NCBI GenBank assembly: GCA_024229395.1
Contig: JAAESM010000002.1
Span: forward strand, 91,682-155,681
Length of the DNA stretch: 64,000 nucleotides
DNA from: Planctomycetota bacterium
GTDB taxonomy: Bacteria; Planctomycetota; UBA1135
Direction of reading: 5' to 3'
The notes under the pieces are model-generated. The model was not told where the DNA came from. It searched no databases and saw only the letters and a list, made by a program, of their open reading frames with translations. The first letter of the stretch is position 1. Each line of letters opens with the position of its first letter. Both the position numbers and the translations under genes were made by a program. Shown here piece by piece: positions 1 through 64,000 of the stretch.

Positions 1-1
1 T

Positions 2-1252
2 ACCTTGCTTGCGCTCGGTCCCGAGCTCACCGTGTGGAGTGAGTTGGGAATCGATTGGCAAGCGTATTTCACCGCCATGTTCAAGTTCTCGGCAATGCCC
101 GAGTTCGCCGTAGAGGGCAACTTCAAGCTTGATGACATTGCTGCGAAGATCGAGGAACTCAGTGGTGTACGCGACAAGGGCGAATCCACCGAGGAAGAGC
201 TCGCCGCCTTGAATAAGTTGATCGGCCTATTGCAGACCCTGCATGATGGCATGAAGGCTTATCCGCAATCGAATCGTGACCTCTACTTGGAGAGAGAGGA
301 GCAGATCACCAACGCCATCAGTCGCATGTTGGATGGTCGCCCATTGGACCCAGTGCCCCCGGTCGCGATTGACTTACCAGAGTGGGAGTTGCGTGTGCTT
401 TCCTCAGGTGAATGGACCAAGTCCTCGCAAGCGGATGTATCGGACTTGATCTACACCTTCGAGGACCGCAACGCCAACCTTTCGGTCAATTCCAATGCAT
501 GGGTCGAAGGTGTGAAGCTCGATGATGAGTTCATGCAGGCGCTTGAGAAGAACATTATTGCTTCGAACGTCGGTTCGAAGTTGTTGAAGAGTGTCCAATG
601 GGACGAAGGTGAACTTTCTTTCGGGTCAATCGAATACGTGATGGCGACCGGCGTGCATGGCGCGACCTTGATCGTGGTGCATGGTGATCGACTGATTGCC
701 CTGTCCTTCAATTGTTTGGATTCGGATTGGGCGTTGCTGGCTCCTGTTTACGATGAGCTCGTCAAGAACGTGCAAGTCGGCCCGCAACCTGCTCCAGTCC
801 TTGCTAATCGCGCCGAGTTCAATTATCAATTGCGCGCCGACGAACCATGGATTCTAAAAAGCGAAGGTGGGGAGAGCGTTGACTCAGTCATTGAGTACGG
901 TGATACCGGAGTCAGTGTTAACGTCGCCGTGACCAACGCCGACGGCCTTGAGGTGATCGAGGATTGGATCCTTGACATGGTCCGCGAACAACTTGCCGCA
1001 GGTTATGAAGACCTGGAGTTGTTGCAGCAAGTCATCGTGGAGCATCTCGGCAAGTCGTCGGGTACTACCGAGTTCATTGCCACCGTCGGCATTGAAGGCA
1101 GCGATGTCGATCCAGTCAAGGTGCACGTCAAGCAGTTGCTTACGCTGCATGATGGTCGCATCTATTTCATCACCGCCACCGCGCCAGCCGACGGTTGGGC
1201 GGAACGCGCGGAAGATATCGAGAAGGTCCTGCAGGAAATGCTCTTTTTGTAA
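2..1252 (+). CDS. Hypothetical protein, 5' end probably outside window
   Basis: The frame is open to the left edge, so the TTG at position 5 is only the first possible start in view and the true start may lie upstream. About 415 residues are visible. The N-terminal 100 residues are helical and acidic. The C-terminal half looks like two consecutive alpha/beta units of about 140 residues, each ending in a helix after a strand-rich stretch (ends near residues 260 and 415). This resembles PsbP/DcrB-like folds, but that is an impression only. No catalytic motif is seen. It lies 22 nt before the next gene on the same strand and may be co-transcribed with it. Function unknown. Confidence 0.6.
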   Translation, partial: TLLALGPELTVWSELGIDWQAYFTAMFKFSAMPEFAVEGNFKLDDIAAKIEELSGVRDKGESTEEELAALNKLIGLLQTLHDGMKAYPQSNRDLYLEREEQITNAISRMLDGRPLDPVPPVAIDLPEWELRVLSSGEWTKSSQADVSDLIYTFEDRNANLSVNSNAWVEGVKLDDEFMQALEKNIIASNVGSKLLKSVQWDEGELSFGSIEYVMATGVHGATLIVVHGDRLIALSFNCLDSDWALLAPVYDELVKNVQVGPQPAPVLANRAEFNYQLRADEPWILKSEGGESVDSVIEYGDTGVSVNVAVTNADGLEVIEDWILDMVREQLAAGYEDLELLQQVIVEHLGKSSGTTEFIATVGIEGSDVDPVKVHVKQLLTLHDGRIYFITATAPADGWAERAEDIEKVLQEMLFL

Positions 1253-1274
1253 AAGTCGGTTAACCTAGAGCATC

Positions 1275-2801
1275 ATGCTCTGCACCGCATTTTTGCTGCT
1301 TCTCCAAAGCGCTGGCCCCGCGATTGGGAACCTTGAGATCGCTTCCTACCAAGGTGGGAGCATCGAGATCCATGGTCAAGGGTTTGGCACCCAAGGTGCC
1401 GGCGGCATGCTATTGCTCAAGAGCGGTTCGCAGACCAGATTGCTGCCGGATACTTCGCCGCGCATCGCCACATGGACGGATCAACGCATCGTCTTGAATC
1501 TCGAACACGATTCGCCGAGCGGTAGCGTTCGCGTGATCACCTCAAATGGTGTCAGCGGTGTGGCGCGCGTGGAAGTCTATAACTACGACTGGTTTGATAT
1601 CCCGCCGACGCCTGGGACCAATGCTTCACCCTTATCGATTGCCGTCGATGATGCGAATCGCGTTTGGGTGAACGAAGAATTTCATCGCGCCTTTCAACGC
1701 CTGGATCCAAATACGGGAGTAGTCACCGGTCTTTCGATTCCACAACCGCCACCGCCGGGTCCGTTCGCGAGCACGATCTTCTCGGATCATCGAACGCAGA
1801 CGTCAATCCTCGGGGAGGATGTCATTGTCGACCCGCATGGGCGCATCTGGTTCTCGCAAGGTGGCGGGAGTTTGTACTCAGGTCTTCACCCAAACCACAG
1901 TCGCATCGTTTGCGTTTTGCCCGATGCACCGGGCGGCCCTGAGTTCCGTGTTTACAACATGCCGAACGATTGGAACGAGGTCATCGGCCTTGCTTGGGAC
2001 TCAACACGTGATTGGATTTGGTTCGCAGAAGGTAGTCTTATTTCCGGTTCCCGCATCGTCGGCTTCGACCCGGAAGTGATTCCATGGGATAACGACTTTG
2101 ATTTCAGCACGTCGCTTTCTCATCAAGTAGGAACACCCGGCCTGCCGACCGACCCCGTCTACCACTACTACAGCGTGCCGAACCTGACTGCCCATGCCGC
2201 ACACCTTTTGATTACCGATAACGGCGACGTTTGGTTCACGCATTTCTGGGGTAGCGCCATTGGCCGCCTTGTTCCAGCCACCGGTCAGATCACTACTTAT
2301 CCGGTGCCGGCTGCAATCTCACGCGCAACACCTGCGCACATTGTTGGCGCCGGTCCATGGCAGATTGTGGAGGCACCTAACGGCGACATCATCTTCAACG
2401 AGTTCTTCGACTCCACGATTACGCGTTTCGATATCTCACGCGCCGATGATCCAGCTACGTTGACTCTCGATGCCAACGGCAGGAACCCTGGCATGACCGA
2501 TCGCGTGGTGCCGCGTTTCGATAAACGCCGTGAGCAGTTGCATTCCATCGCCTACGATGAAAAGGGCAACCTCTGGTACACATTGCACACGGCCGACGAA
2601 GCTAATCTGAAGGCGGCCGTTGGATATCTCAATCCCGAATGGACCGAGATGACTCGATTCTCACCAATGGACCCTACGCCGGGCATGCGTGCTTGGTCAG
2701 CAGCAGGAATCGCCATCGATCACGACAGCGGCAGCATCTTCCTTGCTGAGTTCTGGCGTAAGCGCATCGGTCGCCTAAGGCATGTACCGCGCTTGCCTTG
2801 A
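1275..2801 (+). CDS. Secreted beta-propeller protein, virginiamycin B lyase-like
   Basis: A 508-residue protein that opens with a short hydrophobic signal-like segment (residues 1-18). An IPT/TIG-like Ig domain follows at about residues 20-105, with a glycine-rich GQGFG turn. The rest carries repeated blade motifs of the type DxxGRIWFSQ, DNGDVWFTHFWG and DEKGNLWYT, as in the SMP-30/streptogramin B lyase (Vgb) propeller. Such proteins are often annotated as lyases in environmental bacteria without proof of antibiotic lyase activity. A secreted binding or hydrolytic role is equally likely. It is the last gene before a strong hairpin and faces groEL. Confidence 0.75.
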   Translation: MLCTAFLLLLQSAGPAIGNLEIASYQGGSIEIHGQGFGTQGAGGMLLLKSGSQTRLLPDTSPRIATWTDQRIVLNLEHDSPSGSVRVITSNGVSGVARVEVYNYDWFDIPPTPGTNASPLSIAVDDANRVWVNEEFHRAFQRLDPNTGVVTGLSIPQPPPPGPFASTIFSDHRTQTSILGEDVIVDPHGRIWFSQGGGSLYSGLHPNHSRIVCVLPDAPGGPEFRVYNMPNDWNEVIGLAWDSTRDWIWFAEGSLISGSRIVGFDPEVIPWDNDFDFSTSLSHQVGTPGLPTDPVYHYYSVPNLTAHAAHLLITDNGDVWFTHFWGSAIGRLVPATGQITTYPVPAAISRATPAHIVGAGPWQIVEAPNGDIIFNEFFDSTITRFDISRADDPATLTLDANGRNPGMTDRVVPRFDKRREQLHSIAYDEKGNLWYTLHTADEANLKAAVGYLNPEWTEMTRFSPMDPTPGMRAWSAAGIAIDHDSGSIFLAEFWRKRIGRLRHVPRLP

Positions 2802-2822
2802 GACACATCGATTCCAAAAAAG

Positions 2823-2854
2823 AAGACCCGCACTCCTTGCGAAGTGCGGGTCTT
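2823..2854 (-). terminator. Rho-independent terminator of groES-groEL
   Basis: A perfect 12-bp stem (AAGACCCGCACT / AGTGCGGGTCTT) with an 8-nt loop lies between the convergent propeller gene and groEL. Read on the minus strand it is followed by a run of six T, so it should stop groEL transcription. On the plus strand only TTTGCCTT follows, so it may work weakly in that direction too. Confidence 0.9.
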
Positions 2855-2912
2855 TGCCTTGCGCAGTGACACCGGACAAATCAGGCAGTCACTGCGCAGA
2901 TACTAAACAGCT

Positions 2913-4559
2913 CTAGAAGCCGCCCATTCCGCCCATGCCACCCATTGGGTCGCCGCCACCGGCAGGCATTGGAGGAACAGCTTCCTTGATCTCGGAGACG
3001 ATCGCTTCGGTGGTGAGCAACAAGGTGCTGACCGAAGAAGCGTTCTGCAGGGTAGTGCGCACGACCTTGGTCGGGTCGATGATGCCGGCGTCGATCATGT
3101 TGACGTATTCACCGGTAGCTGCGTTGTAACCCTTCGCGAAAGTCTTAGCGGTGCGAACCTTGTCGACCACCAAAGAACCATCGACACCAGCGTTGCCGGC
3201 GATCTGACGAATCGGAGCCTCGAGTGCACGCGAGATAATCTCGGCACCAGCCTTCTGGTCGCCACTCAAGTCGAGCTTGGCGATCACGGCTTGCGCGCGC
3301 AGCAAGGAAGTACCGCCACCAGGCAGCACACCTTCTTCTGCAGCGGCGCGAACCGAAGCGAGTGCGTCTTCGACGCGGTCCTTCTTCTCCTTCATCTCGG
3401 CCTCGGTTGCTGCGCCAACATTCAGCACTGCAACACCACCGGACAACTTAGCCAGACGCTCCATTAACTTCTCGCAATCGTAATCGCTCGAAGTGCGCTC
3501 GATCTCGGCGCGAATCTGCTCCATGCGGTCGCTGATCGCAGCCTTGGAACCAGCACCTTCAACGATGGTGGTGGACTCCTTGGTGATCACGACGCGCTTA
3601 GCGCGACCAAGGTGCTCCACTTCCGTGGTCTCGAGCTTCATGCCCAAGTCCTCGACGATTGCGGAACCACCGGTCAGGATGGCGATGTCCTCGATCATCG
3701 ACTTGCGACGATCACCAAAGCCAGGCGCCTTCACTGCAGCGCACTTGAAGATGCCGCGCAGCTTGTTCACAACCAAAGTTGCAAGAGCTTCGCCCTCGAC
3801 ATCTTCAGCAATAATCAACAATGGCTTGCCGGACTTGGCGACAGCCTCAAGGACTGGCAACATGTCGCGCACGTTGGCGATCTTCTTCTCGAAGATCAGG
3901 ATGTATGCATCCTCCAACTCAGCTTCCATCTTCTCCATGTTGGTGGAGAAGTGTGGCGACAAGTAACCCTTGTCGAACTGCATGCCTTCAACCCACTCGA
4001 TCTCGGTTTCGAGCGAACGGCCTTCTTCAACGGTGATGACACCATCTTTGCCGACCTTGTCGAAAGCCTCTGCCAACTTCGAACCGATCTCAGTGTCGTT
4101 GTTTGCAGCGATAGTTGCGACTTGCTCGATCTCGGTCGTGCTCTTGACCTTGGTCGACTTCTTCTTCAAGAAGTTCACGACCGCATCAACAGCGGACTCC
4201 ATGCCGCGCTTCAGCTCGACCGGGTTCGCGCCAGCAGCAACGTTGCGTAGGCCTTCTTCGAAGATGGCCTCGGCAAGCACGGTTGCGGAAGTGGTGCCGT
4301 CGCCAGCGATGTCACTAGTCTTGGCAGATACCTGACGAACCAGCTGTGCGCCGATGTTCTCGTAGGCGTCTTCGAGTTCGATCTCGCGGGCTACCGACAC
4401 ACCATCCTTGGTGACAGTCGGGGTGCCGAAGCTCTTCTCGATGATGACGTTGCGACCACGTGGGCCGAGGGTGACCTTTACTGCAGCAGCAAGCTTCTGC
4501 ACGCCAGCGCGGATTCCGTCGCGGGCTTCTTGGTCGAATGCGATTTTCTTAGCAGCCAT
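2913..4559 (-). CDS. groL: Chaperonin GroEL (60 kDa)
   Basis: A full-length 548-residue group I chaperonin subunit that folds proteins in the cytoplasm in an ATP-driven double ring with GroES. The ATP-site signatures are present: LGPRGRN and [14 protein letters not shown] near the N-terminus, and [10 protein letters not shown] near residue 410. The C-terminus carries the flexible GGM tail (GGMGGMGGF). The start codon has an AGGAA Shine-Dalgarno core and sits 10 nt after the groES stop, the usual operon order. No CIRCE inverted repeat was found upstream of the operon, so HrcA-type control is not evident. Confidence 0.98.
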
Positions 4560-4569
4560 GATTCAATTC

Positions 4570-4878
4570 CTAGCCAATGATTCCGAGGATGTCGTTCTCG
4601 GACATGATGAGGTACTCAGCACCTTCCCACTCGACTTCGGTGCCGGCGTAGGAGGTGAACAGTACGGTGTTGCCCACGCCAACGGTGAACTCGGTGCGGG
4701 AGCCATCTTCGAGCAAGCGGCCTTCGCCGAGTGCAATGACGGTGCCTTCTGCAGGCTTCTCCTTAGCGGAGTCTGGTAGCACGATGCCACCGGCGGAGAT
4801 GTCAGCAGCCGCGAGGCGCTGGACGAGAACTTTGTCGCCCAGTGGGCGGATTGCGACTTTCTTGGCGGTCTTGGCCAT
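4570..4878 (-). CDS. groS: Co-chaperonin GroES (10 kDa)
   Basis: A 102-residue lid subunit of the GroEL chaperonin. It shows the family start IRPLGDKVLVQR, the mobile-loop region around GGIVLPDSAKEKP and the ending ENDILGIIG. It directly precedes groEL with a 10-nt gap. The upstream response regulator stops 32 nt before its start codon, so groES is either read through from that gene or has its own promoter inside it. No clear Shine-Dalgarno sequence is seen before its ATG. Confidence 0.97.
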   Translation of the reverse strand: MAKTAKKVAIRPLGDKVLVQRLAAADISAGGIVLPDSAKEKPAEGTVIALGEGRLLEDGSRTEFTVGVGNTVLFTSYAGTEVEWEGAEYLIMSENDILGIIG

Positions 4879-4910
4879 GGTTGGTTATGTGTTTCTCGGA
4901 GCGTGTGGAT

Positions 4911-5336
4911 TTACCAGGGTTCACTCGGATCTGGCGAGCTACCTGGGCCCATCGAAGGGCGGGGATGATCCAGACGCTGGGAAAAGATGCGTTGGACGGT
5001 GATGCGAAGCACCTCCGCCGGAATTGGTTTGTGCAGCATGGTGATGACTCCCAAGTCCATCGCGGCCATTTCGATCTCGCGAGAAGGGTTGCCAGTCATC
5101 AGAATGCTAGGAACAAGCTGTCCAGCTTGTTGAAGCTGCCCGATCACCTCAAGCCCAGTCAGACCAGGCATGTGCATATCGAGCAAGGAGAGGTCAAATG
5201 GCCCATTTAGTAGGCACTGAAGCGCCTGACCACCATCGGTTGCGATTTCGATCGTGACATCTAAGCCCCTCAATAGGGCAACCACGGCAGCGAGCTGCTC
5301 TTTTTGGTCGTCGGCGATCAGAATGCGGTATGGCAT
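4911..5336 (-). CDS. Single-domain response regulator
   Basis: A 141-residue CheY/REC receiver with no output domain. The acidic pair D9/D10, the phospho-acceptor D53 (in LLDMHMPG), the switch threonine in ILMTGNP and the lysine in LHKP are all present. The start chosen is the ATG at 5336, which begins MPYRILIADDQ; a 13-residue longer reading from 5375 adds non-family sequence. A proline/serine-rich tail of about 20 residues follows the domain. No histidine kinase is nearby. Its position 32 nt upstream of groES on the same strand is unusual. Confidence 0.92.
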   Translation of the reverse strand: MPYRILIADDQKEQLAAVVALLRGLDVTIEIATDGGQALQCLLNGPFDLSLLDMHMPGLTGLEVIGQLQQAGQLVPSILMTGNPSREIEMAAMDLGVITMLHKPIPAEVLRITVQRIFSQRLDHPRPSMGPGSSPDPSEPW

Positions 5337-5465
5337 GGGTGAAACCTTGCCCGCCAAGAGCAATCGCTGTGCCAAGGTTCACCTGCCGATACGGCAGTCA
5401 GAACTCGGGCAGGCCGCCAATTGGAGCCAGAAGGGGGATCGTGGAGCGGTACCGGCGCGAATGAT

Positions 5466-5771
5466 CTAGGCCCCAGGCCAGCAATCCTCGTCTTCTTCCT
5501 CGTCTTCGCCTTCATCGCCGAAGTCATGGCCACCCTCGACCCACTCGTTCTCCTCGAGCCACTCATTCTTATCCAGAGCCTGCACCTGGCCTTCCGAGAG
5601 GATGTCCTTATTCTCCCAGCCATCGATGGCTGTCTTGAGCGCCTCGGAATCCAGCTTGCCACCGCACAACAAACACAATCCGCCACCCTCCAAGGCCTCG
5701 ACGGCATCACTGAAAGTAACCACGGTGTAGCTGCACAAAGGGCAGGTCACGATCACGTTGGAGGGGGGCAT
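5466..5771 (-). CDS. Small zinc-ribbon protein with acidic tail
   Basis: About 101 residues. Two cysteine pairs (CPLC near residue 10 and CLLC near residue 35) form a likely zinc ribbon. The last 25 residues are almost all Glu/Asp, ending in CWPGA. The ATG at 5771 overlaps the upstream Nudix stop as TGATG, so translation is probably coupled. A GTG at 5777 is an alternative start, and a good AAGGAG element precedes both. Acidic tails of this type may bind basic partners, but nothing here fixes a function. Confidence 0.7.
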   Translation of the reverse strand: MPPSNVIVTCPLCSYTVVTFSDAVEALEGGGLCLLCGGKLDSEALKTAIDGWENKDILSEGQVQALDKNEWLEENEWVEGGHDFGDEGEDEEEDEDCWPGA

Positions 5772-6346
5772 CAGCACGACGCTCCTTTAGGCTTCTGTTC
5801 GACGCCGGTTTCGCGTTGGCGTAGATAATGAAGCAGTGGAAGTTGCAGCAGTGCGTGGCAGATTTCGTTGCCTTCGATCATGCTTGCCAGTTCCGAGAAC
5901 GGGCGCGTGAAAACGTCGATCACTTCATCGTTATCCAAATCACGATCGGCACTGCGTTGTGCGTTGCGGACTAGATAGGAGTAGCAGCGATTGTTGTGCG
6001 TAGCCGGGTTCGGTTCGGTGGCACACAGCAGCACGGGGGCCTCGCCAACGTAGCCGGTCTCTTCACGCAACTCGCGCACCGCACCTACTTCAGGATCCTC
6101 GCCGGGTTCGATCACGCCACCGGGGATCTCCAAGCGCACGCCACCAATGCCAGGGCGCTGCTGGCGGATGAAAACGATCTCATCCTCAGGCGTAACGGCG
6201 ACCACGTTGACCCAATCATTCGTTTCAATCACGAAGAAGGAACGTTCACCATCCTTATCCGGATGGGAGTAGAAATCCTCGCGCACCGAGAAGATGCGAA
6301 AGTGCTCGCATTCCCGCGAGCGAAGCAGTTTCCAGCGATCAGCCAT
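5771..6346 (-). CDS. Nudix hydrolase, ADP-ribose pyrophosphatase-like
   Basis: A 191-residue Nudix enzyme. The full Nudix box is visible: G-x5-E-x7-REL-REETGY, starting at the second glycine of IPGGVIEPGE, with the metal-binding REETG. The N-terminal region up to FFVIETNDWVNVVAV matches the strand layout of ADP-sugar pyrophosphatases, which split ADP-ribose into AMP and ribose-5-phosphate. The ATG at 6346 was chosen because longer readings run into the upstream gene; the ATG at 6379 is possible. It overlaps the upstream gene by 8 nt and is coupled to the zinc-ribbon gene downstream. Confidence 0.88.
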   Translation of the reverse strand: MADRWKLLRSRECEHFRIFSVREDFYSHPDKDGERSFFVIETNDWVNVVAVTPEDEIVFIRQQRPGIGGVRLEIPGGVIEPGEDPEVGAVRELREETGYVGEAPVLLCATEPNPATHNNRCYSYLVRNAQRSADRDLDNDEVIDVFTRPFSELASMIEGNEICHALLQLPLLHYLRQRETGVEQKPKGASC

Positions 6347-6989
6347 TGCCGTGTTGTGAACCCAATCCTGGGTCAGCATGTTGTTTTGCCACTTCCAACA
6401 AGGCCGAAAGAGCCCCGGAGGCAAACAGAGCGTAGAAGGCGCCAGCCATGAACTCGGCGGCCATGTGTTCGGCGTTGTCCTCTTCCATGAAGCGAGTGAC
6501 TGCGGCCGAAGCGCCAAGCATCAAACTCGAACCGGCCAAGTCTTCATGCCAGAACTTGCCCCAATCACTGAAGCGAGATTCCGCCCGACGTGCAACCAAG
6601 CGATGCCAGTTTCCGGAACGCAACATCTCGGCGAGTTCTGGGCTGCCCGCTTCGACGCGCACTTCCCAAACCGGATCCTTGCTTTGATCACCCCAAGCCA
6701 TGCCGACGAATACGCACAGCAGATTGCTCTTGTCCATGAAGCGGTAGCCGTACTCGACCACGCCATCACCGGGTTGATGATCGACCAAAATGAAGGGTGC
6801 GTCATCCGGCAAGACGAACACCGCACGTGCATGATCCAAGACCTTGGTAAGGCGTTGGAATAGGGCCGGGATTCGCGTCACCGCCGCCAAGTCCTCAAGC
6901 ACAATCGGGTTCGTCCGGGGGTGCCCGGAAGGAACGCTGCGCTGTGGTTCGGCAGGTGGTTGTGGAGAAGGCTCAATCACGCAATCCAC
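6339..6989 (-). CDS. Hypothetical protein in Nudix operon
   Basis: A 216-residue protein starting at GTG 6989. The first 30 residues are proline-rich and probably disordered. The rest is a mixed alpha/beta domain with motifs such as DHARAVFVLPDDAPF and VVEYGYRFMDKSNLLCVFVG. No signal peptide or membrane segment is seen and no known family was recognised. It lies 43 nt after the TPR gene and its end overlaps the Nudix start, so it is probably part of the same operon. Confidence 0.65.
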   Translation of the reverse strand: MDCVIEPSPQPPAEPQRSVPSGHPRTNPIVLEDLAAVTRIPALFQRLTKVLDHARAVFVLPDDAPFILVDHQPGDGVVEYGYRFMDKSNLLCVFVGMAWGDQSKDPVWEVRVEAGSPELAEMLRSGNWHRLVARRAESRFSDWGKFWHEDLAGSSLMLGASAAVTRFMEEDNAEHMAAEFMAGAFYALFASGALSALLEVAKQHADPGLGSQHGNG

Positions 6990-7032
6990 AGTTTACGCCG
7001 TACCACCAACTTAGGTGGCTTCAGAAGGGTGC

Positions 7033-7380
7033 TCAGCCTTTCAGCAGGGCCATCGCAAAGCCGGTGTCATCCAGGCCAGCTTCCAGGCTGCGCAACATCA
7101 CGTTGACGGCCTCGCCTGGGCGATCCCGCTCATGCAGCGAGAGGATCAGTTCCGACACGGTAATCGGGTCGGTCGGCGCATGTTGCCAGGCGCGTTTCAG
7201 GTAGGCCACGGCGCCATCCAGATCGCCGACAGCTCGCAGTACTTTGCCCAATTCACGCGCGATTTCGTAGTTTTCAGGGTCTTGGCGGAAAGCTTCCAGC
7301 AAGAAATCGGCGGCGGCGACGAAGCGGCCTTCGTCGTGACAGCGCTGGGCGCGGTTGAGGAGGTTCTTGGAAGAGGTCAT
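7033..7380 (-). CDS. Small TPR-repeat protein
   Basis: A 115-residue cytoplasmic protein made of about three tetratricopeptide repeats. Typical spacing of A-x3-G-x-F/L, A-x2-L and P is visible in DEGRFVAAADFLLEAFRQDPEN and the following AVGDLDGAVAYLKRAW unit. Such proteins serve as protein-protein scaffolds. It heads the minus-strand group TPR, unknown gene, Nudix, zinc ribbon. The partner is unknown. Confidence 0.8.
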   Translation of the reverse strand: MTSSKNLLNRAQRCHDEGRFVAAADFLLEAFRQDPENYEIARELGKVLRAVGDLDGAVAYLKRAWQHAPTDPITVSELILSLHERDRPGEAVNVMLRSLEAGLDDTGFAMALLKG

Positions 7381-7434
7381 CTGGATGCTGGGGAAGTGTC
7401 CAGGCCTTTATCGTCGCAATTCCGGGCAAAAATG

Positions 7435-7466
7435 AAGGGAGGCCGGGAAAAATCCCGGCCTCCCTT
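7435..7466 (-). terminator. Rho-independent terminator of the matrixin operon
   Basis: A perfect 14-bp stem (AAGGGAGGCCGGGA / TCCCGGCCTCCCTT) closes on a four-base loop, 20 nt beyond the stop codon of the metalloprotease on the minus strand. A run of five T follows shortly after it (CATTTTTG) in that direction. Confidence 0.92.
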
Positions 7467-7485
7467 GGTTTAGGAAAATCCTTTC

Positions 7486-8775
7486 CTAGTTGATGTCTAC
7501 AACAACCGTGTTGGAGTTGTAGATTTCACCTCCGTCCACGACCTGCATCTCAACGTATGCAGTGCGACCGGAACCACGGCTAGGAATAATCTTGTTGTAA
7601 GAGCCGATTCCAGACGAAGTGGTTGCACCCGCGCCAACAATACCGTTCCAGGTAGTGAAGAGTGGGCTGCCGTCAGTGAAGGAGTAAACGATGGTGTAGG
7701 ACTTGTTCGATGGAGCACCAGACCAGCTGAGGGTAACCAGCTGACCAGGGTTCGGGGTGTTGTCGCTAATGGTCATCGCGATGGTGTCGTTAGCCGAGCC
7801 ACCGCCGTTGCCACCGAATGGGTGACTTTCAGAGAGGCTGCTACCGCCAGAACCGTTGGACTGAACGTGGACTGCACCACCTTCCCAACCGCCGGTAGGC
7901 AGAGTCATGTTGATGACCGTGCCGCCGCCGCTGGAGGAAAGACCAGTGACCTTCATCATGTTGCCACCGGAGTTGCTTCCGTTGAGAACATTGCTCTGCA
8001 GCCACAGGATGTTGCCCGTGGAGGAGAAGTTGGTACCGGTGATGGTGATGTTGCCACCGAGGGTCATGCTGCCAGTGATGTCAGAGATTGAAGGCATCCC
8101 GCCACTCATAGTGCCGTAGATGTGCTTCACACCGTTGATGTCATCAGACGCGATCGAACGGTTTGGAGCACCGGTGCCGATTGCGTAGGCGTACATGGTT
8201 GCCGAGCTGGTGCTCGAGTGACCAAGACCCAAAGCGTGACCGAGCTCGTGACAACCAACACCTTGGATGTCCTGACCGCTGGTTACGTTGCCTGGGCCAT
8301 CTTGCCAGTTCCACGCATCGCCGTAGAAGCGGATGCGCCAACCGTTGCTGATTGGAGTCTCGCAGTAAGCGAGTACACCACCCGAGGAACCACCGAGGGA
8401 GGAGATGATGTTGTCATTTCCGCCACCGACGCCACTGGCGTTACCGTTCCAGACAAAGCTGAAGTTTGCGCCACCAGAACCGACGGTGCTCTGGGTGGAG
8501 TCACCCGTGCCATCGCCGTGAGCGCGCGAGTTCCACTCAGCGCCAGCCTTCCACAAAGCCAACTCTGCGCCATCGTACTGAGGCCAGTTAGAGTGGATCG
8601 TGTTGTTGTTGTTGGCATTAGAGCCACTGAAGTTGTTGTAGACACGGAGATCTCGTTGTGCGAGACCGAGGCTACCACCAATGGTGGTGTAACCCTCAGC
8701 TTCCTGAGGAGCCACAACCATGGCCGAACCAACTAGCAAGGAGCTACCGATTGCAAGACGTAGGACGTTTTTCAT
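7486..8775 (-). CDS. Secreted metzincin (matrixin-like) metalloprotease
   Basis: A 429-residue secreted zinc peptidase. It has a signal peptide (residues 1 to about 24, ending near APQEAEG) and a catalytic domain to about residue 215. The zinc motif HELGHALGLGH at about residues 176-186 is the metzincin HExxHxxGxxH, and a Met-turn candidate (SSATMYAYA) follows. The C-terminal half has an IPT/Ig-like domain and a further beta domain rich in Gly, Asn and Ser, probably for substrate or surface binding. A strong AGGAGG element precedes the ATG. The start overlaps the stop of the upstream partner as ATGA, so the two proteins are translationally coupled. Confidence 0.9.
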   Translation of the reverse strand: MKNVLRLAIGSSLLVGSAMVVAPQEAEGYTTIGGSLGLAQRDLRVYNNFSGSNANNNNTIHSNWPQYDGAELALWKAGAEWNSRAHGDGTGDSTQSTVGSGGANFSFVWNGNASGVGGGNDNIISSLGGSSGGVLAYCETPISNGWRIRFYGDAWNWQDGPGNVTSGQDIQGVGCHELGHALGLGHSSTSSATMYAYAIGTGAPNRSIASDDINGVKHIYGTMSGGMPSISDITGSMTLGGNITITGTNFSSTGNILWLQSNVLNGSNSGGNMMKVTGLSSSGGGTVINMTLPTGGWEGGAVHVQSNGSGGSSLSESHPFGGNGGGSANDTIAMTISDNTPNPGQLVTLSWSGAPSNKSYTIVYSFTDGSPLFTTWNGIVGAGATTSSGIGSYNKIIPSRGSGRTAYVEMQVVDGGEIYNSNTVVVDIN

Positions 8776-9308
8776 CGTTGAGCCTCCTGGAGGTTACTGA
8801 TTTCGTTCTTGAGGTTGCTCACGCGAACGTTGCCTTCAACAGCAAAACCTTCGCCTTTGCCGAGAACGACAGGACCTTTCTTGGTATCGATGGTGCGGAA
8901 GATGCCACCCATGGAGGCGTATACGCAGTGATCGATCTCTGGACCCCAACCCTCAACGGCGCCACGGAAGACAACGACTTCGTTGCCCAAGCGGTACTCG
9001 GAAGGTGCAGGCATCGAAGTGACCATCATCGAGTCATCTTCGAAGGTGCCGCCCAAGAAGGCGGCTTCTACGGTCGTGGTGTTTCCGGTGTAAAGGTCTT
9101 CACCTTCAACAGTTAGAATGGTGTAGATGAGTCGGTCATCGCCTTCAGGGACGAAGCGCACAGTGCGCACGTCGGTGATGGTTCCGTGGACCGCAGAATC
9201 GGTCTTCGAAATCATTTTGGCAAGGTCCAACTCCTCGATGCACGCGGAGCCACCCTGCACGAGCAGGACGGTCAAAGCCGCGGCGAGTAGCCAGCGAAGT
9301 GTTTTCAT
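8772..9308 (-). CDS. Secreted partner protein of the metalloprotease
   Basis: A 178-residue protein with the start placed at ATG 9308, which gives a clean signal peptide (MKTLRWLLAAALTVLL, cleaved near SAC). An OB/beta-barrel-like domain follows, with patterns such as SAVHGTITDVRTVRF and YTILTVEGEDLYTG, common in secreted proteins encoded beside matrixins. The last 20 residues are a predicted coil (VRVSNLKNEISNLQEAQR). It ends in a 4-nt overlap with the protease. Chaperone, inhibitor or targeting subunit are all possible. No direct sequence evidence selects one. Confidence 0.78.
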   Translation of the reverse strand: MKTLRWLLAAALTVLLVQGGSACIEELDLAKMISKTDSAVHGTITDVRTVRFVPEGDDRLIYTILTVEGEDLYTGNTTTVEAAFLGGTFEDDSMMVTSMPAPSEYRLGNEVVVFRGAVEGWGPEIDHCVYASMGGIFRTIDTKKGPVVLGKGEGFAVEGNVRVSNLKNEISNLQEAQR

Positions 9309-9455
9309 CAGTAGAGGTATTACTAGGGAGAGGGTTTGTATTCGGAGCCGACAGCTGGGCTCAGACATTATTGAGGACACGGGATAAACCGCTCAGGTTC
9401 CTCAAAATTCACGTTTCTAGGGCTTTTGCGGTTTTCCGGAGGGTGGAGGATGTTG

Positions 9456-9472
9456 ATTTGTACCAGACAAAT
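9456..9472. promoter_or_regulatory. Inverted repeat in a 284-nt divergent intergenic region
   Basis: ATTTGT and ACAAAT flank ACCAG, a 6-5-6 palindrome in the gap (9309-9592) between the divergent matrixin operon and the PHP gene. A second hairpin (AACCCG at 9513-9518 with CGGGTT at 9529-9534) lies nearer the PHP gene. No consensus -35/-10 pair could be fixed. The region must hold the promoters of both units; an operator role for the palindrome is a guess. Confidence 0.3.
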
Positions 9473-9592
9473 GGCCTTGAAAATGAGCATTTCTAGCCGG
9501 ATCCAGATTGCCAACCCGTACTGCGGAGCGGGTTCCGCCCCATCTGACCGGATTTCTGCGTAAACAGCCAATTTTCGTGGCAGAATAGAAGG

Positions 9593-11398
9593 ATGCAGCG
9601 TTTGTTGATTCCCCTCGTTTGCGCAGCCGGCCTTGGAATCGGTCTGCTCACTCGCGCCGACGCTGGCGCGACCACCATCGATTTAGGTCCCTCCCAGGTC
9701 GAAATCCTGCCCTTCGGTTTGCTTGATGAAGTGCGCCGGGCTGATTTGGTGGTTCCTATGCAAGTCCAGATCTATAACTCCGGCGCAGCTGGGGTGGAGC
9801 TCGTGGACCTGGTCATCCAATCCCCTGAGGGAGATATGATTGGTTCTCGGACCTTGGACAACCGCCCACTCGCCGGTGACCACGGCTTCTTGAATGATCT
9901 CTACCTAGAGATGGAGCGGACCGACCCCGACTTCAGTCACCGCCACACCAAGCGCTTGTTCATTCCGCTCGAGGATTACGAGCCCCTCGGTCCCGAAGGC
10001 GAGGCCGAAGCCATGCGCCGTGTTCTGCAGGGCGTTGCCGATCTGAAGCAGAGCGGTGCACCACAAATTTACGACGCGCAGTTCGACGTCGATCTGGCCG
10101 CGCTGTTCGGCCCAGATGCGCAAGTCGGTGATGTCGCTCCTTTCGAGATTGTCGTCACTTGGTTCGACGGCAGCCAGCAACAAAGCAACACGCTGCTGCG
10201 CACCATCACCATGTTGGCCCCCTTCCGTCCGGCACCCGCAGGGCACTGGAGTTACAACCGCGGTGTTGGTTCTTGGGTGACCGGCGACCTGCACGTGCAC
10301 AACTGCCGCGATGAAGCGATCAACGGTTGTGATTCCTGTGCTGCTGAATCAGTCAACATCACCGGTGCCTTCACCAACGCCCAGCTGAAACCGCAATTCC
10401 AGGCTCTGGGATTCGATTTCTTCAGCTCGACCACCCACAGTTACTGCATCAACAGCGACACTGAGTTCGACGCCGTGCTTGCTGAGTCCGTCGCCCTGAC
10501 CGATCCAGGTTTCGTGATGCTCGCCGGCACCGAAGTCTCTGGTCTCGAGACTGGCCCCCAATCCGGTAGCGATAGTTCCACTGCATTGTGCCTGCTCGGC
10601 TTCTCGAGCAACGAGGTGCACCACATGGGCGCCCACCACATCACTTCGCGTAAACCGGGTGGCCGCCAAGGCTTCTTGGATTTCTGCGACGACCCGCTGC
10701 TTAGCCAAGGTGCGAACTACAATGACGTCAACAGTGAAGGTGGTTTCACCGTGATCAACCACCCGGCGTCGAGCATGTGGGGCTTCAACAGCCTTGCCGA
10801 CCTGACTGGCCAGGAGCGCAACAACGCTTGGGGTGTAGAAGTATGGAACGGTTCCGAAGGCGCCAACAACTTCCAGACCTTCCAGCGAAACTGGTGGGTC
10901 GAGCGCATGGTCGGCGGCAAGCTGCTGTACCCGTACTCAGGCAGTGATACGCATGATTCGGCGCACAACTTTGGCGCCACCCACACCTTCGTGAGCGGTG
11001 CGTTGAATGGCGATTCGCTGAATGATGCGCTTAAGTCCGGCTTGAACTACCTGTCGAACGGTCCCTTCCTCGATATCAGCATCAGCGATAACGGTGGACG
11101 CGGACTTGGCATGGGGGAAGTTCTGAGCGTGCGCGGCAGCCTGGTTCCCAACAACTACCCGATTACCGTGTCGGTGCCGTACAACGTTGACCAAAACGGT
11201 TCGACGATCGACATCTACCGCGGAGTGGTTGGCGTGGGCGAGGTGTTGGTCTCTTCGCAGAGTGGAATCACCGGAAGCGGCACGCTGAACGTGGGCGACA
11301 GCCTGCCGAATCGTACCTGCTGGTATCGCGCCGAAGTGCGCAACACCACCCTGACGGAATCGGCGTTGACTACGCCGGTGTTCGTCCACATGTTCTAA
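9593..11398 (+). CDS. Secreted PHP-domain metallohydrolase (CehA/McbA-like)
   Basis: A 601-residue protein with a signal peptide ending near TRADA. The N-terminal 215 residues form a beta-rich domain. The PHP-type metal-binding domain then starts at GDLHVHNC (about residue 228) and continues through a Ser-Thr-Thr-His motif, GTEVSG, INHP and GSDTHD, which match the scattered His/Asp ligands of the PHP fold. CehA/McbA-like members hydrolyse esters or carbamates, but the natural substrate here is unknown. A final beta domain covers about the last 110 residues. It reads alone from the divergent region and is followed after 26 nt by rnd. Confidence 0.82.
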   Translation: MQRLLIPLVCAAGLGIGLLTRADAGATTIDLGPSQVEILPFGLLDEVRRADLVVPMQVQIYNSGAAGVELVDLVIQSPEGDMIGSRTLDNRPLAGDHGFLNDLYLEMERTDPDFSHRHTKRLFIPLEDYEPLGPEGEAEAMRRVLQGVADLKQSGAPQIYDAQFDVDLAALFGPDAQVGDVAPFEIVVTWFDGSQQQSNTLLRTITMLAPFRPAPAGHWSYNRGVGSWVTGDLHVHNCRDEAINGCDSCAAESVNITGAFTNAQLKPQFQALGFDFFSSTTHSYCINSDTEFDAVLAESVALTDPGFVMLAGTEVSGLETGPQSGSDSSTALCLLGFSSNEVHHMGAHHITSRKPGGRQGFLDFCDDPLLSQGANYNDVNSEGGFTVINHPASSMWGFNSLADLTGQERNNAWGVEVWNGSEGANNFQTFQRNWWVERMVGGKLLYPYSGSDTHDSAHNFGATHTFVSGALNGDSLNDALKSGLNYLSNGPFLDISISDNGGRGLGMGEVLSVRGSLVPNNYPITVSVPYNVDQNGSTIDIYRGVVGVGEVLVSSQSGITGSGTLNVGDSLPNRTCWYRAEVRNTTLTESALTTPVFVHMF

Positions 11399-11424
11399 GC
11401 CGTTACGTTAGTATCTCTGGCTAT

Positions 11425-12603
11425 ATGCCGGATCGCATACCTTCTGAGTGGGCCCCCGTCCACCGTGTGAACAACCTCGAACAACTCACTGCAGCCATGG
11501 AAAAATGGCGCGCAGCGGGAATCATTGGCGTGGATACGGAGGCGAACTCCTTCTTCGCCTACCACGAGCGCATGTGCCTTTTGCAGGTCTCTGCAGAGGG
11601 TGAAGACTGGATTGTCGACCCAATCGAATTGGGCGATGACCTCAAGGCCATTGTGCCGCTGTTGGCGGATCCGTCGATCATCAAGATCTTCCACGCGGCC
11701 GAATTCGATTTGATGATCCTGAAGAAGGATCTCGGTGTTGAGGTGCGTGGTTTGTTCGACACCCAAGTCGCCATGACCTTGTTGCGTCACGACAAGACCG
11801 GATTGGCGGCCTTGATCCAAGCCTATTACGGCATAGAGTTGTCGAAGAAGGAGCAGCGTTCCAATTGGGGCAAGCGTCCGTTGACCGAAGAGCAGATCGC
11901 CTATGCGCGCATCGATACGCACTTCCTGGTTGACTTGCATGATCGCTTGACGACCGAATTGCAAGAGGCCGACATGATGGGTGCGGCAGAAGGCGAGTTC
12001 CGTCGCCAAGAGAATGAGATCCTTGTCGCCGGCGAACCGGATCCAGAGCGTTACCGCAAGATGAAAGCGGCGCGCGGCCTGGATGGTGAAACCCTAGCGC
12101 GCTTGAAAGAGATCTTCTTCTGGCGTGAGTCCGTCGCTGAAAAGCGCGATGTCCCTTTGTTCCGCGTGCTTGCGAATCAGGCCATGATAGAGATGGCAAA
12201 GATTGCTCCGACTACCATCAAGGAACTCGCCGAGATCAAGGGTATGGGGTGGAAGCAAGCCAAGCGTTATGGCGATGAACTGCTTGCCGCGATCGGTTCA
12301 GCCAATGGCAAGAGCATCGAGATCAACGTTCCGAAGGTCTCGCCGGCCGAGCGCAAACGTCGGCGCTTGTTGCGCGAGAATCTTGATGAAATGCGCACCT
12401 GGCGCAAGGAAGTCGCGCGCGAATTGGATTTGCCAAGTGAGCGCCTGATGCACCGACGTCATCTTGAGGCGATCTGCCGTGCACGCCCGCAAAGCTCCGA
12501 GGAGTTGAATGCGGTGGTGCCACTGAATGATTGGCAGCGTCAGAACTTCGAAGCTTCATTATTGGCTAAACTGGAACAGTTACCTGATCCAGACCAATCA
12601 TGA
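11425..12603 (+). CDS. rnd: Ribonuclease D
   Basis: A 392-residue 3'-5' exoribonuclease of the DEDD family that trims tRNA and other structured RNA 3' ends. The Exo I motif VDTEANS, Exo II FHAAEFDL and Exo III YARIDTHFLVDL carry the four acidic metal ligands and the tyrosine. An HRDC domain follows at about residues 205-290 and a second helical HRDC-like region ends the protein. Length is normal for Rnd. The stop overlaps the ATG of the next small gene by 4 nt. Confidence 0.95.
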   Translation: MPDRIPSEWAPVHRVNNLEQLTAAMEKWRAAGIIGVDTEANSFFAYHERMCLLQVSAEGEDWIVDPIELGDDLKAIVPLLADPSIIKIFHAAEFDLMILKKDLGVEVRGLFDTQVAMTLLRHDKTGLAALIQAYYGIELSKKEQRSNWGKRPLTEEQIAYARIDTHFLVDLHDRLTTELQEADMMGAAEGEFRRQENEILVAGEPDPERYRKMKAARGLDGETLARLKEIFFWRESVAEKRDVPLFRVLANQAMIEMAKIAPTTIKELAEIKGMGWKQAKRYGDELLAAIGSANGKSIEINVPKVSPAERKRRRLLRENLDEMRTWRKEVARELDLPSERLMHRRHLEAICRARPQSSEELNAVVPLNDWQRQNFEASLLAKLEQLPDPDQS

Positions 12604-12839
12604 AACTCTCTCGAATCCTGATCCTGTTACTCGCCACTGCCACCTTTGGTGCATGTGGTTCCGTTGTGCCGCGCGAATGCAGTGCTTGCGCCGAGCATGC
12701 AGAGTGGATTGCCGAAGATGGCGAAGCCCTCAGCGCACTCGGTTACGCCGAGTTCCCGCAAGCGGAGCCACCGCGTTACGAGCACGATGAGCGCACGCAG
12801 AAAGAGCGTGATCTAGAGGCCATCGGCCGCAAGAACTGA
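12600..12839 (+). CDS. Small putative lipoprotein
   Basis: A 79-residue protein. Its hydrophobic N-terminus (MKLSRILILLLATATFGAC) looks like a signal peptide with an imperfect lipobox, Cys at residue 19. Two more cysteines form ECSAC near residue 30. The C-terminal third is highly charged. It is coupled to rnd by ATGA. The TGA at 12837-12839 is in the same frame as the FAD oxidoreductase that follows immediately, which is noted under findings. Function unknown. Confidence 0.65.
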   Translation: MKLSRILILLLATATFGACGSVVPRECSACAEHAEWIAEDGEALSALGYAEFPQAEPPRYEHDERTQKERDLEAIGRKN

Positions 12840-12842
12840 GCG

Positions 12843-14657
12843 CTGTTTCCGCAAGGACTCGTCCTCGTCGAGGCCGAGGCGTTTGATCATCATGGCGGTT
12901 GGGTCAATGACCAACAGTTCATGGACTTGATGGGTTCGCCCTTCCTGCTCGCGCATGGCATGGGACGCCCGGTGGAAGATGCCACCACTCATGTGCAGTT
13001 CGATGAGCCTGGCGTCTATCGCCTTTGGGTACGTACGCGCGATTGGGTGGCGCCTTGGAATGCTCCAGGTGCACCAGGGCGTTTTCAGTTGTTACTGAAT
13101 GGTCAGGCGGTAGAGACCACCTTCGGCACCGAAGGCAATGCTTGGCATTGGCAAGATGGCGGCGAAGTTCGTGTAGGCAGCCAAATGGATTTGGCTTTGC
13201 ATGACTTGACCGGCTTCGAAGGTCGTTGCGATGCAGTGATGTTCAGTAAGGACTTGGCTTACCAGCCACCTCACGACGGCAGCATGCTCGCTTCCTTGCG
13301 TTTGCAGCTCTTGGGGTTGCCAGCCGAACCGACCGTGAGTCCGGTCTATGATTTGGTCGTGGTCGGCGGTGGTGTTGCCGGTACCAGCGCTGCAGTGACG
13401 GCCGCGCGTTTGGGTTTGACCGTGGCCTTAATTCAAGATCGTCCGGTGCTTGGCGGTAACGCCAGTTCCGAAGTGCGCGTTTGGCCGGAAGGTCATGTGA
13501 ATCAGAAGCCGTTTCCGCGCGTCGGCGATGTGGTGATGGAACTCATTCCAGACAAAAAGGGTGATTCCGCCAATGCGCAAGGCGCGCATGTCTTTAATGA
13601 TCAACGGAAGTTCGATGTGGTCGGCGCAGAACCGAACATCACCTTGTTTCTGGAGCAGCGCGTCAACCGCGCCTACGCTTCGGAGTGGAACATTGAAGCG
13701 GTGTTGAGTCAACATACCCGCACCGCCGAGCGCAACTTGATTCGTGGACGTTGGTTCTTGGATAGCACCGGTGATGGCGCGGTCGGTTTCCTTGCCGGCG
13801 CCGACTTCGATCAGACTGACACCGGCCATATGGGTGCAAGCAACTTGTGGAACATCCAATGCCTATGCGAAGACGAGGATCCGCTGTCATCAGAGTTGGC
13901 CGCCGCAGTAGAAGAAGCCACCTTCCCGCGTTGTGCATGGGCAGTGGACCTTGCCGCCAAGCCTTTCCCTGGGCGCACCAAAGGAAGTACCGAGCCGCAG
14001 ACCAAGAATCCGAACAAGCCGATCAGCTTAGGCAATTGGTTCTGGGAGAACGGTTTCGATCGTGATCCGATCCACGACATGGAACGCATTCGCGATCAGA
14101 ACTTCCGAGCTATGTACGGCGCATGGGACACAATCAAGAATGTCGAGAAGCGTTACCCGGCGCACCAACTCAATTGGGTTGCGTACATTGCGGGTAAACG
14201 TGAATCACGCAGGTTGCTTGGCGATGTAATTTTGACCGCCGAGGACCTACGCGACAATGTGCAGTTCGAGGATGGCAGCTTCCCTTGTACTTGGGGAATC
14301 GATACTCATTTCCCAGCGGCCGCTTATAAGGAAGGTCATGAGGGTGATGAGTTCATCGCCGACTACACCCATGGTGAAGGCTACACCTATCAGGGTCCTT
14401 ACTGGGTTCCTTACCGTTGTCTTTATAGCCGCAACATTGACAACCTCTTCATGGCCGGCCGTGACATCAGTGTCACGCACGAAGCACTCGGTGCCGTGCG
14501 CGTGATGAAGACGACCGGTGCGATGGGGGAGATCGTTGGCATGGCTGCTTCCTTGTGCAAGCGGTTCGATTGCACGCCGCGCCAGGTTTACAGCGAGCAC
14601 CTCAGTGAGTTAAAGGCCTTGATGGAAGTTGGCGCGGGTGCCGCAGCTGGCCGTTAA
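12843..14657 (+). CDS. FAD-dependent oxidoreductase with N-terminal beta domain
   Basis: The protein has an N-terminal beta-sandwich (about residues 1-165; VYRLWVRTRDWV) followed by an FAD-binding fold of the PF12831 type: VVVGGGVAGTSAA dinucleotide loop, LGGNASSEVR flavin contact and a terminal TTGAMGEIVGMAA segment. The substrate is not known. The first ATG in frame is 12921, but the reading upstream of it (LVLVEAEAFDHHGGW) is clearly part of the beta domain. Only a CTG at 12843 is available as a start after the TGA at 12837. I therefore extend to 12843 with caution. The 3' end overlaps cobW convergently by 4 nt. Confidence 0.8.
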   Translation: MFPQGLVLVEAEAFDHHGGWVNDQQFMDLMGSPFLLAHGMGRPVEDATTHVQFDEPGVYRLWVRTRDWVAPWNAPGAPGRFQLLLNGQAVETTFGTEGNAWHWQDGGEVRVGSQMDLALHDLTGFEGRCDAVMFSKDLAYQPPHDGSMLASLRLQLLGLPAEPTVSPVYDLVVVGGGVAGTSAAVTAARLGLTVALIQDRPVLGGNASSEVRVWPEGHVNQKPFPRVGDVVMELIPDKKGDSANAQGAHVFNDQRKFDVVGAEPNITLFLEQRVNRAYASEWNIEAVLSQHTRTAERNLIRGRWFLDSTGDGAVGFLAGADFDQTDTGHMGASNLWNIQCLCEDEDPLSSELAAAVEEATFPRCAWAVDLAAKPFPGRTKGSTEPQTKNPNKPISLGNWFWENGFDRDPIHDMERIRDQNFRAMYGAWDTIKNVEKRYPAHQLNWVAYIAGKRESRRLLGDVILTAEDLRDNVQFEDGSFPCTWGIDTHFPAAAYKEGHEGDEFIADYTHGEGYTYQGPYWVPYRCLYSRNIDNLFMAGRDISVTHEALGAVRVMKTTGAMGEIVGMAASLCKRFDCTPRQVYSEHLSELKALMEVGAGAAAGR

Positions 14658-15631
14658 CAATAGGCTGCTGCTTTCAGACCGCGTTCCAACATGGCGCGAT
14701 CCAGATCGTGGCCAATGAATACGACTTCACTGATTGGCTCCGTTCCTTCGGGCCACGGCAAATCCGCTTCGACCGAATAGAGGTCATAGACGCCTTGCAA
14801 CAGACAGCGATAACGAATGCCTTGGATGTTCAAGAAACCCTTATAGCGAACCAGCTTGTCACCGAACTGTTGCACGCAGGCATCCAACCATAAGCGCGTC
14901 TTCAATTCATCAAGCGGACCTTCGCTGCGCAAGCTGACCGAAGAGATGCCGCTGTGGTGCGCTTCGTGAGCGGCTGCGGCGACGTCGGCCAAAGGCATGG
15001 CACGTTCGCGTGCCTGCAGGACTTCATGCAACGGCACATTGGCATTCGTGGTGGGGAGGATCGGTGCGGTGGGATTCAACGTGCGCAGATCCACCAGCGC
15101 TTGCTCCTTGACTTGCTCCCCGACCAGATCCGTCTTGTTCAGCACCAGTAGGTCCGCCAGTGCGATTTGCTCGACCGCCGAACGTGCCTCGACGGCGTGC
15201 GACAAGTTGGCGGCGTCGGCCAAAGTGACGACCGATTCCACTTGGTAATAAGTTGCGATTTCGTCTTCAACTAAGAAGGTGCGCAGCAGCGGTGCCGGTT
15301 CGGCGATACCGGTAGTTTCAATGATGACGCGATCGAATTGACGTCGGCGGAAAGTCGGCAAGCGCCGTTTACGCAAGGCGAGCAGGCTATCGATCAAGTC
15401 ACCGCGTACGGTGCAACATACGCAGCCATTCGACAACTCCACCACGTTGTCGTCGGAGCGAACCACCAAGCGATCATCGATGCCGATCTCGCCGAACTCA
15501 TTGACCAGGACCGCGTAACGGGTTCCGTGGTCGTTGGCGAGTAAATGATTCAATAGCGTGGTCTTTCCAGCCCCAAGCCAACCAGACAGCAGTGTGACTG
15601 GCGTGATGAGGGCGTTGCTTGTTTGCGACAT
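14654..15631 (-). CDS. CobW/ZNG1-family GTPase, metal chaperone
   Basis: A 325-residue cytoplasmic P-loop GTPase of the COG0523 group, which deliver zinc or other metals to client enzymes. Visible are the Walker A motif GWLGAGKTTLLNHLL, the switch NEFGEIGID, the metal-binding GCVCC, the ETTG Walker B region and the NKTDLV guanine-specificity motif. The CobW C-terminal domain covers about residues 220-320. It is divergent from the cysteine dioxygenase gene, which suggests shared control, although the metal cannot be read from sequence. Confidence 0.93.
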   Translation of the reverse strand: MSQTSNALITPVTLLSGWLGAGKTTLLNHLLANDHGTRYAVLVNEFGEIGIDDRLVVRSDDNVVELSNGCVCCTVRGDLIDSLLALRKRRLPTFRRRQFDRVIIETTGIAEPAPLLRTFLVEDEIATYYQVESVVTLADAANLSHAVEARSAVEQIALADLLVLNKTDLVGEQVKEQALVDLRTLNPTAPILPTTNANVPLHEVLQARERAMPLADVAAAAHEAHHSGISSVSLRSEGPLDELKTRLWLDACVQQFGDKLVRYKGFLNIQGIRYRCLLQGVYDLYSVEADLPWPEGTEPISEVVFIGHDLDRAMLERGLKAAAYC

Positions 15632-15657
15632 CGACCACAGGATACTGGCATTCGTGG

Positions 15658-15674
15658 GTGTAAAACCTGTACAC
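15658..15674. promoter_or_regulatory. Short palindrome between cobW and the dioxygenase gene
   Basis: GTGTA and TACAC flank AAACCTG in the 128-nt gap between the divergent cobW and thiol dioxygenase genes. The arms are only 5 bp, so chance is possible. It does not match a Zur consensus that I can recall with confidence. Confidence 0.25.
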
Positions 15675-15759
15675 TCCTATCAGCGATAAGCAGCGAGTCC
15701 GGATGCGAAACACGCCTGGTGCCCAGTCTTGTCGAGAAAGTGTTCTCCCCGGCGTGGTC

Positions 15760-16440
15760 ATGTCTTATGACAGCATCGAAACAGGGCGGCGCTTAGTTTT
15801 GCCGAATGACACCATAGACCCAACGAACTCAAGCAGTCGCAGCGTAACGAGCGACTGCAAAGACTTAAGTAGCCCGAGCGATCAGTGGATTGCAGATTTG
15901 GTCGCCAAGCTTCAAGGGGCCATGCCAGCATCCAACGATACGGAGCGATGCAACGCCATCAAGGATGTTCTCGTGGAACATATTGGCACCAGCGAGTGCC
16001 CACTTGATTCTGATTTGCTGGAAGCTGTCGCCGCACAATACGGCCGACGCCTGCTTTACAAAGACCCCGCCGGCACCTTCACAGTGGTGCTGATGATCTG
16101 GGGTGCCGGCCAAGGAACGCCCATGCACGACCACGCAGGTTTGTGGTGTGTCGATTGCGTTTGCCTCGGCAACATCACTGTGGAGAGCTATGAGCCACAG
16201 CCCGCCCGCACCGATGGTTCGGGGCTCCTTGATTTCGAGAAGGCGCTGACCGTGGAAGCCGGCATGGGCGAGGCCGGTGCTTTGATCCCACCGTTCGAGT
16301 ACCACACGATTCACAATCCTCACATGCAGATGGCAGCGACCGTTCATGTCTATGGTGGTGAAATCACGGAGTGCAATATCTTCGTGCCAGAGGGTTCCGG
16401 CTATCGACTCGAAGTGATGCCCTTGGGTTATTGCGACTGA
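15760..16440 (+). CDS. Cysteine dioxygenase family thiol dioxygenase
   Basis: A cupin-fold non-haem iron enzyme of the cysteine dioxygenase type I family, which oxidises L-cysteine (or a related thiol) to the sulfinic acid with O2. The core LMIWGAGQGTPMHDHAG carries two iron-binding histidines, and the third lies in YHTIHNP. The RRLLYKD segment supplies the arginine expected to hold the substrate carboxylate, favouring cysteine over 3-mercaptopropionate. The ATG at 15760 is preferred; an in-frame ATG at 15703 would add 19 residues. It is about 226 residues long, normal for bacterial members with a short N-terminal extension. Confidence 0.88.
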   Translation: MSYDSIETGRRLVLPNDTIDPTNSSSRSVTSDCKDLSSPSDQWIADLVAKLQGAMPASNDTERCNAIKDVLVEHIGTSECPLDSDLLEAVAAQYGRRLLYKDPAGTFTVVLMIWGAGQGTPMHDHAGLWCVDCVCLGNITVESYEPQPARTDGSGLLDFEKALTVEAGMGEAGALIPPFEYHTIHNPHMQMAATVHVYGGEITECNIFVPEGSGYRLEVMPLGYCD

Positions 16441-16532
16441 TCGGGCGGCCCAGCCGTCCCGCTTGATTTGCCGCTGGAAGTCCGCCCACTAAAGCGAGTT
16501 TCATGGCGGCATGGCGAGCCTACAATCCGCGC

Positions 16533-18767
16533 ATGACGACCGGTTTCCAGGGGTCCTTGTTCGGCGCGCCCGAAGGGCGGTATGCGCGCGTTGCGCTCGA
16601 TACCCCGGTGCGCCGTGAGTTCTCCTATCACGTGCCCGATTCCTGTGAGCCACTGGTCGCTGGCAGCAGGGTGCGCGTTCCCTTCGGCCAACGTGAAGGC
16701 CTTGGCGTGGTGGTCGGTGTGGATGATCATCCGCCATCCGATGTTCCGCCGGATCGCATCCGTTCGTTGAACGGAGTGCTTGATCCAGAGCCGCTGCTTA
16801 CTCCGGCCTTGTTGCGCTTGGCGCATTCGATTGCCGATACCACTTACTGTTCGTGGGGGCAGGCCTTGGCTGCCATGTTGCCGGCGGCGTTGCGTCGCGA
16901 TCGCCCGCGCCGCACCATTCCAGTTGTGGAGTTGGTCGAGATGCCAAGTCTCGAGCAACTCGAGAAGCTCGAGCAGTCCTATCCCAAGCAAGCCAAGGCA
17001 TTGGCTTATCTGGAACGCGCCGGTGGTCCGATGGAGTTGCGCGAGATCCGCAACCGCACCGGCTTGTCGCGTTCACCACTTGATACCTTGGCCAAGAAAG
17101 GCTTCGTCAAGTTCGGTCGCCGCAAGGAATTTCTCGATCCCTTTGCCAACGTGCCTTTGCTGCGCGACAAGCCGCCGCAACTGACTGAGCCACAACAGCA
17201 TTGTGTGGACCGTGTGCTCGAGAGTCTGGAAACACGCCAACACCAGGACTTCCTTCTGTTCGGCATCACCGGTTCGGGCAAGACCGAGATCTACTTGCAT
17301 GCACTAGAGAAGTGTTTGGAACAAGGCCGTGGCGCCATCGTGTTGGTGCCGGAGATCGCACTCACGCCGCAAACGGTTTCGCGTTTCCGTGCACGCTGCG
17401 GTGAGGTGGCGGTCTTGCACTCGGGATTGACCGATGCCGAACGTCATGACCAATGGGTAGCGATTCGTGAAGGGCGCTTGCGCGTTGTGGTGGGTGCACG
17501 CTCGGCCTTGTTCGCGCCGATCACCGACTTGGGTTTGATCATCGTCGATGAGGAACATGAGTCTTCCTTCAAGCAGGAATCCACGCCGCGATATCACGCA
17601 CGTGATGTGGCGCGTGAACGTGCACGCTTAGACGATGCCGTCTGTGTCTTGGGAAGTGCCACCCCATCATTGGAGTCATGGGCCGCGGCGCATGAAGAGA
17701 ACGGCTTGGTGAAGCTGGAGCTGCGCGAACGTGTTGCCGGTGGCAAATTGCCGAGCATCCAGATCGTCGACATGCGCGTCCAGAAACCAGAAAAGGGCAA
17801 GTGGCTAGTGATGTCGCAACCGTTGTGCTCCGCCTTAGGCAAAGCACTGAACCACGATGAACGCGCAATCCTATTCCTGAACCAACGGGGTTACGCGCCG
17901 GCGTGGCATTGCCGCGCATGTGGCGGCAGTGTGCATTGCAAGGCATGTGATGTGGCACTCACCTATCACCGTTGGCGACGCAAAGCGATCTGCCATTACT
18001 GCATGCATGAAGAGGAGCCGCCGCAGACTTGTCCGGATTGCAAAGGCCCAGTCGACATGGTCGGCGTAGGTACCGAGCGCGCTGAAGACACCGTCGAGCG
18101 CATGTTCCCCAAAGCACGTCTCGCGCGCATGGATCGCGACACCATGTTGCGACGTGAATCCTACGAGGAAGTGCTGAAGGCTTTCGGTTGCGGAGATTTC
18201 AACGTGCTGCTCGGCACGCAGATGGTGGCCAAAGGATTGGATTTCCCCGAGGTCACTCTGGTCGGTGTGTTGAACGCCGATACCGCTTTGCATCATCCGG
18301 ACTTCCGCGCCAGCGAGCGCTGTTTCAACTTGATTGCGCAAGTCGCTGGTCGTGCCGGGCGCAGTGATCGCGGCGGCAAGGTCGTGGTGCAAACTTGGAT
18401 GCCGGAACACCCGGCGTTGATTGCTGCCAAGAGCCATGACTATGCAGGTTTCGCCAAAGCGGAATTGGAAGAGCGCAAGTTGTTCAGCTTTCCGCCTTAT
18501 GGTGCCGCCATTCGTTTGAGCTTCGAAGCGGAGCACCGCAGTCGTGTCGAAGAGACTGCGCAAGCTGCAGCACAAGCTCTGCATGCCGCAGCGAATGGTG
18601 CGCGCGATATCAAGATCCTTGGACCAGCTGCGCCGCCAGTCGAAAAAATTCGCGGTCGCATTCGCAGGCAAATATTAATCCGCACCAGTCACAGTGGACT
18701 GGCACGGATTCGTGAAGTGCTTTACGACCTATGTCAAAAGCAAGGCATTACCGTCGACCCGTTGTAG
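16533..18767 (+). CDS. priA: Primosomal protein N' (PriA helicase)
   Basis: A 744-residue 3'-5' DNA helicase that restarts collapsed replication forks. The N-terminal 3'BD domain has VRVPFGQREGLGVVVG. Walker A is GITGSGKTEIY, the DEEH box is present, and the SATPS motif III is visible. Zinc-binding cysteines CRAC, CKAC, CHYC and CPDC interrupt the helicase core. Motif VI follows as QVAGRAGR, with a C-terminal domain ending at TVDPL. The ATG at 16533 (MTTGFQGSLF) is preferred to 16503, whose extra ten residues do not fit the family. Confidence 0.96.
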   Translation: MTTGFQGSLFGAPEGRYARVALDTPVRREFSYHVPDSCEPLVAGSRVRVPFGQREGLGVVVGVDDHPPSDVPPDRIRSLNGVLDPEPLLTPALLRLAHSIADTTYCSWGQALAAMLPAALRRDRPRRTIPVVELVEMPSLEQLEKLEQSYPKQAKALAYLERAGGPMELREIRNRTGLSRSPLDTLAKKGFVKFGRRKEFLDPFANVPLLRDKPPQLTEPQQHCVDRVLESLETRQHQDFLLFGITGSGKTEIYLHALEKCLEQGRGAIVLVPEIALTPQTVSRFRARCGEVAVLHSGLTDAERHDQWVAIREGRLRVVVGARSALFAPITDLGLIIVDEEHESSFKQESTPRYHARDVARERARLDDAVCVLGSATPSLESWAAAHEENGLVKLELRERVAGGKLPSIQIVDMRVQKPEKGKWLVMSQPLCSALGKALNHDERAILFLNQRGYAPAWHCRACGGSVHCKACDVALTYHRWRRKAICHYCMHEEEPPQTCPDCKGPVDMVGVGTERAEDTVERMFPKARLARMDRDTMLRRESYEEVLKAFGCGDFNVLLGTQMVAKGLDFPEVTLVGVLNADTALHHPDFRASERCFNLIAQVAGRAGRSDRGGKVVVQTWMPEHPALIAAKSHDYAGFAKAELEERKLFSFPPYGAAIRLSFEAEHRSRVEETAQAAAQALHAAANGARDIKILGPAAPPVEKIRGRIRRQILIRTSHSGLARIREVLYDLCQKQGITVDPL

Positions 18768-18808
18768 GCTCACCAAGACGGCAAGCCTGACCCGGGCAGT
18801 GCTATCGT

Positions 18809-20479
18809 TTATTCCACACCAGTGATGGTGCCGTCTTCAAGCAGGTCGATCTCATTCGCTGCCGGCACGCGTGGCAAGCCAGGCATGCGGAAGATCTCAC
18901 CGGTGATCACGACCAGGAATCCTGCACCGGCGTTGATCTCAACTCTACGAATGGTGATCGTGAAATTGGTCGGGCGACCGTACTTCTTTGGATCATCGGA
19001 CAGCGAGCCAGGCACCTTGGCGATACAGATCGGCAAGTTGCCGTAACCGAGTTCCTCGGCGCGTTTGATTTGGCGATGCGCAAGGCCGTCGAACTCGACA
19101 TCCTTGGCGCCGTAGACCTTCAAGGCTACCGCGCGGATCTTCTCCTCGACGGGGTCATCCAATTCATAGATCGGCCGCAACGGAGTCTGTTCGGCCTCGG
19201 CGGCCTTCATGACAGCCTTTGCCAAGTCCACCGCACCAGGTCCGCCTTCAGCGTGGTGAGTGCTTGCGGCAAAACCGATTCCGAGTTCCTCACAACGCTG
19301 GCGCACCATCTCGATCTCTTCTGGAGTATCGGTGGCGAACTGGTTCAGCGCTACCACTGCAGGCTTGCCATACATGCGCACGTTTTCGACATGCTTATCC
19401 AAGTTCGGCAGGCCATCCTTGACGGCCTGGGCGTTCGGCGCGTTCAGCTCCTTGACCGGAATGCCGCCGTGCATCTTCAGCGCGCGGATGGTGGCGACCA
19501 ACACGATCGCGTCGGGGTTCAAGCCCGCGGAGCGGCACTTGATGTCGAGGAATTTCTCGGCACCCAGGTCGGCACCGAAGCCAGCCTCGGTGATGGTCCA
19601 ATCGGCGAAGTGCATCGCCATACGCGTGGCAATCACCGAGTTACAACCATGCGCGATGTTCGCGAACGGGCCGCCATGGATGAAGGCTGGCGTGCCGTTG
19701 AAGGTCTGCACCAGGTTCGGGTTCATGGCATCGCGCAGCAAAGCCATCATGGCGCCAACACTGCCCATCTGCTCAGCGAAGATCGGCGAAGTGTCCTGGG
19801 TGTAACCGATTACGGTGCGGTTCAAGCGTGCGCGCAAGTCGTCGGCATCTTTGGCCAAGCACAGCATTGCCATCACTTCCGACGCGGCGGTGATATCGAA
19901 ACTGCTTTCACGTGGTACGCCTTGGCCAGGACCGCCGAGGCCAGTCACGTTGCGACGCAATGCGCGGTCGTTCATGTCGAGCACGCGCGGCCAAGTAATC
20001 TTACGTTGGTCGATACCCAACTTGTTGCCGAAGTGCAGGTGGTTGTCGATCAAAGCGGCGAGCAGGTTGTGCGCGCTAGTGATCGCGTGAAAGTCGCCGG
20101 TGAAGTGCAAGTTGATGCGATCCAGCGGCATGACCTGACTATGTCCGCCACCACAAGCACCACCTTTCATGCCCATGCATGGACCAAGACTCGGCTCGCG
20201 CAAGGCCAGACATGCGGATTCATGCAACTCGGTGAAAGCTTGCGCCAAACCGATCGAAGTGGTGGTCTTGCCTTCACCCGCGGGTGTCGGTGTGATCGCC
20301 GAAACCAGGATCAACTTCTGCTTATCGCGTTTGCGCGGCTTATCCAAAGCCTTGAGATCGACCTTGGCAATTTCACGACCATAAGGCAGAAGATCTTCGT
20401 GGGAAACGCCGAGGTTGTCCGCGATCTCTTGGATCGGGCGCGCGGCATATTGGCGGGCAATCAGTACGTCAGTCGTCAT
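18809..20479 (-). CDS. fhs: Formate-tetrahydrofolate ligase
   Basis: A full-length 556-residue enzyme that joins formate to tetrahydrofolate using ATP, giving 10-formyl-THF for one-carbon metabolism. The N-terminal P-loop TPAGEGKTTTSIGL, the GGGHSQVMP segment, LTGDFHAI-like motif (FTGDFHAITSAHNLL) and the C-terminal ITGEIFRMPGLPR are characteristic. It lies 93 nt after the HEAT-VWA gene on the same strand. No other folate gene is nearby. Confidence 0.97.
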   Translation of the reverse strand: MTTDVLIARQYAARPIQEIADNLGVSHEDLLPYGREIAKVDLKALDKPRKRDKQKLILVSAITPTPAGEGKTTTSIGLAQAFTELHESACLALREPSLGPCMGMKGGACGGGHSQVMPLDRINLHFTGDFHAITSAHNLLAALIDNHLHFGNKLGIDQRKITWPRVLDMNDRALRRNVTGLGGPGQGVPRESSFDITAASEVMAMLCLAKDADDLRARLNRTVIGYTQDTSPIFAEQMGSVGAMMALLRDAMNPNLVQTFNGTPAFIHGGPFANIAHGCNSVIATRMAMHFADWTITEAGFGADLGAEKFLDIKCRSAGLNPDAIVLVATIRALKMHGGIPVKELNAPNAQAVKDGLPNLDKHVENVRMYGKPAVVALNQFATDTPEEIEMVRQRCEELGIGFAASTHHAEGGPGAVDLAKAVMKAAEAEQTPLRPIYELDDPVEEKIRAVALKVYGAKDVEFDGLAHRQIKRAEELGYGNLPICIAKVPGSLSDDPKKYGRPTNFTITIRRVEINAGAGFLVVITGEIFRMPGLPRVPAANEIDLLEDGTITGVE

Positions 20480-20572
20480 GAAGAGCGGAAGTCTAGCGGC
20501 TTTCCGCTATCGCGTGAACTCCCGCGCGCCCCTGTGATTCGCCACGCTAACGTGCGAAATCCGAATGACGGT

Positions 20573-22618
20573 TTATTCCGGGCTGTCGGTGAGGTCTACC
20601 GCTTTGCCGCCGTTTGCTGTGGCGAGTTCGGCCAAGAAACTTGCCTGCACCGAACCTGCTGCGATGGTGTGGAAACGAATCCGACGATTACGATTCGAAC
20701 GCTCCAACATGCTCAGGATCGCATCGGGTGCTGTCATTGGCCCAATGGTCGGATTGCCGTCTGTCAGCAGATAGACGGTCTGTGCGCTCTCGAAAGACAA
20801 CGATGCCATCAAGGCACTGTGAAGGTTGGTTCCGCCGCCGGGTTGTGTCTGCTCGAGGAATCCTTTCGCCGACATGATGTTGTCGGCACTGGCACTGACC
20901 AATTCATTGCGCCACATCTTCACGCTGCTCGAGAACAACACGACATTGAATTGTGTATCGGCCGGCAAGTGACTGATGGTCTCATCCAGCGCGCTGGCGA
21001 AATGCTGGTAGTAGGTTTGCCGATCATTGAAACGACTCGACATCGAACCACTCACATCCAACACGAACACCACGCCTTCGCGCGCGACATCCAGACCGTG
21101 ATAAGTATTGCGCACCACGGAATGTTGGTTCTCTTCTTGCTTAGGCTTGCGGCTGTGCAGCATTGCGACTGCCTTCCTGGCCGACGGCAATTGATAGAAC
21201 TCGGGGCGCTCCTTCAACCACAGCGCCCAACTCTCACCGATTGGGCCAACATCTTCGCCACTGAGTTGGGTCAGGCAATGGATCGCGTCTTCACGGACGC
21301 GACCGTATTCCTCATTCGCCAGCTTCACCAATGCCGGCAGGGAACTAGTGCGGCGGAATGCCAGCATGCTTTCGGTGGCCATAGAGCGCACCGGCCATGC
21401 ATCATCTTCCAGCAAGGCGGTGACGGCTTCAAAGGCGGGGGTGGAGCGAGGGAAGCGGCGCAACACATTGGCGGCCTGCACGCGCTCCGCGGTATTGCTG
21501 CTGGCGGCGAGCTCCAGAATGCGCGGCTCCACAGTGACCGGCAGATTGCCCAGTTGACTTAAGGCCCACATCGCGTCACTTCGTAAACGAGCATCGTTGC
21601 TTTCCAAGCGTTGAATCAACAAGTCGCGCACCGAATCGGAACCGGAATTAACCAGACCTTCCATGGCCAAGTCACGAACCTTTTCATCTTCATGTTCGAG
21701 CAAGTTCGTCAGCGCAGGGTTGCACAGGCTAGGGCTGTCGTCGGCGTTGGTGGCCACGATGTCGGCGCAGATTCGCACCAACTCTGGATCCGGGTCACGC
21801 AGTCCGCGCTTGATCAAGATCTCGACTTCCTTGCGCTGCGTGGCTTTCTGCAAGGCAGCGGCAATGTCCTCGCGGAACATCAGGTTGGTGCCATCGGACC
21901 AGGCCTCAAGCAGCAGCAGATAGCTATGCGGTCCACCTAAGGAACCGAGCGCTTGGATTGAATTCCGACGTAGTTGAATGTCGGAGCTCTCCAATCCATC
22001 TTCCAGGTACTTGGCACCTTCCTTAAGTTGCAGATGTCCAACGCCGAATGCACCGGCCGATGCCAAAACCGGATTCTTGGACTTGACCGCTTTCATGACG
22101 GCCTTCTCCAGCTCCAAGACATCTTCGACGAGCAATCCGCGCAGCACTTCGCCGCGGATCATCAAGTTCGGTTCCACTAGGAGGCGTACATCGCGCAAGA
22201 AAATGCGGTGCTCTTGACCGGCCAGGAGGAGATCCCGGCAAGCCTGGCGGCGCACGATCTCGGAGCGGCGGTGGGCGGCCAACAGGCGCAGCTGCTCATT
22301 GGCGTAGTTGGAGTTGGCCAAATAAATCGCGTGGACAGCGGCCATCTGTTGAGGGCCTTCCAGCCTGCGCACCATCTTGACCAAGGCCTCCACCGCCTGA
22401 TCAGTACCTAGGCGGCCAATTTCGTGGATGCGCGTCACACACAGCCGGGGGGCAGCACCACTGCGGCGCAGATGCCGCAGGTCGCCGATCTGCTCCGCCA
22501 AGTTCCTGGGTAGCGGGCTATCAGCCTGGGGGGGGGGCTCCTGAGAGGTGGCCTCAGGCGCCGCTGAGAGGGCGCAGGCGGCGCTTAGAGCAAGTGAGGC
22601 AAGGGTTTTGGACTTCAC
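20573..22618 (-). CDS. Secreted HEAT-repeat protein with C-terminal VWA domain
   Basis: A 681-residue protein. A signal peptide (about residues 1-25) is followed by a short proline-rich linker encoded by a C9 tract. Ten or more HEAT/armadillo-type helical repeats then span residues 40-450, for example RLRSDAMWALSQLG and VRSMATESMLAFRR. The C-terminal VWA domain begins near residue 512 with VFVLDVSGSMS (MIDAS DxSxS) and includes GGGTNLHSAL and YLLTDGNPT, completing the metal site. Such proteins are common in planctomycetes and are presumed to mediate extracytoplasmic protein contacts. No partner is evident. Confidence 0.88.
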   Translation of the reverse strand: MKSKTLASLALSAACALSAAPEATSQEPPPQADSPLPRNLAEQIGDLRHLRRSGAAPRLCVTRIHEIGRLGTDQAVEALVKMVRRLEGPQQMAAVHAIYLANSNYANEQLRLLAAHRRSEIVRRQACRDLLLAGQEHRIFLRDVRLLVEPNLMIRGEVLRGLLVEDVLELEKAVMKAVKSKNPVLASAGAFGVGHLQLKEGAKYLEDGLESSDIQLRRNSIQALGSLGGPHSYLLLLEAWSDGTNLMFREDIAAALQKATQRKEVEILIKRGLRDPDPELVRICADIVATNADDSPSLCNPALTNLLEHEDEKVRDLAMEGLVNSGSDSVRDLLIQRLESNDARLRSDAMWALSQLGNLPVTVEPRILELAASSNTAERVQAANVLRRFPRSTPAFEAVTALLEDDAWPVRSMATESMLAFRRTSSLPALVKLANEEYGRVREDAIHCLTQLSGEDVGPIGESWALWLKERPEFYQLPSARKAVAMLHSRKPKQEENQHSVVRNTYHGLDVAREGVVFVLDVSGSMSSRFNDRQTYYQHFASALDETISHLPADTQFNVVLFSSSVKMWRNELVSASADNIMSAKGFLEQTQPGGGTNLHSALMASLSFESAQTVYLLTDGNPTIGPMTAPDAILSMLERSNRNRRIRFHTIAAGSVQASFLAELATANGGKAVDLTDSPE
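22528..22536. repeat. Nine-base C/G homopolymer inside a coding region
   Basis: Nine consecutive G on the plus strand (C on the coding strand) encode the three prolines at residues 28-30 of the HEAT-VWA protein, just after the predicted signal peptide. A tract of this length is prone to slippage; a change of one base would truncate the protein. Confidence 0.85.
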
Positions 22619-22731
22619 GGCTGGTTGGAGGTTAATGCACGGGTTGGACCCAGTTGCACCAAGTCATTCTTCGGCCATCTCGGAGGATTCGATAAACTAC
22701 TCCGCTTCTCCGGAATGAGGGGCGCCGTGTC

Positions 22732-24129
22732 ATGTTTAAGCCTACAACCATCATTGAGCCCTTCCGCGTGAAGGTCATCGAGCCATTGCCCGTCCGGACC
22801 CGCGAACAGCGTGCCGAGGCCTTGCGAAAAGCAAAGCTCAACCTCTTTTCGGTTCATGCCGACCAGGTCACCATCGATTTGATGACAGATTCTGGAACTT
22901 CTGCCATGAGTCAGGAGCAATGGGCCGCCATCATGCGCGGCGATGAGTCCTACGCCGGCGCGCGGTCGTTCTTCCGGTTCTCGGAAACGGTGAAGCAGCT
23001 GACCGGCATGGAGCACATCATCCCTGTGCACCAGGGGCGTGCGGCTGAACGAATCCTGTTCACGGTGCTTGGTGGCAGCGGCAAGGTCATCCCAGCCAAC
23101 ACGCACTTCGATACCACGCGCGCCAACGTTGAAGCCAGCGGTGCCGAAGCGCTCGACCTGGTGATCGAAGAGGGCAAAGATCCAGCGACCGAACACCCAT
23201 TCAAAGGCAATCTTGATGTCGACGCCCTGACCAAAGTCTTGAGCGAACGCAGCAAGGATGTGCCCATGGTCGTGATGACGGTCACCAACAACTCTGGTGG
23301 CGGGCAACCGGTATCGCTCGAGAACATGAAGCAGGTGCGCGAAATCTGCGACAAGTTCAAGGTGCCACTCTTCCTTGACTGTGCACGCTTCGCCGAGAAC
23401 GCATGGTTCATCAAGCTGCGTGAAGAGGGGCAAGCACATCGCACGCCCAAGGAGATCTCCGAGGAAATGTTCCGTCTTGCCGACGGTGCGTGGATGTCGT
23501 CGAAGAAAGATGCCTTCGGAAACATCGGTGGTTTCTTGTCGTTGAAAGATGACAGCGTTGCGGGAGAGTGCCGCAACATGCTTATCCTCACCGAAGGCTT
23601 CCCGACGTATGGCGGTCTTGCCGGTCGTGACTTGGAAGCGCTTTCGGTTGGGTTACAGGAAGTGCTCGAAGAGGATTACCTGGAGTACCGCATCCGCAGC
23701 ACCGAATATGTTTGGCGGCACCTCGATGAAGCAGGCGTGCCACTGTTGCGCCCAGCCGGAGGTCATGCCGTGTACCTGGATGCGCGTGAGTTCTTGCCGC
23801 ATGTCCCTCCTGGCGAGTTGCCCGGTCAATCCATCAGTGTGGCAATGTTCCTCGAAGGGGGAGTGCGCGCTTGTGAGATCGGAACGGTCATGTTCGGTCA
23901 CACTTTGCCCGACGGCACCCAGGAAGCCGGTCCGATGGATCTAGTGCGCTTAGCCATTCCGCGTCGCGTCTACACGCAATCGCATATGGACTACGTGATC
24001 GAGGCGGTGAGTTATGTCTTCGAGCGTCGCGAACAACTCGGTGGCTTGAAGATCATCGACGAGCCATCGGCGTTGCGTCACTTCACCTGCGGATTCGAAG
24101 CCCTCGGCTGGGACCCCTTCGCAAAGTAG
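22732..24129 (+). CDS. tnaA: Tryptophanase (tryptophan indole-lyase)
   Basis: A 465-residue PLP enzyme of the beta-eliminating lyase family that converts tryptophan to indole, pyruvate and ammonia. The PLP lysine is K259 in SSKKDAFG. Two positions separate tryptophanase from tyrosine phenol-lyase. The residue matching Arg381 of the Citrobacter lyase is Ile383 here (ACEIGT), and the residue matching its Phe448 is His450 (LRHFTC), both as in E. coli TnaA. Length is typical. No tnaC-like leader or tryptophan permease gene was seen nearby. Confidence 0.92.
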   Translation: MFKPTTIIEPFRVKVIEPLPVRTREQRAEALRKAKLNLFSVHADQVTIDLMTDSGTSAMSQEQWAAIMRGDESYAGARSFFRFSETVKQLTGMEHIIPVHQGRAAERILFTVLGGSGKVIPANTHFDTTRANVEASGAEALDLVIEEGKDPATEHPFKGNLDVDALTKVLSERSKDVPMVVMTVTNNSGGGQPVSLENMKQVREICDKFKVPLFLDCARFAENAWFIKLREEGQAHRTPKEISEEMFRLADGAWMSSKKDAFGNIGGFLSLKDDSVAGECRNMLILTEGFPTYGGLAGRDLEALSVGLQEVLEEDYLEYRIRSTEYVWRHLDEAGVPLLRPAGGHAVYLDAREFLPHVPPGELPGQSISVAMFLEGGVRACEIGTVMFGHTLPDGTQEAGPMDLVRLAIPRRVYTQSHMDYVIEAVSYVFERREQLGGLKIIDEPSALRHFTCGFEALGWDPFAK

Positions 24130-24168
24130 TCAGCGGACAACCTTAGGCCGCAGCTGACCAGGGAGCGC

Positions 24169-26493
24169 TCAGTAAAGTTCCACTTCGGCAAAGCCAACAC
24201 TCGCGCCCTTGCCGAGTTGTCCGTGATCCAAGGAGATCACGCGCAGCTTGATGGTCTTGACCTGGATTTTCTTATCGAATTCCAGGACCGCCTTCTCATG
24301 GATGTAAGTCGGCATGCGCACCACCTTCGGCGCCAAGTCATTGATCGTGACCTCTACTAAATGCGGCGCCGGGGATCCATGAAGGCCCTGCAACTCACGC
24401 GGCGCCATCACGATCTTCAACACCGACGCCTTGCGTTTGCGTCGGAAGGAGATCTCTGCATAGGGCTGACTGTCCTTGGCCTTGCAGCGCCAAGAAGTGA
24501 AATAGAGGCCGTCAGTGAGGGATTGTGGCAGATTCCGTGGTCCGGAGCTTGAAGCCTTAACCGTTGGGGAACCCGCTGGCGCCAAGTTGGAATCGCCTTC
24601 GGTGACATAAGCAAGTCGCTGCGCAGAGATGCCTTCACTCTGATGGAAGTCGATGGTGCCGGAACCCAGCATGGTGCCGTCGTTCAATTGCGCATCGGCA
24701 CGCACTTTCCAATCACCGCGTTCCGCAAGTTCATATTGAATCGCGAAACGATTCTCGAACATCTCTTCCACGCGTTGCCAAGGTGAGTCCGGAGCCTGGA
24801 CCCAATAGATTACGCGCGCGATCTCGTCGAAGCCCTTCGTTTGGCTGTCGACCCACAGGGAGTTCGGCTGGTTCATCGACAGGCGCAGCAACAACGGCCC
24901 GTCTTCCGGCGCCGATTGGAACAAGCGATCATTGCGTAGATTCACGTTCGTCAATGCATGACGAGAAGTAGCTTTGCGCAGGAACAGCAGGGCGAAGGAT
25001 TCGACGATTGGGGAGGCGTCGTCATCCCAGCGGCCATTCCCATGTTGATCGTCGACGATCTTCTCTGCACCTTCAAGATACCAAGCGTGACTTCCGAACA
25101 TGTCCAAGCCAGCTAGTCCACCGGCGCGTTCGAGGCCATAGTAGTAGTAATAGGAATGCATGCTTGGCTTCCCGTCATATAGCGCCCAATGACTACCAAG
25201 CCATCGAGCTCCACTCTGAATCGAACTCTGCGCTCGCACGACCAGCTTGTCCCTTTCGCCGCGCGCAAGGTTCGCGATACAGATCGCCAAGGTGCCAACG
25301 CCCGCGGCAGTCATGGAAGGGGAAACCGGGTTGCCGTTGCCGTAACTAAAACCATGGGTGGCATTGCTGCTGGCCTTGGTGCTGCCACCCTCTCGGCAAG
25401 CCAACATCGCACGCGTCAAGCTTTCCCATGTGGCCTGCGGAATATCCACACCGCCCTTCGCGGCGGCGCGCAATCCGAGAGCGGCGTATTGAGTATTGGA
25501 AAGGTCACCGCCGGTCGACGATTCGGTCAGGCCATAAGACCACATGCCGTTACTCGCCTGACCACGAATCAAGAACTCGGCAATCGAGGCGATGAGTTCC
25601 TTATCTTGCGGATCCCCTCCAGCTTGCAAGGCCATCAACTCCAAAGCTACGGAGTAAGTCCCTTGCGCACGTGGCTGATTACGCAAATAAGCCAAGCCTT
25701 TCAATACCGCTTCACTGCGCGACGACTGTCCACTATGAATCAAGGTGTAGACGCCGAGCGCGGTCGTTGCATTCGGGTAGTGGCCATAAGGGGGCCAAGA
25801 GCCATCGATCAACTGGGTGTCCAATAAGTAATCCACACCTAGGTCGATCGAGCGATTGATGCGCGGCACGCTGATGTGCCGCTGACTGCGCATCTCGAAT
25901 TGCCACTCGGGGGATTCATCGTGCACTTCAAGCAGCAAGTGATTCAATCCCGGTTGCAGATCGAGCGTAAGCTTCACGCTTTTCACATCGAGATGTTGGA
26001 AGGGCTTGCGTTTGGCCATGGCGCGTCCATTCCACCAAACGGTCATGCGCCCAGCTGCCCCACATGTCACCACAGTGGTGCCGCTCGAGGTGGCATAAAC
26101 GGGGCGATACAGATAAATCACCTGCTTGTCCTGCGGCTCACCCGGGATGAGGGCTCGCAGGTCAATCGTGCCACTGTCTAAACCAACTCTCTCGCGTGGA
26201 TTGGCAAGTTTCTTATCTACTGCATTGAGGTAGCGCTCCAGATTGACCGGATTCCACCCCAAGATCGTTTCGCCAGCGCTGGCGTATTCCGTGCGCAGTG
26301 CAGCCCAAGGCGCTCCAGCGCGCATGTCCTTGATCTCCGCATAAAGACCATCAGGGCCTTTGCTATCTGGCCCCGGAAGCGGCCCGAGCATCTTCCACGC
26401 GCCCGGACGCATGGCTTCCAGCACCTCGTCGGCGCTTTGTTGCGGCTGCGCCCAGCATGGGGTGGCCAACAGGAATAATGAAACCAGGAGCAT
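24169..26493 (-). CDS. Secreted alpha/alpha-toroid protein with C-terminal discoidin-like domain (paralog 1)
   Basis: A 774-residue protein, started at ATG 26493 where a signal peptide (MLLVSLFLLATPCWAQ) begins. Residues about 30-210 form a beta-rich domain with a motif common in planctomycete carbohydrate-binding modules (WWNGRAMAKRK, LQPGLNHLLLEV). Residues about 210-520 carry prenyltransferase/squalene-cyclase-type helical repeats (LIDGSWPPYGHY, ASNGMWSYG), but the catalytic aspartates of terpene cyclases are not recognisable. The last 170 residues look like a galactose-binding/discoidin domain ending GFAEVELY. The 30.1-32.4 kb protein shares this order and its ending. Function unknown. 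Confidence 0.8.
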   Translation of the reverse strand: MLLVSLFLLATPCWAQPQQSADEVLEAMRPGAWKMLGPLPGPDSKGPDGLYAEIKDMRAGAPWAALRTEYASAGETILGWNPVNLERYLNAVDKKLANPRERVGLDSGTIDLRALIPGEPQDKQVIYLYRPVYATSSGTTVVTCGAAGRMTVWWNGRAMAKRKPFQHLDVKSVKLTLDLQPGLNHLLLEVHDESPEWQFEMRSQRHISVPRINRSIDLGVDYLLDTQLIDGSWPPYGHYPNATTALGVYTLIHSGQSSRSEAVLKGLAYLRNQPRAQGTYSVALELMALQAGGDPQDKELIASIAEFLIRGQASNGMWSYGLTESSTGGDLSNTQYAALGLRAAAKGGVDIPQATWESLTRAMLACREGGSTKASSNATHGFSYGNGNPVSPSMTAAGVGTLAICIANLARGERDKLVVRAQSSIQSGARWLGSHWALYDGKPSMHSYYYYYGLERAGGLAGLDMFGSHAWYLEGAEKIVDDQHGNGRWDDDASPIVESFALLFLRKATSRHALTNVNLRNDRLFQSAPEDGPLLLRLSMNQPNSLWVDSQTKGFDEIARVIYWVQAPDSPWQRVEEMFENRFAIQYELAERGDWKVRADAQLNDGTMLGSGTIDFHQSEGISAQRLAYVTEGDSNLAPAGSPTVKASSSGPRNLPQSLTDGLYFTSWRCKAKDSQPYAEISFRRKRKASVLKIVMAPRELQGLHGSPAPHLVEVTINDLAPKVVRMPTYIHEKAVLEFDKKIQVKTIKLRVISLDHGQLGKGASVGFAEVELY

Positions 26494-26530
26494 GCTTCTG
26501 TCTAGGCTAGCGTCGCGGCAACGGTAACTT

Positions 26531-29500
26531 GTGATTTCAGTGCTCAACCCCTCCACCCTCCTCCAAAGCACGTGGCGCCTCGCTTTCGGCGCTCTCGTCG
26601 TGCTCGGCTGCGCCACCACCACGGCATCAGGCCAATCCAAGGGCAGTCAGGATGCCCCCCAAGAGCATGTCAGCATTGAGTATGGCCGCAAGGCGATGGC
26701 CGCTGGTGACTACTCTGAAGCCTATGGCCACTACTTGTTCGGCCTGGCGCGCACCACGAGCCCATTTGAAGTGGTGCAACTGCTGCTCGAAAATTCGGTG
26801 CTAGCCGCCGACGCCGACGCCAACGCACTGTGGGCCCATGATTTCTATGCTCTTGGCGCCGACATCCGTGGCCGCGTGAAGTTGAAGCCGGGTGTCTCCA
26901 AGTTGCTTCCTGAAGAAGATGACTATCCGTCGTCGTTGTCGGTCGCGCGCGCCGAAGCCGTGCGTGAGTTGATGAAGTTTCGCGACGCACGTGCGCGCAG
27001 CAAACGAGTCGGTGACCCCTTGTTGGCGGAGTGGGCCGAAGACCTTGCACGGCAACTGGCTTTGGAGTCGCCAGCCTTGCAGGCAGAGTATGCCGCAAAG
27101 TTGGATCCAAGCCTGGCGGTGAATCGCAAGGTGCAACGTCAAGTCACGCGCGGCTTAGAGAAATTGATCCGCGATGGATTCGGTGGCGGCGGCAATGATT
27201 TGGTCATTCGCGCGGCACGCTGCCTGCGCGGCCTTGGTGCACAAGCGAATTTCAAGGATCTGAAAGGACCGGAGCCACCGGACATGAGTGGTGAACTTTC
27301 AACGGCGTCGGCGGCTTTGGCACGTGCACGTCAAGCGATGGCAAGCAGCGGTGTGAAGGTCTGGAGCATCGAGGAACTGGAAGACCTGGATGAGGATCAA
27401 CAACGCGCATTCACTTTGGAGCATGGCTCCTTCGCCAGCCCAGGCGTGGCACTTTCACCGAACGGTTGGTATTTAATCGAGACTAACTGTGGCTATTGGA
27501 CTTTGCTCGGCGCGGCGCAAACGGTCGAGGAACATCACAAGCGCCTGGTCAATTGGTATGGCCAGGATCCATTCATTGGCATTCAGGGCATCGTGCGATT
27601 GGTGCCGGAATCTTATGGCCTAGAGATGGAAGGTTCGCCGTTCTGGTGGGCCGGTGGCTTCCAAGGCGGCAATGTGACCACCTTGAAGTTCACCATCAGT
27701 ACGATTCCAGCGCTGGGTCGTGGTTTGACTCACGAACTCACACACCGTTTCGATGGCGGTGCTTTCGGTGGATTGCCCGCATGGTTGAGCGAAGGGCGCG
27801 CGGTGTGGACAGGCGGCAGTTATGGTTCGATGTACGACGAACAGTTCATCGAAGACTATGTCAACTACGGCACGCTGTTTGGCGTTTCCAATGATGGCTA
27901 CGGCGATCAAGAAAACCTAGAGGAACTGATTGCAGGCACCATCGAAGAGTATCGCGATAACTACTCTGCCGGTTATGCCTTGTTCGTGTACTTGCGTTCG
28001 TGGACCGGTTTCCTGGAGGAACCGTTTGAAGACGAGGACGGCAACGAGCATGTTTACCACGACGAGGACAACGCCACACCGATCTTCGCCGAACAGCTCG
28101 AGAAGTTCATGGCCGACCGCAAGCGCGCGCGCGGTGGGGCAGTGGCTGGTTTCGCCAAGTACTTCGCCGACGGCAAGGATGGTCGCCCAGCCGATATGGA
28201 AACCTTCGCGCGCGACTACAAACGTTTCCTGCGCGGCTTCTATTGGAAGGACTTCGCACCATGGGTAGAACTTTACGATCCGCGCGCGCCAGCAAACGCC
28301 GACGACAACCGTCGCGTCTACGATGAACCTACTTTCACTTGGCTACGCAATCGCGCCGAGCCATGGTTCGGTCAGGACCAAGCACGTGTTGCTGCAGCCT
28401 TGTTCTCAGAAGTGAAGTCCATCGATGATGCGGTTGCCGCATATCGTTGGTGCTTGGCCGTGGATGAACCGAGCGATGCAACCTTGGAACAATTGGTTGC
28501 CGACCTGCAACGCATGAAGTTGGATGATGCAGCCTGGGTAATGCAGAAGTGGCAGCGTTTCAGGTCGCCGCTGCGTGACTATGAAGGCAGCATCCTCGGC
28601 CCAGCACCGTTCCTTGGCAAGTTGCCGCGCGTGCAGGCCTTGTTGGAGAATCGCGCAGCTGCTGCGAAGGATTATCAGAGTCGTGGTTGGCATCAAGCAG
28701 CCGCCGCAATCGCTGCCGATCATGATCAACTTGCCAGTGCCGTCGGCGAACAGCTGATGGACTTCGCTCGCCCGGAAGGTGAGTTCCTCCATCCTTACAC
28801 GCGCCCAGGTCGTCACCTTAGTTTGGGCGAGTGGAGTGAGAGCGGTTTGACCGGATTGGAAGACAACCGCATTGAAGGTAACTGGTTCGTCGATTACCAA
28901 GACGACGTGCATGTCGGGCGTAAGACTGCACGCACTGGCACCGACACCATGGACCGTGATGCGCGCGGCAGCGATGCCTTCGTGCATTCACTCGAGTGGC
29001 AGGATTCGGGGCGCTATCAACTGACCGCCAAGATCGAACAGACTACCGAGTATTACAGTGCCGGGGTAACCCTCGGTTGGACGCGCCGCGATCGCAACAT
29101 CCGTTTCAGTTTCACCGGTGGCGACTATCGTTTCGCGACCAAGCAATCCGAGGACCGCGAAGACGGCTACGGATTCGGTTGGAACCTGAATGGGCTGTAC
29201 GCACGCCAAGGAGCCAAGAGTGGCAGCGTTGGATTCGCCCGACGCAAAACCACCTGGAACCTGAGAATGTTGGTCGATGGCCCAACCGTAGAAGTCTTCG
29301 TCGATGACAAGTACGTTGCCTCATTGACCACGCTCGACGCTCGCCCGATTCAGGGTTACATCGGCTTCTTCACCTCGACCGGCGCCATGCGTGTGATCCA
29401 GCCTCAGGTCACGCGTTTGGATCGAGAGCTGTTTGGCCCAACTGCAACTAGTTCCGGACGCGGCCTGCATCCATCACGCAAGGGCGCCGATCGGATGCGT

Positions 29501-30013
29501 GATTTCATTGGTCGGCCTGTCACTGGCTTGCCACTGGCTGGCGCTGGTACTGCAATCCTGTGGATTCCAGGCGAGAGCGATAAGCATCGGCAGGAGATGA
29601 AAGATGGCGAATGGCGCGAGGCAGTCGAGAAGACCTTGGTGACGTTCCTCGAGAACTGGGTGGTCGAAGATCCCAGTCAAGGGATCACGGTGGTGCTGCC
29701 GGAATCCATGCTCGAAACGGATCGCAACGCTCTGCAGAAGTTCTTCGCAGAGCAGCCGGATGATGAAGAGTTCGTGTTGCCCCGCGGCGGTCTACGTTGG
29801 GCAAGTCACAGCTCCGACTTGGACATCACCGAACGCGGCATGACTGTCGGTGGTTGGATTCGTCCGCTGCTTGGTTTCGCTGACCCAGCTGGCATCATGC
29901 GCTACCACGCGCGCATGTCACGTTCGCGCGTTTCCTTGCCGAAGGAGCTCCGCACCTTACTGCGCGAGTACCAGGACCATTCGCGTCCAGGTCAAGCCGG
30001 CGCTGGTGATTAA
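26531..30013 (+). CDS. Large gluzincin metallopeptidase-like lipoprotein
   Basis: A 1160-residue protein with a GTG start. The hydrophobic N-terminus with VVLGC (Cys27) suggests a lipoprotein. After a helical region, the zinc motif H401-E402-L-T-H405 is followed 16 residues later by Glu421 in WLSEGRAVW, the third ligand expected in peptidase MA-like gluzincins. A jelly-roll domain (about residues 750-980; WFVDYQDDVHVGRK to YIGFFTSTGAM) resembles LamG/glucanase folds, and a final alpha/beta region of about 170 residues is unassigned. It is divergent from one toroid gene (37-nt gap) and convergent with the other. The substrate is unknown. Confidence 0.82.
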   Translation: MISVLNPSTLLQSTWRLAFGALVVLGCATTTASGQSKGSQDAPQEHVSIEYGRKAMAAGDYSEAYGHYLFGLARTTSPFEVVQLLLENSVLAADADANALWAHDFYALGADIRGRVKLKPGVSKLLPEEDDYPSSLSVARAEAVRELMKFRDARARSKRVGDPLLAEWAEDLARQLALESPALQAEYAAKLDPSLAVNRKVQRQVTRGLEKLIRDGFGGGGNDLVIRAARCLRGLGAQANFKDLKGPEPPDMSGELSTASAALARARQAMASSGVKVWSIEELEDLDEDQQRAFTLEHGSFASPGVALSPNGWYLIETNCGYWTLLGAAQTVEEHHKRLVNWYGQDPFIGIQGIVRLVPESYGLEMEGSPFWWAGGFQGGNVTTLKFTISTIPALGRGLTHELTHRFDGGAFGGLPAWLSEGRAVWTGGSYGSMYDEQFIEDYVNYGTLFGVSNDGYGDQENLEELIAGTIEEYRDNYSAGYALFVYLRSWTGFLEEPFEDEDGNEHVYHDEDNATPIFAEQLEKFMADRKRARGGAVAGFAKYFADGKDGRPADMETFARDYKRFLRGFYWKDFAPWVELYDPRAPANADDNRRVYDEPTFTWLRNRAEPWFGQDQARVAAALFSEVKSIDDAVAAYRWCLAVDEPSDATLEQLVADLQRMKLDDAAWVMQKWQRFRSPLRDYEGSILGPAPFLGKLPRVQALLENRAAAAKDYQSRGWHQAAAAIAADHDQLASAVGEQLMDFARPEGEFLHPYTRPGRHLSLGEWSESGLTGLEDNRIEGNWFVDYQDDVHVGRKTARTGTDTMDRDARGSDAFVHSLEWQDSGRYQLTAKIEQTTEYYSAGVTLGWTRRDRNIRFSFTGGDYRFATKQSEDREDGYGFGWNLNGLYARQGAKSGSVGFARRKTTWNLRMLVDGPTVEVFVDDKYVASLTTLDARPIQGYIGFFTSTGAMRVIQPQVTRLDRELFGPTATSSGRGLHPSRKGADRMRDFIGRPVTGLPLAGAGTAILWIPGESDKHRQEMKDGEWREAVEKTLVTFLENWVVEDPSQGITVVLPESMLETDRNALQKFFAEQPDDEEFVLPRGGLRWASHSSDLDITERGMTVGGWIRPLLGFADPAGIMRYHARMSRSRVSLPKELRTLLREYQDHSRPGQAGAGD

Positions 30014-30049
30014 GGAATAGCAACCAGCAAACGGCGCCAGCCCTGGCAA

Positions 30050-32362
30050 CTATTGCAGCTCGATTTCGCTGAAGCCGACCGAAGCCGAACCTAACTTACC
30101 ACCGGTGATTTCGACGATGCGGATCTTGATGTAACGGACCTTCGTCTTGGTCGGGAAATCGATCACCGTCTTATGGAAAGGGTCGGGATTAATCTCGTAG
30201 ACCGTGGGCTCCTTTTCCTTGTTCAACCACAACTCGATCTTGGTCGGGCGAGGGTTGTTGTTCTGATCCCAAATCCGGGTCAGTGCATGCGACAGCTGCA
30301 AACGACTGGCTTTGGCGCGGCGCTTGAGTTCGATCTCCAACCATGGGTTGGCATCGGCGGCTTCGCAACGCCAGCGCGTGTACCAAAGGTTATCCACCAG
30401 GCGACCACCACCCTCATTGCTGAGGTTGGATGAGATCGACATCTGCGGGCGATAAGCCGGCAGAATATTGCGCATGGAATCGCTGGCGTAGGACAAGGTG
30501 TTCGGGTCCACGCCAATCTTCAGTTCGAAACGAACGGTGCCGGACTTGCTGGTCGCGCCACTCTCGAAGTGACCTACGCAACGCACCTCATAGGTTCCAC
30601 TCTGGGTGGTTCCGTATTGCTTGGCGTAACGATTCTCGATTGACGTACCGATCGATTCCCACTTCTCGCCGTCGGCGCGCAGGAAATACTCCACGGCATC
30701 GGGCTTGGCATCTTCTGGTGGGATCACCCACATGGTCATGGGGCTTGATGTCACGACATGAAGCCTCAGCTCACCATCCTCTGGCAGTGAGAGATGCAGA
30801 TCGTTCTTCTTCTTGTTGCTGACACTGCCGCCTGTGGTCGCCACTGCCGACGCCTTCTTCAGGAACAACAGCGCAAAGCTGGTGGAGCTGCAGTTGCGGC
30901 CCCAAGGATCACGCCACTGACCCTTATCACCTTGTTTGTTGATCAAGTAAGCAGCGCCAGCTTGGTACCAATCATGGTCGCCGAAGGTCTTGGTATCGAG
31001 GAAGGCGCCAATACGTTCAACACCATAGAGCCAGTAGTAGGTCCAGGAGTCACCATTGAACGGGTTGCTTGCCGCCACGAACTCACGATCCATCCAGGCC
31101 ATGCCTTGCGGAATGGCGCGTTTGACCTTCACGCGATAACCGTTCTTGATGTCGTCACCGAGTTGCTCCTGTGCGATCGCGAGGACCGTCAAACCTGCAG
31201 TGGTCATCGAGCCGGTGACTAGTCTGCCTTTGTAATAAGCGAATCCGGTCGGCACGATGCTAGCCGCGCGCTTGACCTTTTCTTGTGCCAATAGCGCACC
31301 ATCGATCGATTCGTACCAGACCTTGGCTGGGATCTCCGCGCCAGCTCCAGCTGCAGCGCGCAAACCAAGCACTGCGAATTGCGTGCAAGACAAATCCGCA
31401 TGGCCACCGGGATAAGCCCATTGACCATCGTTCTCTTGCCAAGAAATCAGGTCTTCGGCGCGCTCTTCAATTTGCTCCAGATAACTTGGGTCATTCAGTG
31501 CTGCAAGCGCCATCAATTCGCAGGAAGCCGAGTAGGTCATGTCCGACGGCTCACAGCTGATGTACTCAAGGCCGCGCAAAATTGCGGGGTGCTTCGGATC
31601 GACACCAGAACTCAACAGGGCGTACAAAGCTAAGGCAGTCGCGCCGTTGCGATAACTTCCGCGTTCCTCTGCCCAAGAACCGTCGAGCATTTGCAGGCTA
31701 ATTAGATGCTCCACGCCACGGTCGACGGCATTGTTGATCGCGGATTGCTCTATGCCACGTGGCTTTTGCATCTCGAAAGCCCAGGCACCACCTTGATTGG
31801 TAACCTTGACCAATACGTGATTCAATCCTTCCTTCAGTTTGAGGGTAAGGCTTTCATCAAATGGGCTCATGCCGCGAGCCACACCTTTGGCGAAAACCTG
31901 CTCGCCGTTTAACCACATGGCACAGCCGTCATCGCTGCCGAACATGATCGGTACTTTGATATCACGCGTTGCGGTCAACGGCACATAAAGGTAGGCCGCT
32001 AACTTGCCGGTCTTGCCACACAAAGCCCACAAGTCGAACTTGCCACTATCCACGGCAGTCTTGCCACGCGGGTTGGTTCCCTTGGCCTTCTTCCAAACCA
32101 AGGCGCCGTCGCCATGCTGGAAGTTATGGTCCAATCCTGACCACGACTGGCCGACCTTCATCTTCTTCAGAAAGTCTTCCGGTTCATGAACCGAACCAAG
32201 AACAGCGCCTTCGGGATGGTCAAAGCCGACGACGACCTGCCAATCTCCGGCGGTGACTTCAGCTTGGAATGCCAGGGCGGGTGCACCGAACAGCGTGAAC
32301 GCTGCGACACTGATCAGCAAGGTCAGGACAGACTGTGGGCGAGGTAGGGTTCTCGGGGGCAC
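30050..32362 (-). CDS. Secreted alpha/alpha-toroid protein with C-terminal discoidin-like domain (paralog 2)
   Basis: A 770-residue paralog of the 24.2-26.5 kb protein with the same order. It has a signal peptide ending near ALAFQ, a beta domain with MWLNGEQVFAKG and LKEGLNHVLVKV, then toroid repeats from about residue 205 (QMLDGSWAEERG, ENDGQWAYPGG, ATALALYALL). The C-terminal galactose-binding-like domain ends GFSEIELQ. The two paralogs diverge strongly in detail but align along their whole length by eye, which points to an old duplication. The start is the upstream ATG at 32362. No enzymatic residues were recognised. Confidence 0.82.
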   Translation of the reverse strand: MPPRTLPRPQSVLTLLISVAAFTLFGAPALAFQAEVTAGDWQVVVGFDHPEGAVLGSVHEPEDFLKKMKVGQSWSGLDHNFQHGDGALVWKKAKGTNPRGKTAVDSGKFDLWALCGKTGKLAAYLYVPLTATRDIKVPIMFGSDDGCAMWLNGEQVFAKGVARGMSPFDESLTLKLKEGLNHVLVKVTNQGGAWAFEMQKPRGIEQSAINNAVDRGVEHLISLQMLDGSWAEERGSYRNGATALALYALLSSGVDPKHPAILRGLEYISCEPSDMTYSASCELMALAALNDPSYLEQIEERAEDLISWQENDGQWAYPGGHADLSCTQFAVLGLRAAAGAGAEIPAKVWYESIDGALLAQEKVKRAASIVPTGFAYYKGRLVTGSMTTAGLTVLAIAQEQLGDDIKNGYRVKVKRAIPQGMAWMDREFVAASNPFNGDSWTYYWLYGVERIGAFLDTKTFGDHDWYQAGAAYLINKQGDKGQWRDPWGRNCSSTSFALLFLKKASAVATTGGSVSNKKKNDLHLSLPEDGELRLHVVTSSPMTMWVIPPEDAKPDAVEYFLRADGEKWESIGTSIENRYAKQYGTTQSGTYEVRCVGHFESGATSKSGTVRFELKIGVDPNTLSYASDSMRNILPAYRPQMSISSNLSNEGGGRLVDNLWYTRWRCEAADANPWLEIELKRRAKASRLQLSHALTRIWDQNNNPRPTKIELWLNKEKEPTVYEINPDPFHKTVIDFPTKTKVRYIKIRIVEITGGKLGSASVGFSEIELQ

Positions 32363-32400
32363 GTCTTCAGGTTAGCAACTAATCCGCGTTTTATGAGTCA

Positions 32401-33357
32401 TCATTGTAGCTGCACTTCCAAACCTGGACCGATTGCGCCGCTGCTCAAATCGATCGCTTGCAGCCATGCTGTTGCGCCAGCTAGGGAGGCCGGCAGTTGC
32501 ACGACAACGCTGGCAAGGCCTTGAGAATCGCTGCTGGCCGTAATGCGCCCAATTGGCATCGACAGATCGACCAGGCCATAAGGAGTCTGCACGGGTCCGG
32601 CACCTTGGAAGCTATAACCGATCAGCGCTTGCGAGTTGGCGGTCAGGTTCACGGCGGTGAGCGTTGTAGGGGAGCCAGCTATCAACGCACTCACGGACAA
32701 GGTCGGGGGGCCACCATTTTCAACCACAGCGCGGAGGAACAATTCGCGCGGGTCGGCGGCAAAGTCTGCGATGGCGTCGGTGCAAACGCTCGAGACCATC
32801 GAGTCCTCATTGGAGGTGGCGCTGTAGGCCAAGGTGAATCCATTGCCGCCGCTGCACGCCGACGCCGGCCGCAGCTCCACGGCGAAATCGTTGCTGCCGA
32901 TAATCAAGTTCAACGACGAAGTATCGATCACCTGCCAGTTCTGGGTGTCCAACACCGCAGTCTGGTTCAGCAAGGTTGCAAGCACATTGCCGCTGGTTCC
33001 GTCGCGAATGACCAAGTCAAAGTCGCGACCGCTTCCCCACTGATTCACTGCCACGTAGCGCACTTCCAGTAGCTGGCCCTGTGCCGTGGCTGGCGGAGTG
33101 AAGGTTGTGGCCTGCGCCCAGTACGACCAACCGGGGATGATGTCGGCGTTCTGGAGGTTGCGGGAGTAGCCCGTGTAGGTGCCCGAATCCAGCGCCAGTT
33201 CGGTGCTGTTTGGGGGCAGGCCAGGTGAATTGATGTTGCTGCGGGGATTAATCCCTGACTCAACGGTAATTACACCGTCAGTCCAGCCTTGGGACCAGGC
33301 TGAGCCAGCGAGCAGCGTGAAAATCACGGCGCGCCGTAGCAACGGGAACAGCAACAT
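32401..33357 (-). CDS. Secreted beta-rich protein
   Basis: A protein of about 318 residues. The ATG at 33357 (MLLFPLLRRAVIF) gives a standard signal peptide ending SAWSQ; an ATG at 33375 would add six residues. The mature part is beta-rich: an N-terminal domain to about residue 210 with a single pair of cysteines (ASACSG and SSVCTD), and a C-terminal Ig-like module (LTANSQALIGYSFQG, VDLSMPIGRI). I have the impression that this C-terminal module recurs in secreted planctomycete proteins. No enzymatic motif is seen. It is separated by a terminator from the gene upstream. Confidence 0.7.
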   Translation of the reverse strand: MLLFPLLRRAVIFTLLAGSAWSQGWTDGVITVESGINPRSNINSPGLPPNSTELALDSGTYTGYSRNLQNADIIPGWSYWAQATTFTPPATAQGQLLEVRYVAVNQWGSGRDFDLVIRDGTSGNVLATLLNQTAVLDTQNWQVIDTSSLNLIIGSNDFAVELRPASACSGGNGFTLAYSATSNEDSMVSSVCTDAIADFAADPRELFLRAVVENGGPPTLSVSALIAGSPTTLTAVNLTANSQALIGYSFQGAGPVQTPYGLVDLSMPIGRITASSDSQGLASVVVQLPASLAGATAWLQAIDLSSGAIGPGLEVQLQ

Positions 33358-33387
33358 CCTAAATGTGTACCCCATGAATCAACAAAG

Positions 33388-33428
33388 AAAGCCCGAAAAA
33401 TCAGCATTTTCGCTGTTTTTCGGGCTTT
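33388..33428 (-). terminator. Rho-independent terminator after the BI-1 gene
   Basis: AAAGCCCGAAAAA pairs with TTTTTCGGGCTTT, and CAGC/GCTG extends the stem past a one-base bulge to a 6-nt loop. On the minus strand the arm ends in a T-rich stretch. It closes the NagZ-SSF-BI-1 operon. Confidence 0.88.
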
Positions 33429-33470
33429 GGTGCCTTGGGCCTATTCGCTAGGCCACTAGGCGCAGGGCGC

Positions 33471-34268
33471 TTAGTCGCGACGCGACATCAGCAGCATCAG
33501 CATGTACTTGAACATGATGATGAAGTCGATTAGCAAGGTGGCCGCCGCCATTGCAGCCATGTCCTCGGGGTAGCGTTGCATGATCTTCTGGGTGTCGTAG
33601 AGGACGAAGCCGCCCATCAGTAGAACTCCTGCGAGTGGGAAACCCCAGCCAGATACGATGTTCTCTCCGATGCCGAAGACGCTCGCCATAATGGCGATCG
33701 CGAACAGGCCAAATAAGCCCATCCAAAGGGCACCACGAAGCCAGGAGAAATCGCGTTTGGTCGTTAAGGCGTAGGCCGAAAGCCCGCCAAAGACGCCAAC
33801 CGTCAGGCCAAAGGCCTGGGTGACGATGTTGCCGCCGGCCAGCAGTAGGCTTGGCTCAAGGGCCATCAATTGGCCAGCTTCATTGAAAACCGGGAATCCC
33901 TGAGTGGTGGCTAGAGCGACATAGATTAGTGGAGCAGTCAGGAAACCCTCCACTACGCCAAATAAGCCAAGGCCGAATAGGGCAACAGGCGTGCTGCCTC
34001 GGGCAGTCAGGCTGAGCACGAAGAACATGCCGCCGAACAGCAGAAGGAATCCAAGGAAGCCCATGCTGAAGAGGTTTACTGCGGTCTCAAGCAGCGCGGT
34101 GTTCGTGGTCACCAACACAGCGGTACCCATCCACACGGCCATCGCTGCGCCGAACATGGCGTAGACCTTGCGCAGGAATGCGATCCGGATAGTTGGAGTG
34201 GCTTGAGCAACGCTGCCAGTGACGACCGCGCCGCCAATCCGTGCAGATCCTGAATTAGGGTAGTCCAT
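33471..34268 (-). CDS. Bax inhibitor-1/YccA family membrane protein
   Basis: A 265-residue inner-membrane protein with about seven transmembrane helices, the BI-1/TMBIM fold. The family signature lies in the last third (FVLYDTQKIMQRYPEDM), with the aspartate used in the pH-gated ion leak of bacterial relatives. It is the last gene of the minus-strand unit NagZ, SSF symporter, BI-1 (30-nt gap from the symporter). The role is presumed calcium/proton leak or membrane-protease regulation and is unproven here. Confidence 0.92.
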   Translation of the reverse strand: MDYPNSGSARIGGAVVTGSVAQATPTIRIAFLRKVYAMFGAAMAVWMGTAVLVTTNTALLETAVNLFSMGFLGFLLLFGGMFFVLSLTARGSTPVALFGLGLFGVVEGFLTAPLIYVALATTQGFPVFNEAGQLMALEPSLLLAGGNIVTQAFGLTVGVFGGLSAYALTTKRDFSWLRGALWMGLFGLFAIAIMASVFGIGENIVSGWGFPLAGVLLMGGFVLYDTQKIMQRYPEDMAAMAAATLLIDFIIMFKYMLMLLMSRRD

Positions 34269-34298
34269 GAATGTATTTTACTTCTTTTGGGTGCAGAG

Positions 34299-36092
34299 CT
34301 AAACCGCCGTATGCGGCCAGCTCCAACGGAGTACGATCGCGCCGATCAAAGCGCAGCAAAACGGCAGCACGAAGGCACCGCCCAGCAGTAGGCCGCCGAT
34401 TCCGAACAATAGGCCATAAATCAGGGCGATTCCACCGCCCCAGCCGGCCAGAATGGCAAAAACTTGGCCCTTGGGATTGGCTCCGAAGGGCTTCCAGGCG
34501 CCCACAGGCCGGACTCTGGCGTAGAAAGTTGCCAGGTGCTCGCGGTTCACCGGTTCGGTTAGCAGCGTCACGATCAGGCAGACCAGTAAGGAGGCGCCGA
34601 CCACCACGATGTAGCTGACCGGGTAGGGCAGATCGATGACGCTGGTCTCAGCACCTAACTTGGAGGTCATCGTCAACACGGTCATCACGGTGCTGGTCAG
34701 CAAGGCTGAGACCTCGGTCCAGGTATTGGCGCGCCACCAGAACCAGCGCAGCAACATGGCGGGGCCAAGACCGCCGAGCAGCGACAGCGAGAAGGTGAAA
34801 AGGCCAGCAATGCTGTCGGCGATGGTCGCGAAGATGCCGGCGATGATCGCGATGCCGATCTCGGCGAAACGGCCTACCCAAACATAGTGGCGGTCGCCCT
34901 TGCCTGGTGCCAAGAAGCGTCGGTACAAATCGTTGACCACATAGGCCGAGGCAAGATTGAAGTGGGTATCCAGCGTGCTCATGAACGCCGCCAGGAAACT
35001 TGCGCACAACAGACCGAACAGACCAGGGCCGAGATACTCCGCCATCATCATTGGGTAGGCGGCTTCGTGGTCGGGGGACAAGCTGCCGTCGGCGCCGACG
35101 AGTTGCGGCAAGGCTGCAGGATCGATCAGAATCAAGGATGCAAGACCAACCAAAATCCATGGCCACGGGCGCAGGCAGTAGTGCGTGAGGTGGAACCAAA
35201 GTGCCGCGCCGCGTGCGTGATTCTCATCCTTACATGCGGAGTAGCGTTGCACCCCAATGCCGCCGCCATCTGCGTTCTTGTTTAGCCAACCTTGCAGGCC
35301 GAAGTAGATGATGAAGCTACCGAAGCCAGCGGTCCACCACGACATGGCTGTCCAGCCGGGCGAGATGCCAGTGACTGGGTCCGCATCCGTTGGGAAGAGA
35401 GTGGTGATGTGTTTAGGCAGTTCGGCGAAGGCTGCGTGGGCTTCAGAGAAACCACCAAGTGCATCGATTGCTTTCCATGCGAGCAGGAATGCGCCAACCA
35501 ATGCGAGTACGAACTGGAACAGGTCGGTGATGACCACACCCCAAAGACCGGACAGGAAGGAGTAGCTCAAGGCCAACACCAAGGCGCCGCCAACAATCCA
35601 CCCATCCATGCTTTGGTCTTCTACATCGAGGACCACGCGCACCAACTTCTTCATGGCCACCAGCACCCACATCAACACCACGGTGTTGGTAATCATGGAG
35701 TGATAAGCGCCGTAGAAACCGCGCAGGAACCGCGCCGGGCGACCGTGATATCTACGCTCGATGATCTCGGCATCGGTGGTGACTTCAAGACGTCGCCACC
35801 AGCCGGCTAAGACCACGAAAGTAAGGCTGCCGCCGACGGCCATACCCCACCACAACCAGTTCATTGAGATGCCGCCGGAGCGCACCCAGCCGGCAACCAC
35901 CAGCGGGGTATCGGCGGCGAAGGAAGTGGCCACCAACGAAGTACCGGCAACCCACCATGGCAGGCTTCGACCGGCCAGATAGAAATCACCGGTGCTGCGC
36001 GATGCGCGGCGGGTCAGCGTGATGCCGACGCCCATGGCGAACAGCAAATAGACGCCAATGGCAATCCAATCCAGGTAGTGGAAGCGCTCCAA
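34299..36092 (-). CDS. Sodium:solute symporter (SSF family)
   Basis: A 597-residue polytopic protein of the SSS/SSF family with about 13-14 hydrophobic helices. The N-terminal DFYLAGRSLPWW motif and the TM region with FAADTPLVVAG are characteristic, as is the ADSIAGLFTFSLSLLGGLGPAMLLRW-type helix late in the protein (split here: ADSIAGLFTF, LGGLGPAMLL). The substrate cannot be told from sequence. It begins 15 nt after the nagZ-like stop, so a sugar or amino sugar is a reasonable guess. Confidence 0.93.
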   Translation of the reverse strand: MERFHYLDWIAIGVYLLFAMGVGITLTRRASRSTGDFYLAGRSLPWWVAGTSLVATSFAADTPLVVAGWVRSGGISMNWLWWGMAVGGSLTFVVLAGWWRRLEVTTDAEIIERRYHGRPARFLRGFYGAYHSMITNTVVLMWVLVAMKKLVRVVLDVEDQSMDGWIVGGALVLALSYSFLSGLWGVVITDLFQFVLALVGAFLLAWKAIDALGGFSEAHAAFAELPKHITTLFPTDADPVTGISPGWTAMSWWTAGFGSFIIYFGLQGWLNKNADGGGIGVQRYSACKDENHARGAALWFHLTHYCLRPWPWILVGLASLILIDPAALPQLVGADGSLSPDHEAAYPMMMAEYLGPGLFGLLCASFLAAFMSTLDTHFNLASAYVVNDLYRRFLAPGKGDRHYVWVGRFAEIGIAIIAGIFATIADSIAGLFTFSLSLLGGLGPAMLLRWFWWRANTWTEVSALLTSTVMTVLTMTSKLGAETSVIDLPYPVSYIVVVGASLLVCLIVTLLTEPVNREHLATFYARVRPVGAWKPFGANPKGQVFAILAGWGGGIALIYGLLFGIGGLLLGGAFVLPFCCALIGAIVLRWSWPHTAV

Positions 36093-36107
36093 AGGCTTGT
36101 TTAGACC

Positions 36108-37490
36108 CTATTCTCCAGCGGTAATCAGCATGCCCAGCAATGCTGGTGACAGGCCTGGGAGGTACCAACCGCGCGCGGCAGAAGGAGCGAGCTCGGCCGC
36201 ATCCGGCGAACCAGCCATGTATAGCGCAGGATGGTGATGCTGAATTGCTTCCAGCCAAGGGCCAGGAATGTTCGGCAAGCCGTGACCTTCACGCGCGCCG
36301 CACAGGATCAGCAGCGGGCCAGGGAAACTGGCGGGCGGTTCCGAATCAGGCTGGAAGATTGGCATGTCCCATTCCTGCAGATACTGAATCGCATCTGGAG
36401 TACTTGCCATGTTCAACGTGAGTGCCGGGCGCGAGTGAGTGCGGCCGGCGGCGCCACCAGGCAGTGGGCGCAGCAAGGTCTTTGAACCACCACCGAGGAT
36501 CAGCGGCTTTGGCGTTCCGGTCTCGCGATCCAGGGCCAGGCGCACCAACTTATCCAAACGGCCGACGGCTTCAAAAACGCGCTCTTGATCCAGGTCACCG
36601 CGGTCGGCGGCATCGCGCAATGTAATTGCCAAGGTGACCGGGTCGGCTGGGTCGAGCAGCAAGTCGACACCAGCGTGGATCGAGTCGACGGCCAGTTCTT
36701 CTTGTGGACCATCGCCGAAACCAGCCATGCTGATCGAATCGGTGACCACGACGCCGTCGTAATTCCAATCCTTGCGCAAGATATCCATCATGGTCTTGGA
36801 ACGGCTGGCCGGTAGGCCATCCGGATCGAGCAGCGGGTACTCGAGGTGGCCGACCATGATGCTCGGCATCAAGTTGAGCAGAGTCTGGAATGGCTCCATG
36901 TGGATCGCAGGATCATCGAAGCACACGGCCATTTCGGTGTGACTATCTTGACCGCAGTTGCCGTGACCCGGGAAGTGCTTGCCACAAGGCAGGCCGCCCG
37001 CATCGTTGATGCCGCGCATGAAAGCGCCAGCGCATTCGATCACCCGTTGCACTTCGCCACCAAAACTACGGTTGGCGATGATTGGTGAGCGAGTGGTGCC
37101 GGGCAGGGTCTGGTGCAGGTCAAGGACAGGTCCAAGGATCCAGCGCACACCAGCAGTGGCTGCTTCAGCGGCGGTGCGGTGACCGGCCGCGTATGCAGCA
37201 TCTTCACCGAGCAGGCCGAGTGCCCACGCATCCGGCAGTGGAGTCAGGCCTTCGAACTGTTGACCGGCTCCGCGCTCCAGGTCGGCGCAGAACAGGATGG
37301 GGTGGCCGGCTTGATCCTCGAGGGTGTCATGCAACCATTCCACGTCTTCCGCGTCGCCGCCAAAGATCATGAAGACGCGCGGGTCAAACTCGCGCAGACA
37401 ACGCAGGCCTTCGGCCAAGCCCTCTCCTTTATCAAGACGCAAAGTAGGGGCAACCAGGTAGTCAGTTGGGGCGTGGCTCACAGCCGGCAT
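36108..37490 (-). CDS. nagZ: Glycoside hydrolase family 3, NagZ-like beta-N-acetylhexosaminidase
   Basis: A 460-residue protein with an (alpha/beta) barrel of GH3. The motif KHFPGHGNCGQDSH at about residue 170 is the NagZ-type loop holding the His/Asp acid-base dyad, and VVTDSISM near residue 250 carries the nucleophile Asp. NagZ removes GlcNAc from muropeptides during wall recycling. A short C-terminal alpha/beta domain of about 120 residues is extra. No signal peptide is seen, so it should be cytoplasmic. The ATG at 37490 was chosen; the open frame runs on to 38492 only as antisense of the isoaspartyl peptidase. Confidence 0.88.
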   Translation of the reverse strand: MPAVSHAPTDYLVAPTLRLDKGEGLAEGLRCLREFDPRVFMIFGGDAEDVEWLHDTLEDQAGHPILFCADLERGAGQQFEGLTPLPDAWALGLLGEDAAYAAGHRTAAEAATAGVRWILGPVLDLHQTLPGTTRSPIIANRSFGGEVQRVIECAGAFMRGINDAGGLPCGKHFPGHGNCGQDSHTEMAVCFDDPAIHMEPFQTLLNLMPSIMVGHLEYPLLDPDGLPASRSKTMMDILRKDWNYDGVVVTDSISMAGFGDGPQEELAVDSIHAGVDLLLDPADPVTLAITLRDAADRGDLDQERVFEAVGRLDKLVRLALDRETGTPKPLILGGGSKTLLRPLPGGAAGRTHSRPALTLNMASTPDAIQYLQEWDMPIFQPDSEPPASFPGPLLILCGAREGHGLPNIPGPWLEAIQHHHPALYMAGSPDAAELAPSAARGWYLPGLSPALLGMLITAGE

Positions 37491-37544
37491 TTTAGACGAA
37501 GCGGGCCACCTACCCGAGGCTTCCGGCGCACGTAAAATCGCCGA

Positions 37545-38420
37545 ATGGCTTCTCCACTTGTCCTGGTTCACGGCGGCGCTGGGTCGATCCCGCCCGCATC
37601 GCAGTATGCTCACGCGAATGGCTGCCAGTTGGCCGCAGAAGTGGGCGGCGCGGTGCTTCAGGCCGGCGGGTCTTCGGTGGATGCTGCCTGTGCAGCCGTT
37701 GAAGTCCTCGAAGACAACCCGATCTACAACGCCGGGCGCGGTTGTGCCCTCACCCGCGAAGGCCGAGTGTCGCTCGATGCAGCTGTCATGTGTGGAAAAT
37801 CGCGTAATGCCGCCGGTTTGGCCGCGCTCGACGCCTTCCCGCACCCGATCCAGATTGCCAGAGCCATGCTCGAGGAGCCCGAAGTGTTGCTGGTCGGCCA
37901 CCCAGCCTCGGAGTGGGCCTCCAGTCGCGGCTTCCGACGTGTCCCTGAGAATGAACTCACTACCGAGGCCGCTCGTATCCAGTGGCACAAGGTAGTTGAG
38001 GAAGGTGCCGACTCCAACTTCGCTGGCGGCACGGTAGGTGCCGTGGTGCGTGACAAGGATGGCTTTCTTGCCGCGGCTACTTCCACTGGCGGCACCATGG
38101 GCAAGAAGCCCGGCCGCGTTGGCGATTCGCCGTTGATCGGTGCCGGTACCTATGCCGATAGCAAATGCGCCGTCAGTGCCACTGGCCATGGCGAGGCCTT
38201 CATGCGCGCGGTCTTCGGTGCTCGCGTTGCCGATGCAATCCGTTTCGGCGAGGATCCCGCCGCTGCCTTGGAGCGGAGCTTGATTCGCACTCGCGATTTC
38301 TTCGGCGGTATCGGTGGAGCGATTCTGGTCACTCCCGATAGTGGACCGCAACAGTTCTGGACCACGCCTGGCATGTCCCATGGCTGGTGGTCCCCGGAAG
38401 GATCCGGCTGCGGGATTTAA
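37545..38420 (+). CDS. Isoaspartyl peptidase / L-asparaginase (Ntn hydrolase)
   Basis: A 291-residue plant-type asparaginase. It begins with VLVHGGAGSIPP and cleaves itself before Thr163 in GGTVGAVV, which becomes the N-terminal nucleophile of the beta subunit. DSPLIGAGTYAD and SATGHGE are the other active-site segments. The family removes isoaspartyl residues from damaged peptides and hydrolyses L-asparagine. It is divergent from nagZ (54 nt), which suggests muropeptide or peptide recycling. Length is slightly short but complete. Confidence 0.93.
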   Translation: MASPLVLVHGGAGSIPPASQYAHANGCQLAAEVGGAVLQAGGSSVDAACAAVEVLEDNPIYNAGRGCALTREGRVSLDAAVMCGKSRNAAGLAALDAFPHPIQIARAMLEEPEVLLVGHPASEWASSRGFRRVPENELTTEAARIQWHKVVEEGADSNFAGGTVGAVVRDKDGFLAAATSTGGTMGKKPGRVGDSPLIGAGTYADSKCAVSATGHGEAFMRAVFGARVADAIRFGEDPAAALERSLIRTRDFFGGIGGAILVTPDSGPQQFWTTPGMSHGWWSPEGSGCGI

Positions 38421-38467
38421 TTTGAGCGAGTCGTTTTGATCCCAATCATGTTGACCCGAGCTAGCCG

Positions 38468-39301
38468 TTGAGTTCCAACGCACGAATCTCACCAGGCACC
38501 TGGTGGATGATCGCGGCGGCCTGTTCCTTCGCGTTGATGGCGGCGTGTTCGAAGATGATGCCGGAGCTTCCTAGCTTCGAGAAGGTCTTCGTGCGCAGCG
38601 TGATTTCGGTCGTGCTGACCTTGGGCATGATTCGCAGTGCCGGCAACTGGACTCCGCCAAAGCGCATGAACGTTTTGTTCTGGCGCGCGGTATTTGGATT
38701 CATCGGCTTGAGTTGTTACTTCGAAGCCATCGATCGCATACCTCTCGGTACCGCAGTCACGGTCTACAACATGACGCCGCTATTCGCTGCAGTGGTGGGT
38801 CTGTTGTTTTTGCGCGAAGGTTTGAAGATGCTACAAGCGGTTTCGTTGATGGTCGGCTTGGGCGGCGTTGCCTTGATCAAAGGCTTCACGCCGGAGCTGA
38901 CTTGGGATGGCGTGCTGTTCGCATTGGGAACAGCCTTCTTCTCGGCATTGGCTTACAGCCTAGTGCGTGTCTTGAATCGCACCGAACATTCGTTGACCAT
39001 CGTGCTGGCCTTCCCGTTGGTCTCGATCCCGTTGTCGTTGATCGCCGGCGCGCATGAATTCATTTGGCCGCAAGGAATGGCGTGGCTGTGGTTGTTGGGC
39101 TTGGGTCTTGCCACGCAGAGTGGGCAAGTTTGTTTGACCCATGCGCTGAAATATCACACTGCTTCGCGCGCCACGCAGATTGGTTTCGTCGGCGTGATCT
39201 TCGCCATGCTGCTCGGCAGTTTCATGGGCGACGGCCTACCTGGTTGGGCGCAGGTGTTAGGTGCGGGCTTGGTGTTCTTGAGTTTGCGGCTCGGGCGATA
39301 A
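38468..39301 (+). CDS. EamA/DMT-family permease
   Basis: A 277-residue inner-membrane protein with ten predicted helices in two EamA repeats (about residues 10-135 and 145-275). The end-of-repeat motifs (FGFIGLSCYFEAIDRIPLGT and ALKYHTASRATQIGFVGVIF) are typical of drug/metabolite exporters. The start is TTG at 38468 with a weak Shine-Dalgarno. It follows the isoaspartyl peptidase by 47 nt. The substrate is unknown. Confidence 0.87.
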   Translation: MSSNARISPGTWWMIAAACSFALMAACSKMMPELPSFEKVFVRSVISVVLTLGMIRSAGNWTPPKRMNVLFWRAVFGFIGLSCYFEAIDRIPLGTAVTVYNMTPLFAAVVGLLFLREGLKMLQAVSLMVGLGGVALIKGFTPELTWDGVLFALGTAFFSALAYSLVRVLNRTEHSLTIVLAFPLVSIPLSLIAGAHEFIWPQGMAWLWLLGLGLATQSGQVCLTHALKYHTASRATQIGFVGVIFAMLLGSFMGDGLPGWAQVLGAGLVFLSLRLGR

Positions 39302-39520
39302 GAAAACGAGCCCTCCTGTGAAGGAAGGCTCGCCGTCCTGGCTCTCTTGCTCAGGGACTAAAAAGGCAGCTAGCGTAAAAAGCTTGCCATTCTCAGGATG
39401 CTGGAAGTTTTTGACTCCTTTCTCCTCAAAACTCTTGATCAACTCAAGAATCATGGGGCCTATTTCCGCAAGATTTTCAGGAGATAAGCGGTGTAGGCTT
39501 CGGGTCCAAAAAAATTTCAT
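39257..39520 (-). CDS. Small unknown protein paired with an HTH regulator
   Basis: An 87-residue protein. An AGGAA Shine-Dalgarno lies 5-6 nt before its ATG, and it starts 24 nt after the HTH gene on the same strand. The first part is helical (NLAEIGPMILELIKSFEEKG) and the middle beta-like (GKLFTLAAFLV). It may be the effector or partner of the regulator. The reading frame overlaps the convergent permease by 45 nt and runs past a terminator-like hairpin, so its 3' end is uncertain. Confidence 0.6.
   Translation of the reverse strand: MKFFWTRSLHRLSPENLAEIGPMILELIKSFEEKGVKNFQHPENGKLFTLAAFLVPEQESQDGEPSFTGGLVFLSPEPQTQEHQART
39303..39332 (-). terminator. Terminator-like hairpin inside the end of the small gene
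   Basis: CGAGCC-C-TCCT and AGGA-A-GGCTCG form a stem with one mismatch and a GTGA loop. On the minus strand it is followed by TTTTCTTAT. It lies about 45 nt before the apparent stop codon of the small ORF, so it may truncate that transcript. Confidence 0.6.
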
Positions 39521-39544
39521 TCTTCCTAATGTCGTCGGAACGAA

Positions 39545-39904
39545 TCACTGTCGGATCTGCATAACCACTCTGGACCGGCGGATTAGGTTACGCAAAATGC
39601 AACCGGCCATATCTCCAAGAGCCTTATTCCATTCTGGCGTGTTGGTGTTGCGGTCGAATAAGAAGTTGACCGCGACGGTTTGATACTTGTCCCCATCCTC
39701 GGTTTCCGCCTTTTCAATCAAGCCGGCCTTCAGCAAGATCTTGAAGTGATGGTAAATCGCGGTCCGCTGCATTCCCATACCTGTGGCCAACTCGCGAGCG
39801 CTCAACGGTCCATGGGTAAGAAGCCAATCCACAATCAGCAGTCGAATATGCGACTCAAAGGCCTTCAGCTGAGGGAGGGTATTGATGAAATGCTTCTCTT
39901 TCAT
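39545..39904 (-). CDS. Winged-helix transcriptional regulator (ArsR-like)
   Basis: A 119-residue DNA-binding protein. The helix-turn-helix runs through LSARELATGMGMQRTAIYHHFKILLKAGL (quoted in parts: LSARELATGM, RTAIYHHFKIL), typical of ArsR/HTH_20 domains, followed by a wing (ETEDGDKYQTVAVN). A C-terminal helix of about 40 residues, which may dimerise, has one cysteine, so metal sensing by a Cys pair is not supported. It is divergent from the esterase-SGNH gene with a 56-nt shared promoter gap that includes a C7 tract. Confidence 0.88.
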   Translation of the reverse strand: MKEKHFINTLPQLKAFESHIRLLIVDWLLTHGPLSARELATGMGMQRTAIYHHFKILLKAGLIEKAETEDGDKYQTVAVNFLFDRNTNTPEWNKALGDMAGCILRNLIRRSRVVMQIRQ

Positions 39905-39960
39905 GGCGCGAGCGCAGTCTACTCTGTCCCCCCCGTATCGGAAAAGTTACACTCAGCAGC

Positions 39961-41400
39961 ATGCACCGTTTGCTCTCACTTTCTGTAGCTAGCTCCCTTG
40001 CCGCTGTTCTGTACACATCCTCAGTCATGTGCCAGCAACCGAAATTTCAAGAGGGAGCGGTTGGAATTGATGATGCCGACTTTCCCTATCAGCTATTGGT
40101 GCCCGCTGAGTTGGAAGAGGGCAAGAGCTATCCATTGGTTCTTTTCCTCCATGGCGCTGGTGAACGCGGCAACGACAACAAGGCGCAGATCCGACACTTT
40201 CCGGAACGCATGAAGAAGTTGCAGGAAGAGAATGGTGAACCATGTTTCGTGTTGGCGCCGCAATGCCCCAAAGGTGTCTGGTGGACTGGCCAACGTAACC
40301 GCGGTTCTTCCGGCGTTGGCATTGCGGCTCCGATTCCATCGATGCGCGCGGCGATTGCCTCTTTGGCTGAGGTGGTGCGCGCACATCCGATCGACTGCGA
40401 TCGTTTGGCGCTGACCGGTCTATCGATGGGGGGCTATGGTTCCTGGAGTCTGGCTTCGCGTTATCCATCCTGGTTCAGCGCAGTCGTGCCGATCTGTGGC
40501 GGCGGGGAAGACAGTAGCGTCGCGCGTTTGGCCGGCTTGCCTCTTCAGGTTTGGCATGGTGATGCGGATACCGCAGTGCCCACTGATCAATCACGGCGCA
40601 TGGTGAAGGCACTGAACAAGTTGAAGATTCCCGTCGACTACCACGAGTTGAAAGGTGTTGGGCATAACTCTTGGTCAGCGGCTTATGGTGATGCCAGTTG
40701 TATGGAACTGTTGTTCGAGAAGAAGCGCAATCCAGTAGCAATGCAGAAAGCCACCGCTTCTGTATTAGCAAATGCGATCGGAAGGGAGGAGCGCATTGCG
40801 TTCTTGGGTGACTCGATCACGCAAGCCGGCGATCGTGAAAACGGCTATGTGGATTTGATTCGCAAGGGCATTGCTGAGTTGCGTCCGGATGCAGTCATCA
40901 TTCCAGCCGGCATCAGTGGCCATAAGGTTCCTGATTTGCTTAAGCGTTACAAGAAAGATGTCTTGGACAGGAAGCCGACGATGGTTTTTATCTACATTGG
41001 CATCAACGATGTTTGGCATTCACAGAATGGCCGCGGCACGTCGATCGAAGACTATGAGGCTGGTTTGCGCACGCTAGTTCAGGAGTTCCGCGCTGCCGGT
41101 GCACAAGTGGTGTTGGCTACACCGAGCGTGATCGGTGAGAAACCGCAGGGCGAGAATGAGCTCGACAAGATGCTCGATCAATACGCTGCAGTCTCGCGCA
41201 ATGTCGCGGCCACGGAGGGCGCGATCCTCTGCGATCTGCGTCAGGCATTCCTGGATCACTTGATGATCTTCAACCCCAAGGACAAGTCCAAAGGCATCCT
41301 CACTGGCGACGGCGTCCACTTGAATGCCGAAGGCAACCTGTTCGTGGCGTCGGAGGCAGCACGTGCGTTGTTCCAGGCGACGAACATGAGCAGTGAATAA
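39961..41400 (+). CDS. Secreted fusion of alpha/beta-hydrolase and SGNH/GDSL hydrolase
   Basis: A 479-residue protein with a signal peptide ending near SVMCQ. Residues about 30-265 form an alpha/beta-hydrolase of the predicted peptidase/phospholipase type (LFLHGAGERG oxyanion region, nucleophile in GLSMGGYG, HGDADTAVP acid, VGHNSW histidine). Residues about 275-475 form an SGNH hydrolase (FLGDSITQAG block I, IYIGINDVW block III, DGVHLNAEG block V). Both catalytic sets look intact. Together they could remove acyl or aryl esters and acetyl groups from polysaccharide. Its end overlaps the DUF2809 gene by 8 nt. Confidence 0.9.
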   Translation: MHRLLSLSVASSLAAVLYTSSVMCQQPKFQEGAVGIDDADFPYQLLVPAELEEGKSYPLVLFLHGAGERGNDNKAQIRHFPERMKKLQEENGEPCFVLAPQCPKGVWWTGQRNRGSSGVGIAAPIPSMRAAIASLAEVVRAHPIDCDRLALTGLSMGGYGSWSLASRYPSWFSAVVPICGGGEDSSVARLAGLPLQVWHGDADTAVPTDQSRRMVKALNKLKIPVDYHELKGVGHNSWSAAYGDASCMELLFEKKRNPVAMQKATASVLANAIGREERIAFLGDSITQAGDRENGYVDLIRKGIAELRPDAVIIPAGISGHKVPDLLKRYKKDVLDRKPTMVFIYIGINDVWHSQNGRGTSIEDYEAGLRTLVQEFRAAGAQVVLATPSVIGEKPQGENELDKMLDQYAAVSRNVAATEGAILCDLRQAFLDHLMIFNPKDKSKGILTGDGVHLNAEGNLFVASEAARALFQATNMSSE

Positions 41401-41809
41401 TTCGCGTTTGAAGTTCGCGCTGTGCCTTTTGCTCACAGTCCTACTCGGAGTGGGCACTTTCCTGCTTCGCGGCACCGCGATGGATGGCATTGCTGACTTT
41501 GTTGGCGGCGCGCTGTATGTGATTGCGTTGATCTTCTTCATCCTCACGTTGGCCCCGAGGCTTGCGGAGTCTCCACTACGCATCTGCACCATCGCCTTCC
41601 TAATCACCTGCGCGATCGAGTGCCTTCAACTCTGGCATCCATCCTTCCTCGAATCCATCCGCGCCACATTGCCCGGACGACTGATCCTTGGAAACACCTT
41701 CAGTTGGATCGACTTCCCCGCCTACTTTGTCGGAGCCTTGGTGAGTTTACCCGCAGTCACTCTCGTTGGCGGGGGGCTTCGCTTGCGGCGCGACTCTGGT
41801 GTGGCGTAG
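41393..41809 (+). CDS. DUF2809-like small membrane protein
   Basis: A 138-residue integral membrane protein with four hydrophobic helices and a GTG start. FLLRGTAMDGIADFVGGALY, the IECLQLWHPSFLE turn and the LGNTFSWIDFPAYFVG helix follow the DUF2809 (PF10990) pattern. Function of the family is unknown. It overlaps the fused hydrolase upstream by 8 nt and is presumably co-expressed with it. Confidence 0.8.
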   Translation: MNNSRLKFALCLLLTVLLGVGTFLLRGTAMDGIADFVGGALYVIALIFFILTLAPRLAESPLRICTIAFLITCAIECLQLWHPSFLESIRATLPGRLILGNTFSWIDFPAYFVGALVSLPAVTLVGGGLRLRRDSGVA

Positions 41810-41891
41810 CCGCCCTGTCGGAGCGCTTGCAAGCTGTGGCCCCAAGCCCAAGCGAGAGCAGCTACCAATAACTAGCAACCCAAATACCAGA

Positions 41892-42626
41892 TCACCCAGT
41901 CACTAAGATCAACAAACCACTCAACGCCATCATCCAAACCACAGCAGTCCGGAATCGCTTTTCACCAATCCGCGCCAGCCAACGTCGGCCGACCATATTG
42001 CCGAACACCGACCCAACACCCATCGCCACGCCGAATCCGAGCAGGCGCCAATCGAGCACGCCAAAGCTCACATAAGTCCCGACCTTCGTAAGGTGCATCA
42101 AGAAGGCATTAAACGCTTTGGTTGCGATCATCTCCTTGCGATGCACTTGCAGGTTCAGATAGAACGGATTCAACACCGGACCGACACCGCCGACCAAACC
42201 AGAACCCGTCGCAACTAAAAATCCGATTGGCGCCATCATCGGAATCGTGGTCTTGAAAGCTGCCTTCTTGCGGCCCCAGCGATATTGCAGCACCGTGCTC
42301 ATCAGGAATAGACCGATCAACCAACGCAACGCTTGTGGGCTGTCTTCCGATGTGACAATCGTTGCGAATAAACGCGCGCCCAAGAAGGCGCCGATCAGCG
42401 CGCCGGGTAGATACCAACGCGTGATATCCCAACGAATGCGCGGGAACATCATCACGATGCGCGATAGTCCGCTGCTCATGGTGCAGACCGTCACCACCGG
42501 TGCAACCGCTTGAGCGCCGAGTGCCCAGGTCACTACCGGAATCAGAATCAACGCTGCACCGCCGGCCGTCAGCATGCCAAGCGCGAAGCAGGCGGCCGCT
42601 GCAAGGGCGAGCAGCAGGTGCAGCAT
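41892..42626 (-). CDS. TauE/SafE-family permease
   Basis: A 244-residue membrane protein of the sulfite/organosulfonate exporter family with about seven to eight helices. GGAALILIPVVTWALG and its repeat SGLVGGVGPVLNPFYL carry the G-x-G-P pattern of both halves. The substrate may be a sulfur compound; the cysteine dioxygenase 26 kb away is the only other sulfur gene seen. It is 22 nt after the stop of mltA on the same strand. Confidence 0.87.
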   Translation of the reverse strand: MLHLLLALAAAACFALGMLTAGGAALILIPVVTWALGAQAVAPVVTVCTMSSGLSRIVMMFPRIRWDITRWYLPGALIGAFLGARLFATIVTSEDSPQALRWLIGLFLMSTVLQYRWGRKKAAFKTTIPMMAPIGFLVATGSGLVGGVGPVLNPFYLNLQVHRKEMIATKAFNAFLMHLTKVGTYVSFGVLDWRLLGFGVAMGVGSVFGNMVGRRWLARIGEKRFRTAVVWMMALSGLLILVTG

Positions 42627-42648
42627 GAGGAACTAACTCAGAGACTTC

Positions 42649-43845
42649 TTAGTACTTCAGGAACAAGTAGTACATGCGGCCACGTGAACTGACGTGACCC
42701 GCGCGAGCCATGGCGGCGTCGCCAAGACCCATGAAGACGTCGCAGCGACCGGCCGAACGAATCGCGCCACCGCGGTCTTGGTCCAGCGCGAAGAAACGTG
42801 TTGGGCGTTGCACCAGCTGACCATTCGGATCGAAATCAGGTAGGCGCGTTTCGACGTAGACGAGAGCTGCGCGTGGGAACACATCCTTGTCGGTGGCGAT
42901 CGAGTGCATGGCGGTCACCGGCTGGCCGAGGCAACCATAAGGGCCACCGGCGCTCTCCTGGAAGAACACGAAACTCTCATTCATTGGGATCACGCGATCG
43001 ATCTCCGATGGGTTGTTGTCGAAGTAAGCGCGCAGGGTTGGCTGCGACAACTTCGAGGCCTCGATCTTGCCTTCCTCGATCAGAATCTTGCCGATGCTGG
43101 TGTATTCATGACCGTTCTTGCCGTGGTAGCCGATCTCGAACAGTTCATTATTGGGTAGGCGAATCACTGCACTACCTTGAACCTGCGCGGTGAAGGCGTC
43201 GTAAGGGTGGGCGAGCCAAACCAACTCAAGGCCATCCAAATGATGGTTGTCGCGTAACTCGGCCGCGGTGTAGTAAGGAACCACGCCGCCGTCGGAAGTC
43301 ATGCGGCCAAGAATCTGACCATCGGTTGGGTCGGTAACAAGGTCATCGGGGCGGCTATACAGCGGGAATTGATATTCGCCGCCTTGCTCGAGGGAGCCAT
43401 CCAGGATTGGCGTGCCGTAGCCAGTGAAGAAGACGTCGCCAGTCGAGCTGCGGCCGCGCGCAATCCAAACGTCGAACTCGTCGTTGAGTGTGGCGAGCAT
43501 GTTCTCGGCGCTGGTGGCGGTTTCAAGTACCTCGCCGAAGCGGGTCACCGAGCGCACCATGCGGTCGTGGGTGATTTCATCGTGCGGGCCGGCTGGGAAG
43601 AAACCCTTTGAGGATGGCTTGCCAAGGTAGGCCAAGCTGGCGCGGGTGGCCTCGATCAGCTCCTCGCGCTGCTGCCAGCCGATCGAGAAATCAGGCCACG
43701 GCTGGTCGTAGGGCAGGCGCTCGATGCCATATTGGCCATCCGCGAGCTCATAGTCATAGGCAGTGAGGCCTTCGGGTTGGACCTCCGGCTGAGCGCAAGA
43801 AGCGGCGAACAAAAGCGGGGCAAGAACAAGGTGACGGCGCGGCAT
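42649..43845 (-). CDS. mltA: Membrane-bound lytic murein transglycosylase A
   Basis: A 398-residue lipoprotein that cleaves peptidoglycan glycan strands to 1,6-anhydro-muropeptides. The signal sequence has a lipobox-like FAASC (Cys17). The MltA domain motifs are visible: GYGTPILDGS-type FTGY start, LVWLAHPYDAFTAQVQGSA near the middle, and the C-terminal 3D domain with the aspartates in ALDQDRGGAIRSAGRCDVFMG (read as LDQDRGGAI and GRCDVFMG). The ATG at 43845 was chosen; a longer frame is antisense to the neighbouring esterase. Confidence 0.93.
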   Translation of the reverse strand: MPRRHLVLAPLLFAASCAQPEVQPEGLTAYDYELADGQYGIERLPYDQPWPDFSIGWQQREELIEATRASLAYLGKPSSKGFFPAGPHDEITHDRMVRSVTRFGEVLETATSAENMLATLNDEFDVWIARGRSSTGDVFFTGYGTPILDGSLEQGGEYQFPLYSRPDDLVTDPTDGQILGRMTSDGGVVPYYTAAELRDNHHLDGLELVWLAHPYDAFTAQVQGSAVIRLPNNELFEIGYHGKNGHEYTSIGKILIEEGKIEASKLSQPTLRAYFDNNPSEIDRVIPMNESFVFFQESAGGPYGCLGQPVTAMHSIATDKDVFPRAALVYVETRLPDFDPNGQLVQRPTRFFALDQDRGGAIRSAGRCDVFMGLGDAAMARAGHVSSRGRMYYLFLKY

Positions 43846-43869
43846 AGGCACAGCGTATCCTGTGGGCTC

Positions 43870-44886
43870 ATGCTTTTCGAATACCGACGTGAACTTACCG
43901 GCGGCGCGGTCCTGACCACGCTCGATGTGGACTCGGAGTTGCTGCGCGGCAATGCGCTGGGCGATCCATCCAAGCGCAGTCAGCCGGTGCTGCTGCCGCC
44001 GGGGGACACCTCTGGTCTTCCAATCGTTGCCGTGCTGGTCGGATACACCGGCTTCAACCACAAGGTGCTCAATAAGGGCTCGATGTGGGGCGAGAACGTG
44101 CCAGAACGAATTGCTCGTGGCATGGCGAGTGGTGCCCTCCCGCCCGCGGTGTTCGTTTGGCCGGCGGCGGAAACAAAGCTCGGCGGCAGTCAGTATGTAG
44201 ATAGTGCAGGTACTGGAAAGTATCAGTCCTATGTGTTGGACGAGGTCATCCCAGCCGTGGAGCAGCATTTTGAATGCGGCGGCGACGGCAAGCGCGTGGT
44301 GGTCGGTAAATCCAGCGGCGGCTTCGGCGCCTTGAGTCTGGCCATGCGCCGCCCCGGATATTTCTCAGCACTCGGCTCCCACGCCGGCGACATGGGTTTC
44401 GATATGAGTCACTTTCGCGGTTTCGCCGACGCCCTGAACTGCTGGGCAAAGTACGGCGGCCCCGAGGAGTTCGTGAAGGCGCTGCCGGAACTCGAAAACT
44501 TTGGGCATATGGAGCATGCAGGGATTGAGGGAATTGCCATGGCCTCGTGTTACTCGCCGAACCCAAGTGCGCCGCTTGGTGTAGACCTGCCAATCGACCC
44601 TTCAACCGGCGAGATCCGCCACGATGTCTTTGATGGTTGGTTGCAGTACGATCCACTGCGCATGGTCGAGCAGCCGGAGTTCGCCCAAGGACTACGTGAC
44701 CTGAAGTTACTCTACCTAGACGCCGGCGAGACCGATGAGTTCGCCCTGCAATGGGGGCTCAAGCGCTTGCAGGTGAAACTCACCGAGCTTGATATTCCAG
44801 CGCATATTGAGTTCTGCAAAGGCGGGCACTTCACGCTCGATAGTCGCTACGAGGTCAGCCTGCCGAAATTACTCAGCGCGATTTAG
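43870..44886 (+). CDS. Esterase (enterochelin esterase/D-like family)
   Basis: A 338-residue alpha/beta-hydrolase of the putative esterase family (PF00756). The nucleophile lies in VGKSSGGFGAL, with a downstream aspartate region LYLDAGETDEF and the histidine in CKGGHFTLDSR. No signal peptide is seen from the ATG at 43870; a longer frame from 43732 is antisense to mltA. The substrate is unknown, with carbohydrate esters and siderophore esters as family options. It is divergent from mltA (24 nt). Confidence 0.88.
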   Translation: MLFEYRRELTGGAVLTTLDVDSELLRGNALGDPSKRSQPVLLPPGDTSGLPIVAVLVGYTGFNHKVLNKGSMWGENVPERIARGMASGALPPAVFVWPAAETKLGGSQYVDSAGTGKYQSYVLDEVIPAVEQHFECGGDGKRVVVGKSSGGFGALSLAMRRPGYFSALGSHAGDMGFDMSHFRGFADALNCWAKYGGPEEFVKALPELENFGHMEHAGIEGIAMASCYSPNPSAPLGVDLPIDPSTGEIRHDVFDGWLQYDPLRMVEQPEFAQGLRDLKLLYLDAGETDEFALQWGLKRLQVKLTELDIPAHIEFCKGGHFTLDSRYEVSLPKLLSAI

Positions 44887-44897
44887 GTCGAAAAAAT

Positions 44898-46148
44898 CTA
44901 CTCCGTCTTCGCAGCGCATTCACCAGCCAGTTTGCCGGAGATGAATGCCCACTGGAAGTTGAAGCCGCCGATGTCGCCGAAGACATCGAGGATCTCACCA
45001 CATAGATAGAGGCCCGGAGTCTTGCGGCTTTCGAGCGTTGATGGATCAATGCTGTCCAAGCCAATGCCGCCGCCAGTGACTTCCGCAACGGCAAAGCCGC
45101 GGTTGCCGCTGATCGGCAACTGGAAATCACAAAGCTGATCAAGCAGCGCATCAAAGGTACTGCGAGTCAAGTTGCCGCAACGCATCTCGCCACGCACACC
45201 AGAACGCTCGACTAATAATGCGGCGAGGCGATTGGGGAGAACGTCGGCAACGGTTTTCGAGACATTGCGCCGCGCGCGCGACTGCAGGTAGTCGATCCAT
45301 TCCTGACGCGAGGTTGCTTCCCACGAGATCAGAATCTCGGCGTTGTCGCGAATCACATAATGGCTTGCGTCCAGCACCGCCGGCCCGCTGAAGCCTTTGT
45401 GCGTGAATAGAAAACTGCGCACACCGCGGGCGACTTCTTTGCCATCGACCATAGCGCGCCATTCCACTGGCAAACTCAAACCAGCAAGATCGGTTAGATC
45501 GGTGTCGTTTGTCGTGAGTGGCACCAGCGCCGGGAAGGTCTGCACCTGCTTATGACCTAGAGTCTTGGCCAAGCGGTACCCAAAACCATCACTACCCGTA
45601 GCGGGAACCGATTCACCGCCGGTTGCCAGGATCACCTTCTTGGCACGAACTTGCTCCTCACTTTCGGAGTGCAAGATGAAACCAGTGTGACCTTTGTTGG
45701 CGTCGGCCTTATCGATCGCGGTCACGCGCCAGTCATAGACGATGGTCGCACCACAACTCTCGACTTCACGCACCAGGCCATCACGCACATCACGCGCCTT
45801 GCCCGATTCCGGGAAGAGCTTGTTGTCGTCTTCTTCAACCAGTGGCACCTCCAATTCCCAGCGCACAAAATCTTGGATCTGCGGCAAGCGCCAAGTCTTG
45901 AAGAAACGCTTCAACACATTGCGCGAGCCCGAAGTGTGAAAACTGGCTTCCACGGGATCGCGCGATTCGATCGGCAGCACATTGCAACGGCCGCCGCCAC
46001 TGATCAGGATCTTGCCACCAGCTTTGGGCTGGCCATCGAGCAACACGACCTTGGCACCACCACGCGCCGCCCAAATCGCCGCCATCAAACCAGCGGCACC
46101 GGCGCCAACAATGGCGACGTCGTAAGAGGGGGGCGTGTACAGACTCAC
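44898..46148 (-). CDS. HI0933/BaiN-family flavoprotein
   Basis: A 416-residue FAD enzyme. The N-terminal VAIVGAGAAGLMAAI binds FAD, and KILISGGGRCNVLP is the HI0933 signature. Near the C-terminus are SGNRGFAVAEVTGGGI and GLYLCGEILDVFGDIGG (family signature). Some relatives reduce bile-acid intermediates, but the natural substrate in environmental bacteria is not known. It stands alone between convergent and divergent neighbours. Confidence 0.93.
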   Translation of the reverse strand: MSLYTPPSYDVAIVGAGAAGLMAAIWAARGGAKVVLLDGQPKAGGKILISGGGRCNVLPIESRDPVEASFHTSGSRNVLKRFFKTWRLPQIQDFVRWELEVPLVEEDDNKLFPESGKARDVRDGLVREVESCGATIVYDWRVTAIDKADANKGHTGFILHSESEEQVRAKKVILATGGESVPATGSDGFGYRLAKTLGHKQVQTFPALVPLTTNDTDLTDLAGLSLPVEWRAMVDGKEVARGVRSFLFTHKGFSGPAVLDASHYVIRDNAEILISWEATSRQEWIDYLQSRARRNVSKTVADVLPNRLAALLVERSGVRGEMRCGNLTRSTFDALLDQLCDFQLPISGNRGFAVAEVTGGGIGLDSIDPSTLESRKTPGLYLCGEILDVFGDIGGFNFQWAFISGKLAGECAAKTE

Positions 46149-46176
46149 GCCGGGATTTTAGCGGTATCCTGGACTC

Positions 46177-46758
46177 ATGACTTACCTGTCATTGACCCTG
46201 ACTCTGCCAAGTTGGATTGGGGAGTACATTCACGAGACTGGCACACAGTTCTCGAGCATCGAAGAGCGCATGGCTCTGGTCGTGGAGTTGTCGCGGCTCA
46301 ATATTCAGCACAAGACCGGCGGGCCTTTTGGCGCCGCCATTTTCCGCGCCGACGGCCTCCTGGTCGCTCCCGGGGTGAATCTTGTGGCCTCTGCTTGCTG
46401 CTCGATGTTCCATGCCGAGATGGTCGCGATTGCGATGGCGCAGCAAGTCCTGCAAACCTTCGATTTGGGTAATGATTTGGCGACCCATTATGAGTTGTAC
46501 GCCAGCACCGAACCATGTGCGATGTGCCTGGGTGCGGTTCCATGGTCAGGCGTAAACGCTTTGGTTTGTGCTGCGTATGATGAAGATGCACGCGCGATCG
46601 GTTTCGATGAAGGCGCGAAGAGTGCGGACTGGGTTGCCGAGCTGGAGCAACGCGGAATCTCCGTCCTGCGCGATGTCCTGCGCGGAAATGCAGTGGAAGT
46701 TCTGCAAGCTTATGCAGATGGGGGTGGCTTGGTCTACAACGGGCGTTCCGCCAAGTAG
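46177..46758 (+). CDS. Nucleoside/guanine deaminase (CDA fold)
   Basis: A 193-residue zinc-dependent deaminase. The zinc ligands and catalytic Glu lie in FHAEMVAI and in EPCAMCLGA, the HAE and PCxxC pattern. The C-terminal part (ALVCAAYDEDARAIGFDEG) resembles guanine deaminases of the GuaD type more than TadA, but the substrate is not certain. It is divergent from the HI0933 gene with a 28-nt gap. Confidence 0.9.
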   Translation: MTYLSLTLTLPSWIGEYIHETGTQFSSIEERMALVVELSRLNIQHKTGGPFGAAIFRADGLLVAPGVNLVASACCSMFHAEMVAIAMAQQVLQTFDLGNDLATHYELYASTEPCAMCLGAVPWSGVNALVCAAYDEDARAIGFDEGAKSADWVAELEQRGISVLRDVLRGNAVEVLQAYADGGGLVYNGRSAK

Positions 46759-46797
46759 GGGTGGCTACTTTGGGTGCGCAGTCACGTGTGGCATCCT

Positions 46798-48315
46798 TTA
46801 CTCCGACCGACCCGTTACGCGTAGGTTCTTCTTCGGGGTCGAAAGGATGAATGCGGTCACGGCACTCGCACCAATGCGTGAATCCGCACCGTAGCCGGTG
46901 TTGTCGCGGTTTGGTTGGTAGTAGAAACTTCCGTCGGTGCATTGCGCCAGCGTGAACCACCACCTATTCGCATCCATTAGTTTCTTCAGCACCTTTGGAT
47001 CTCCTGCAGCACCCGCCGCCCCGTAACCCATGCCCATGATCGGCGACGCATGGGTGTCGGGGAAACTCTCGGGGTGCTCGCCGATCAAAGCACCATGCTC
47101 CAGGCCGCGCTTCACCGACTTCTTGCCAAAAGGACTTAATCGGAAGGCCACTGCCGACGCACCGGTGCGCCCCATGTCGGCCCAATCATCTTGACCGGCA
47201 GCCTCGTCGGCGTACCAAACATAGAGATTGCGACCACTTCCGCGGCGCAAGAAGTCGTAAGCCGCCTTATGACGTTTCGGGTCGACTTCGATCCCGCATT
47301 CCTGCATCAAAGCAAAGGCCAATGCGCCCTGGGCAGTAAGCATGGCGATCGGTCCATAACCTTCAAAGCCAGGATTGTGCCCCCAACCACCTTCGGCATC
47401 GCCAGGCTCCTTCGGGAAGGAATGCGGATGGGTTTCTTTAGCCTTTGGATTGATCTGCGCAGTGTCGGTGTACTGGCTGCTGTAGAGGAAGTCATAGACC
47501 TCTTCCAATTCCTTCAACACCCATTTCTCTTCGGTGATGAGGTAGTACTCACTCATTACGATGGCGGCGGCCATGTACTTCCAGTTGACCAACCAAGAGT
47601 CGTCCTCGCGGCTGGTGTTCTTGGCGTGAAATTGCACACTCTTCTTGGCCGCGGCCATGTGCTTCTTGGTGCCGCTCGCCATCAAGGCCAAGGGCGCGAA
47701 GGTGTCGTGCGGCGGCGAACCCCAGGACCCATCTTTGCGTTGATGTTCCAATAGGTACTTGTAGAGATCTTCCTGGATGGCGTCGGTCTTGGCGCACTCG
47801 AAAGGGAAGGTCTTGGCGAAGGCGCCGTACTTCTTGCCGATCGATAGTGGCACCTTTTTCTGCTTGCCATCGCGCACGATGTTCAAGTCGAGTTTGCCGT
47901 TCGCTTTCTTCCGTTGGCAAGCTTCCAGCGCTTCGGCGAAATCCGCGATGGGTCCATCCGGCCCGAACTTGTCCATTCCGTAACCGTTTTGATGGGGAGT
48001 GGAGAAGAACTTGCCGCCGGCGCCGGCGATTAGGTCGCCGACCTTAACCTTTTTGTGCGCCGGCGAATCCTCAAAGACGTACTTCACCAACAGCCATTCG
48101 GGTGCATCTTCGGTCAGCTCGACACGGATGCCGGTGATGCCCAAATTGTAGTACCAGCCGGGTACTTCAGAATCCGGTCCATCATGTGCCCTTTGATTCC
48201 ACGGCGATCCGCCAGGTTGGTAATGAACCTGTGCGGCGAGCGGCGCGACGGCTACGGCCCAAAGAATGGAGATCAGCAATACAGCGAGGAAGTTCCGGGG
48301 GACGATGTGAACCAT
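46798..48315 (-). CDS. Secreted PDZ-like plus alpha/alpha-toroid protein
   Basis: A 505-residue protein with a signal peptide ending near LAAQVH. Residues about 50-170 resemble a PDZ domain (WLLVKYVFEDSPA, VKVGDLIAGAGGK, DGKQKKVPLSIG). The remaining 330 residues are helical repeats of the prenyltransferase/squalene-oxidase type (QRKDGSWGSPPHD, CTDGSFYYQPNR). I recall a similar planctomycete family under the name DUF6288 but cannot confirm it. It is a third toroid protein in the window and lacks the C-terminal discoidin domain of the other two. Confidence 0.8.
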   Translation of the reverse strand: MVHIVPRNFLAVLLISILWAVAVAPLAAQVHYQPGGSPWNQRAHDGPDSEVPGWYYNLGITGIRVELTEDAPEWLLVKYVFEDSPAHKKVKVGDLIAGAGGKFFSTPHQNGYGMDKFGPDGPIADFAEALEACQRKKANGKLDLNIVRDGKQKKVPLSIGKKYGAFAKTFPFECAKTDAIQEDLYKYLLEHQRKDGSWGSPPHDTFAPLALMASGTKKHMAAAKKSVQFHAKNTSREDDSWLVNWKYMAAAIVMSEYYLITEEKWVLKELEEVYDFLYSSQYTDTAQINPKAKETHPHSFPKEPGDAEGGWGHNPGFEGYGPIAMLTAQGALAFALMQECGIEVDPKRHKAAYDFLRRGSGRNLYVWYADEAAGQDDWADMGRTGASAVAFRLSPFGKKSVKRGLEHGALIGEHPESFPDTHASPIMGMGYGAAGAAGDPKVLKKLMDANRWWFTLAQCTDGSFYYQPNRDNTGYGADSRIGASAVTAFILSTPKKNLRVTGRSE

Positions 48316-48402
48316 GGCCTCGGAAATGTACCAAGCCCCAATCTAGCTCGGAGTGGTCCTTTCCATATCGGGCTGCGAACGGTGCTGGCAGATGCCCGGC
48401 TG

Positions 48403-49863
48403 TCAGGCCAATAGGTCGTGAATCACATTTCCGGCGACATCGGTCAGGCGGAATGGGCGGCCTTGCGATGTATAAGTCAAGCGCTCGTGATCCACGCCGA
48501 GTAGATGCAGCATGGTGGCGTGCAGGTCGTGTACGTCGACCTTGTCCTCGGTGGTGAAGTAGCCGAATTCATCGGTCGCGCCATGTGCCACGCCCGGCTT
48601 CATACCGCCACCAGCGAACCACATCGTGAAGGCATGCGGATGATGATCACGCCCCAGGAAGGTAGAGCCGTTGCGCTTCTCGTTCATAGGAGTGCGACCG
48701 AACTCACCGCCCCAGACCACAAGCGTGTCATCCAACAGACCGCGTTGCTCAAGGTCCTTCACCAACGCCGCGGCGGCTTGATCGGTGCGACGACATTGCT
48801 CCGGCAAGGAAGTAATGATGTCATCGCTCGGGTTGGTGCCATGACTATCCCACCCCCAATCGTAGAGTTGGATGAAACGCACGCCGCTCTCGGCAAGGCG
48901 TCGGGCGAACAAGCAGTTCGACGCGAACGATGGCTTACCCGGTTCCACACCGTACATCTCCAAGGTCTCGGCGCTCTCGGTGGTCAGGTCAGCGATCTCC
49001 GGAACTTCACGCTGCATGCGGAAGGCTAGTTCATATTGCTCAATGCGCGCCAAGGTTTCGGCATCGTTATTGCGTTGCGCCGACTTGCGGTTCAACTCAC
49101 CCAAGGCATCCAACTCACGGCGACGCTGCTCTGTGGACACCCCCTCAGGATTCGACAGGAACAGCACCGGATCGGCGCCATCATGCAAGCGCACGCCTTG
49201 GTATTGCGACGGCAGGAATCCATTGCTCCACGCGGTGGCACCAGCACTGGGTCCGAACTTGCCGGACAGCATGACCACGAATGCGGGCAGGTTCTGGTTC
49301 TCATTACCCAAGCCGTAGCTCAACCAAGAACCCAGACTCGGACGGCCGGCAAGATGATGACCGGTGTTCAAGAACAACTGCGCGGGCGCGTGGTTGAACT
49401 GCGTGGTCGTCATCGAACGCACCACGGTCAACTTGTCGGCGATGGCGGCGGTGTGGGGGAGCAACTCCGAAATCCACTGACCACTGTCGCCATGCTGCTT
49501 GAATTCATAAGGCGATGCCAACACCTTCGGCGTGCCCTTGATGAAGGCGAAGCGTTCCTTGGCGATGAAGCTCTCAGGAATATCCTGCCCGTCGTACTCG
49601 GTGAGTTTTGGTTTTGGATCGAACAAATCCAACTGCGATGGCGAACCAGCCATATGCAAGTAGATCACGCGCTTGGCCTTGGGCGTGAAGTGCGGCAAGC
49701 CGGCCAATTCACCAGCAGCACCTTGCGGATCCTGAAGTGGGTTGTGCAGTAGGCCGCGCCCGTGTGGTTGCGCGCCAAGCAAGTCGGTCAACGCAAGACT
49801 ACCGAGAGCCAGGCCGCCGAAACCGCCTAAGGCTTGTGAAAGAAATTGACGGCGATCGATCAT
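48403..49863 (-). CDS. DUF1501 family Tat-exported protein
   Basis: A 486-residue protein with a twin-arginine signal (DRRQFL then a hydrophobic stretch to about residue 30). The alkaline phosphatase/sulfatase-like DUF1501 fold shows HMAGSPSQLDLFDPKP, GGRPSLGSWLSYGLG-like and VVWGGEFGRTP with the terminal GRDHHPHAFTMW metal-site region. Such genes are very numerous in Planctomycetes and almost always partner a PSD1 cytochrome-like gene. Its start overlaps that gene's stop as ATGA. The enzymatic role of the pair is unproven. Confidence 0.95.
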   Translation of the reverse strand: MIDRRQFLSQALGGFGGLALGSLALTDLLGAQPHGRGLLHNPLQDPQGAAGELAGLPHFTPKAKRVIYLHMAGSPSQLDLFDPKPKLTEYDGQDIPESFIAKERFAFIKGTPKVLASPYEFKQHGDSGQWISELLPHTAAIADKLTVVRSMTTTQFNHAPAQLFLNTGHHLAGRPSLGSWLSYGLGNENQNLPAFVVMLSGKFGPSAGATAWSNGFLPSQYQGVRLHDGADPVLFLSNPEGVSTEQRRRELDALGELNRKSAQRNNDAETLARIEQYELAFRMQREVPEIADLTTESAETLEMYGVEPGKPSFASNCLFARRLAESGVRFIQLYDWGWDSHGTNPSDDIITSLPEQCRRTDQAAAALVKDLEQRGLLDDTLVVWGGEFGRTPMNEKRNGSTFLGRDHHPHAFTMWFAGGGMKPGVAHGATDEFGYFTTEDKVDVHDLHATMLHLLGVDHERLTYTSQGRPFRLTDVAGNVIHDLLA

Positions 49864-52619
49864 CCGCGGTTCAGGGTGTCATCTAGGTTCAACAAAACAC
49901 GTGCGACACTTTCCCAGCCATCTTCGCTGAGTAGTTGCGTGAATACGGCGACTTCATCGGCCGACGGCGTGCGGCCCGTGCAACTTCGGAATCCATATGT
50001 GATGCGGTCCTTATCCGGCATCTTCATCGACTCCAATCGTTGGGCGAAGGCATTCGCCATTTCGCTGTAGGCCGGATCGTTCATCAACGCTAAAGCTTGA
50101 AGCGGTGTATTTGAACGATCACGTCGTGCGCACAAGGTCTCGCGGCTGGTAGCGTCGAACATCGCGAAACTTGGGTAGGGTGAAGTGCGGCGCCAGAAGG
50201 TGTAGATGCCGCGGCGATAGCGATCCGGGCCAGTGCTGGTGCGCCATCGGTCTCCGGCGTAAGTGCCGGCATCGATTCCCGCAGGTTGCGGCGGGAAGAC
50301 GCTCGGTCCACCAAGTTCGCGCACGAGCAAGCCAGACACCGCCAGGTTCGAGTCGCGTAAGTTCTCACCACTCAAGCGCAAGCGCGGAAAGTGTGAGTAA
50401 TAACGGTTGGTCGGGTCGTTCTTGATGGAAGCATCACTGGCAGCGGCAGACTGACGATAGGCGGCCGAGTTCATCAAGGTGGTCAATAACCACTTGCGGC
50501 TCCAACCGTTCTTCATGAATTCCAAGGCCAGCCAATCCAGCAGTTGTGGGTGCGTTGGATTCTCGCCTTGCGAACCGAAGTCATCCACGGTGGCAGTCAG
50601 GCCGGTGCCGAAGACTTGCTGCCAGACGCGATTGACCTCAACGCGGGCGGTCACTGCATTACGCTTGTTCACCAACCATTGTGCAAGTTCCAGACGACCG
50701 GCAGGGTTTGGTTTACGTCGGCCGCGCAAGACCGCGGGGACGCCGGGTTGCACCTCGTAGCCTGGAGTCAAAAAGCTACCTTTCTCAAGTAGGTGCGTGG
50801 TGCGTGGTTGATCCACGGCGCGCATGACCATGGTGGTCGACTTGCGATTCACGCGCTTGAGTCGTGCTTCTAGGTCGGCGGGGAGGGCAGCCAGTGGATT
50901 CAGATTACGGCTGACCAAACCGGCAGGTGCCCATTTGACGAGGCCGTCGAACTGGCCGAAAGCCAGACCATCGACCTTCGTTCCTATGGGTAGGCCAACA
51001 TCTTCAGGATTAACTTCAATGCGTTGCCAGCTTCCACCAGCAGGCAAGTCACCGATCGGCTTGCGCGCCGCGGTTCCGGCTTCACCCCAATGCTGAAGGT
51101 CTTCACCTAAGTAAGCGCGGTGTTCCCAATCGCCGCCTGCCTCATGGAACTGCAAGAACAGCTCGCGCGGCATGGCGTCGGGGTCAAGCCAAACCTGGAA
51201 CAGGAAGCGGTCGCCAGGCAAAATCGTGACCGGCGCCGACGCTCCTGAGAAATGATGCTGTTGGAATCCACTTACGGTGCGCTCGCGGATCGTGATGTTG
51301 CGATCATCAACCGTAGTGCTCCAATCGCCATCTTGGCTGGAGCCTTCCGGAACAGACTGATTCACCCAAAGGAAGTCGGAGGCTTCCGCGGGGTAGTTTC
51401 CTTGCAGTGCTTCAAGCTCCTTAACGATCGCAGCGCGCTCTTCTTCGATTCGTGGCACTTGCACCGCCATCTCCGGCGTGTTGGATTTACCGCCATCCGC
51501 AGTTTGGTTGAAGTATGCGTAAAGCTGGTAGTAATCGCGTTGCGTGAAGGGATCGTATTTATGGTTGTGGCATTGCGCGCAACCAAGAGTGCTTCCAAGC
51601 CAAACCGTGGCAGTTGTATCCGTGCGATCCTTCACTGCGGCAACGCGGTACTCTTCATCATCGGTGCCGCCTTCATTGTTCACCATGGTGTTGCGGTGAA
51701 AGCCTGTGGCGATTAAGGAAGACTGCGTTGGCTCCGGCATCAGGTCACCGGCGATCTGCTCAATGGTGAACTGCTCATAACCCATATCCTGGTTGTAGGC
51801 GTTGACCACCCAGTCGCGGTAAGGCCAAATGCTTCGGTTCTCATCCTTTTCGTAACCATTCGAATCGGCGTAGCGTGCCAAGTCCAGCCAGCGTTGCGCT
51901 TGCTGCTCGCCATAATGCGGCGACGCCATCAAGCCTGCGATCGCATGATCCCAGGCACGATCAGAAGGATCGGCCAAGAACGCATCCAACTCTTCCACGG
52001 TGGGAGGCAAGCCGGTCAAGTCCAAGGCAGCACGACGCAACAACACGCCGGCGTCGGCCTGATTTTGTGGAGTCAATCCACGTTCAAGCATTTGCGCTAG
52101 TAGATACTGATCGATTTCGTTGCGCGGCCAACTCTGCCACTGCTCCGGGAAGTCCTCCAACTTAGGCGGGGCTTCCGGACGCACTCGTTGATAAGCCCAA
52201 TGCTTCACTGGCCAGGTCGCTTCCTCGCCGTCATCGGGCCACGCCATGCCACTCTCGATCCAATCACCGATGATCTTGATCTCATTATCGGTCATCGGAT
52301 CCTTGTCTTCCGGAGGCATGCGCTCTTCCGGATCCTCGGCAACGATCAACTCCCAAAGTAAGGAGCCATCGCGATCGCCTTCCAGCAACACCGGATCCTG
52401 ACCGAAAGAACTGCCGGCCAATGCCGCAGCGCGCTGGTCCAAGCGCAGACCAGCCTTCTGACTGTACTTGCCGTGACAGTCGTAACAATGCTTCTCGAGG
52501 ATCGGCGCCACGTCGCGCGCGTAATCGATCGGCGCCTGCTGCGCCGGCAGCGTGGGAGCAAGGAAAACACTGCTCGAAAGCAGCAGCGAGATGGGGAGAA
52601 TTCTGGGGAGCGAAGCCAT
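49860..52619 (-). CDS. Planctomycete cytochrome c/DUF1549/DUF1553 protein (PSD1)
   Basis: A 919-residue secreted protein. After the signal peptide (ends near LPAQQ) comes the PSCyt1 domain with the haem-binding motif CYDCH. DUF1549 (residues about 140-350) contains LDLTGLPPTVEELDAFL and a second haem-like CAQCHNHKYDPF. A LamG/jelly-roll-like insert lies at about 420-560, and DUF1553 (about 620-890) ends the protein (VNRVWQQVFGTGL, NSAAYRQS). It is likely a periplasmic redox or sugar-related partner of the DUF1501 protein, with which it overlaps by 4 nt. Confidence 0.95.
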   Translation of the reverse strand: MASLPRILPISLLLSSSVFLAPTLPAQQAPIDYARDVAPILEKHCYDCHGKYSQKAGLRLDQRAAALAGSSFGQDPVLLEGDRDGSLLWELIVAEDPEERMPPEDKDPMTDNEIKIIGDWIESGMAWPDDGEEATWPVKHWAYQRVRPEAPPKLEDFPEQWQSWPRNEIDQYLLAQMLERGLTPQNQADAGVLLRRAALDLTGLPPTVEELDAFLADPSDRAWDHAIAGLMASPHYGEQQAQRWLDLARYADSNGYEKDENRSIWPYRDWVVNAYNQDMGYEQFTIEQIAGDLMPEPTQSSLIATGFHRNTMVNNEGGTDDEEYRVAAVKDRTDTTATVWLGSTLGCAQCHNHKYDPFTQRDYYQLYAYFNQTADGGKSNTPEMAVQVPRIEEERAAIVKELEALQGNYPAEASDFLWVNQSVPEGSSQDGDWSTTVDDRNITIRERTVSGFQQHHFSGASAPVTILPGDRFLFQVWLDPDAMPRELFLQFHEAGGDWEHRAYLGEDLQHWGEAGTAARKPIGDLPAGGSWQRIEVNPEDVGLPIGTKVDGLAFGQFDGLVKWAPAGLVSRNLNPLAALPADLEARLKRVNRKSTTMVMRAVDQPRTTHLLEKGSFLTPGYEVQPGVPAVLRGRRKPNPAGRLELAQWLVNKRNAVTARVEVNRVWQQVFGTGLTATVDDFGSQGENPTHPQLLDWLALEFMKNGWSRKWLLTTLMNSAAYRQSAAASDASIKNDPTNRYYSHFPRLRLSGENLRDSNLAVSGLLVRELGGPSVFPPQPAGIDAGTYAGDRWRTSTGPDRYRRGIYTFWRRTSPYPSFAMFDATSRETLCARRDRSNTPLQALALMNDPAYSEMANAFAQRLESMKMPDKDRITYGFRSCTGRTPSADEVAVFTQLLSEDGWESVARVLLNLDDTLNRG

Positions 52620-52702
52620 GGCTGGACAGCTTCCAGAATAGCGGCTTGTCAGCGCTTGCGGGCAATCGCTGCCGCCAGCCCGCGATGCGGTTGTGCCTTC
52701 GG

Positions 52703-53599
52703 TTACTCCTTGGCGATGGCGTGGAAACGCAGGATATCACGCATGTTTAGAGGTACCGCGCACCACGAGTTCACACGCCCTTTGGCCATCCACTGTCCGA
52801 CCACCTCAAGCCAGTTCAATCGGAAGGCCTTGCCGACGGCGCCGATGGCACGCGATGGAGTGACCGTGCGGCTTGGCACGTGTTTTTTTACGACCTCAAA
52901 GCCAGCTTCTTCCAAGGACTTCTTGAGCGTTTCGGTGGTGTAGAAATAAAGGTGCCAGTTGTCGACGATGTTGCGTTCACGGCGCCCGAACAAGCGGAAG
53001 GTCAAGGTGTCGTAGCGAGGTGTCTCGATGATTAACAAGCCGCCGGGTTTCAATACTCGGTGGATGGTGCGCAACACCGCGATCGGATCGGTGACATGTT
53101 CGATCACGTGCAGGAACAGGACGACATCGAAAGTGTTCTGTTCCAAGTCCACCTCATCCAAAGTCGCGACGCGGACATCAAGACAGAAATTCTCACGGCC
53201 ATAGCGTGCGGCGAATGAGTTCGGTTCCACGCCAAGGCAATCCATGCCGCGCTCCTTCAACTCATTCAATAAGGTGCCGGTGCAGCAACCCACTTCCAGT
53301 GCCTTACCGCCTGGCGCATGTTCCACAGCTGCATCCAGCGCATGCCGATAGTCGCGCACTTGATTGCGCTGTCGTTCCAGACCGGAAGGACTGACCTCCC
53401 AACCAGCCTTCTCTCCTTCACCCCGTTCGCGGTAATCATTCAGCTCCACACGTTGGCGCGGGCTCACGTACATCAAGTCGCAATTCCTGCATCGGACGAT
53501 ACGCCCCTCCTGCGCAACGCCGGGTTCAAAAACAACTTCGGCGTCATCGGATTGACATAGGTTGCAACAAGCAGTCTCTTCTAGGATTACAGTCTTCAT
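52703..53599 (-). CDS. SAM-dependent methyltransferase with N-terminal zinc ribbon
   Basis: A 298-residue protein started at ATG 53599. An N-terminal CNLC and CRNC pair (residues about 9-45) makes a zinc ribbon as in methyltransferases of cell-surface sugar pathways. The Rossmann core starts at ALEVGCCTGTLL (motif I), with ETPRYD and VLFLHVIEHVTDP following. A C-terminal hydrophobic helical part is typical of the class. The target is unknown. An AT-rich promoter-like region precedes it. Confidence 0.88.
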   Translation of the reverse strand: MKTVILEETACCNLCQSDDAEVVFEPGVAQEGRIVRCRNCDLMYVSPRQRVELNDYRERGEGEKAGWEVSPSGLERQRNQVRDYRHALDAAVEHAPGGKALEVGCCTGTLLNELKERGMDCLGVEPNSFAARYGRENFCLDVRVATLDEVDLEQNTFDVVLFLHVIEHVTDPIAVLRTIHRVLKPGGLLIIETPRYDTLTFRLFGRRERNIVDNWHLYFYTTETLKKSLEEAGFEVVKKHVPSRTVTPSRAIGAVGKAFRLNWLEVVGQWMAKGRVNSWCAVPLNMRDILRFHAIAKE

Positions 53600-53640
53600 G
53601 GCAATTGGGCTAAGAGCAAACATCAGCGAAGGCTGTTTTG

Positions 53641-53646
53641 AGTATA
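53641..53646 (-). promoter_or_regulatory. Candidate -10 element of the methyltransferase gene
   Basis: On the minus strand TATACT occurs 42 nt before the ATG at 53599, inside a notably AT-rich stretch (about 53640-53720) in an otherwise GC-rich region. No good -35 box was found at 16-18 nt spacing. Confidence 0.4.
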
Positions 53647-53750
53647 TCTCTTACAAATAAATTCCAGGGGTAGGAATAATTACCTTTAATTCGCGATAAT
53701 TCCAAGTATTCATTGTGGGCTCGCCGCTTTAGTGGCATCTGCAAGGACCA

Positions 53751-53992
53751 TCAGAGGATCCAGGTCATGCGCCTGGGCAGACCACTGTGCCAGACTAACT
53801 CGATGGCGTTCGCACGGTTGAAATCGAAGACGCCCCATTTCGCGCCGCCGCCGGTTCATGAATCAGCAAGTACCAACCATTGGTGGCCTCGCCGAGATTG
53901 CCACGATTGAACTGATGGGATTTGGGTACACCCGAATCGCGATAGTCGACCTCTAACTCACCATGCTGCCGACGAATCTCGGCGACGGCCAT
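53751..53992 (-). pseudogene. Small gene, apparently frameshifted by one missing base
   Basis: The uninterrupted frame from ATG 53992 gives a 65-residue protein (start MAVAEIRRQHGELEVDYRD) ending in a low-complexity tail. If one base is added in the CCG-repeat region at 53841-53855, the frame instead continues as a more protein-like segment (AKWGVFDFNRANAIELVW) to a stop at 53751, giving about 80 residues. A GAGGAA Shine-Dalgarno that overlaps the upstream stop supports translation. The family is not recognised. The frameshift is inferred from residue quality only. Confidence 0.45.
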
Positions 53993-54006
53993 CATGATCT
54001 ATTTCC

Positions 54007-56121
54007 TCAGCGCATGCGCTCGAACTCCGGAAGCTCGAGCAATCTCGAATCGAACTCTTCCAGCTCGGTCAGCGCATCCTGCACCTGTTTGGCGCGGACT
54101 TCATCTTCGGCCTCAAGCAATGCGGCAAGAACCTTCTTGGCCACACCAACCGGTGACACGTTCTGACTATCCAAGGTCGCGGCAGCTTCTGGCTTATGCT
54201 CGAAGGCGGCAAGGATGTACGAGGTTGCGGAAGGCAAATCGCCACTCTCAAGAGCAATGCGTGCGCGTCCAGCCATGGCAAGGACCTCGAAGGTCATCGA
54301 GTTATCTTTGGTCTCAGGCGCAGCAACGCCTTGCTCGTAGAAGCCGTAGATTGCACGCTGGTAGGCGGCATCGGCATCTTGCAAGCGATTCAGCTTGCGC
54401 AACTGCTCGGCAGTGAACAACGAGGCTTGGGCGGAGAACCAACGCAGGTACTTCGGTGCGTCGGCGCGATTCAGCCAAGCTTGATAAGCCGGTTCGACAC
54501 CATCGACGCCTTGCTCGGCGACCAGCAACAAGCGGTAACGTTCGTGCAGGCCAGCGGAATCTTCATAGCGTTGCAGCCCTGCTTGCAAGGCGCGGCTTGC
54601 TGGCGCGACGGCGCCAAGGCGAACCAGGAAATCATAGTGACGCATCACTTCGACCTCGGTGCTTGCCGGATGTTGCGCCATGACGGCATAAGCCGATTGG
54701 GCCTCACTCAACCATTCCGGTGGCCAAGGCTTGTTGGCGTCGGCGGCTGCGCGGATCGTGGTGCGTCGGCCTTCGGCGAAGATCGAAAGTACTGCGAAGG
54801 CGTTCCAGCTTGATTCGCCAGGTGGCAAAGAGGCCACGGCATTCTGCGCGGCTTCGGCGGCGATTGCAGTTTCAGCCAGGTAGTTGGCGGAGATCGCCAC
54901 GACCGCGTGCGACAACCAACTCTTGGAACCCGCTTTTAGTTCCGCTTGACCGGCTTCCATGGCCAGTTCGAATTGCTCGACGGCAACCTTGCGCACGCGC
55001 GCGGATTGATTCGCCATGGCCGCAAGGTTCTCAGGACGCACGGCCTCTTCCAATAACTTGGCAGCATCACTTGAGGCGTCAGTCTGAACATTGCCGGAGA
55101 AACCAGCGTTCCATGCCTCAAGATCGATCACGCTGGTGCCTGCCTGCAATCCACGGTGCACTGCGACCAAGCGTTTGGCAACCGGCACCTGTCCACTGAG
55201 GCGTTCCAGCGAAGCGATTAACTCGGCGCGGCGTTCTGGTTCGAGCGGCCCATGCAACAGGTCATTGATCAAACCGACCGCCTTGTCGTCGCCGGATTTG
55301 GCCAATAGGTCCAAGGCTTGGCTGCTCAACTCACTATCGAAACCGAAAGCTGCCTTGCGCAACAAGTCGACGGGGGCCTTTGCACCGGTCGTCATTGCCG
55401 CAGCCATGATTTCCTGGCGCGTTTGACGGTCACCACTATTCCAATCGGATTCAATGCGTGCGCGATCGACCGCATTTGGGCTCGCGACCAACTCGGCGAG
55501 ACTGCGGTCACCCTTTGGTGGATCCTCTGGCTTGATCTCACGTTCGGTGATTCCATTGCTCACCGTTTCCACTATCGACTTGATGTCGTTGGCGTAGAAG
55601 ATGTCGTAAGTTTCAGTTCCATCCAGCTCGACCATGATGTGGCGCGGCGCGACGCGCGTGTCATCAAGGAACTTGCCAAAGACCGTTGGCTCCATCCAAA
55701 TATGTTCCCCACAGGTAACAGTTCCGAACCGTGGGCATGGCACGCGATTGCCCTCGGAGTCGTAATCGGTAGGGTTGTGGCGATAAGTCGAAGCAATCAC
55801 GCAAACGTATTGGTCGAACAACTCTGCGATCTCGGGCTTGCGGTAACGAATACCCGCCCAATGCTCACTGGCAATCTCACCATCCATGTTCACGCAAACC
55901 AAAATGGCCTTCTTAGTCTGCTGCGATAGGTCGAGAGCATCGGCCCAAGTGCGTTGCCACGGCACCAAACACGGTTTTGCCCAATCCTCGGCGGTGGGGG
56001 CGAACCACATCTGTTCGCGGGTCACGCCAGGTGGAAGGCCGTTGCCCTGTTGGGCTTCAGCGGCGGCTGGCATGAAAATTGAAACTGCCAGAACCAAAGG
56101 GAAAAAGGATGTCGCGCGCAT
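54007..56121 (-). CDS. Secreted thioredoxin-like protein with long helical repeat region
   Basis: A 704-residue protein with a signal peptide ending near AEAQQ. Residues about 55-180 look like a thioredoxin-like domain (TKKAILVCVNMDGE, ELFDQYVCVIAS) without a CxxC active-site pair. The remainder is helical, with HEAT/TPR-like repeats to the end (DLLAKSGDDKAVGLI, LRKLNRLQDADAAYQRAI). It is divergent from the Bat operon with a 70-nt gap, which suggests a linked extracytoplasmic role, but this is inference. Confidence 0.75.
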   Translation of the reverse strand: MRATSFFPLVLAVSIFMPAAAEAQQGNGLPPGVTREQMWFAPTAEDWAKPCLVPWQRTWADALDLSQQTKKAILVCVNMDGEIASEHWAGIRYRKPEIAELFDQYVCVIASTYRHNPTDYDSEGNRVPCPRFGTVTCGEHIWMEPTVFGKFLDDTRVAPRHIMVELDGTETYDIFYANDIKSIVETVSNGITEREIKPEDPPKGDRSLAELVASPNAVDRARIESDWNSGDRQTRQEIMAAAMTTGAKAPVDLLRKAAFGFDSELSSQALDLLAKSGDDKAVGLINDLLHGPLEPERRAELIASLERLSGQVPVAKRLVAVHRGLQAGTSVIDLEAWNAGFSGNVQTDASSDAAKLLEEAVRPENLAAMANQSARVRKVAVEQFELAMEAGQAELKAGSKSWLSHAVVAISANYLAETAIAAEAAQNAVASLPPGESSWNAFAVLSIFAEGRRTTIRAAADANKPWPPEWLSEAQSAYAVMAQHPASTEVEVMRHYDFLVRLGAVAPASRALQAGLQRYEDSAGLHERYRLLLVAEQGVDGVEPAYQAWLNRADAPKYLRWFSAQASLFTAEQLRKLNRLQDADAAYQRAIYGFYEQGVAAPETKDNSMTFEVLAMAGRARIALESGDLPSATSYILAAFEHKPEAAATLDSQNVSPVGVAKKVLAALLEAEDEVRAKQVQDALTELEEFDSRLLELPEFERMR

Positions 56122-56191
56122 GGTAACCGTAGGCTAGCAAATCCCGGGCCAACGGCGTTTTGTTGCCCGCGCAGACTGCTATGCTTTTGCC

Positions 56192-57181
56192 GTGGAAACC
56201 ATCGAACAAGTGACAGCAAGGATCGAACAGGAAGGCGCCTTCCTGCAGGAGCTGCGTCGTGAGATGGAAAGCGTGATTGTGGGCCAAGAGGAGCTGGTCG
56301 AGGCCCTGCTCATTGCGCTTCTGGCCGATGGCCACCTGTTGCTCGAAGGTCTACCAGGATTGGCAAAATCTCTCGCGGTGGAGACTCTCGCCCGCGCCCT
56401 CGGCGGCACTTTCCGACGTATTCAATTCACGCCGGATTTGCTGCCTTCCGATCTTCTCGGCACCCATGTTTTCCACCCCGATAGTGGAGAGTGGACCGTG
56501 CGCGAAGGACCGGTCTTCAGTAACTTCCTGCTCGCCGATGAAATCAACCGCGCACCTGCCAAGGTGCAATCGGCTTTGCTCGAAGCCATGCAGGAGCGTC
56601 AAGTAAGTCTTGCAGGTGATACGCGTGTCTTGCCGAACCCATTCTTGGTCTTGGCCACGCAGAATCCAGTTGAGTTGGAAGGCACCTATGCCTTACCCGA
56701 AGCGCAAGTTGACCGCTTCATGTTGAAGGTCTTGGTGCATCATCCAAGCCGCGAAGAAGAAGCGATGATCATCGACCGCATGGCGCATAGCGGCAGTTCC
56801 TTGAAGCCAAAGGTCATCGCGCAGCCAGAGCAAATCCTTGCCGTGCGCAGTCTTTTGGATCAAGTGTTGCTGTCAGGCGCGGCGCGTCAATACATCATTG
56901 ATTTGGTCTTCGCCACGCGCGAACCCGCCGCCGCAGGATTGGCAGACTTCGAGCCTTTGATCCTGTATGGAGCATCGCCACGTGCATCGTTGTCGTTGAC
57001 CCAAGCTTCGCGCGCACATGCATTTTTGCGCGGCCGTGCATTCGTCATGCCGGAAGACATCAAGGCGGTTGCTCCTGAAGTTCTGCGCCATCGCATCGTG
57101 ACCACCTACGAGGCGGAAGCCGAAGGCGTTTCGGTGGAGGACATCATGGCCACGGTCTTGGATACCGTGCCTGTGCCTTAA
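56192..57181 (+). CDS. MoxR-type AAA+ ATPase
   Basis: A 329-residue AAA+ ATPase of the MoxR group, started at GTG 56192. Walker A is GLPGLAKS, Walker B LLADEINRAP, and the sensor region VLATQNPVE is visible, followed by the lid domain. MoxR proteins act as chaperones that insert cofactors or assemble VWA proteins. It heads the operon MoxR, DUF58, membrane protein, two VWA proteins, TPR protein, BatD-like, with short gaps or 4-8 nt overlaps throughout. Confidence 0.95.
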   Translation: METIEQVTARIEQEGAFLQELRREMESVIVGQEELVEALLIALLADGHLLLEGLPGLAKSLAVETLARALGGTFRRIQFTPDLLPSDLLGTHVFHPDSGEWTVREGPVFSNFLLADEINRAPAKVQSALLEAMQERQVSLAGDTRVLPNPFLVLATQNPVELEGTYALPEAQVDRFMLKVLVHHPSREEEAMIIDRMAHSGSSLKPKVIAQPEQILAVRSLLDQVLLSGAARQYIIDLVFATREPAAAGLADFEPLILYGASPRASLSLTQASRAHAFLRGRAFVMPEDIKAVAPEVLRHRIVTTYEAEAEGVSVEDIMATVLDTVPVP

Positions 57182-57192
57182 GCATTGCATTG

Positions 57193-58110
57193 ATGGAGCG
57201 CGATCCCGCCGGCGACGAGCTGCAGCAGTTGTTGCGCGAAGTGCGGCATATTCGTGTGCAGAGTGGGCGCTTAGTCCAAGGCGCTTTAGCCGGTGGTTAT
57301 CGTTCGGTGTTCCGCGGTTCGGGAATCGAGTTTGAAGAGGTGCGTGAATACGTCGAAGGCGATGACCCGCGCAGTGTGGATTGGAACGTGACCGCGCGTA
57401 TGGGGCGGCCCTTCGTGAAGAAGTATGTCGACGACCGCCAACTGAACTTGGCTTTCTTGCTCGACTTGTCTGCCTCTATGGACGCGGGCTTCAGCGCTTG
57501 GTCACCAAGGCAGATGGCCGCGCGTGTTTGTGCAAGCTTGATGCTCGCCGCCGTGCAACACGATGATCGCGTGGCTTTCATCGGTTACGACGAAGAAGTA
57601 CGGCGATTCGAGCAGCCGCGCAAAGGCTTGAGTCATGTGTTGCGGATCGTGCGCGACTTCCTCTCCTTACAGAGTGAGAGCCAACATAGTGATCCCGCGG
57701 TGGCTTTGAATATGGCCACGCGCGCCCTGCCTAAACATAGTGCGGTTTTCTTGGTCTCTGATTTTCTCGGCGACAAATGGCAGCCTGCCTTGCATGAGTG
57801 CGCGCGTCACCATGAAGTGATTGCAGTGCGTTTGTTGGCGCCGGAGCTGAAGGACCCGCCCAAAGGCATGTGGCGCTTGCGCGATGCCGAAGGACTTGGC
57901 CGACGCATCGTCGATGGCAGTTCCGAGCAAGTGCAGCAGGAATATCGCGAACGCGTGGCGCAGTGGGATCATGAGGTGCGCCAGATGTTGCGCGGTGCCG
58001 GTGTTGCGCGCTTGGATGTACCGATCCCAATAACTGCGGATCCCGATGCTGTAGCAAGGCCGATTCTTTCCTTCTTCCAACGACGCACTGGCAGAGCCTC
58101 GCGCTCATGA
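57193..58110 (+). CDS. DUF58 protein (degenerate VWA)
   Basis: A 305-residue protein. The N-terminal DUF58 motif FEEVREYVEGDDPRSVDWN is clear, and a VWA-like fold follows with DLSASMD near residue 95 as a MIDAS-like sequence. DUF58 proteins consistently neighbour MoxR ATPases and are probably their clients. The ATG at 57193 lies 11 nt after the moxR stop; the end overlaps the next gene by 4 nt. Confidence 0.95.
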   Translation: MERDPAGDELQQLLREVRHIRVQSGRLVQGALAGGYRSVFRGSGIEFEEVREYVEGDDPRSVDWNVTARMGRPFVKKYVDDRQLNLAFLLDLSASMDAGFSAWSPRQMAARVCASLMLAAVQHDDRVAFIGYDEEVRRFEQPRKGLSHVLRIVRDFLSLQSESQHSDPAVALNMATRALPKHSAVFLVSDFLGDKWQPALHECARHHEVIAVRLLAPELKDPPKGMWRLRDAEGLGRRIVDGSSEQVQQEYRERVAQWDHEVRQMLRGAGVARLDVPIPITADPDAVARPILSFFQRRTGRASRS

Positions 58111-58709
58111 AGTTGTTGTTGTGGCAAGAGCAAGATGCAGCCGTCTTCGACCCAAGCACCGCGCCGGAACTGCCAAGTGAAGTTGAAGCCTTAAGCATTG
58201 CTTATGGGTATTGGTTGTTGTTCGTGGCAGCGGCCTTGCTGGTGTTGTGGATGGCGTGGCAATGGTTGCGCCATGCACAAGAGCAACGCAAGACACTGCA
58301 ACATGAACGCAAGATCGTGGCAGCAGAGGCGTCGGCAAGTTCCGCACAACGCGCATGGGCTCTGTTGCATTCCTACTTGCAGGACCTTTCACCGGATCAA
58401 CGCCGTGAGGCTGAATGCCTTTCGCATTTATTGCGCGAACAAGTCGGTCGAGGCTTGAAGCGCGATTGCCATAGCGCCACCGATGCGGAGATCCTTGCGG
58501 TTTCATCAAGCACCTCCGGTGCAGGAGATGGAGCCGCTACCGCGGGTGCGGATAGGGCACTGATTGATTTGGCGCCCGCGATCTTGAAGCCCTTGCTGGC
58601 ATTCACCAGTGGCGTGCTATTCGCGGATCATCGTCCAAGCGTTTCGAATTGGCAAGCAACGCTTAGAGATGTTGAAGCGTGGCTAGAGACGCAGGGGGAA
58701 GAACTGTGA
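58107..58709 (+). CDS. Single-pass membrane protein of the Bat operon (DUF4381-like)
   Basis: A 200-residue protein with one transmembrane helix at about residues 33-52 (YWLLFVAAALLVLWMAW). The rest is a helical cytoplasmic domain containing SSAQRAWALLHSYLQDL and a low-complexity Ser/Gly/Ala segment near residue 135. Its place between DUF58 and the first VWA protein matches DUF4381-type proteins. Starts and ends in 4-nt overlaps. Confidence 0.7.
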   Translation: MKLLLWQEQDAAVFDPSTAPELPSEVEALSIAYGYWLLFVAAALLVLWMAWQWLRHAQEQRKTLQHERKIVAAEASASSAQRAWALLHSYLQDLSPDQRREAECLSHLLREQVGRGLKRDCHSATDAEILAVSSSTSGAGDGAATAGADRALIDLAPAILKPLLAFTSGVLFADHRPSVSNWQATLRDVEAWLETQGEEL

Positions 58710-59749
58710 GTTGGCTCGGCTTCGATTCAAGTTGGAGCTTCAGCGATCCATGGTTGCTGTGGGTGGCATTGCTATTGCCGGTGGCCTTGTTGGTACGCAT
58801 CATATGGCGCCCGAAAGCCAGGGACTTTGCAATGTTCCGCTTCGTGCCACATCTTCCGCACAGCCATCGGCAGCACACACGCATCTTGCCGCCGCTGGTG
58901 CAAAGCTTGGCAGTCTTGTTGATGGTGGTGGCGCTGGCACGTCCGCAACAGCAACAGCGGTTGCCGATTGAGCGCGAAGGAATCGATTTGTTGTTGTGCT
59001 TGGACTTGTCCTCTTCGATGGCCGCAACCGATTTGGGCGGTGCGGTTGGAAGCGGTGCAGGCAGCCCCGGCGATGGCGACGTGTCAACACAATCCAACTC
59101 CAACGCCGTCTCGCAATCCAACACCCGTCTCGACTTCGCTCGGCAAGCAGCATCCTCCTTCATCAAAGTCCGCGCCGAAGATCGGCTTGGACTTGTGAGC
59201 TTTGCCAGAGATGCACGACTGGTCTGTCCACCAACCTTGGATCATCGCAGCTTGCTCACGCTACTCCACGACCTGGAGCAAGTGCCAGAAGGTCGCGAAG
59301 ACGACGCAACCGGAATTGGCACCGCCCTGGCACGCGCCGCCGTGCAACTGCGCGACTTGCCATCCGCTTCCAAGGTCATCGTGTTACTGACCGATGGCGA
59401 AGAGACCGTGGCTACCGCCGGTAGTGCTGCCATCAAACCGCAAGAAGCCGCCGCACTTTGTCGTGAATGGGGCGTGCGCGTTCATGCCATCGCTGCCGGC
59501 CCCGATGCCGACGCCACCCGTGCAACTTTGCAAGCAGTCACCTCCGTGACTGGCGGCCGTGCCTTCGCCGCGCGCGACGCCACTGCTTTGGAGCAAGTGT
59601 ATGGCGCAATCGATCAACTTGAGCGCACGCGTTTCCAGCAACTGCCGTGGCGTCAAGTGGATCGCTTCCTGCCATTCCTGATCGCCGGACTGATCCTTTG
59701 GTTCGTGGCGTCGTGGTTGAACCGATGGGTCTGGAGGGTTCGTTCATGA
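58706..59749 (+). CDS. batA: VWA-domain membrane protein, BatA-like
   Basis: A 347-residue protein with two N-terminal hydrophobic helices and one at the C-terminus around a periplasmic or membrane-facing VWA domain. MIDAS residues lie in LLLCLDLSSSM, TGIGTAL and LTDGEE. A Gly/Ser/Asn-rich insert of about 30 residues (residues about 112-142) sits directly after the first MIDAS motif, which BatB lacks. The GTG at 58706 overlaps the previous stop as GTGA and is preceded by GGGGGAAG. Confidence 0.9.
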   Translation: MSWLGFDSSWSFSDPWLLWVALLLPVALLVRIIWRPKARDFAMFRFVPHLPHSHRQHTRILPPLVQSLAVLLMVVALARPQQQQRLPIEREGIDLLLCLDLSSSMAATDLGGAVGSGAGSPGDGDVSTQSNSNAVSQSNTRLDFARQAASSFIKVRAEDRLGLVSFARDARLVCPPTLDHRSLLTLLHDLEQVPEGREDDATGIGTALARAAVQLRDLPSASKVIVLLTDGEETVATAGSAAIKPQEAAALCREWGVRVHAIAAGPDADATRATLQAVTSVTGGRAFAARDATALEQVYGAIDQLERTRFQQLPWRQVDRFLPFLIAGLILWFVASWLNRWVWRVRS

Positions 59750-60585
59750 AGCGCTTCCTGCCAACCGCCTTGTTGCTGTTCGGCGGTATCGCTGCATTGG
59801 CGCAACCGCGCTGGGGCGTCGATGAAGATGCCGTGCGTCAACGCGGAATCGATCTACTGGTGTGCTTGGATGTTTCGCGCTCCATGTTGGCGCGCGACTT
59901 GGCTCCCGACAGACTTGGGCGTGCGCGTCTTGAGTTGCATGAACTCATCAACACCCTTGGTGCCGATCGTATTGGCCTGATCCTGTTCGCCGGTGAAGCG
60001 CAACGTGCCGCACCGCTGACTTCCGATCATGCCAGTTTCCTGTCGCTCCTGGATCTGGCATCGCCGTTAAGCGTGCGTCAAGGTGGAACCGATCTCGCTT
60101 CCGCCCTCAGTCAAGCGCGGGTGCTGCTCGAAGCCGCACCAGGCACGCAAAAGAATGTCCTACTGATTACCGATGGCGAAGACCGCGGTGGTCGTGCCTT
60201 GGCAGAAGCGGAGCAATGTCGCGCCGACGGCATCACCTTGTTCACGCTTGGCATTGGTACCGAGCAAGGAAGCAAGATTACCCTCACCGATGGCGATGAC
60301 AGTGAGTTCTACCTGAAAGATAAGGATGGCAACGAAGTGATCTCTCGATTGGATCGCAGCAGCTTGATCCAAATGGCAGAGGCCAGCAGCGGCCGCAGCA
60401 TCCAACTCAACGCAGAACCGGGCATTTTGCGCGATTGGTATCTGCAAAGCTTGTTGCCACGCGCGCGTGATGCCGCGACTGGCGATCCCGATATGGAGCG
60501 AGCGAATCGTTATCAGATCCCACTAGCATTGGCTCTGTTCGGCGCCATATTGGCCATGGCAGGATTCTCCAGGAGGCGGTCATGA
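59746..60585 (+). CDS. batB: VWA-domain membrane protein, BatB-like
   Basis: A 279-residue VWA protein started at ATG 59746 (ATGA overlap with batA). The N-terminus MKRFLPTALLLFGG and the C-terminus IPLALALFGAILAMAGF are membrane helices. The MIDAS is complete: LVCLDVSRSM, GGTDLASAL, LITDGEDRGG. BatA and BatB are the two VWA partners typical of Bacteroides aerotolerance-type operons. Confidence 0.92.
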   Translation: MKRFLPTALLLFGGIAALAQPRWGVDEDAVRQRGIDLLVCLDVSRSMLARDLAPDRLGRARLELHELINTLGADRIGLILFAGEAQRAAPLTSDHASFLSLLDLASPLSVRQGGTDLASALSQARVLLEAAPGTQKNVLLITDGEDRGGRALAEAEQCRADGITLFTLGIGTEQGSKITLTDGDDSEFYLKDKDGNEVISRLDRSSLIQMAEASSGRSIQLNAEPGILRDWYLQSLLPRARDAATGDPDMERANRYQIPLALALFGAILAMAGFSRRRS

Positions 60586-61298
60586 ACGGCAGTACTTACC
60601 AGGCACCGCCAACTTGGAGAGTCATAGTACTCATCGCCCTTTTGCAGTTCAGCTATTGGCAAATCCAACAAGATTCGCACACGGAGATGAATGCTGGCCT
60701 TGAGGCTTATGCCACAGAAGACTACCAACCAGCGAAGCAGCATTTCGAAAATGCCCTTGCCCAGCAGTCCAGCCCAGAGGCTTTGCGCAACTTAGCTCTG
60801 GCTTGCCTCAAGTCACGCGATCTGGATCGCGCCGCACAAGTCGCCGACCAAATAGCCAGCAGTGGTAACCGTAACGATCTTGCATGGCGCGACTTCTTCC
60901 TAGGCAACTTGGCATGGCGTCGGAGTGAGCTCGCAGAGTTTGAGGCGCATGGACCGGTGCCGCCAGCAGGTGCTTTGGAGCGTGCGATCGCACATACAGA
61001 GGCAGCGCTTCAAGCCTGGCAGGCTGCGTTGGAGACGCGCGACGAATGGCCCGAAGCCTTGCGCAATACCCAACGTGCGGATTACCGACTAGCATTGTTG
61101 CGCGAAGAACAGCAAGCAAATGCTGGCAACGCCGACCCTAATGTTGAGAAGATGAATGGCCCGCCGGATTTGAACGCCGCACCGATGGACCCGGCCGAAC
61201 AGGAACGACTGATGCAACAACTCGATCGATTGGATCTGCAAGAAGCCGCACGTAAGGCGGAGCAGAAGCTGGATCTCAGTGGAGCTTTGGAATGGTAG
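60582..61298 (+). CDS. batC: TPR-domain protein, BatC-like
   Basis: A 238-residue protein. One N-terminal membrane helix or signal anchor (VIVLIALLQFSYW) is followed by TPR repeats (EDYQPAKQHFENALAQQ and SSPEALRNLALACLKSRD). The C-terminal third is charged with PMDPAEQERLMQQLDRLD, the pattern usual at the end of BatC/BatE-type proteins. It begins with ATGA overlap to batB and ends overlapping batD by 7 nt. Confidence 0.82.
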   Translation: MNGSTYQAPPTWRVIVLIALLQFSYWQIQQDSHTEMNAGLEAYATEDYQPAKQHFENALAQQSSPEALRNLALACLKSRDLDRAAQVADQIASSGNRNDLAWRDFFLGNLAWRRSELAEFEAHGPVPPAGALERAIAHTEAALQAWQAALETRDEWPEALRNTQRADYRLALLREEQQANAGNADPNVEKMNGPPDLNAAPMDPAEQERLMQQLDRLDLQEAARKAEQKLDLSGALEW

Positions 61299-62737
61299 TT
61301 TCCCTTTGCTGCAGTGTGCTGCTGGCTTTGGCCGCGCAAGATGTATCGGTGCAAGAGAACGCGACCTTGCAACTGGAAGTTCGCCGCGCCGCCAACGACC
61401 AGGTCTTGTCCACGCAGAGCCAGGTCTACCAAGGCGAGATCCTCTACTTAGACCTAGAGATTTCCTTCGCCGCCGACTTCCATGACCGGCAACTGCTCAA
61501 CCCTTGGCGCATGCCGCTCGACCTGCCGGTTGAACTGCAACTTCCATGGGCCCAAGAGAGCGAGATCTGGCAACGCGTTAAGGTGGTCGCCCCTGCCGGA
61601 AGCAGCTTAGTCATCAATCGCGATAAGAGCACCGCGCAGCTTTTAACTCCAGACCAGAGCGGCCGGATTCGTTTCTTGGTTCAGCGCAGGATCCAGATCA
61701 CTACCGACCAGGAGTTCGAGATCCCTGCTGCATCCATGAAGGTGGTGTGGGCAACCAAGTTCGAAGATGATCTTGCGCGTGGAATGGTGCCGCTTGATCG
61801 CCAAGAGGCGTCGATCGCTTCTACCCCAATCCAGCTGAATGCGACGGCTTTACCGTCACAAGGGCAGCCCGCTAGTTTCAAAGGAGCTGTAGGCAAGTTC
61901 GAGATGAAGTTGGAGTCGGAGTTGCGTGTGGACAGTGAGCCCACCAACCCTGAGCAAGCGGCCGATCAGGATTTGATTTGGGATATCGAAATCCACACCA
62001 GCGGACGTGGATGGTTGCAGAAAGACATGCTCGCCACCTTGGATGAGCTACAGGGATTTCATGTTCAGGGTCAGCGAATTGAATCCACCGACAACGGCCT
62101 GGTCTTGATTGCGGAACTCAGTACCACTGATTCAATGCTGCTGCCAACCTTGCCAGCGTGGAGCTACTTCAATCCTTCCTCCCCAGCAGCTTATGTCACA
62201 CTCGGTCCGGCACCGACCGTTGGCAAAGTGGAAGAGGAAAGCACAGATTCCGCCCAGTCGGAGGAATCGGTCAACTCGCCAGTGGCTGAGGAGAGTTCCA
62301 ACTTGCAGCTCTATTGGCTTGGCATTGGTGGCGCATTTTTCATCTTCGGCATGCTGTATCTAATGCGCCGTCGCCCGCCAGCGATGGCAGCTCCAAGCAC
62401 CTCAGGACCATCAAGCCCCGCAACGCGAAACAGCGTCAAGGCCAACCCCACCCAGCATGTCGAGCATGCCAAGGCGATTGCAAGCAAGCCTGTGCGCACG
62501 GCAGTGCCGAAACCGACCGACTTCATCCAGCAACTAGCGGATCACGTCGGCTGCAAACGCGAGCAAGTCTACAGCGAAGACTTTGCCGACTACCTCTTGC
62601 GTGCAGATCTACCGCAACCGCTGCAGGAACGAATTCAGGCAGTTGTAAGACGCATTGTGGGCGCACAATTCCGTGGCCAGGGAACGATGCCCTCGGAAGA
62701 TGAATCGGATTCGATTTTGGACGAATTGCGACGCTGA
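61292..62737 (+). CDS. batD: BatD-like membrane protein
   Basis: A 481-residue protein. The N-terminal signal or anchor (MVVSLCCSVLLALAAQ) leads to a beta-rich extracytoplasmic part of about 310 residues with repeated VxEN and strand patterns, as in BatD (DUF4381/oxygen tolerance) proteins. One transmembrane helix at about residues 333-355 (LGIGGAFFIFGMLYLM) precedes a cytoplasmic proline/serine-rich linker and a helical C-terminal domain. It closes the operon. Confidence 0.85.
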   Translation: MVVSLCCSVLLALAAQDVSVQENATLQLEVRRAANDQVLSTQSQVYQGEILYLDLEISFAADFHDRQLLNPWRMPLDLPVELQLPWAQESEIWQRVKVVAPAGSSLVINRDKSTAQLLTPDQSGRIRFLVQRRIQITTDQEFEIPAASMKVVWATKFEDDLARGMVPLDRQEASIASTPIQLNATALPSQGQPASFKGAVGKFEMKLESELRVDSEPTNPEQAADQDLIWDIEIHTSGRGWLQKDMLATLDELQGFHVQGQRIESTDNGLVLIAELSTTDSMLLPTLPAWSYFNPSSPAAYVTLGPAPTVGKVEEESTDSAQSEESVNSPVAEESSNLQLYWLGIGGAFFIFGMLYLMRRRPPAMAAPSTSGPSSPATRNSVKANPTQHVEHAKAIASKPVRTAVPKPTDFIQQLADHVGCKREQVYSEDFADYLLRADLPQPLQERIQAVVRRIVGAQFRGQGTMPSEDESDSILDELRR

Positions 62738-62755
62738 GCGGGACGTCAAATGATG

Positions 62756-62780
62756 CATGCGGGCATATAATTTCCGCATG
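62756..62780 (+). promoter_or_regulatory. Palindrome spanning the -10 box of the hemerythrin gene
   Basis: A perfect TATAAT box (62766-62771) lies in an 11-nt spacer flanked by CATGCGG (62756-62762) and CCGCATG (62774-62780). The right arm includes the ATG at 62778. A start point six to seven bases after TATAAT would fall at or next to this ATG, suggesting a leaderless transcript. No good -35 box was found, so the palindrome could be an operator; the binding protein is unknown. Confidence 0.55.
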
Positions 62781-63178
62781 GAAAAATCGTCTGGGGTTCT
62801 TCGTTTAGCGTTGGTGCCCCGATTATGGATCAACAGCATCAGCGTATCGTCAAGGTCATCAATCAGCTGATTGATGCGCCTGATTCTGAGGTGACTTCGG
62901 AGCTGATTTCCAATTCCATGAACGCTTTGACGCGTTATGCCGTGGAACATTTCAAGGCCGAGGAAGCGATGTTGGCCGAGAGCCATTACTCGGACCTCGA
63001 AGGACACCGGAAGCAGCATAAGGAGTACCGACGCAAGGTCGTTGAGTTAGTTGATGACGCGAAAGCGCAAAGCGACCACGTGCCAGAGGCCATGCTTCAG
63101 TTCATTCGCGATTGGTGGGTGAGCCATATCCTCGAAGAGGACATGAAGTATCGCCACCTATTCGAGCAGAAGGTCTAG
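62778..63178 (+). pseudogene. Bacteriohemerythrin, 5' end frameshifted by one base
   Basis: The protein from ATG 62825 to 63178 (117 residues) has all iron ligands of a hemerythrin: His in DQQHQRIV, His and Glu in HFKAEEAML, two His in HRKQHKEY, and His and Asp in HILEEDMKY. The usual N-terminal segment is readable only upstream in the same frame (KIVWGSSFSVGAPIMDQQHQ), where no start codon exists before a stop at 62768. ATG 62778 gives MEK and then leaves this frame. One extra A in the A5 run at 62782-62786 would give MEKIVWGSSFSV exactly. The role is O2 or metal-linked sensing or storage. Confidence 0.8.
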
Positions 63179-63657
63179 ATCCAGAGCAAGGATCAGGCGT
63201 ACGTCGAACTCTTCGGTCTCCAGAACCACTTCTTCATAACGAAGAGTGTTGCCATGGGCATTGACCACACGGTAGCTATGCGGCTGCCCGAACTTGGCAC
63301 GCGTCTTCGGCATGGTCCAACCACCCAGGGTTTCGCGTGTGCCCTTCAAGTGCACCACGAAACGATTGGACCTAGGCGCGAAGGAGTGTTTCAGGTTCAC
63401 ACCGAGTAGCAGTGGATTCTGAATGGCGCTGGTGCGTTCGACTAAGGCGTCGAAATCAACCATGTCTACAGGGGTTGGATTCGCAGGATCCTCACCAACC
63501 GAATCCAAAGCGATGCCACGCAGCAGGTGGAGTTCTTCAGCCAGCGTCCCTGAACGCTGGCGACCGACGGGGCTTCTGGAAGATTACGCATCTTCACCGC
63601 GAAGATGCCGCGACCAATGATGACGGCAATCAGCAGGACGAATAGTCCTGTCTTCAT
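63158..63657 (-). pseudogene. Anchored or secreted protein, frameshifted by one base
   Basis: ATG 63657 starts a signal or anchor (MKTGLFVLLIAVIIGRGIFAVK) that goes out of frame. A second frame runs on to 63158 with PVGRQRSGTLAEELHLLRG, TSAIQNPLLLGVNLKHSF and RFVVHLKGTRETLGG. One extra C in the C4 run (63569-63572, GGGG on plus) joins them as EAPVGRQRSG. The combined protein of about 166 residues has one transmembrane segment and a beta-rich domain; the family is not recognised. It starts 7 nt after the next gene's stop. The 3' end overlaps the hemerythrin convergently by 21 nt. Confidence 0.75.
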
Positions 63658-63664
63658 GGTTTGA

Positions 63665-64000
63665 TTATTGAATGGTGATGCTGAAGTCAGACCTGTGTTT
63701 GACTTCGCCATCCACGACGGTGGCTACTGCGACCGTGGTGGTGCCATACATGGCGCCCGGCAGGTTGACCGGAATGGTGACGTTGAACGGTTTGTGAATC
63801 TCACCGAATGGGCTCAAGATCGGCGAGGTGCGATCCAGAATGCGCATCGGGCCGACCGGCAAGAAGGCCGCCACATAAGCAAAGATGTTCTCGTTGCGGT
63901 TGGTGCTGCTTTCCCAATGCCCGGTGAAGGAAACCGTGTCACCAGGATTGAAGATGGTGTTACCCGGCGGCGTGACGGTGGCAGCGACCAGCGGCACGCG
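63665..64000 (-). CDS. Partial extracytoplasmic beta-rich protein
   Basis: The 3' end of a gene whose frame is open to the right edge; the GTG at 63997 need not be the start. About 112 residues are visible, with Ig-like strands and NPGDTVSFTGHW and DGEVKHRSDFSITIQ at the end. It lies 7 nt before the frameshifted gene and is probably in its operon. Confidence 0.6.
   Translation of the reverse strand, partial: RVPLVAATVTPPGNTIFNPGDTVSFTGHWESSTNRNENIFAYVAAFLPVGPMRILDRTSPILSPFGEIHKPFNVTIPVNLPGAMYGTTTVAVATVVDGEVKHRSDFSITIQ

What the first reader, a model, noticed from the sequence alone, without database searches (positions are those of the whole stretch)
24169..32362. Island of two paralogous toroid/discoidin proteins around a large gluzincin lipoprotein
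Seen: the paralogs share one architecture (beta domain with the xWxNGxxxx-K/G and LNHxLxxV pattern, helical toroid repeats with DGSW motifs, C-terminal galactose-binding-like domain) and enclose a 1160-residue HELTH/E metallopeptidase-like protein with a LamG-like fold. A third toroid protein with a PDZ-like front lies at 46.8 kb. Terpene-cyclase aspartates are not visible, so a binding or scaffolding role outside the cell is more likely than cyclisation. This may be an undescribed extracytoplasmic processing system.
Basis: partly seen in the sequence, partly recalled or inferred. Interest (0 to 1): 0.65.

Follow-up and report, generated by a model that had tools for sequence, protein, structure and literature searches.

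The report
Exported peptidase paired with toroid protein
In one family of uncultured marine planctomycete bacteria, the gene for an undescribed exported metallopeptidase sits tail-to-tail with a gene for a sugar-binding-like toroid protein, and the two have moved around the chromosome together, which suggests, but does not prove, that the proteins work together.

Summary
A (24169-26493, -) and B (30050-32362, -) are 34% identical. B is modelled (pLDDT 87) as beta-domain, 12-helix toroid, Ig-like and F5/8C domains. M (26531-30013, +) is an exported gluzincin-type protein whose HELTH...E residues are invariant in 35 orthologues. Corrections: the lipobox of M is not conserved; the 46.8-kb protein is DUF6288, not a detectable relative of A or B; A is a family-restricted paralogue, truncated in one relative and absent in another.

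The decisive result is comparative. M-B, convergent with touching or interlocked stop codons, is adjacent in the window and in 12 of 18 relatives of this family that carry both genes, in at least five genomic settings that share almost no other genes. G010 has the empty site. G012 keeps both flanks joined but carries M-B elsewhere, so the pair moved as a unit. Outside the family the link is absent (1 of 19 genomes with both genes) and presence is uncorrelated, so it is not a general planctomycete system. Best reading: a two-gene exported peptidase plus binding-protein module; the joint function is inferred. Interest 0.4.

The parts
24169..26493 (-). Gene A: exported toroid protein, paralogue of B; listed ORF starts at 26640 (TTG), likely start at the signal peptide MLLVSLFLLATPCWAQ near 26493
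   Evidence: one clade in the tree
24961..25875 (-). A: alpha/alpha toroid domain (about residues 256-560), placed by alignment with B
   Evidence: SQHop_cyclase_C weak match
24172..24573 (-). A: C-terminal F5/8C-like domain
   Evidence: PF00754 E 0.19 for A alone; aligned with B's confirmed domain
26531..30013 (+). Gene M: exported HELTH...E gluzincin-type metallopeptidase-like protein, 1160 aa
26660..27421 (+). M: N-terminal helical (TPR-like) region, residues 44-297
   Evidence: model; weak TPR matches
27428..28000 (+). M: peptidase domain, residues 300-490
   Evidence: PF13485 sub-threshold; invariant residues
27731..27745 (+). M: HELTH motif (H401-H405), invariant
27791..27793 (+). M: E421, third ligand candidate (HExxH-x15-E), invariant
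28883..29416 (+). M: LamG/concanavalin-like beta-sandwich, residues 785-962
   Evidence: Foldseek; PF08244 E 4.7e-5
29537..29920 (+). M: C-terminal alpha/beta domain, residues 1003-1130, thioredoxin-like topology without CxxC (inference from secondary structure only)
   Evidence: no Pfam match
30011..30052 (.). M/B convergent junction: 36 bp here, -4 to 8 bp in the relatives examined
30050..32362 (-). Gene B: exported four-domain toroid protein
31766..32257 (-). B: N-terminal beta domain (36-199)
   Evidence: model; no Pfam match
30848..31753 (-). B: alpha6/alpha6 toroid (204-505)
   Evidence: Foldseek to squalene-hopene cyclase-like 8paj/8pak TMt 0.55-0.61
30512..30802 (-). B: Ig/FN3-like domain (521-617; fold inferred)
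   Evidence: no Pfam match
30053..30505 (-). B: F5/8C (CBM32-like) domain (620-770)
   Evidence: PF00754/PF22633; 2v72 TMt 0.73
20573..22618 (-). Left flank of the island: HEAT-repeat/VWA protein, part of the conserved block
33471..34268 (-). Right flank of the island: Bax1-I family protein; adjacent to HEAT/VWA in G010, which lacks M

Best explanation
M and B form a two-gene exported module. M is a secreted zinc (gluzincin-type) endopeptidase with a lectin-like beta-sandwich. B is a secreted, non-cyclase toroid protein whose jelly-roll and F5/8C domains bind a glycan or glycoprotein surface. The proposed action is that B holds M's substrate, or M itself, at that surface while M cleaves the protein part. 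A is a later duplicate of the B type with a divergent partner specificity. Shown: export signals by inspection, folds by model, invariant peptidase residues, and co-relocation of M and B. Inferred: catalysis, sugar binding, physical partnership and substrate.
For: Catalytic residues invariant in 35 orthologues. Confident models of both proteins. Carbohydrate-binding-like folds in both. M-B adjacent and convergent in the window and 12 relatives (G001-G005, G012-G015, G021-G023), in at least five settings sharing almost no other neighbours. In G010 and G012 the flanks stay joined without M-B, while G012 carries M-B elsewhere, so the pair moved together. Within the family full-length toroids occur only with M: 17 genomes with both, 2 with M only, 4 with neither (p 0.0017, not corrected for phylogeny).
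Against: The link is confined to one family; elsewhere only 1 of 19 genomes with both genes has them on one contig, and presence is uncorrelated (p 0.47). Inside the family the pair is broken in G008 and G020, 30 kb apart in G011, and loosened to 2-12 kb in G006, G007 and G016. Convergent genes are not co-transcribed. Interlocked stops could by themselves discourage separation. An unrelated pair (CobW-PriA) is also kept adjacent in every family member tested, though inside an unmoved block. No complex was modelled.
Confidence: 0.42

Rival explanations
1. Hitch-hiking. M and B have unrelated functions and stay together because their 3' ends touch or interlock, so few breakpoints between them are harmless. 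They were moved once or a few times by chance as one DNA segment.
For: Stops overlap or abut in most relatives; the CobW-PriA control shows unrelated genes can stay adjacent across the family; no linkage outside the family.
Against: Insertions of 2-12 kb between M and B did occur (G006, G007, G016), so separation is tolerated, yet most genomes keep the pair in at least five settings. Presence within the family is also correlated.
Confidence: 0.35
2. The toroid is catalytic, for example a secreted lyase, hydrolase or other enzyme of the alpha/alpha toroid class acting on a polysaccharide, and M is a companion peptidase for glycoprotein breakdown.
For: The toroid is the most conserved domain, with many invariant polar and aromatic residues (D227, S229, W230, Y277, D323, S325, Y446, E449, R450). 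A heparinase-like gene occupies the same site in G012.
Against: Best solved matches are cyclase-like and complement TED toroids, not lyases, in the top 50. My test for a conserved pocket at inner-helix N-termini was negative (p 0.81). No known catalytic motif.
Confidence: 0.13
3. B is a protease regulator: a thioester-less, complement/alpha2-macroglobulin-like TED protein that binds and restrains M.
For: The order beta domain - toroid - Ig-like resembles CUB-TED-MG8; Foldseek returns C3b, C4b, C5 and TEP1.
Against: Those alignments have rmsd 30-45 and TM 0.18-0.25, so they are probably chance chaining of domains. No CGEQ in any of 30 sequences and no bait region or MG1-6.
Confidence: 0.05

Closest known systems
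Squalene-hopene cyclase/prenyltransferase toroid superfamily (PF13243, PF13249)
   Same: 12-helix alpha/alpha toroid; 20 of 30 family members match PF13243 at E<0.01; the short cyclase-like structures 8paj/8pak are the best single-domain match.
   Different: One toroid instead of two, exported, fused to three beta domains, no conserved DxDD.
Toroid + Ig-like + F5/8C proteins of the same order, without the N-terminal domain
   Same: Matches cover profile positions 205-770; common in the order, with toroid-only matches elsewhere in the phylum.
   Different: Lack the N-terminal beta domain that defines A and B; not linked to M.
Peptidase_MA_2 (PF13485) gluzincins
   Same: HExxH plus downstream E in a WL-x-EG context; sub-threshold matches in 3 of 35.
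   Different: Below the gathering score; adds TPR-like, LamG-like and C-terminal alpha/beta domains; undescribed as a family in the libraries searched.
F5/8C / CBM32 domains
   Same: B residues 620-769 above the Pfam cut-off; 2v72 (galactose-binding CBM32) TMt 0.73.
   Different: Ligand unknown.

Membership tests
Squalene-hopene / oxidosqualene cyclases | alpha/alpha toroid fold | tested here: met
Squalene-hopene / oxidosqualene cyclases | Conserved catalytic DxDD(TA) motif | tested here: not met
   DxDD anywhere in only 4 of 30 sequences
Squalene-hopene / oxidosqualene cyclases | Family-level score (TIGR01507 cut-off 431, TIGR01787 cut-off 322.7) | tested here: not met
   25.6 and 30.5 bits for B
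Thioester-domain (complement/alpha2-macroglobulin) proteins | CGEQ thioester motif | tested here: not met
   0 of 30
Gluzincin metallopeptidases (clan MA(E)) | HExxH plus third-ligand Glu downstream | tested here: met
   H401, E402, H405, E421 invariant in 35
Gluzincin metallopeptidases (clan MA(E)) | Curated family score (PF13485 cut-off 32.4) | tested here: not met
   17.1 bits
Gluzincin metallopeptidases (clan MA(E)) | Zinc-dependent peptidase activity | not testable with these tools
   needs purified protein
F5/8C (CBM32-like) domain | Pfam gathering score | tested here: met
   B 29.5 against 28.2 (PF00754) and 30.8 against 27.8 (PF22633); A not met on its own
Bacterial lipoproteins | Conserved lipobox cysteine in M | tested here: not met
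   Cys only in the closest congeners
Operonic two-gene system | Same-strand co-transcribed genes | tested here: not met
   M and B are convergent in all relatives where they are adjacent
Known anti-phage defence system | PADLOC model match | tested here: not met

The most novel reading that the evidence does not exclude
M is the type of an undescribed exported gluzincin peptidase family of Planctomycetota. In one family of that phylum it has acquired a dedicated toroid partner protein, kept as a relocating tail-to-tail pair whose overlapping 3' ends also couple expression of the two genes.
Probability: 0.15. Interest if true: 0.7.

Novelty: new variant of a known kind. Interest (0 to 1): 0.4.

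Why it matters
Toroid-F5/8C proteins are among the commoner uncharacterised exported proteins of these planctomycetes, and the M peptidase family is present in most genomes of its order but lies below every curated family cut-off tried. If the pair works together, it gives the first functional handle on both: a protease whose partner tells where it acts.

Tried and rejected
Operon: rejected, strands differ. Terpene cyclase: rejected on the missing motif. Complement-like TED: only fragmentary structural overlap and no thioester. Link to the 46.8-kb DUF6288 protein: no significant sequence similarity and no linkage evidence. Defence system: no PADLOC match. Conserved pocket at the inner-helix N-termini of the toroid: tested statistically, negative. 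Another conserved neighbour of M across clades: none found; other shared neighbours are clade-specific synteny. Literature: no paper found for the planctomycete toroid family. First co-occurrence count used a wrong total for the family and was redone. PDB sequence search with the peptidase domain gave nothing significant.

Full report
What is there. The finding covers three genes: A (-), M (+) and B (-). A and B are paralogues, 34% identical over 731 aa. M is 1160 aa. A and M diverge and M and B converge, so this is not an operon. A's ORF as listed (TTG at 26640) is too long: the signal peptide begins at residue 50, and the same SYRC...S-MLLVS junction is seen in relatives.

Domains. An AlphaFold2 model of B from 30 homologues (mean pLDDT 87.3, pTM 0.75) shows a beta domain (36-199), twelve helices (206-501), an Ig-like domain (522-614, fold name inferred from secondary structure) and a F5/8C domain (620-769). 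Foldseek matches the toroid to short squalene-hopene-cyclase-like structures (8paj, 8pak, TMt 0.55-0.61) and the C-terminus to CBM32 (2v72, TMt 0.73). The cyclase DxDD motif is not conserved (4 of 30 sequences contain one anywhere) and the TED thioester motif is absent. The toroid is the most conserved domain (mean 0.57 against 0.41-0.48 for the beta domains), but a specific test for a conserved pocket at the inner-helix N-termini was negative.

M (pLDDT 87.5, pTM 0.86) has a helical N-terminal half, a peptidase core, a LamG-like sandwich (GH32C E 4.7e-5) and a C-terminal alpha/beta domain. H401, E402, H405 and E421 are invariant in 35 orthologues. Pfam sees the peptidase only below cut-off. 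A lipobox-like cysteine occurs only in close congeners.

Where it occurs. The window lies in a MAG of 3.1 Mb. Relatives include Planctomycetes bacterium UBA1135; UBA1135 is listed as an unassigned class by PMC11131199. M is in 48 of 61 close relatives, 82 of 128 genomes of the order and 26 of 147 sampled across the phylum. The toroid domain is more widespread (64 of 147), mostly without the N-terminal domain; the version with the N-terminal domain appeared only in the window's own order in that sample.

Linkage. In the window's family, M and B are adjacent and convergent in G000 (the window), G001-G005, G012-G015 and G021-G023; they lie 2-12 kb apart in G006, G007 and G016, 30 kb apart in G011, and on different contigs in G008 and G020. 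Apart from M and toroids, the loci of G012, G013/G007, G015/G023, G021 and the window group share almost no neighbours with one another (short contigs in G012, G021 and G023 limit this). Stop codons interlock by 4 bp in G003, G005, G012, G013 and G014, abut in G001, G015 and G023, and are 3-8 bp apart in G002, G004 and G021. In the window the gap is 36 bp.

Relocation. In the window's genus the island lies in a conserved block: CobW, PriA, HEAT/VWA, then Bax1-I, SSF transporter, GH3. In G010, which lacks M, HEAT/VWA is directly next to Bax1-I: the empty site. In G014 only M and B occupy the site; G022's two contigs are consistent with the same layout. In G012 the block is intact with a heparinase-like ORF there, and M-B sits elsewhere, between an isocitrate/isopropylmalate dehydrogenase and a 553-aa ORF without a Pfam match, with a MmgE/PrpD gene beyond. 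The pair therefore entered or left the site as a unit.

Controls. CobW-PriA, with no evident functional link, is adjacent in every family member tested, so family-wide adjacency alone is weak evidence; but that pair sits inside a block that did not move. Outside the family, toroid and M presence are independent (p 0.47) and on one contig in 1 of 19 genomes. Inside the family they associate (17 both, 2 M only, 4 neither; p 0.0017, not corrected for phylogeny). Presence or absence in incomplete MAGs is uncertain.

A. The A sequences form one clade (SH-aLRT 100), found next to M in G000, G001, G002, G003 (truncated), G005, G006 and G008, and absent beside M in G004. It is an accessory duplicate, not a defining part.

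Verdict. The M-B pair is real and has been maintained through relocation in one family. That supports, without proving, a shared exported function. The hitch-hiking rival is close behind.

Noticed in passing
window 46798-48315 (-): DUF6288 protein (PF19805, E 8.5e-49) with a weak N-terminal PDZ match; not detectably related to A or B by BLAST.
   Followed up: partly
L193:12783-15134 (G012): Heparinase II/III-like ORF occupies the site where relatives carry the M-B island, suggesting a spot of repeated gene turnover.
   Followed up: partly
window 22732-24129 (+): Tryptophanase/tyrosine phenol-lyase-like gene (PRK13238) inserted beside the island in the window's genus; scores below the specific TnaA and tyrosine phenol-lyase cut-offs.
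   Followed up: no
L076:11679-12851 (G003) and L075:8516-11936 (G002): A is truncated in G003 (390 aa) and M is split into two ORFs in G002; decay or assembly error not distinguished.
   Followed up: no
window 14654-15631 (-) and 16503-18767 (+): Divergent CobW GTPase and PriA helicase genes are adjacent in every family member examined.
   Followed up: partly
window 29537-29920 (+): C-terminal domain of M has a thioredoxin-like order of secondary structure but no CxxC and no Pfam match.
   Followed up: partly
window 20573-22618 (-): Exported HEAT-repeat plus VWA protein forms the left border of the island in all family members with the block.
   Followed up: partly
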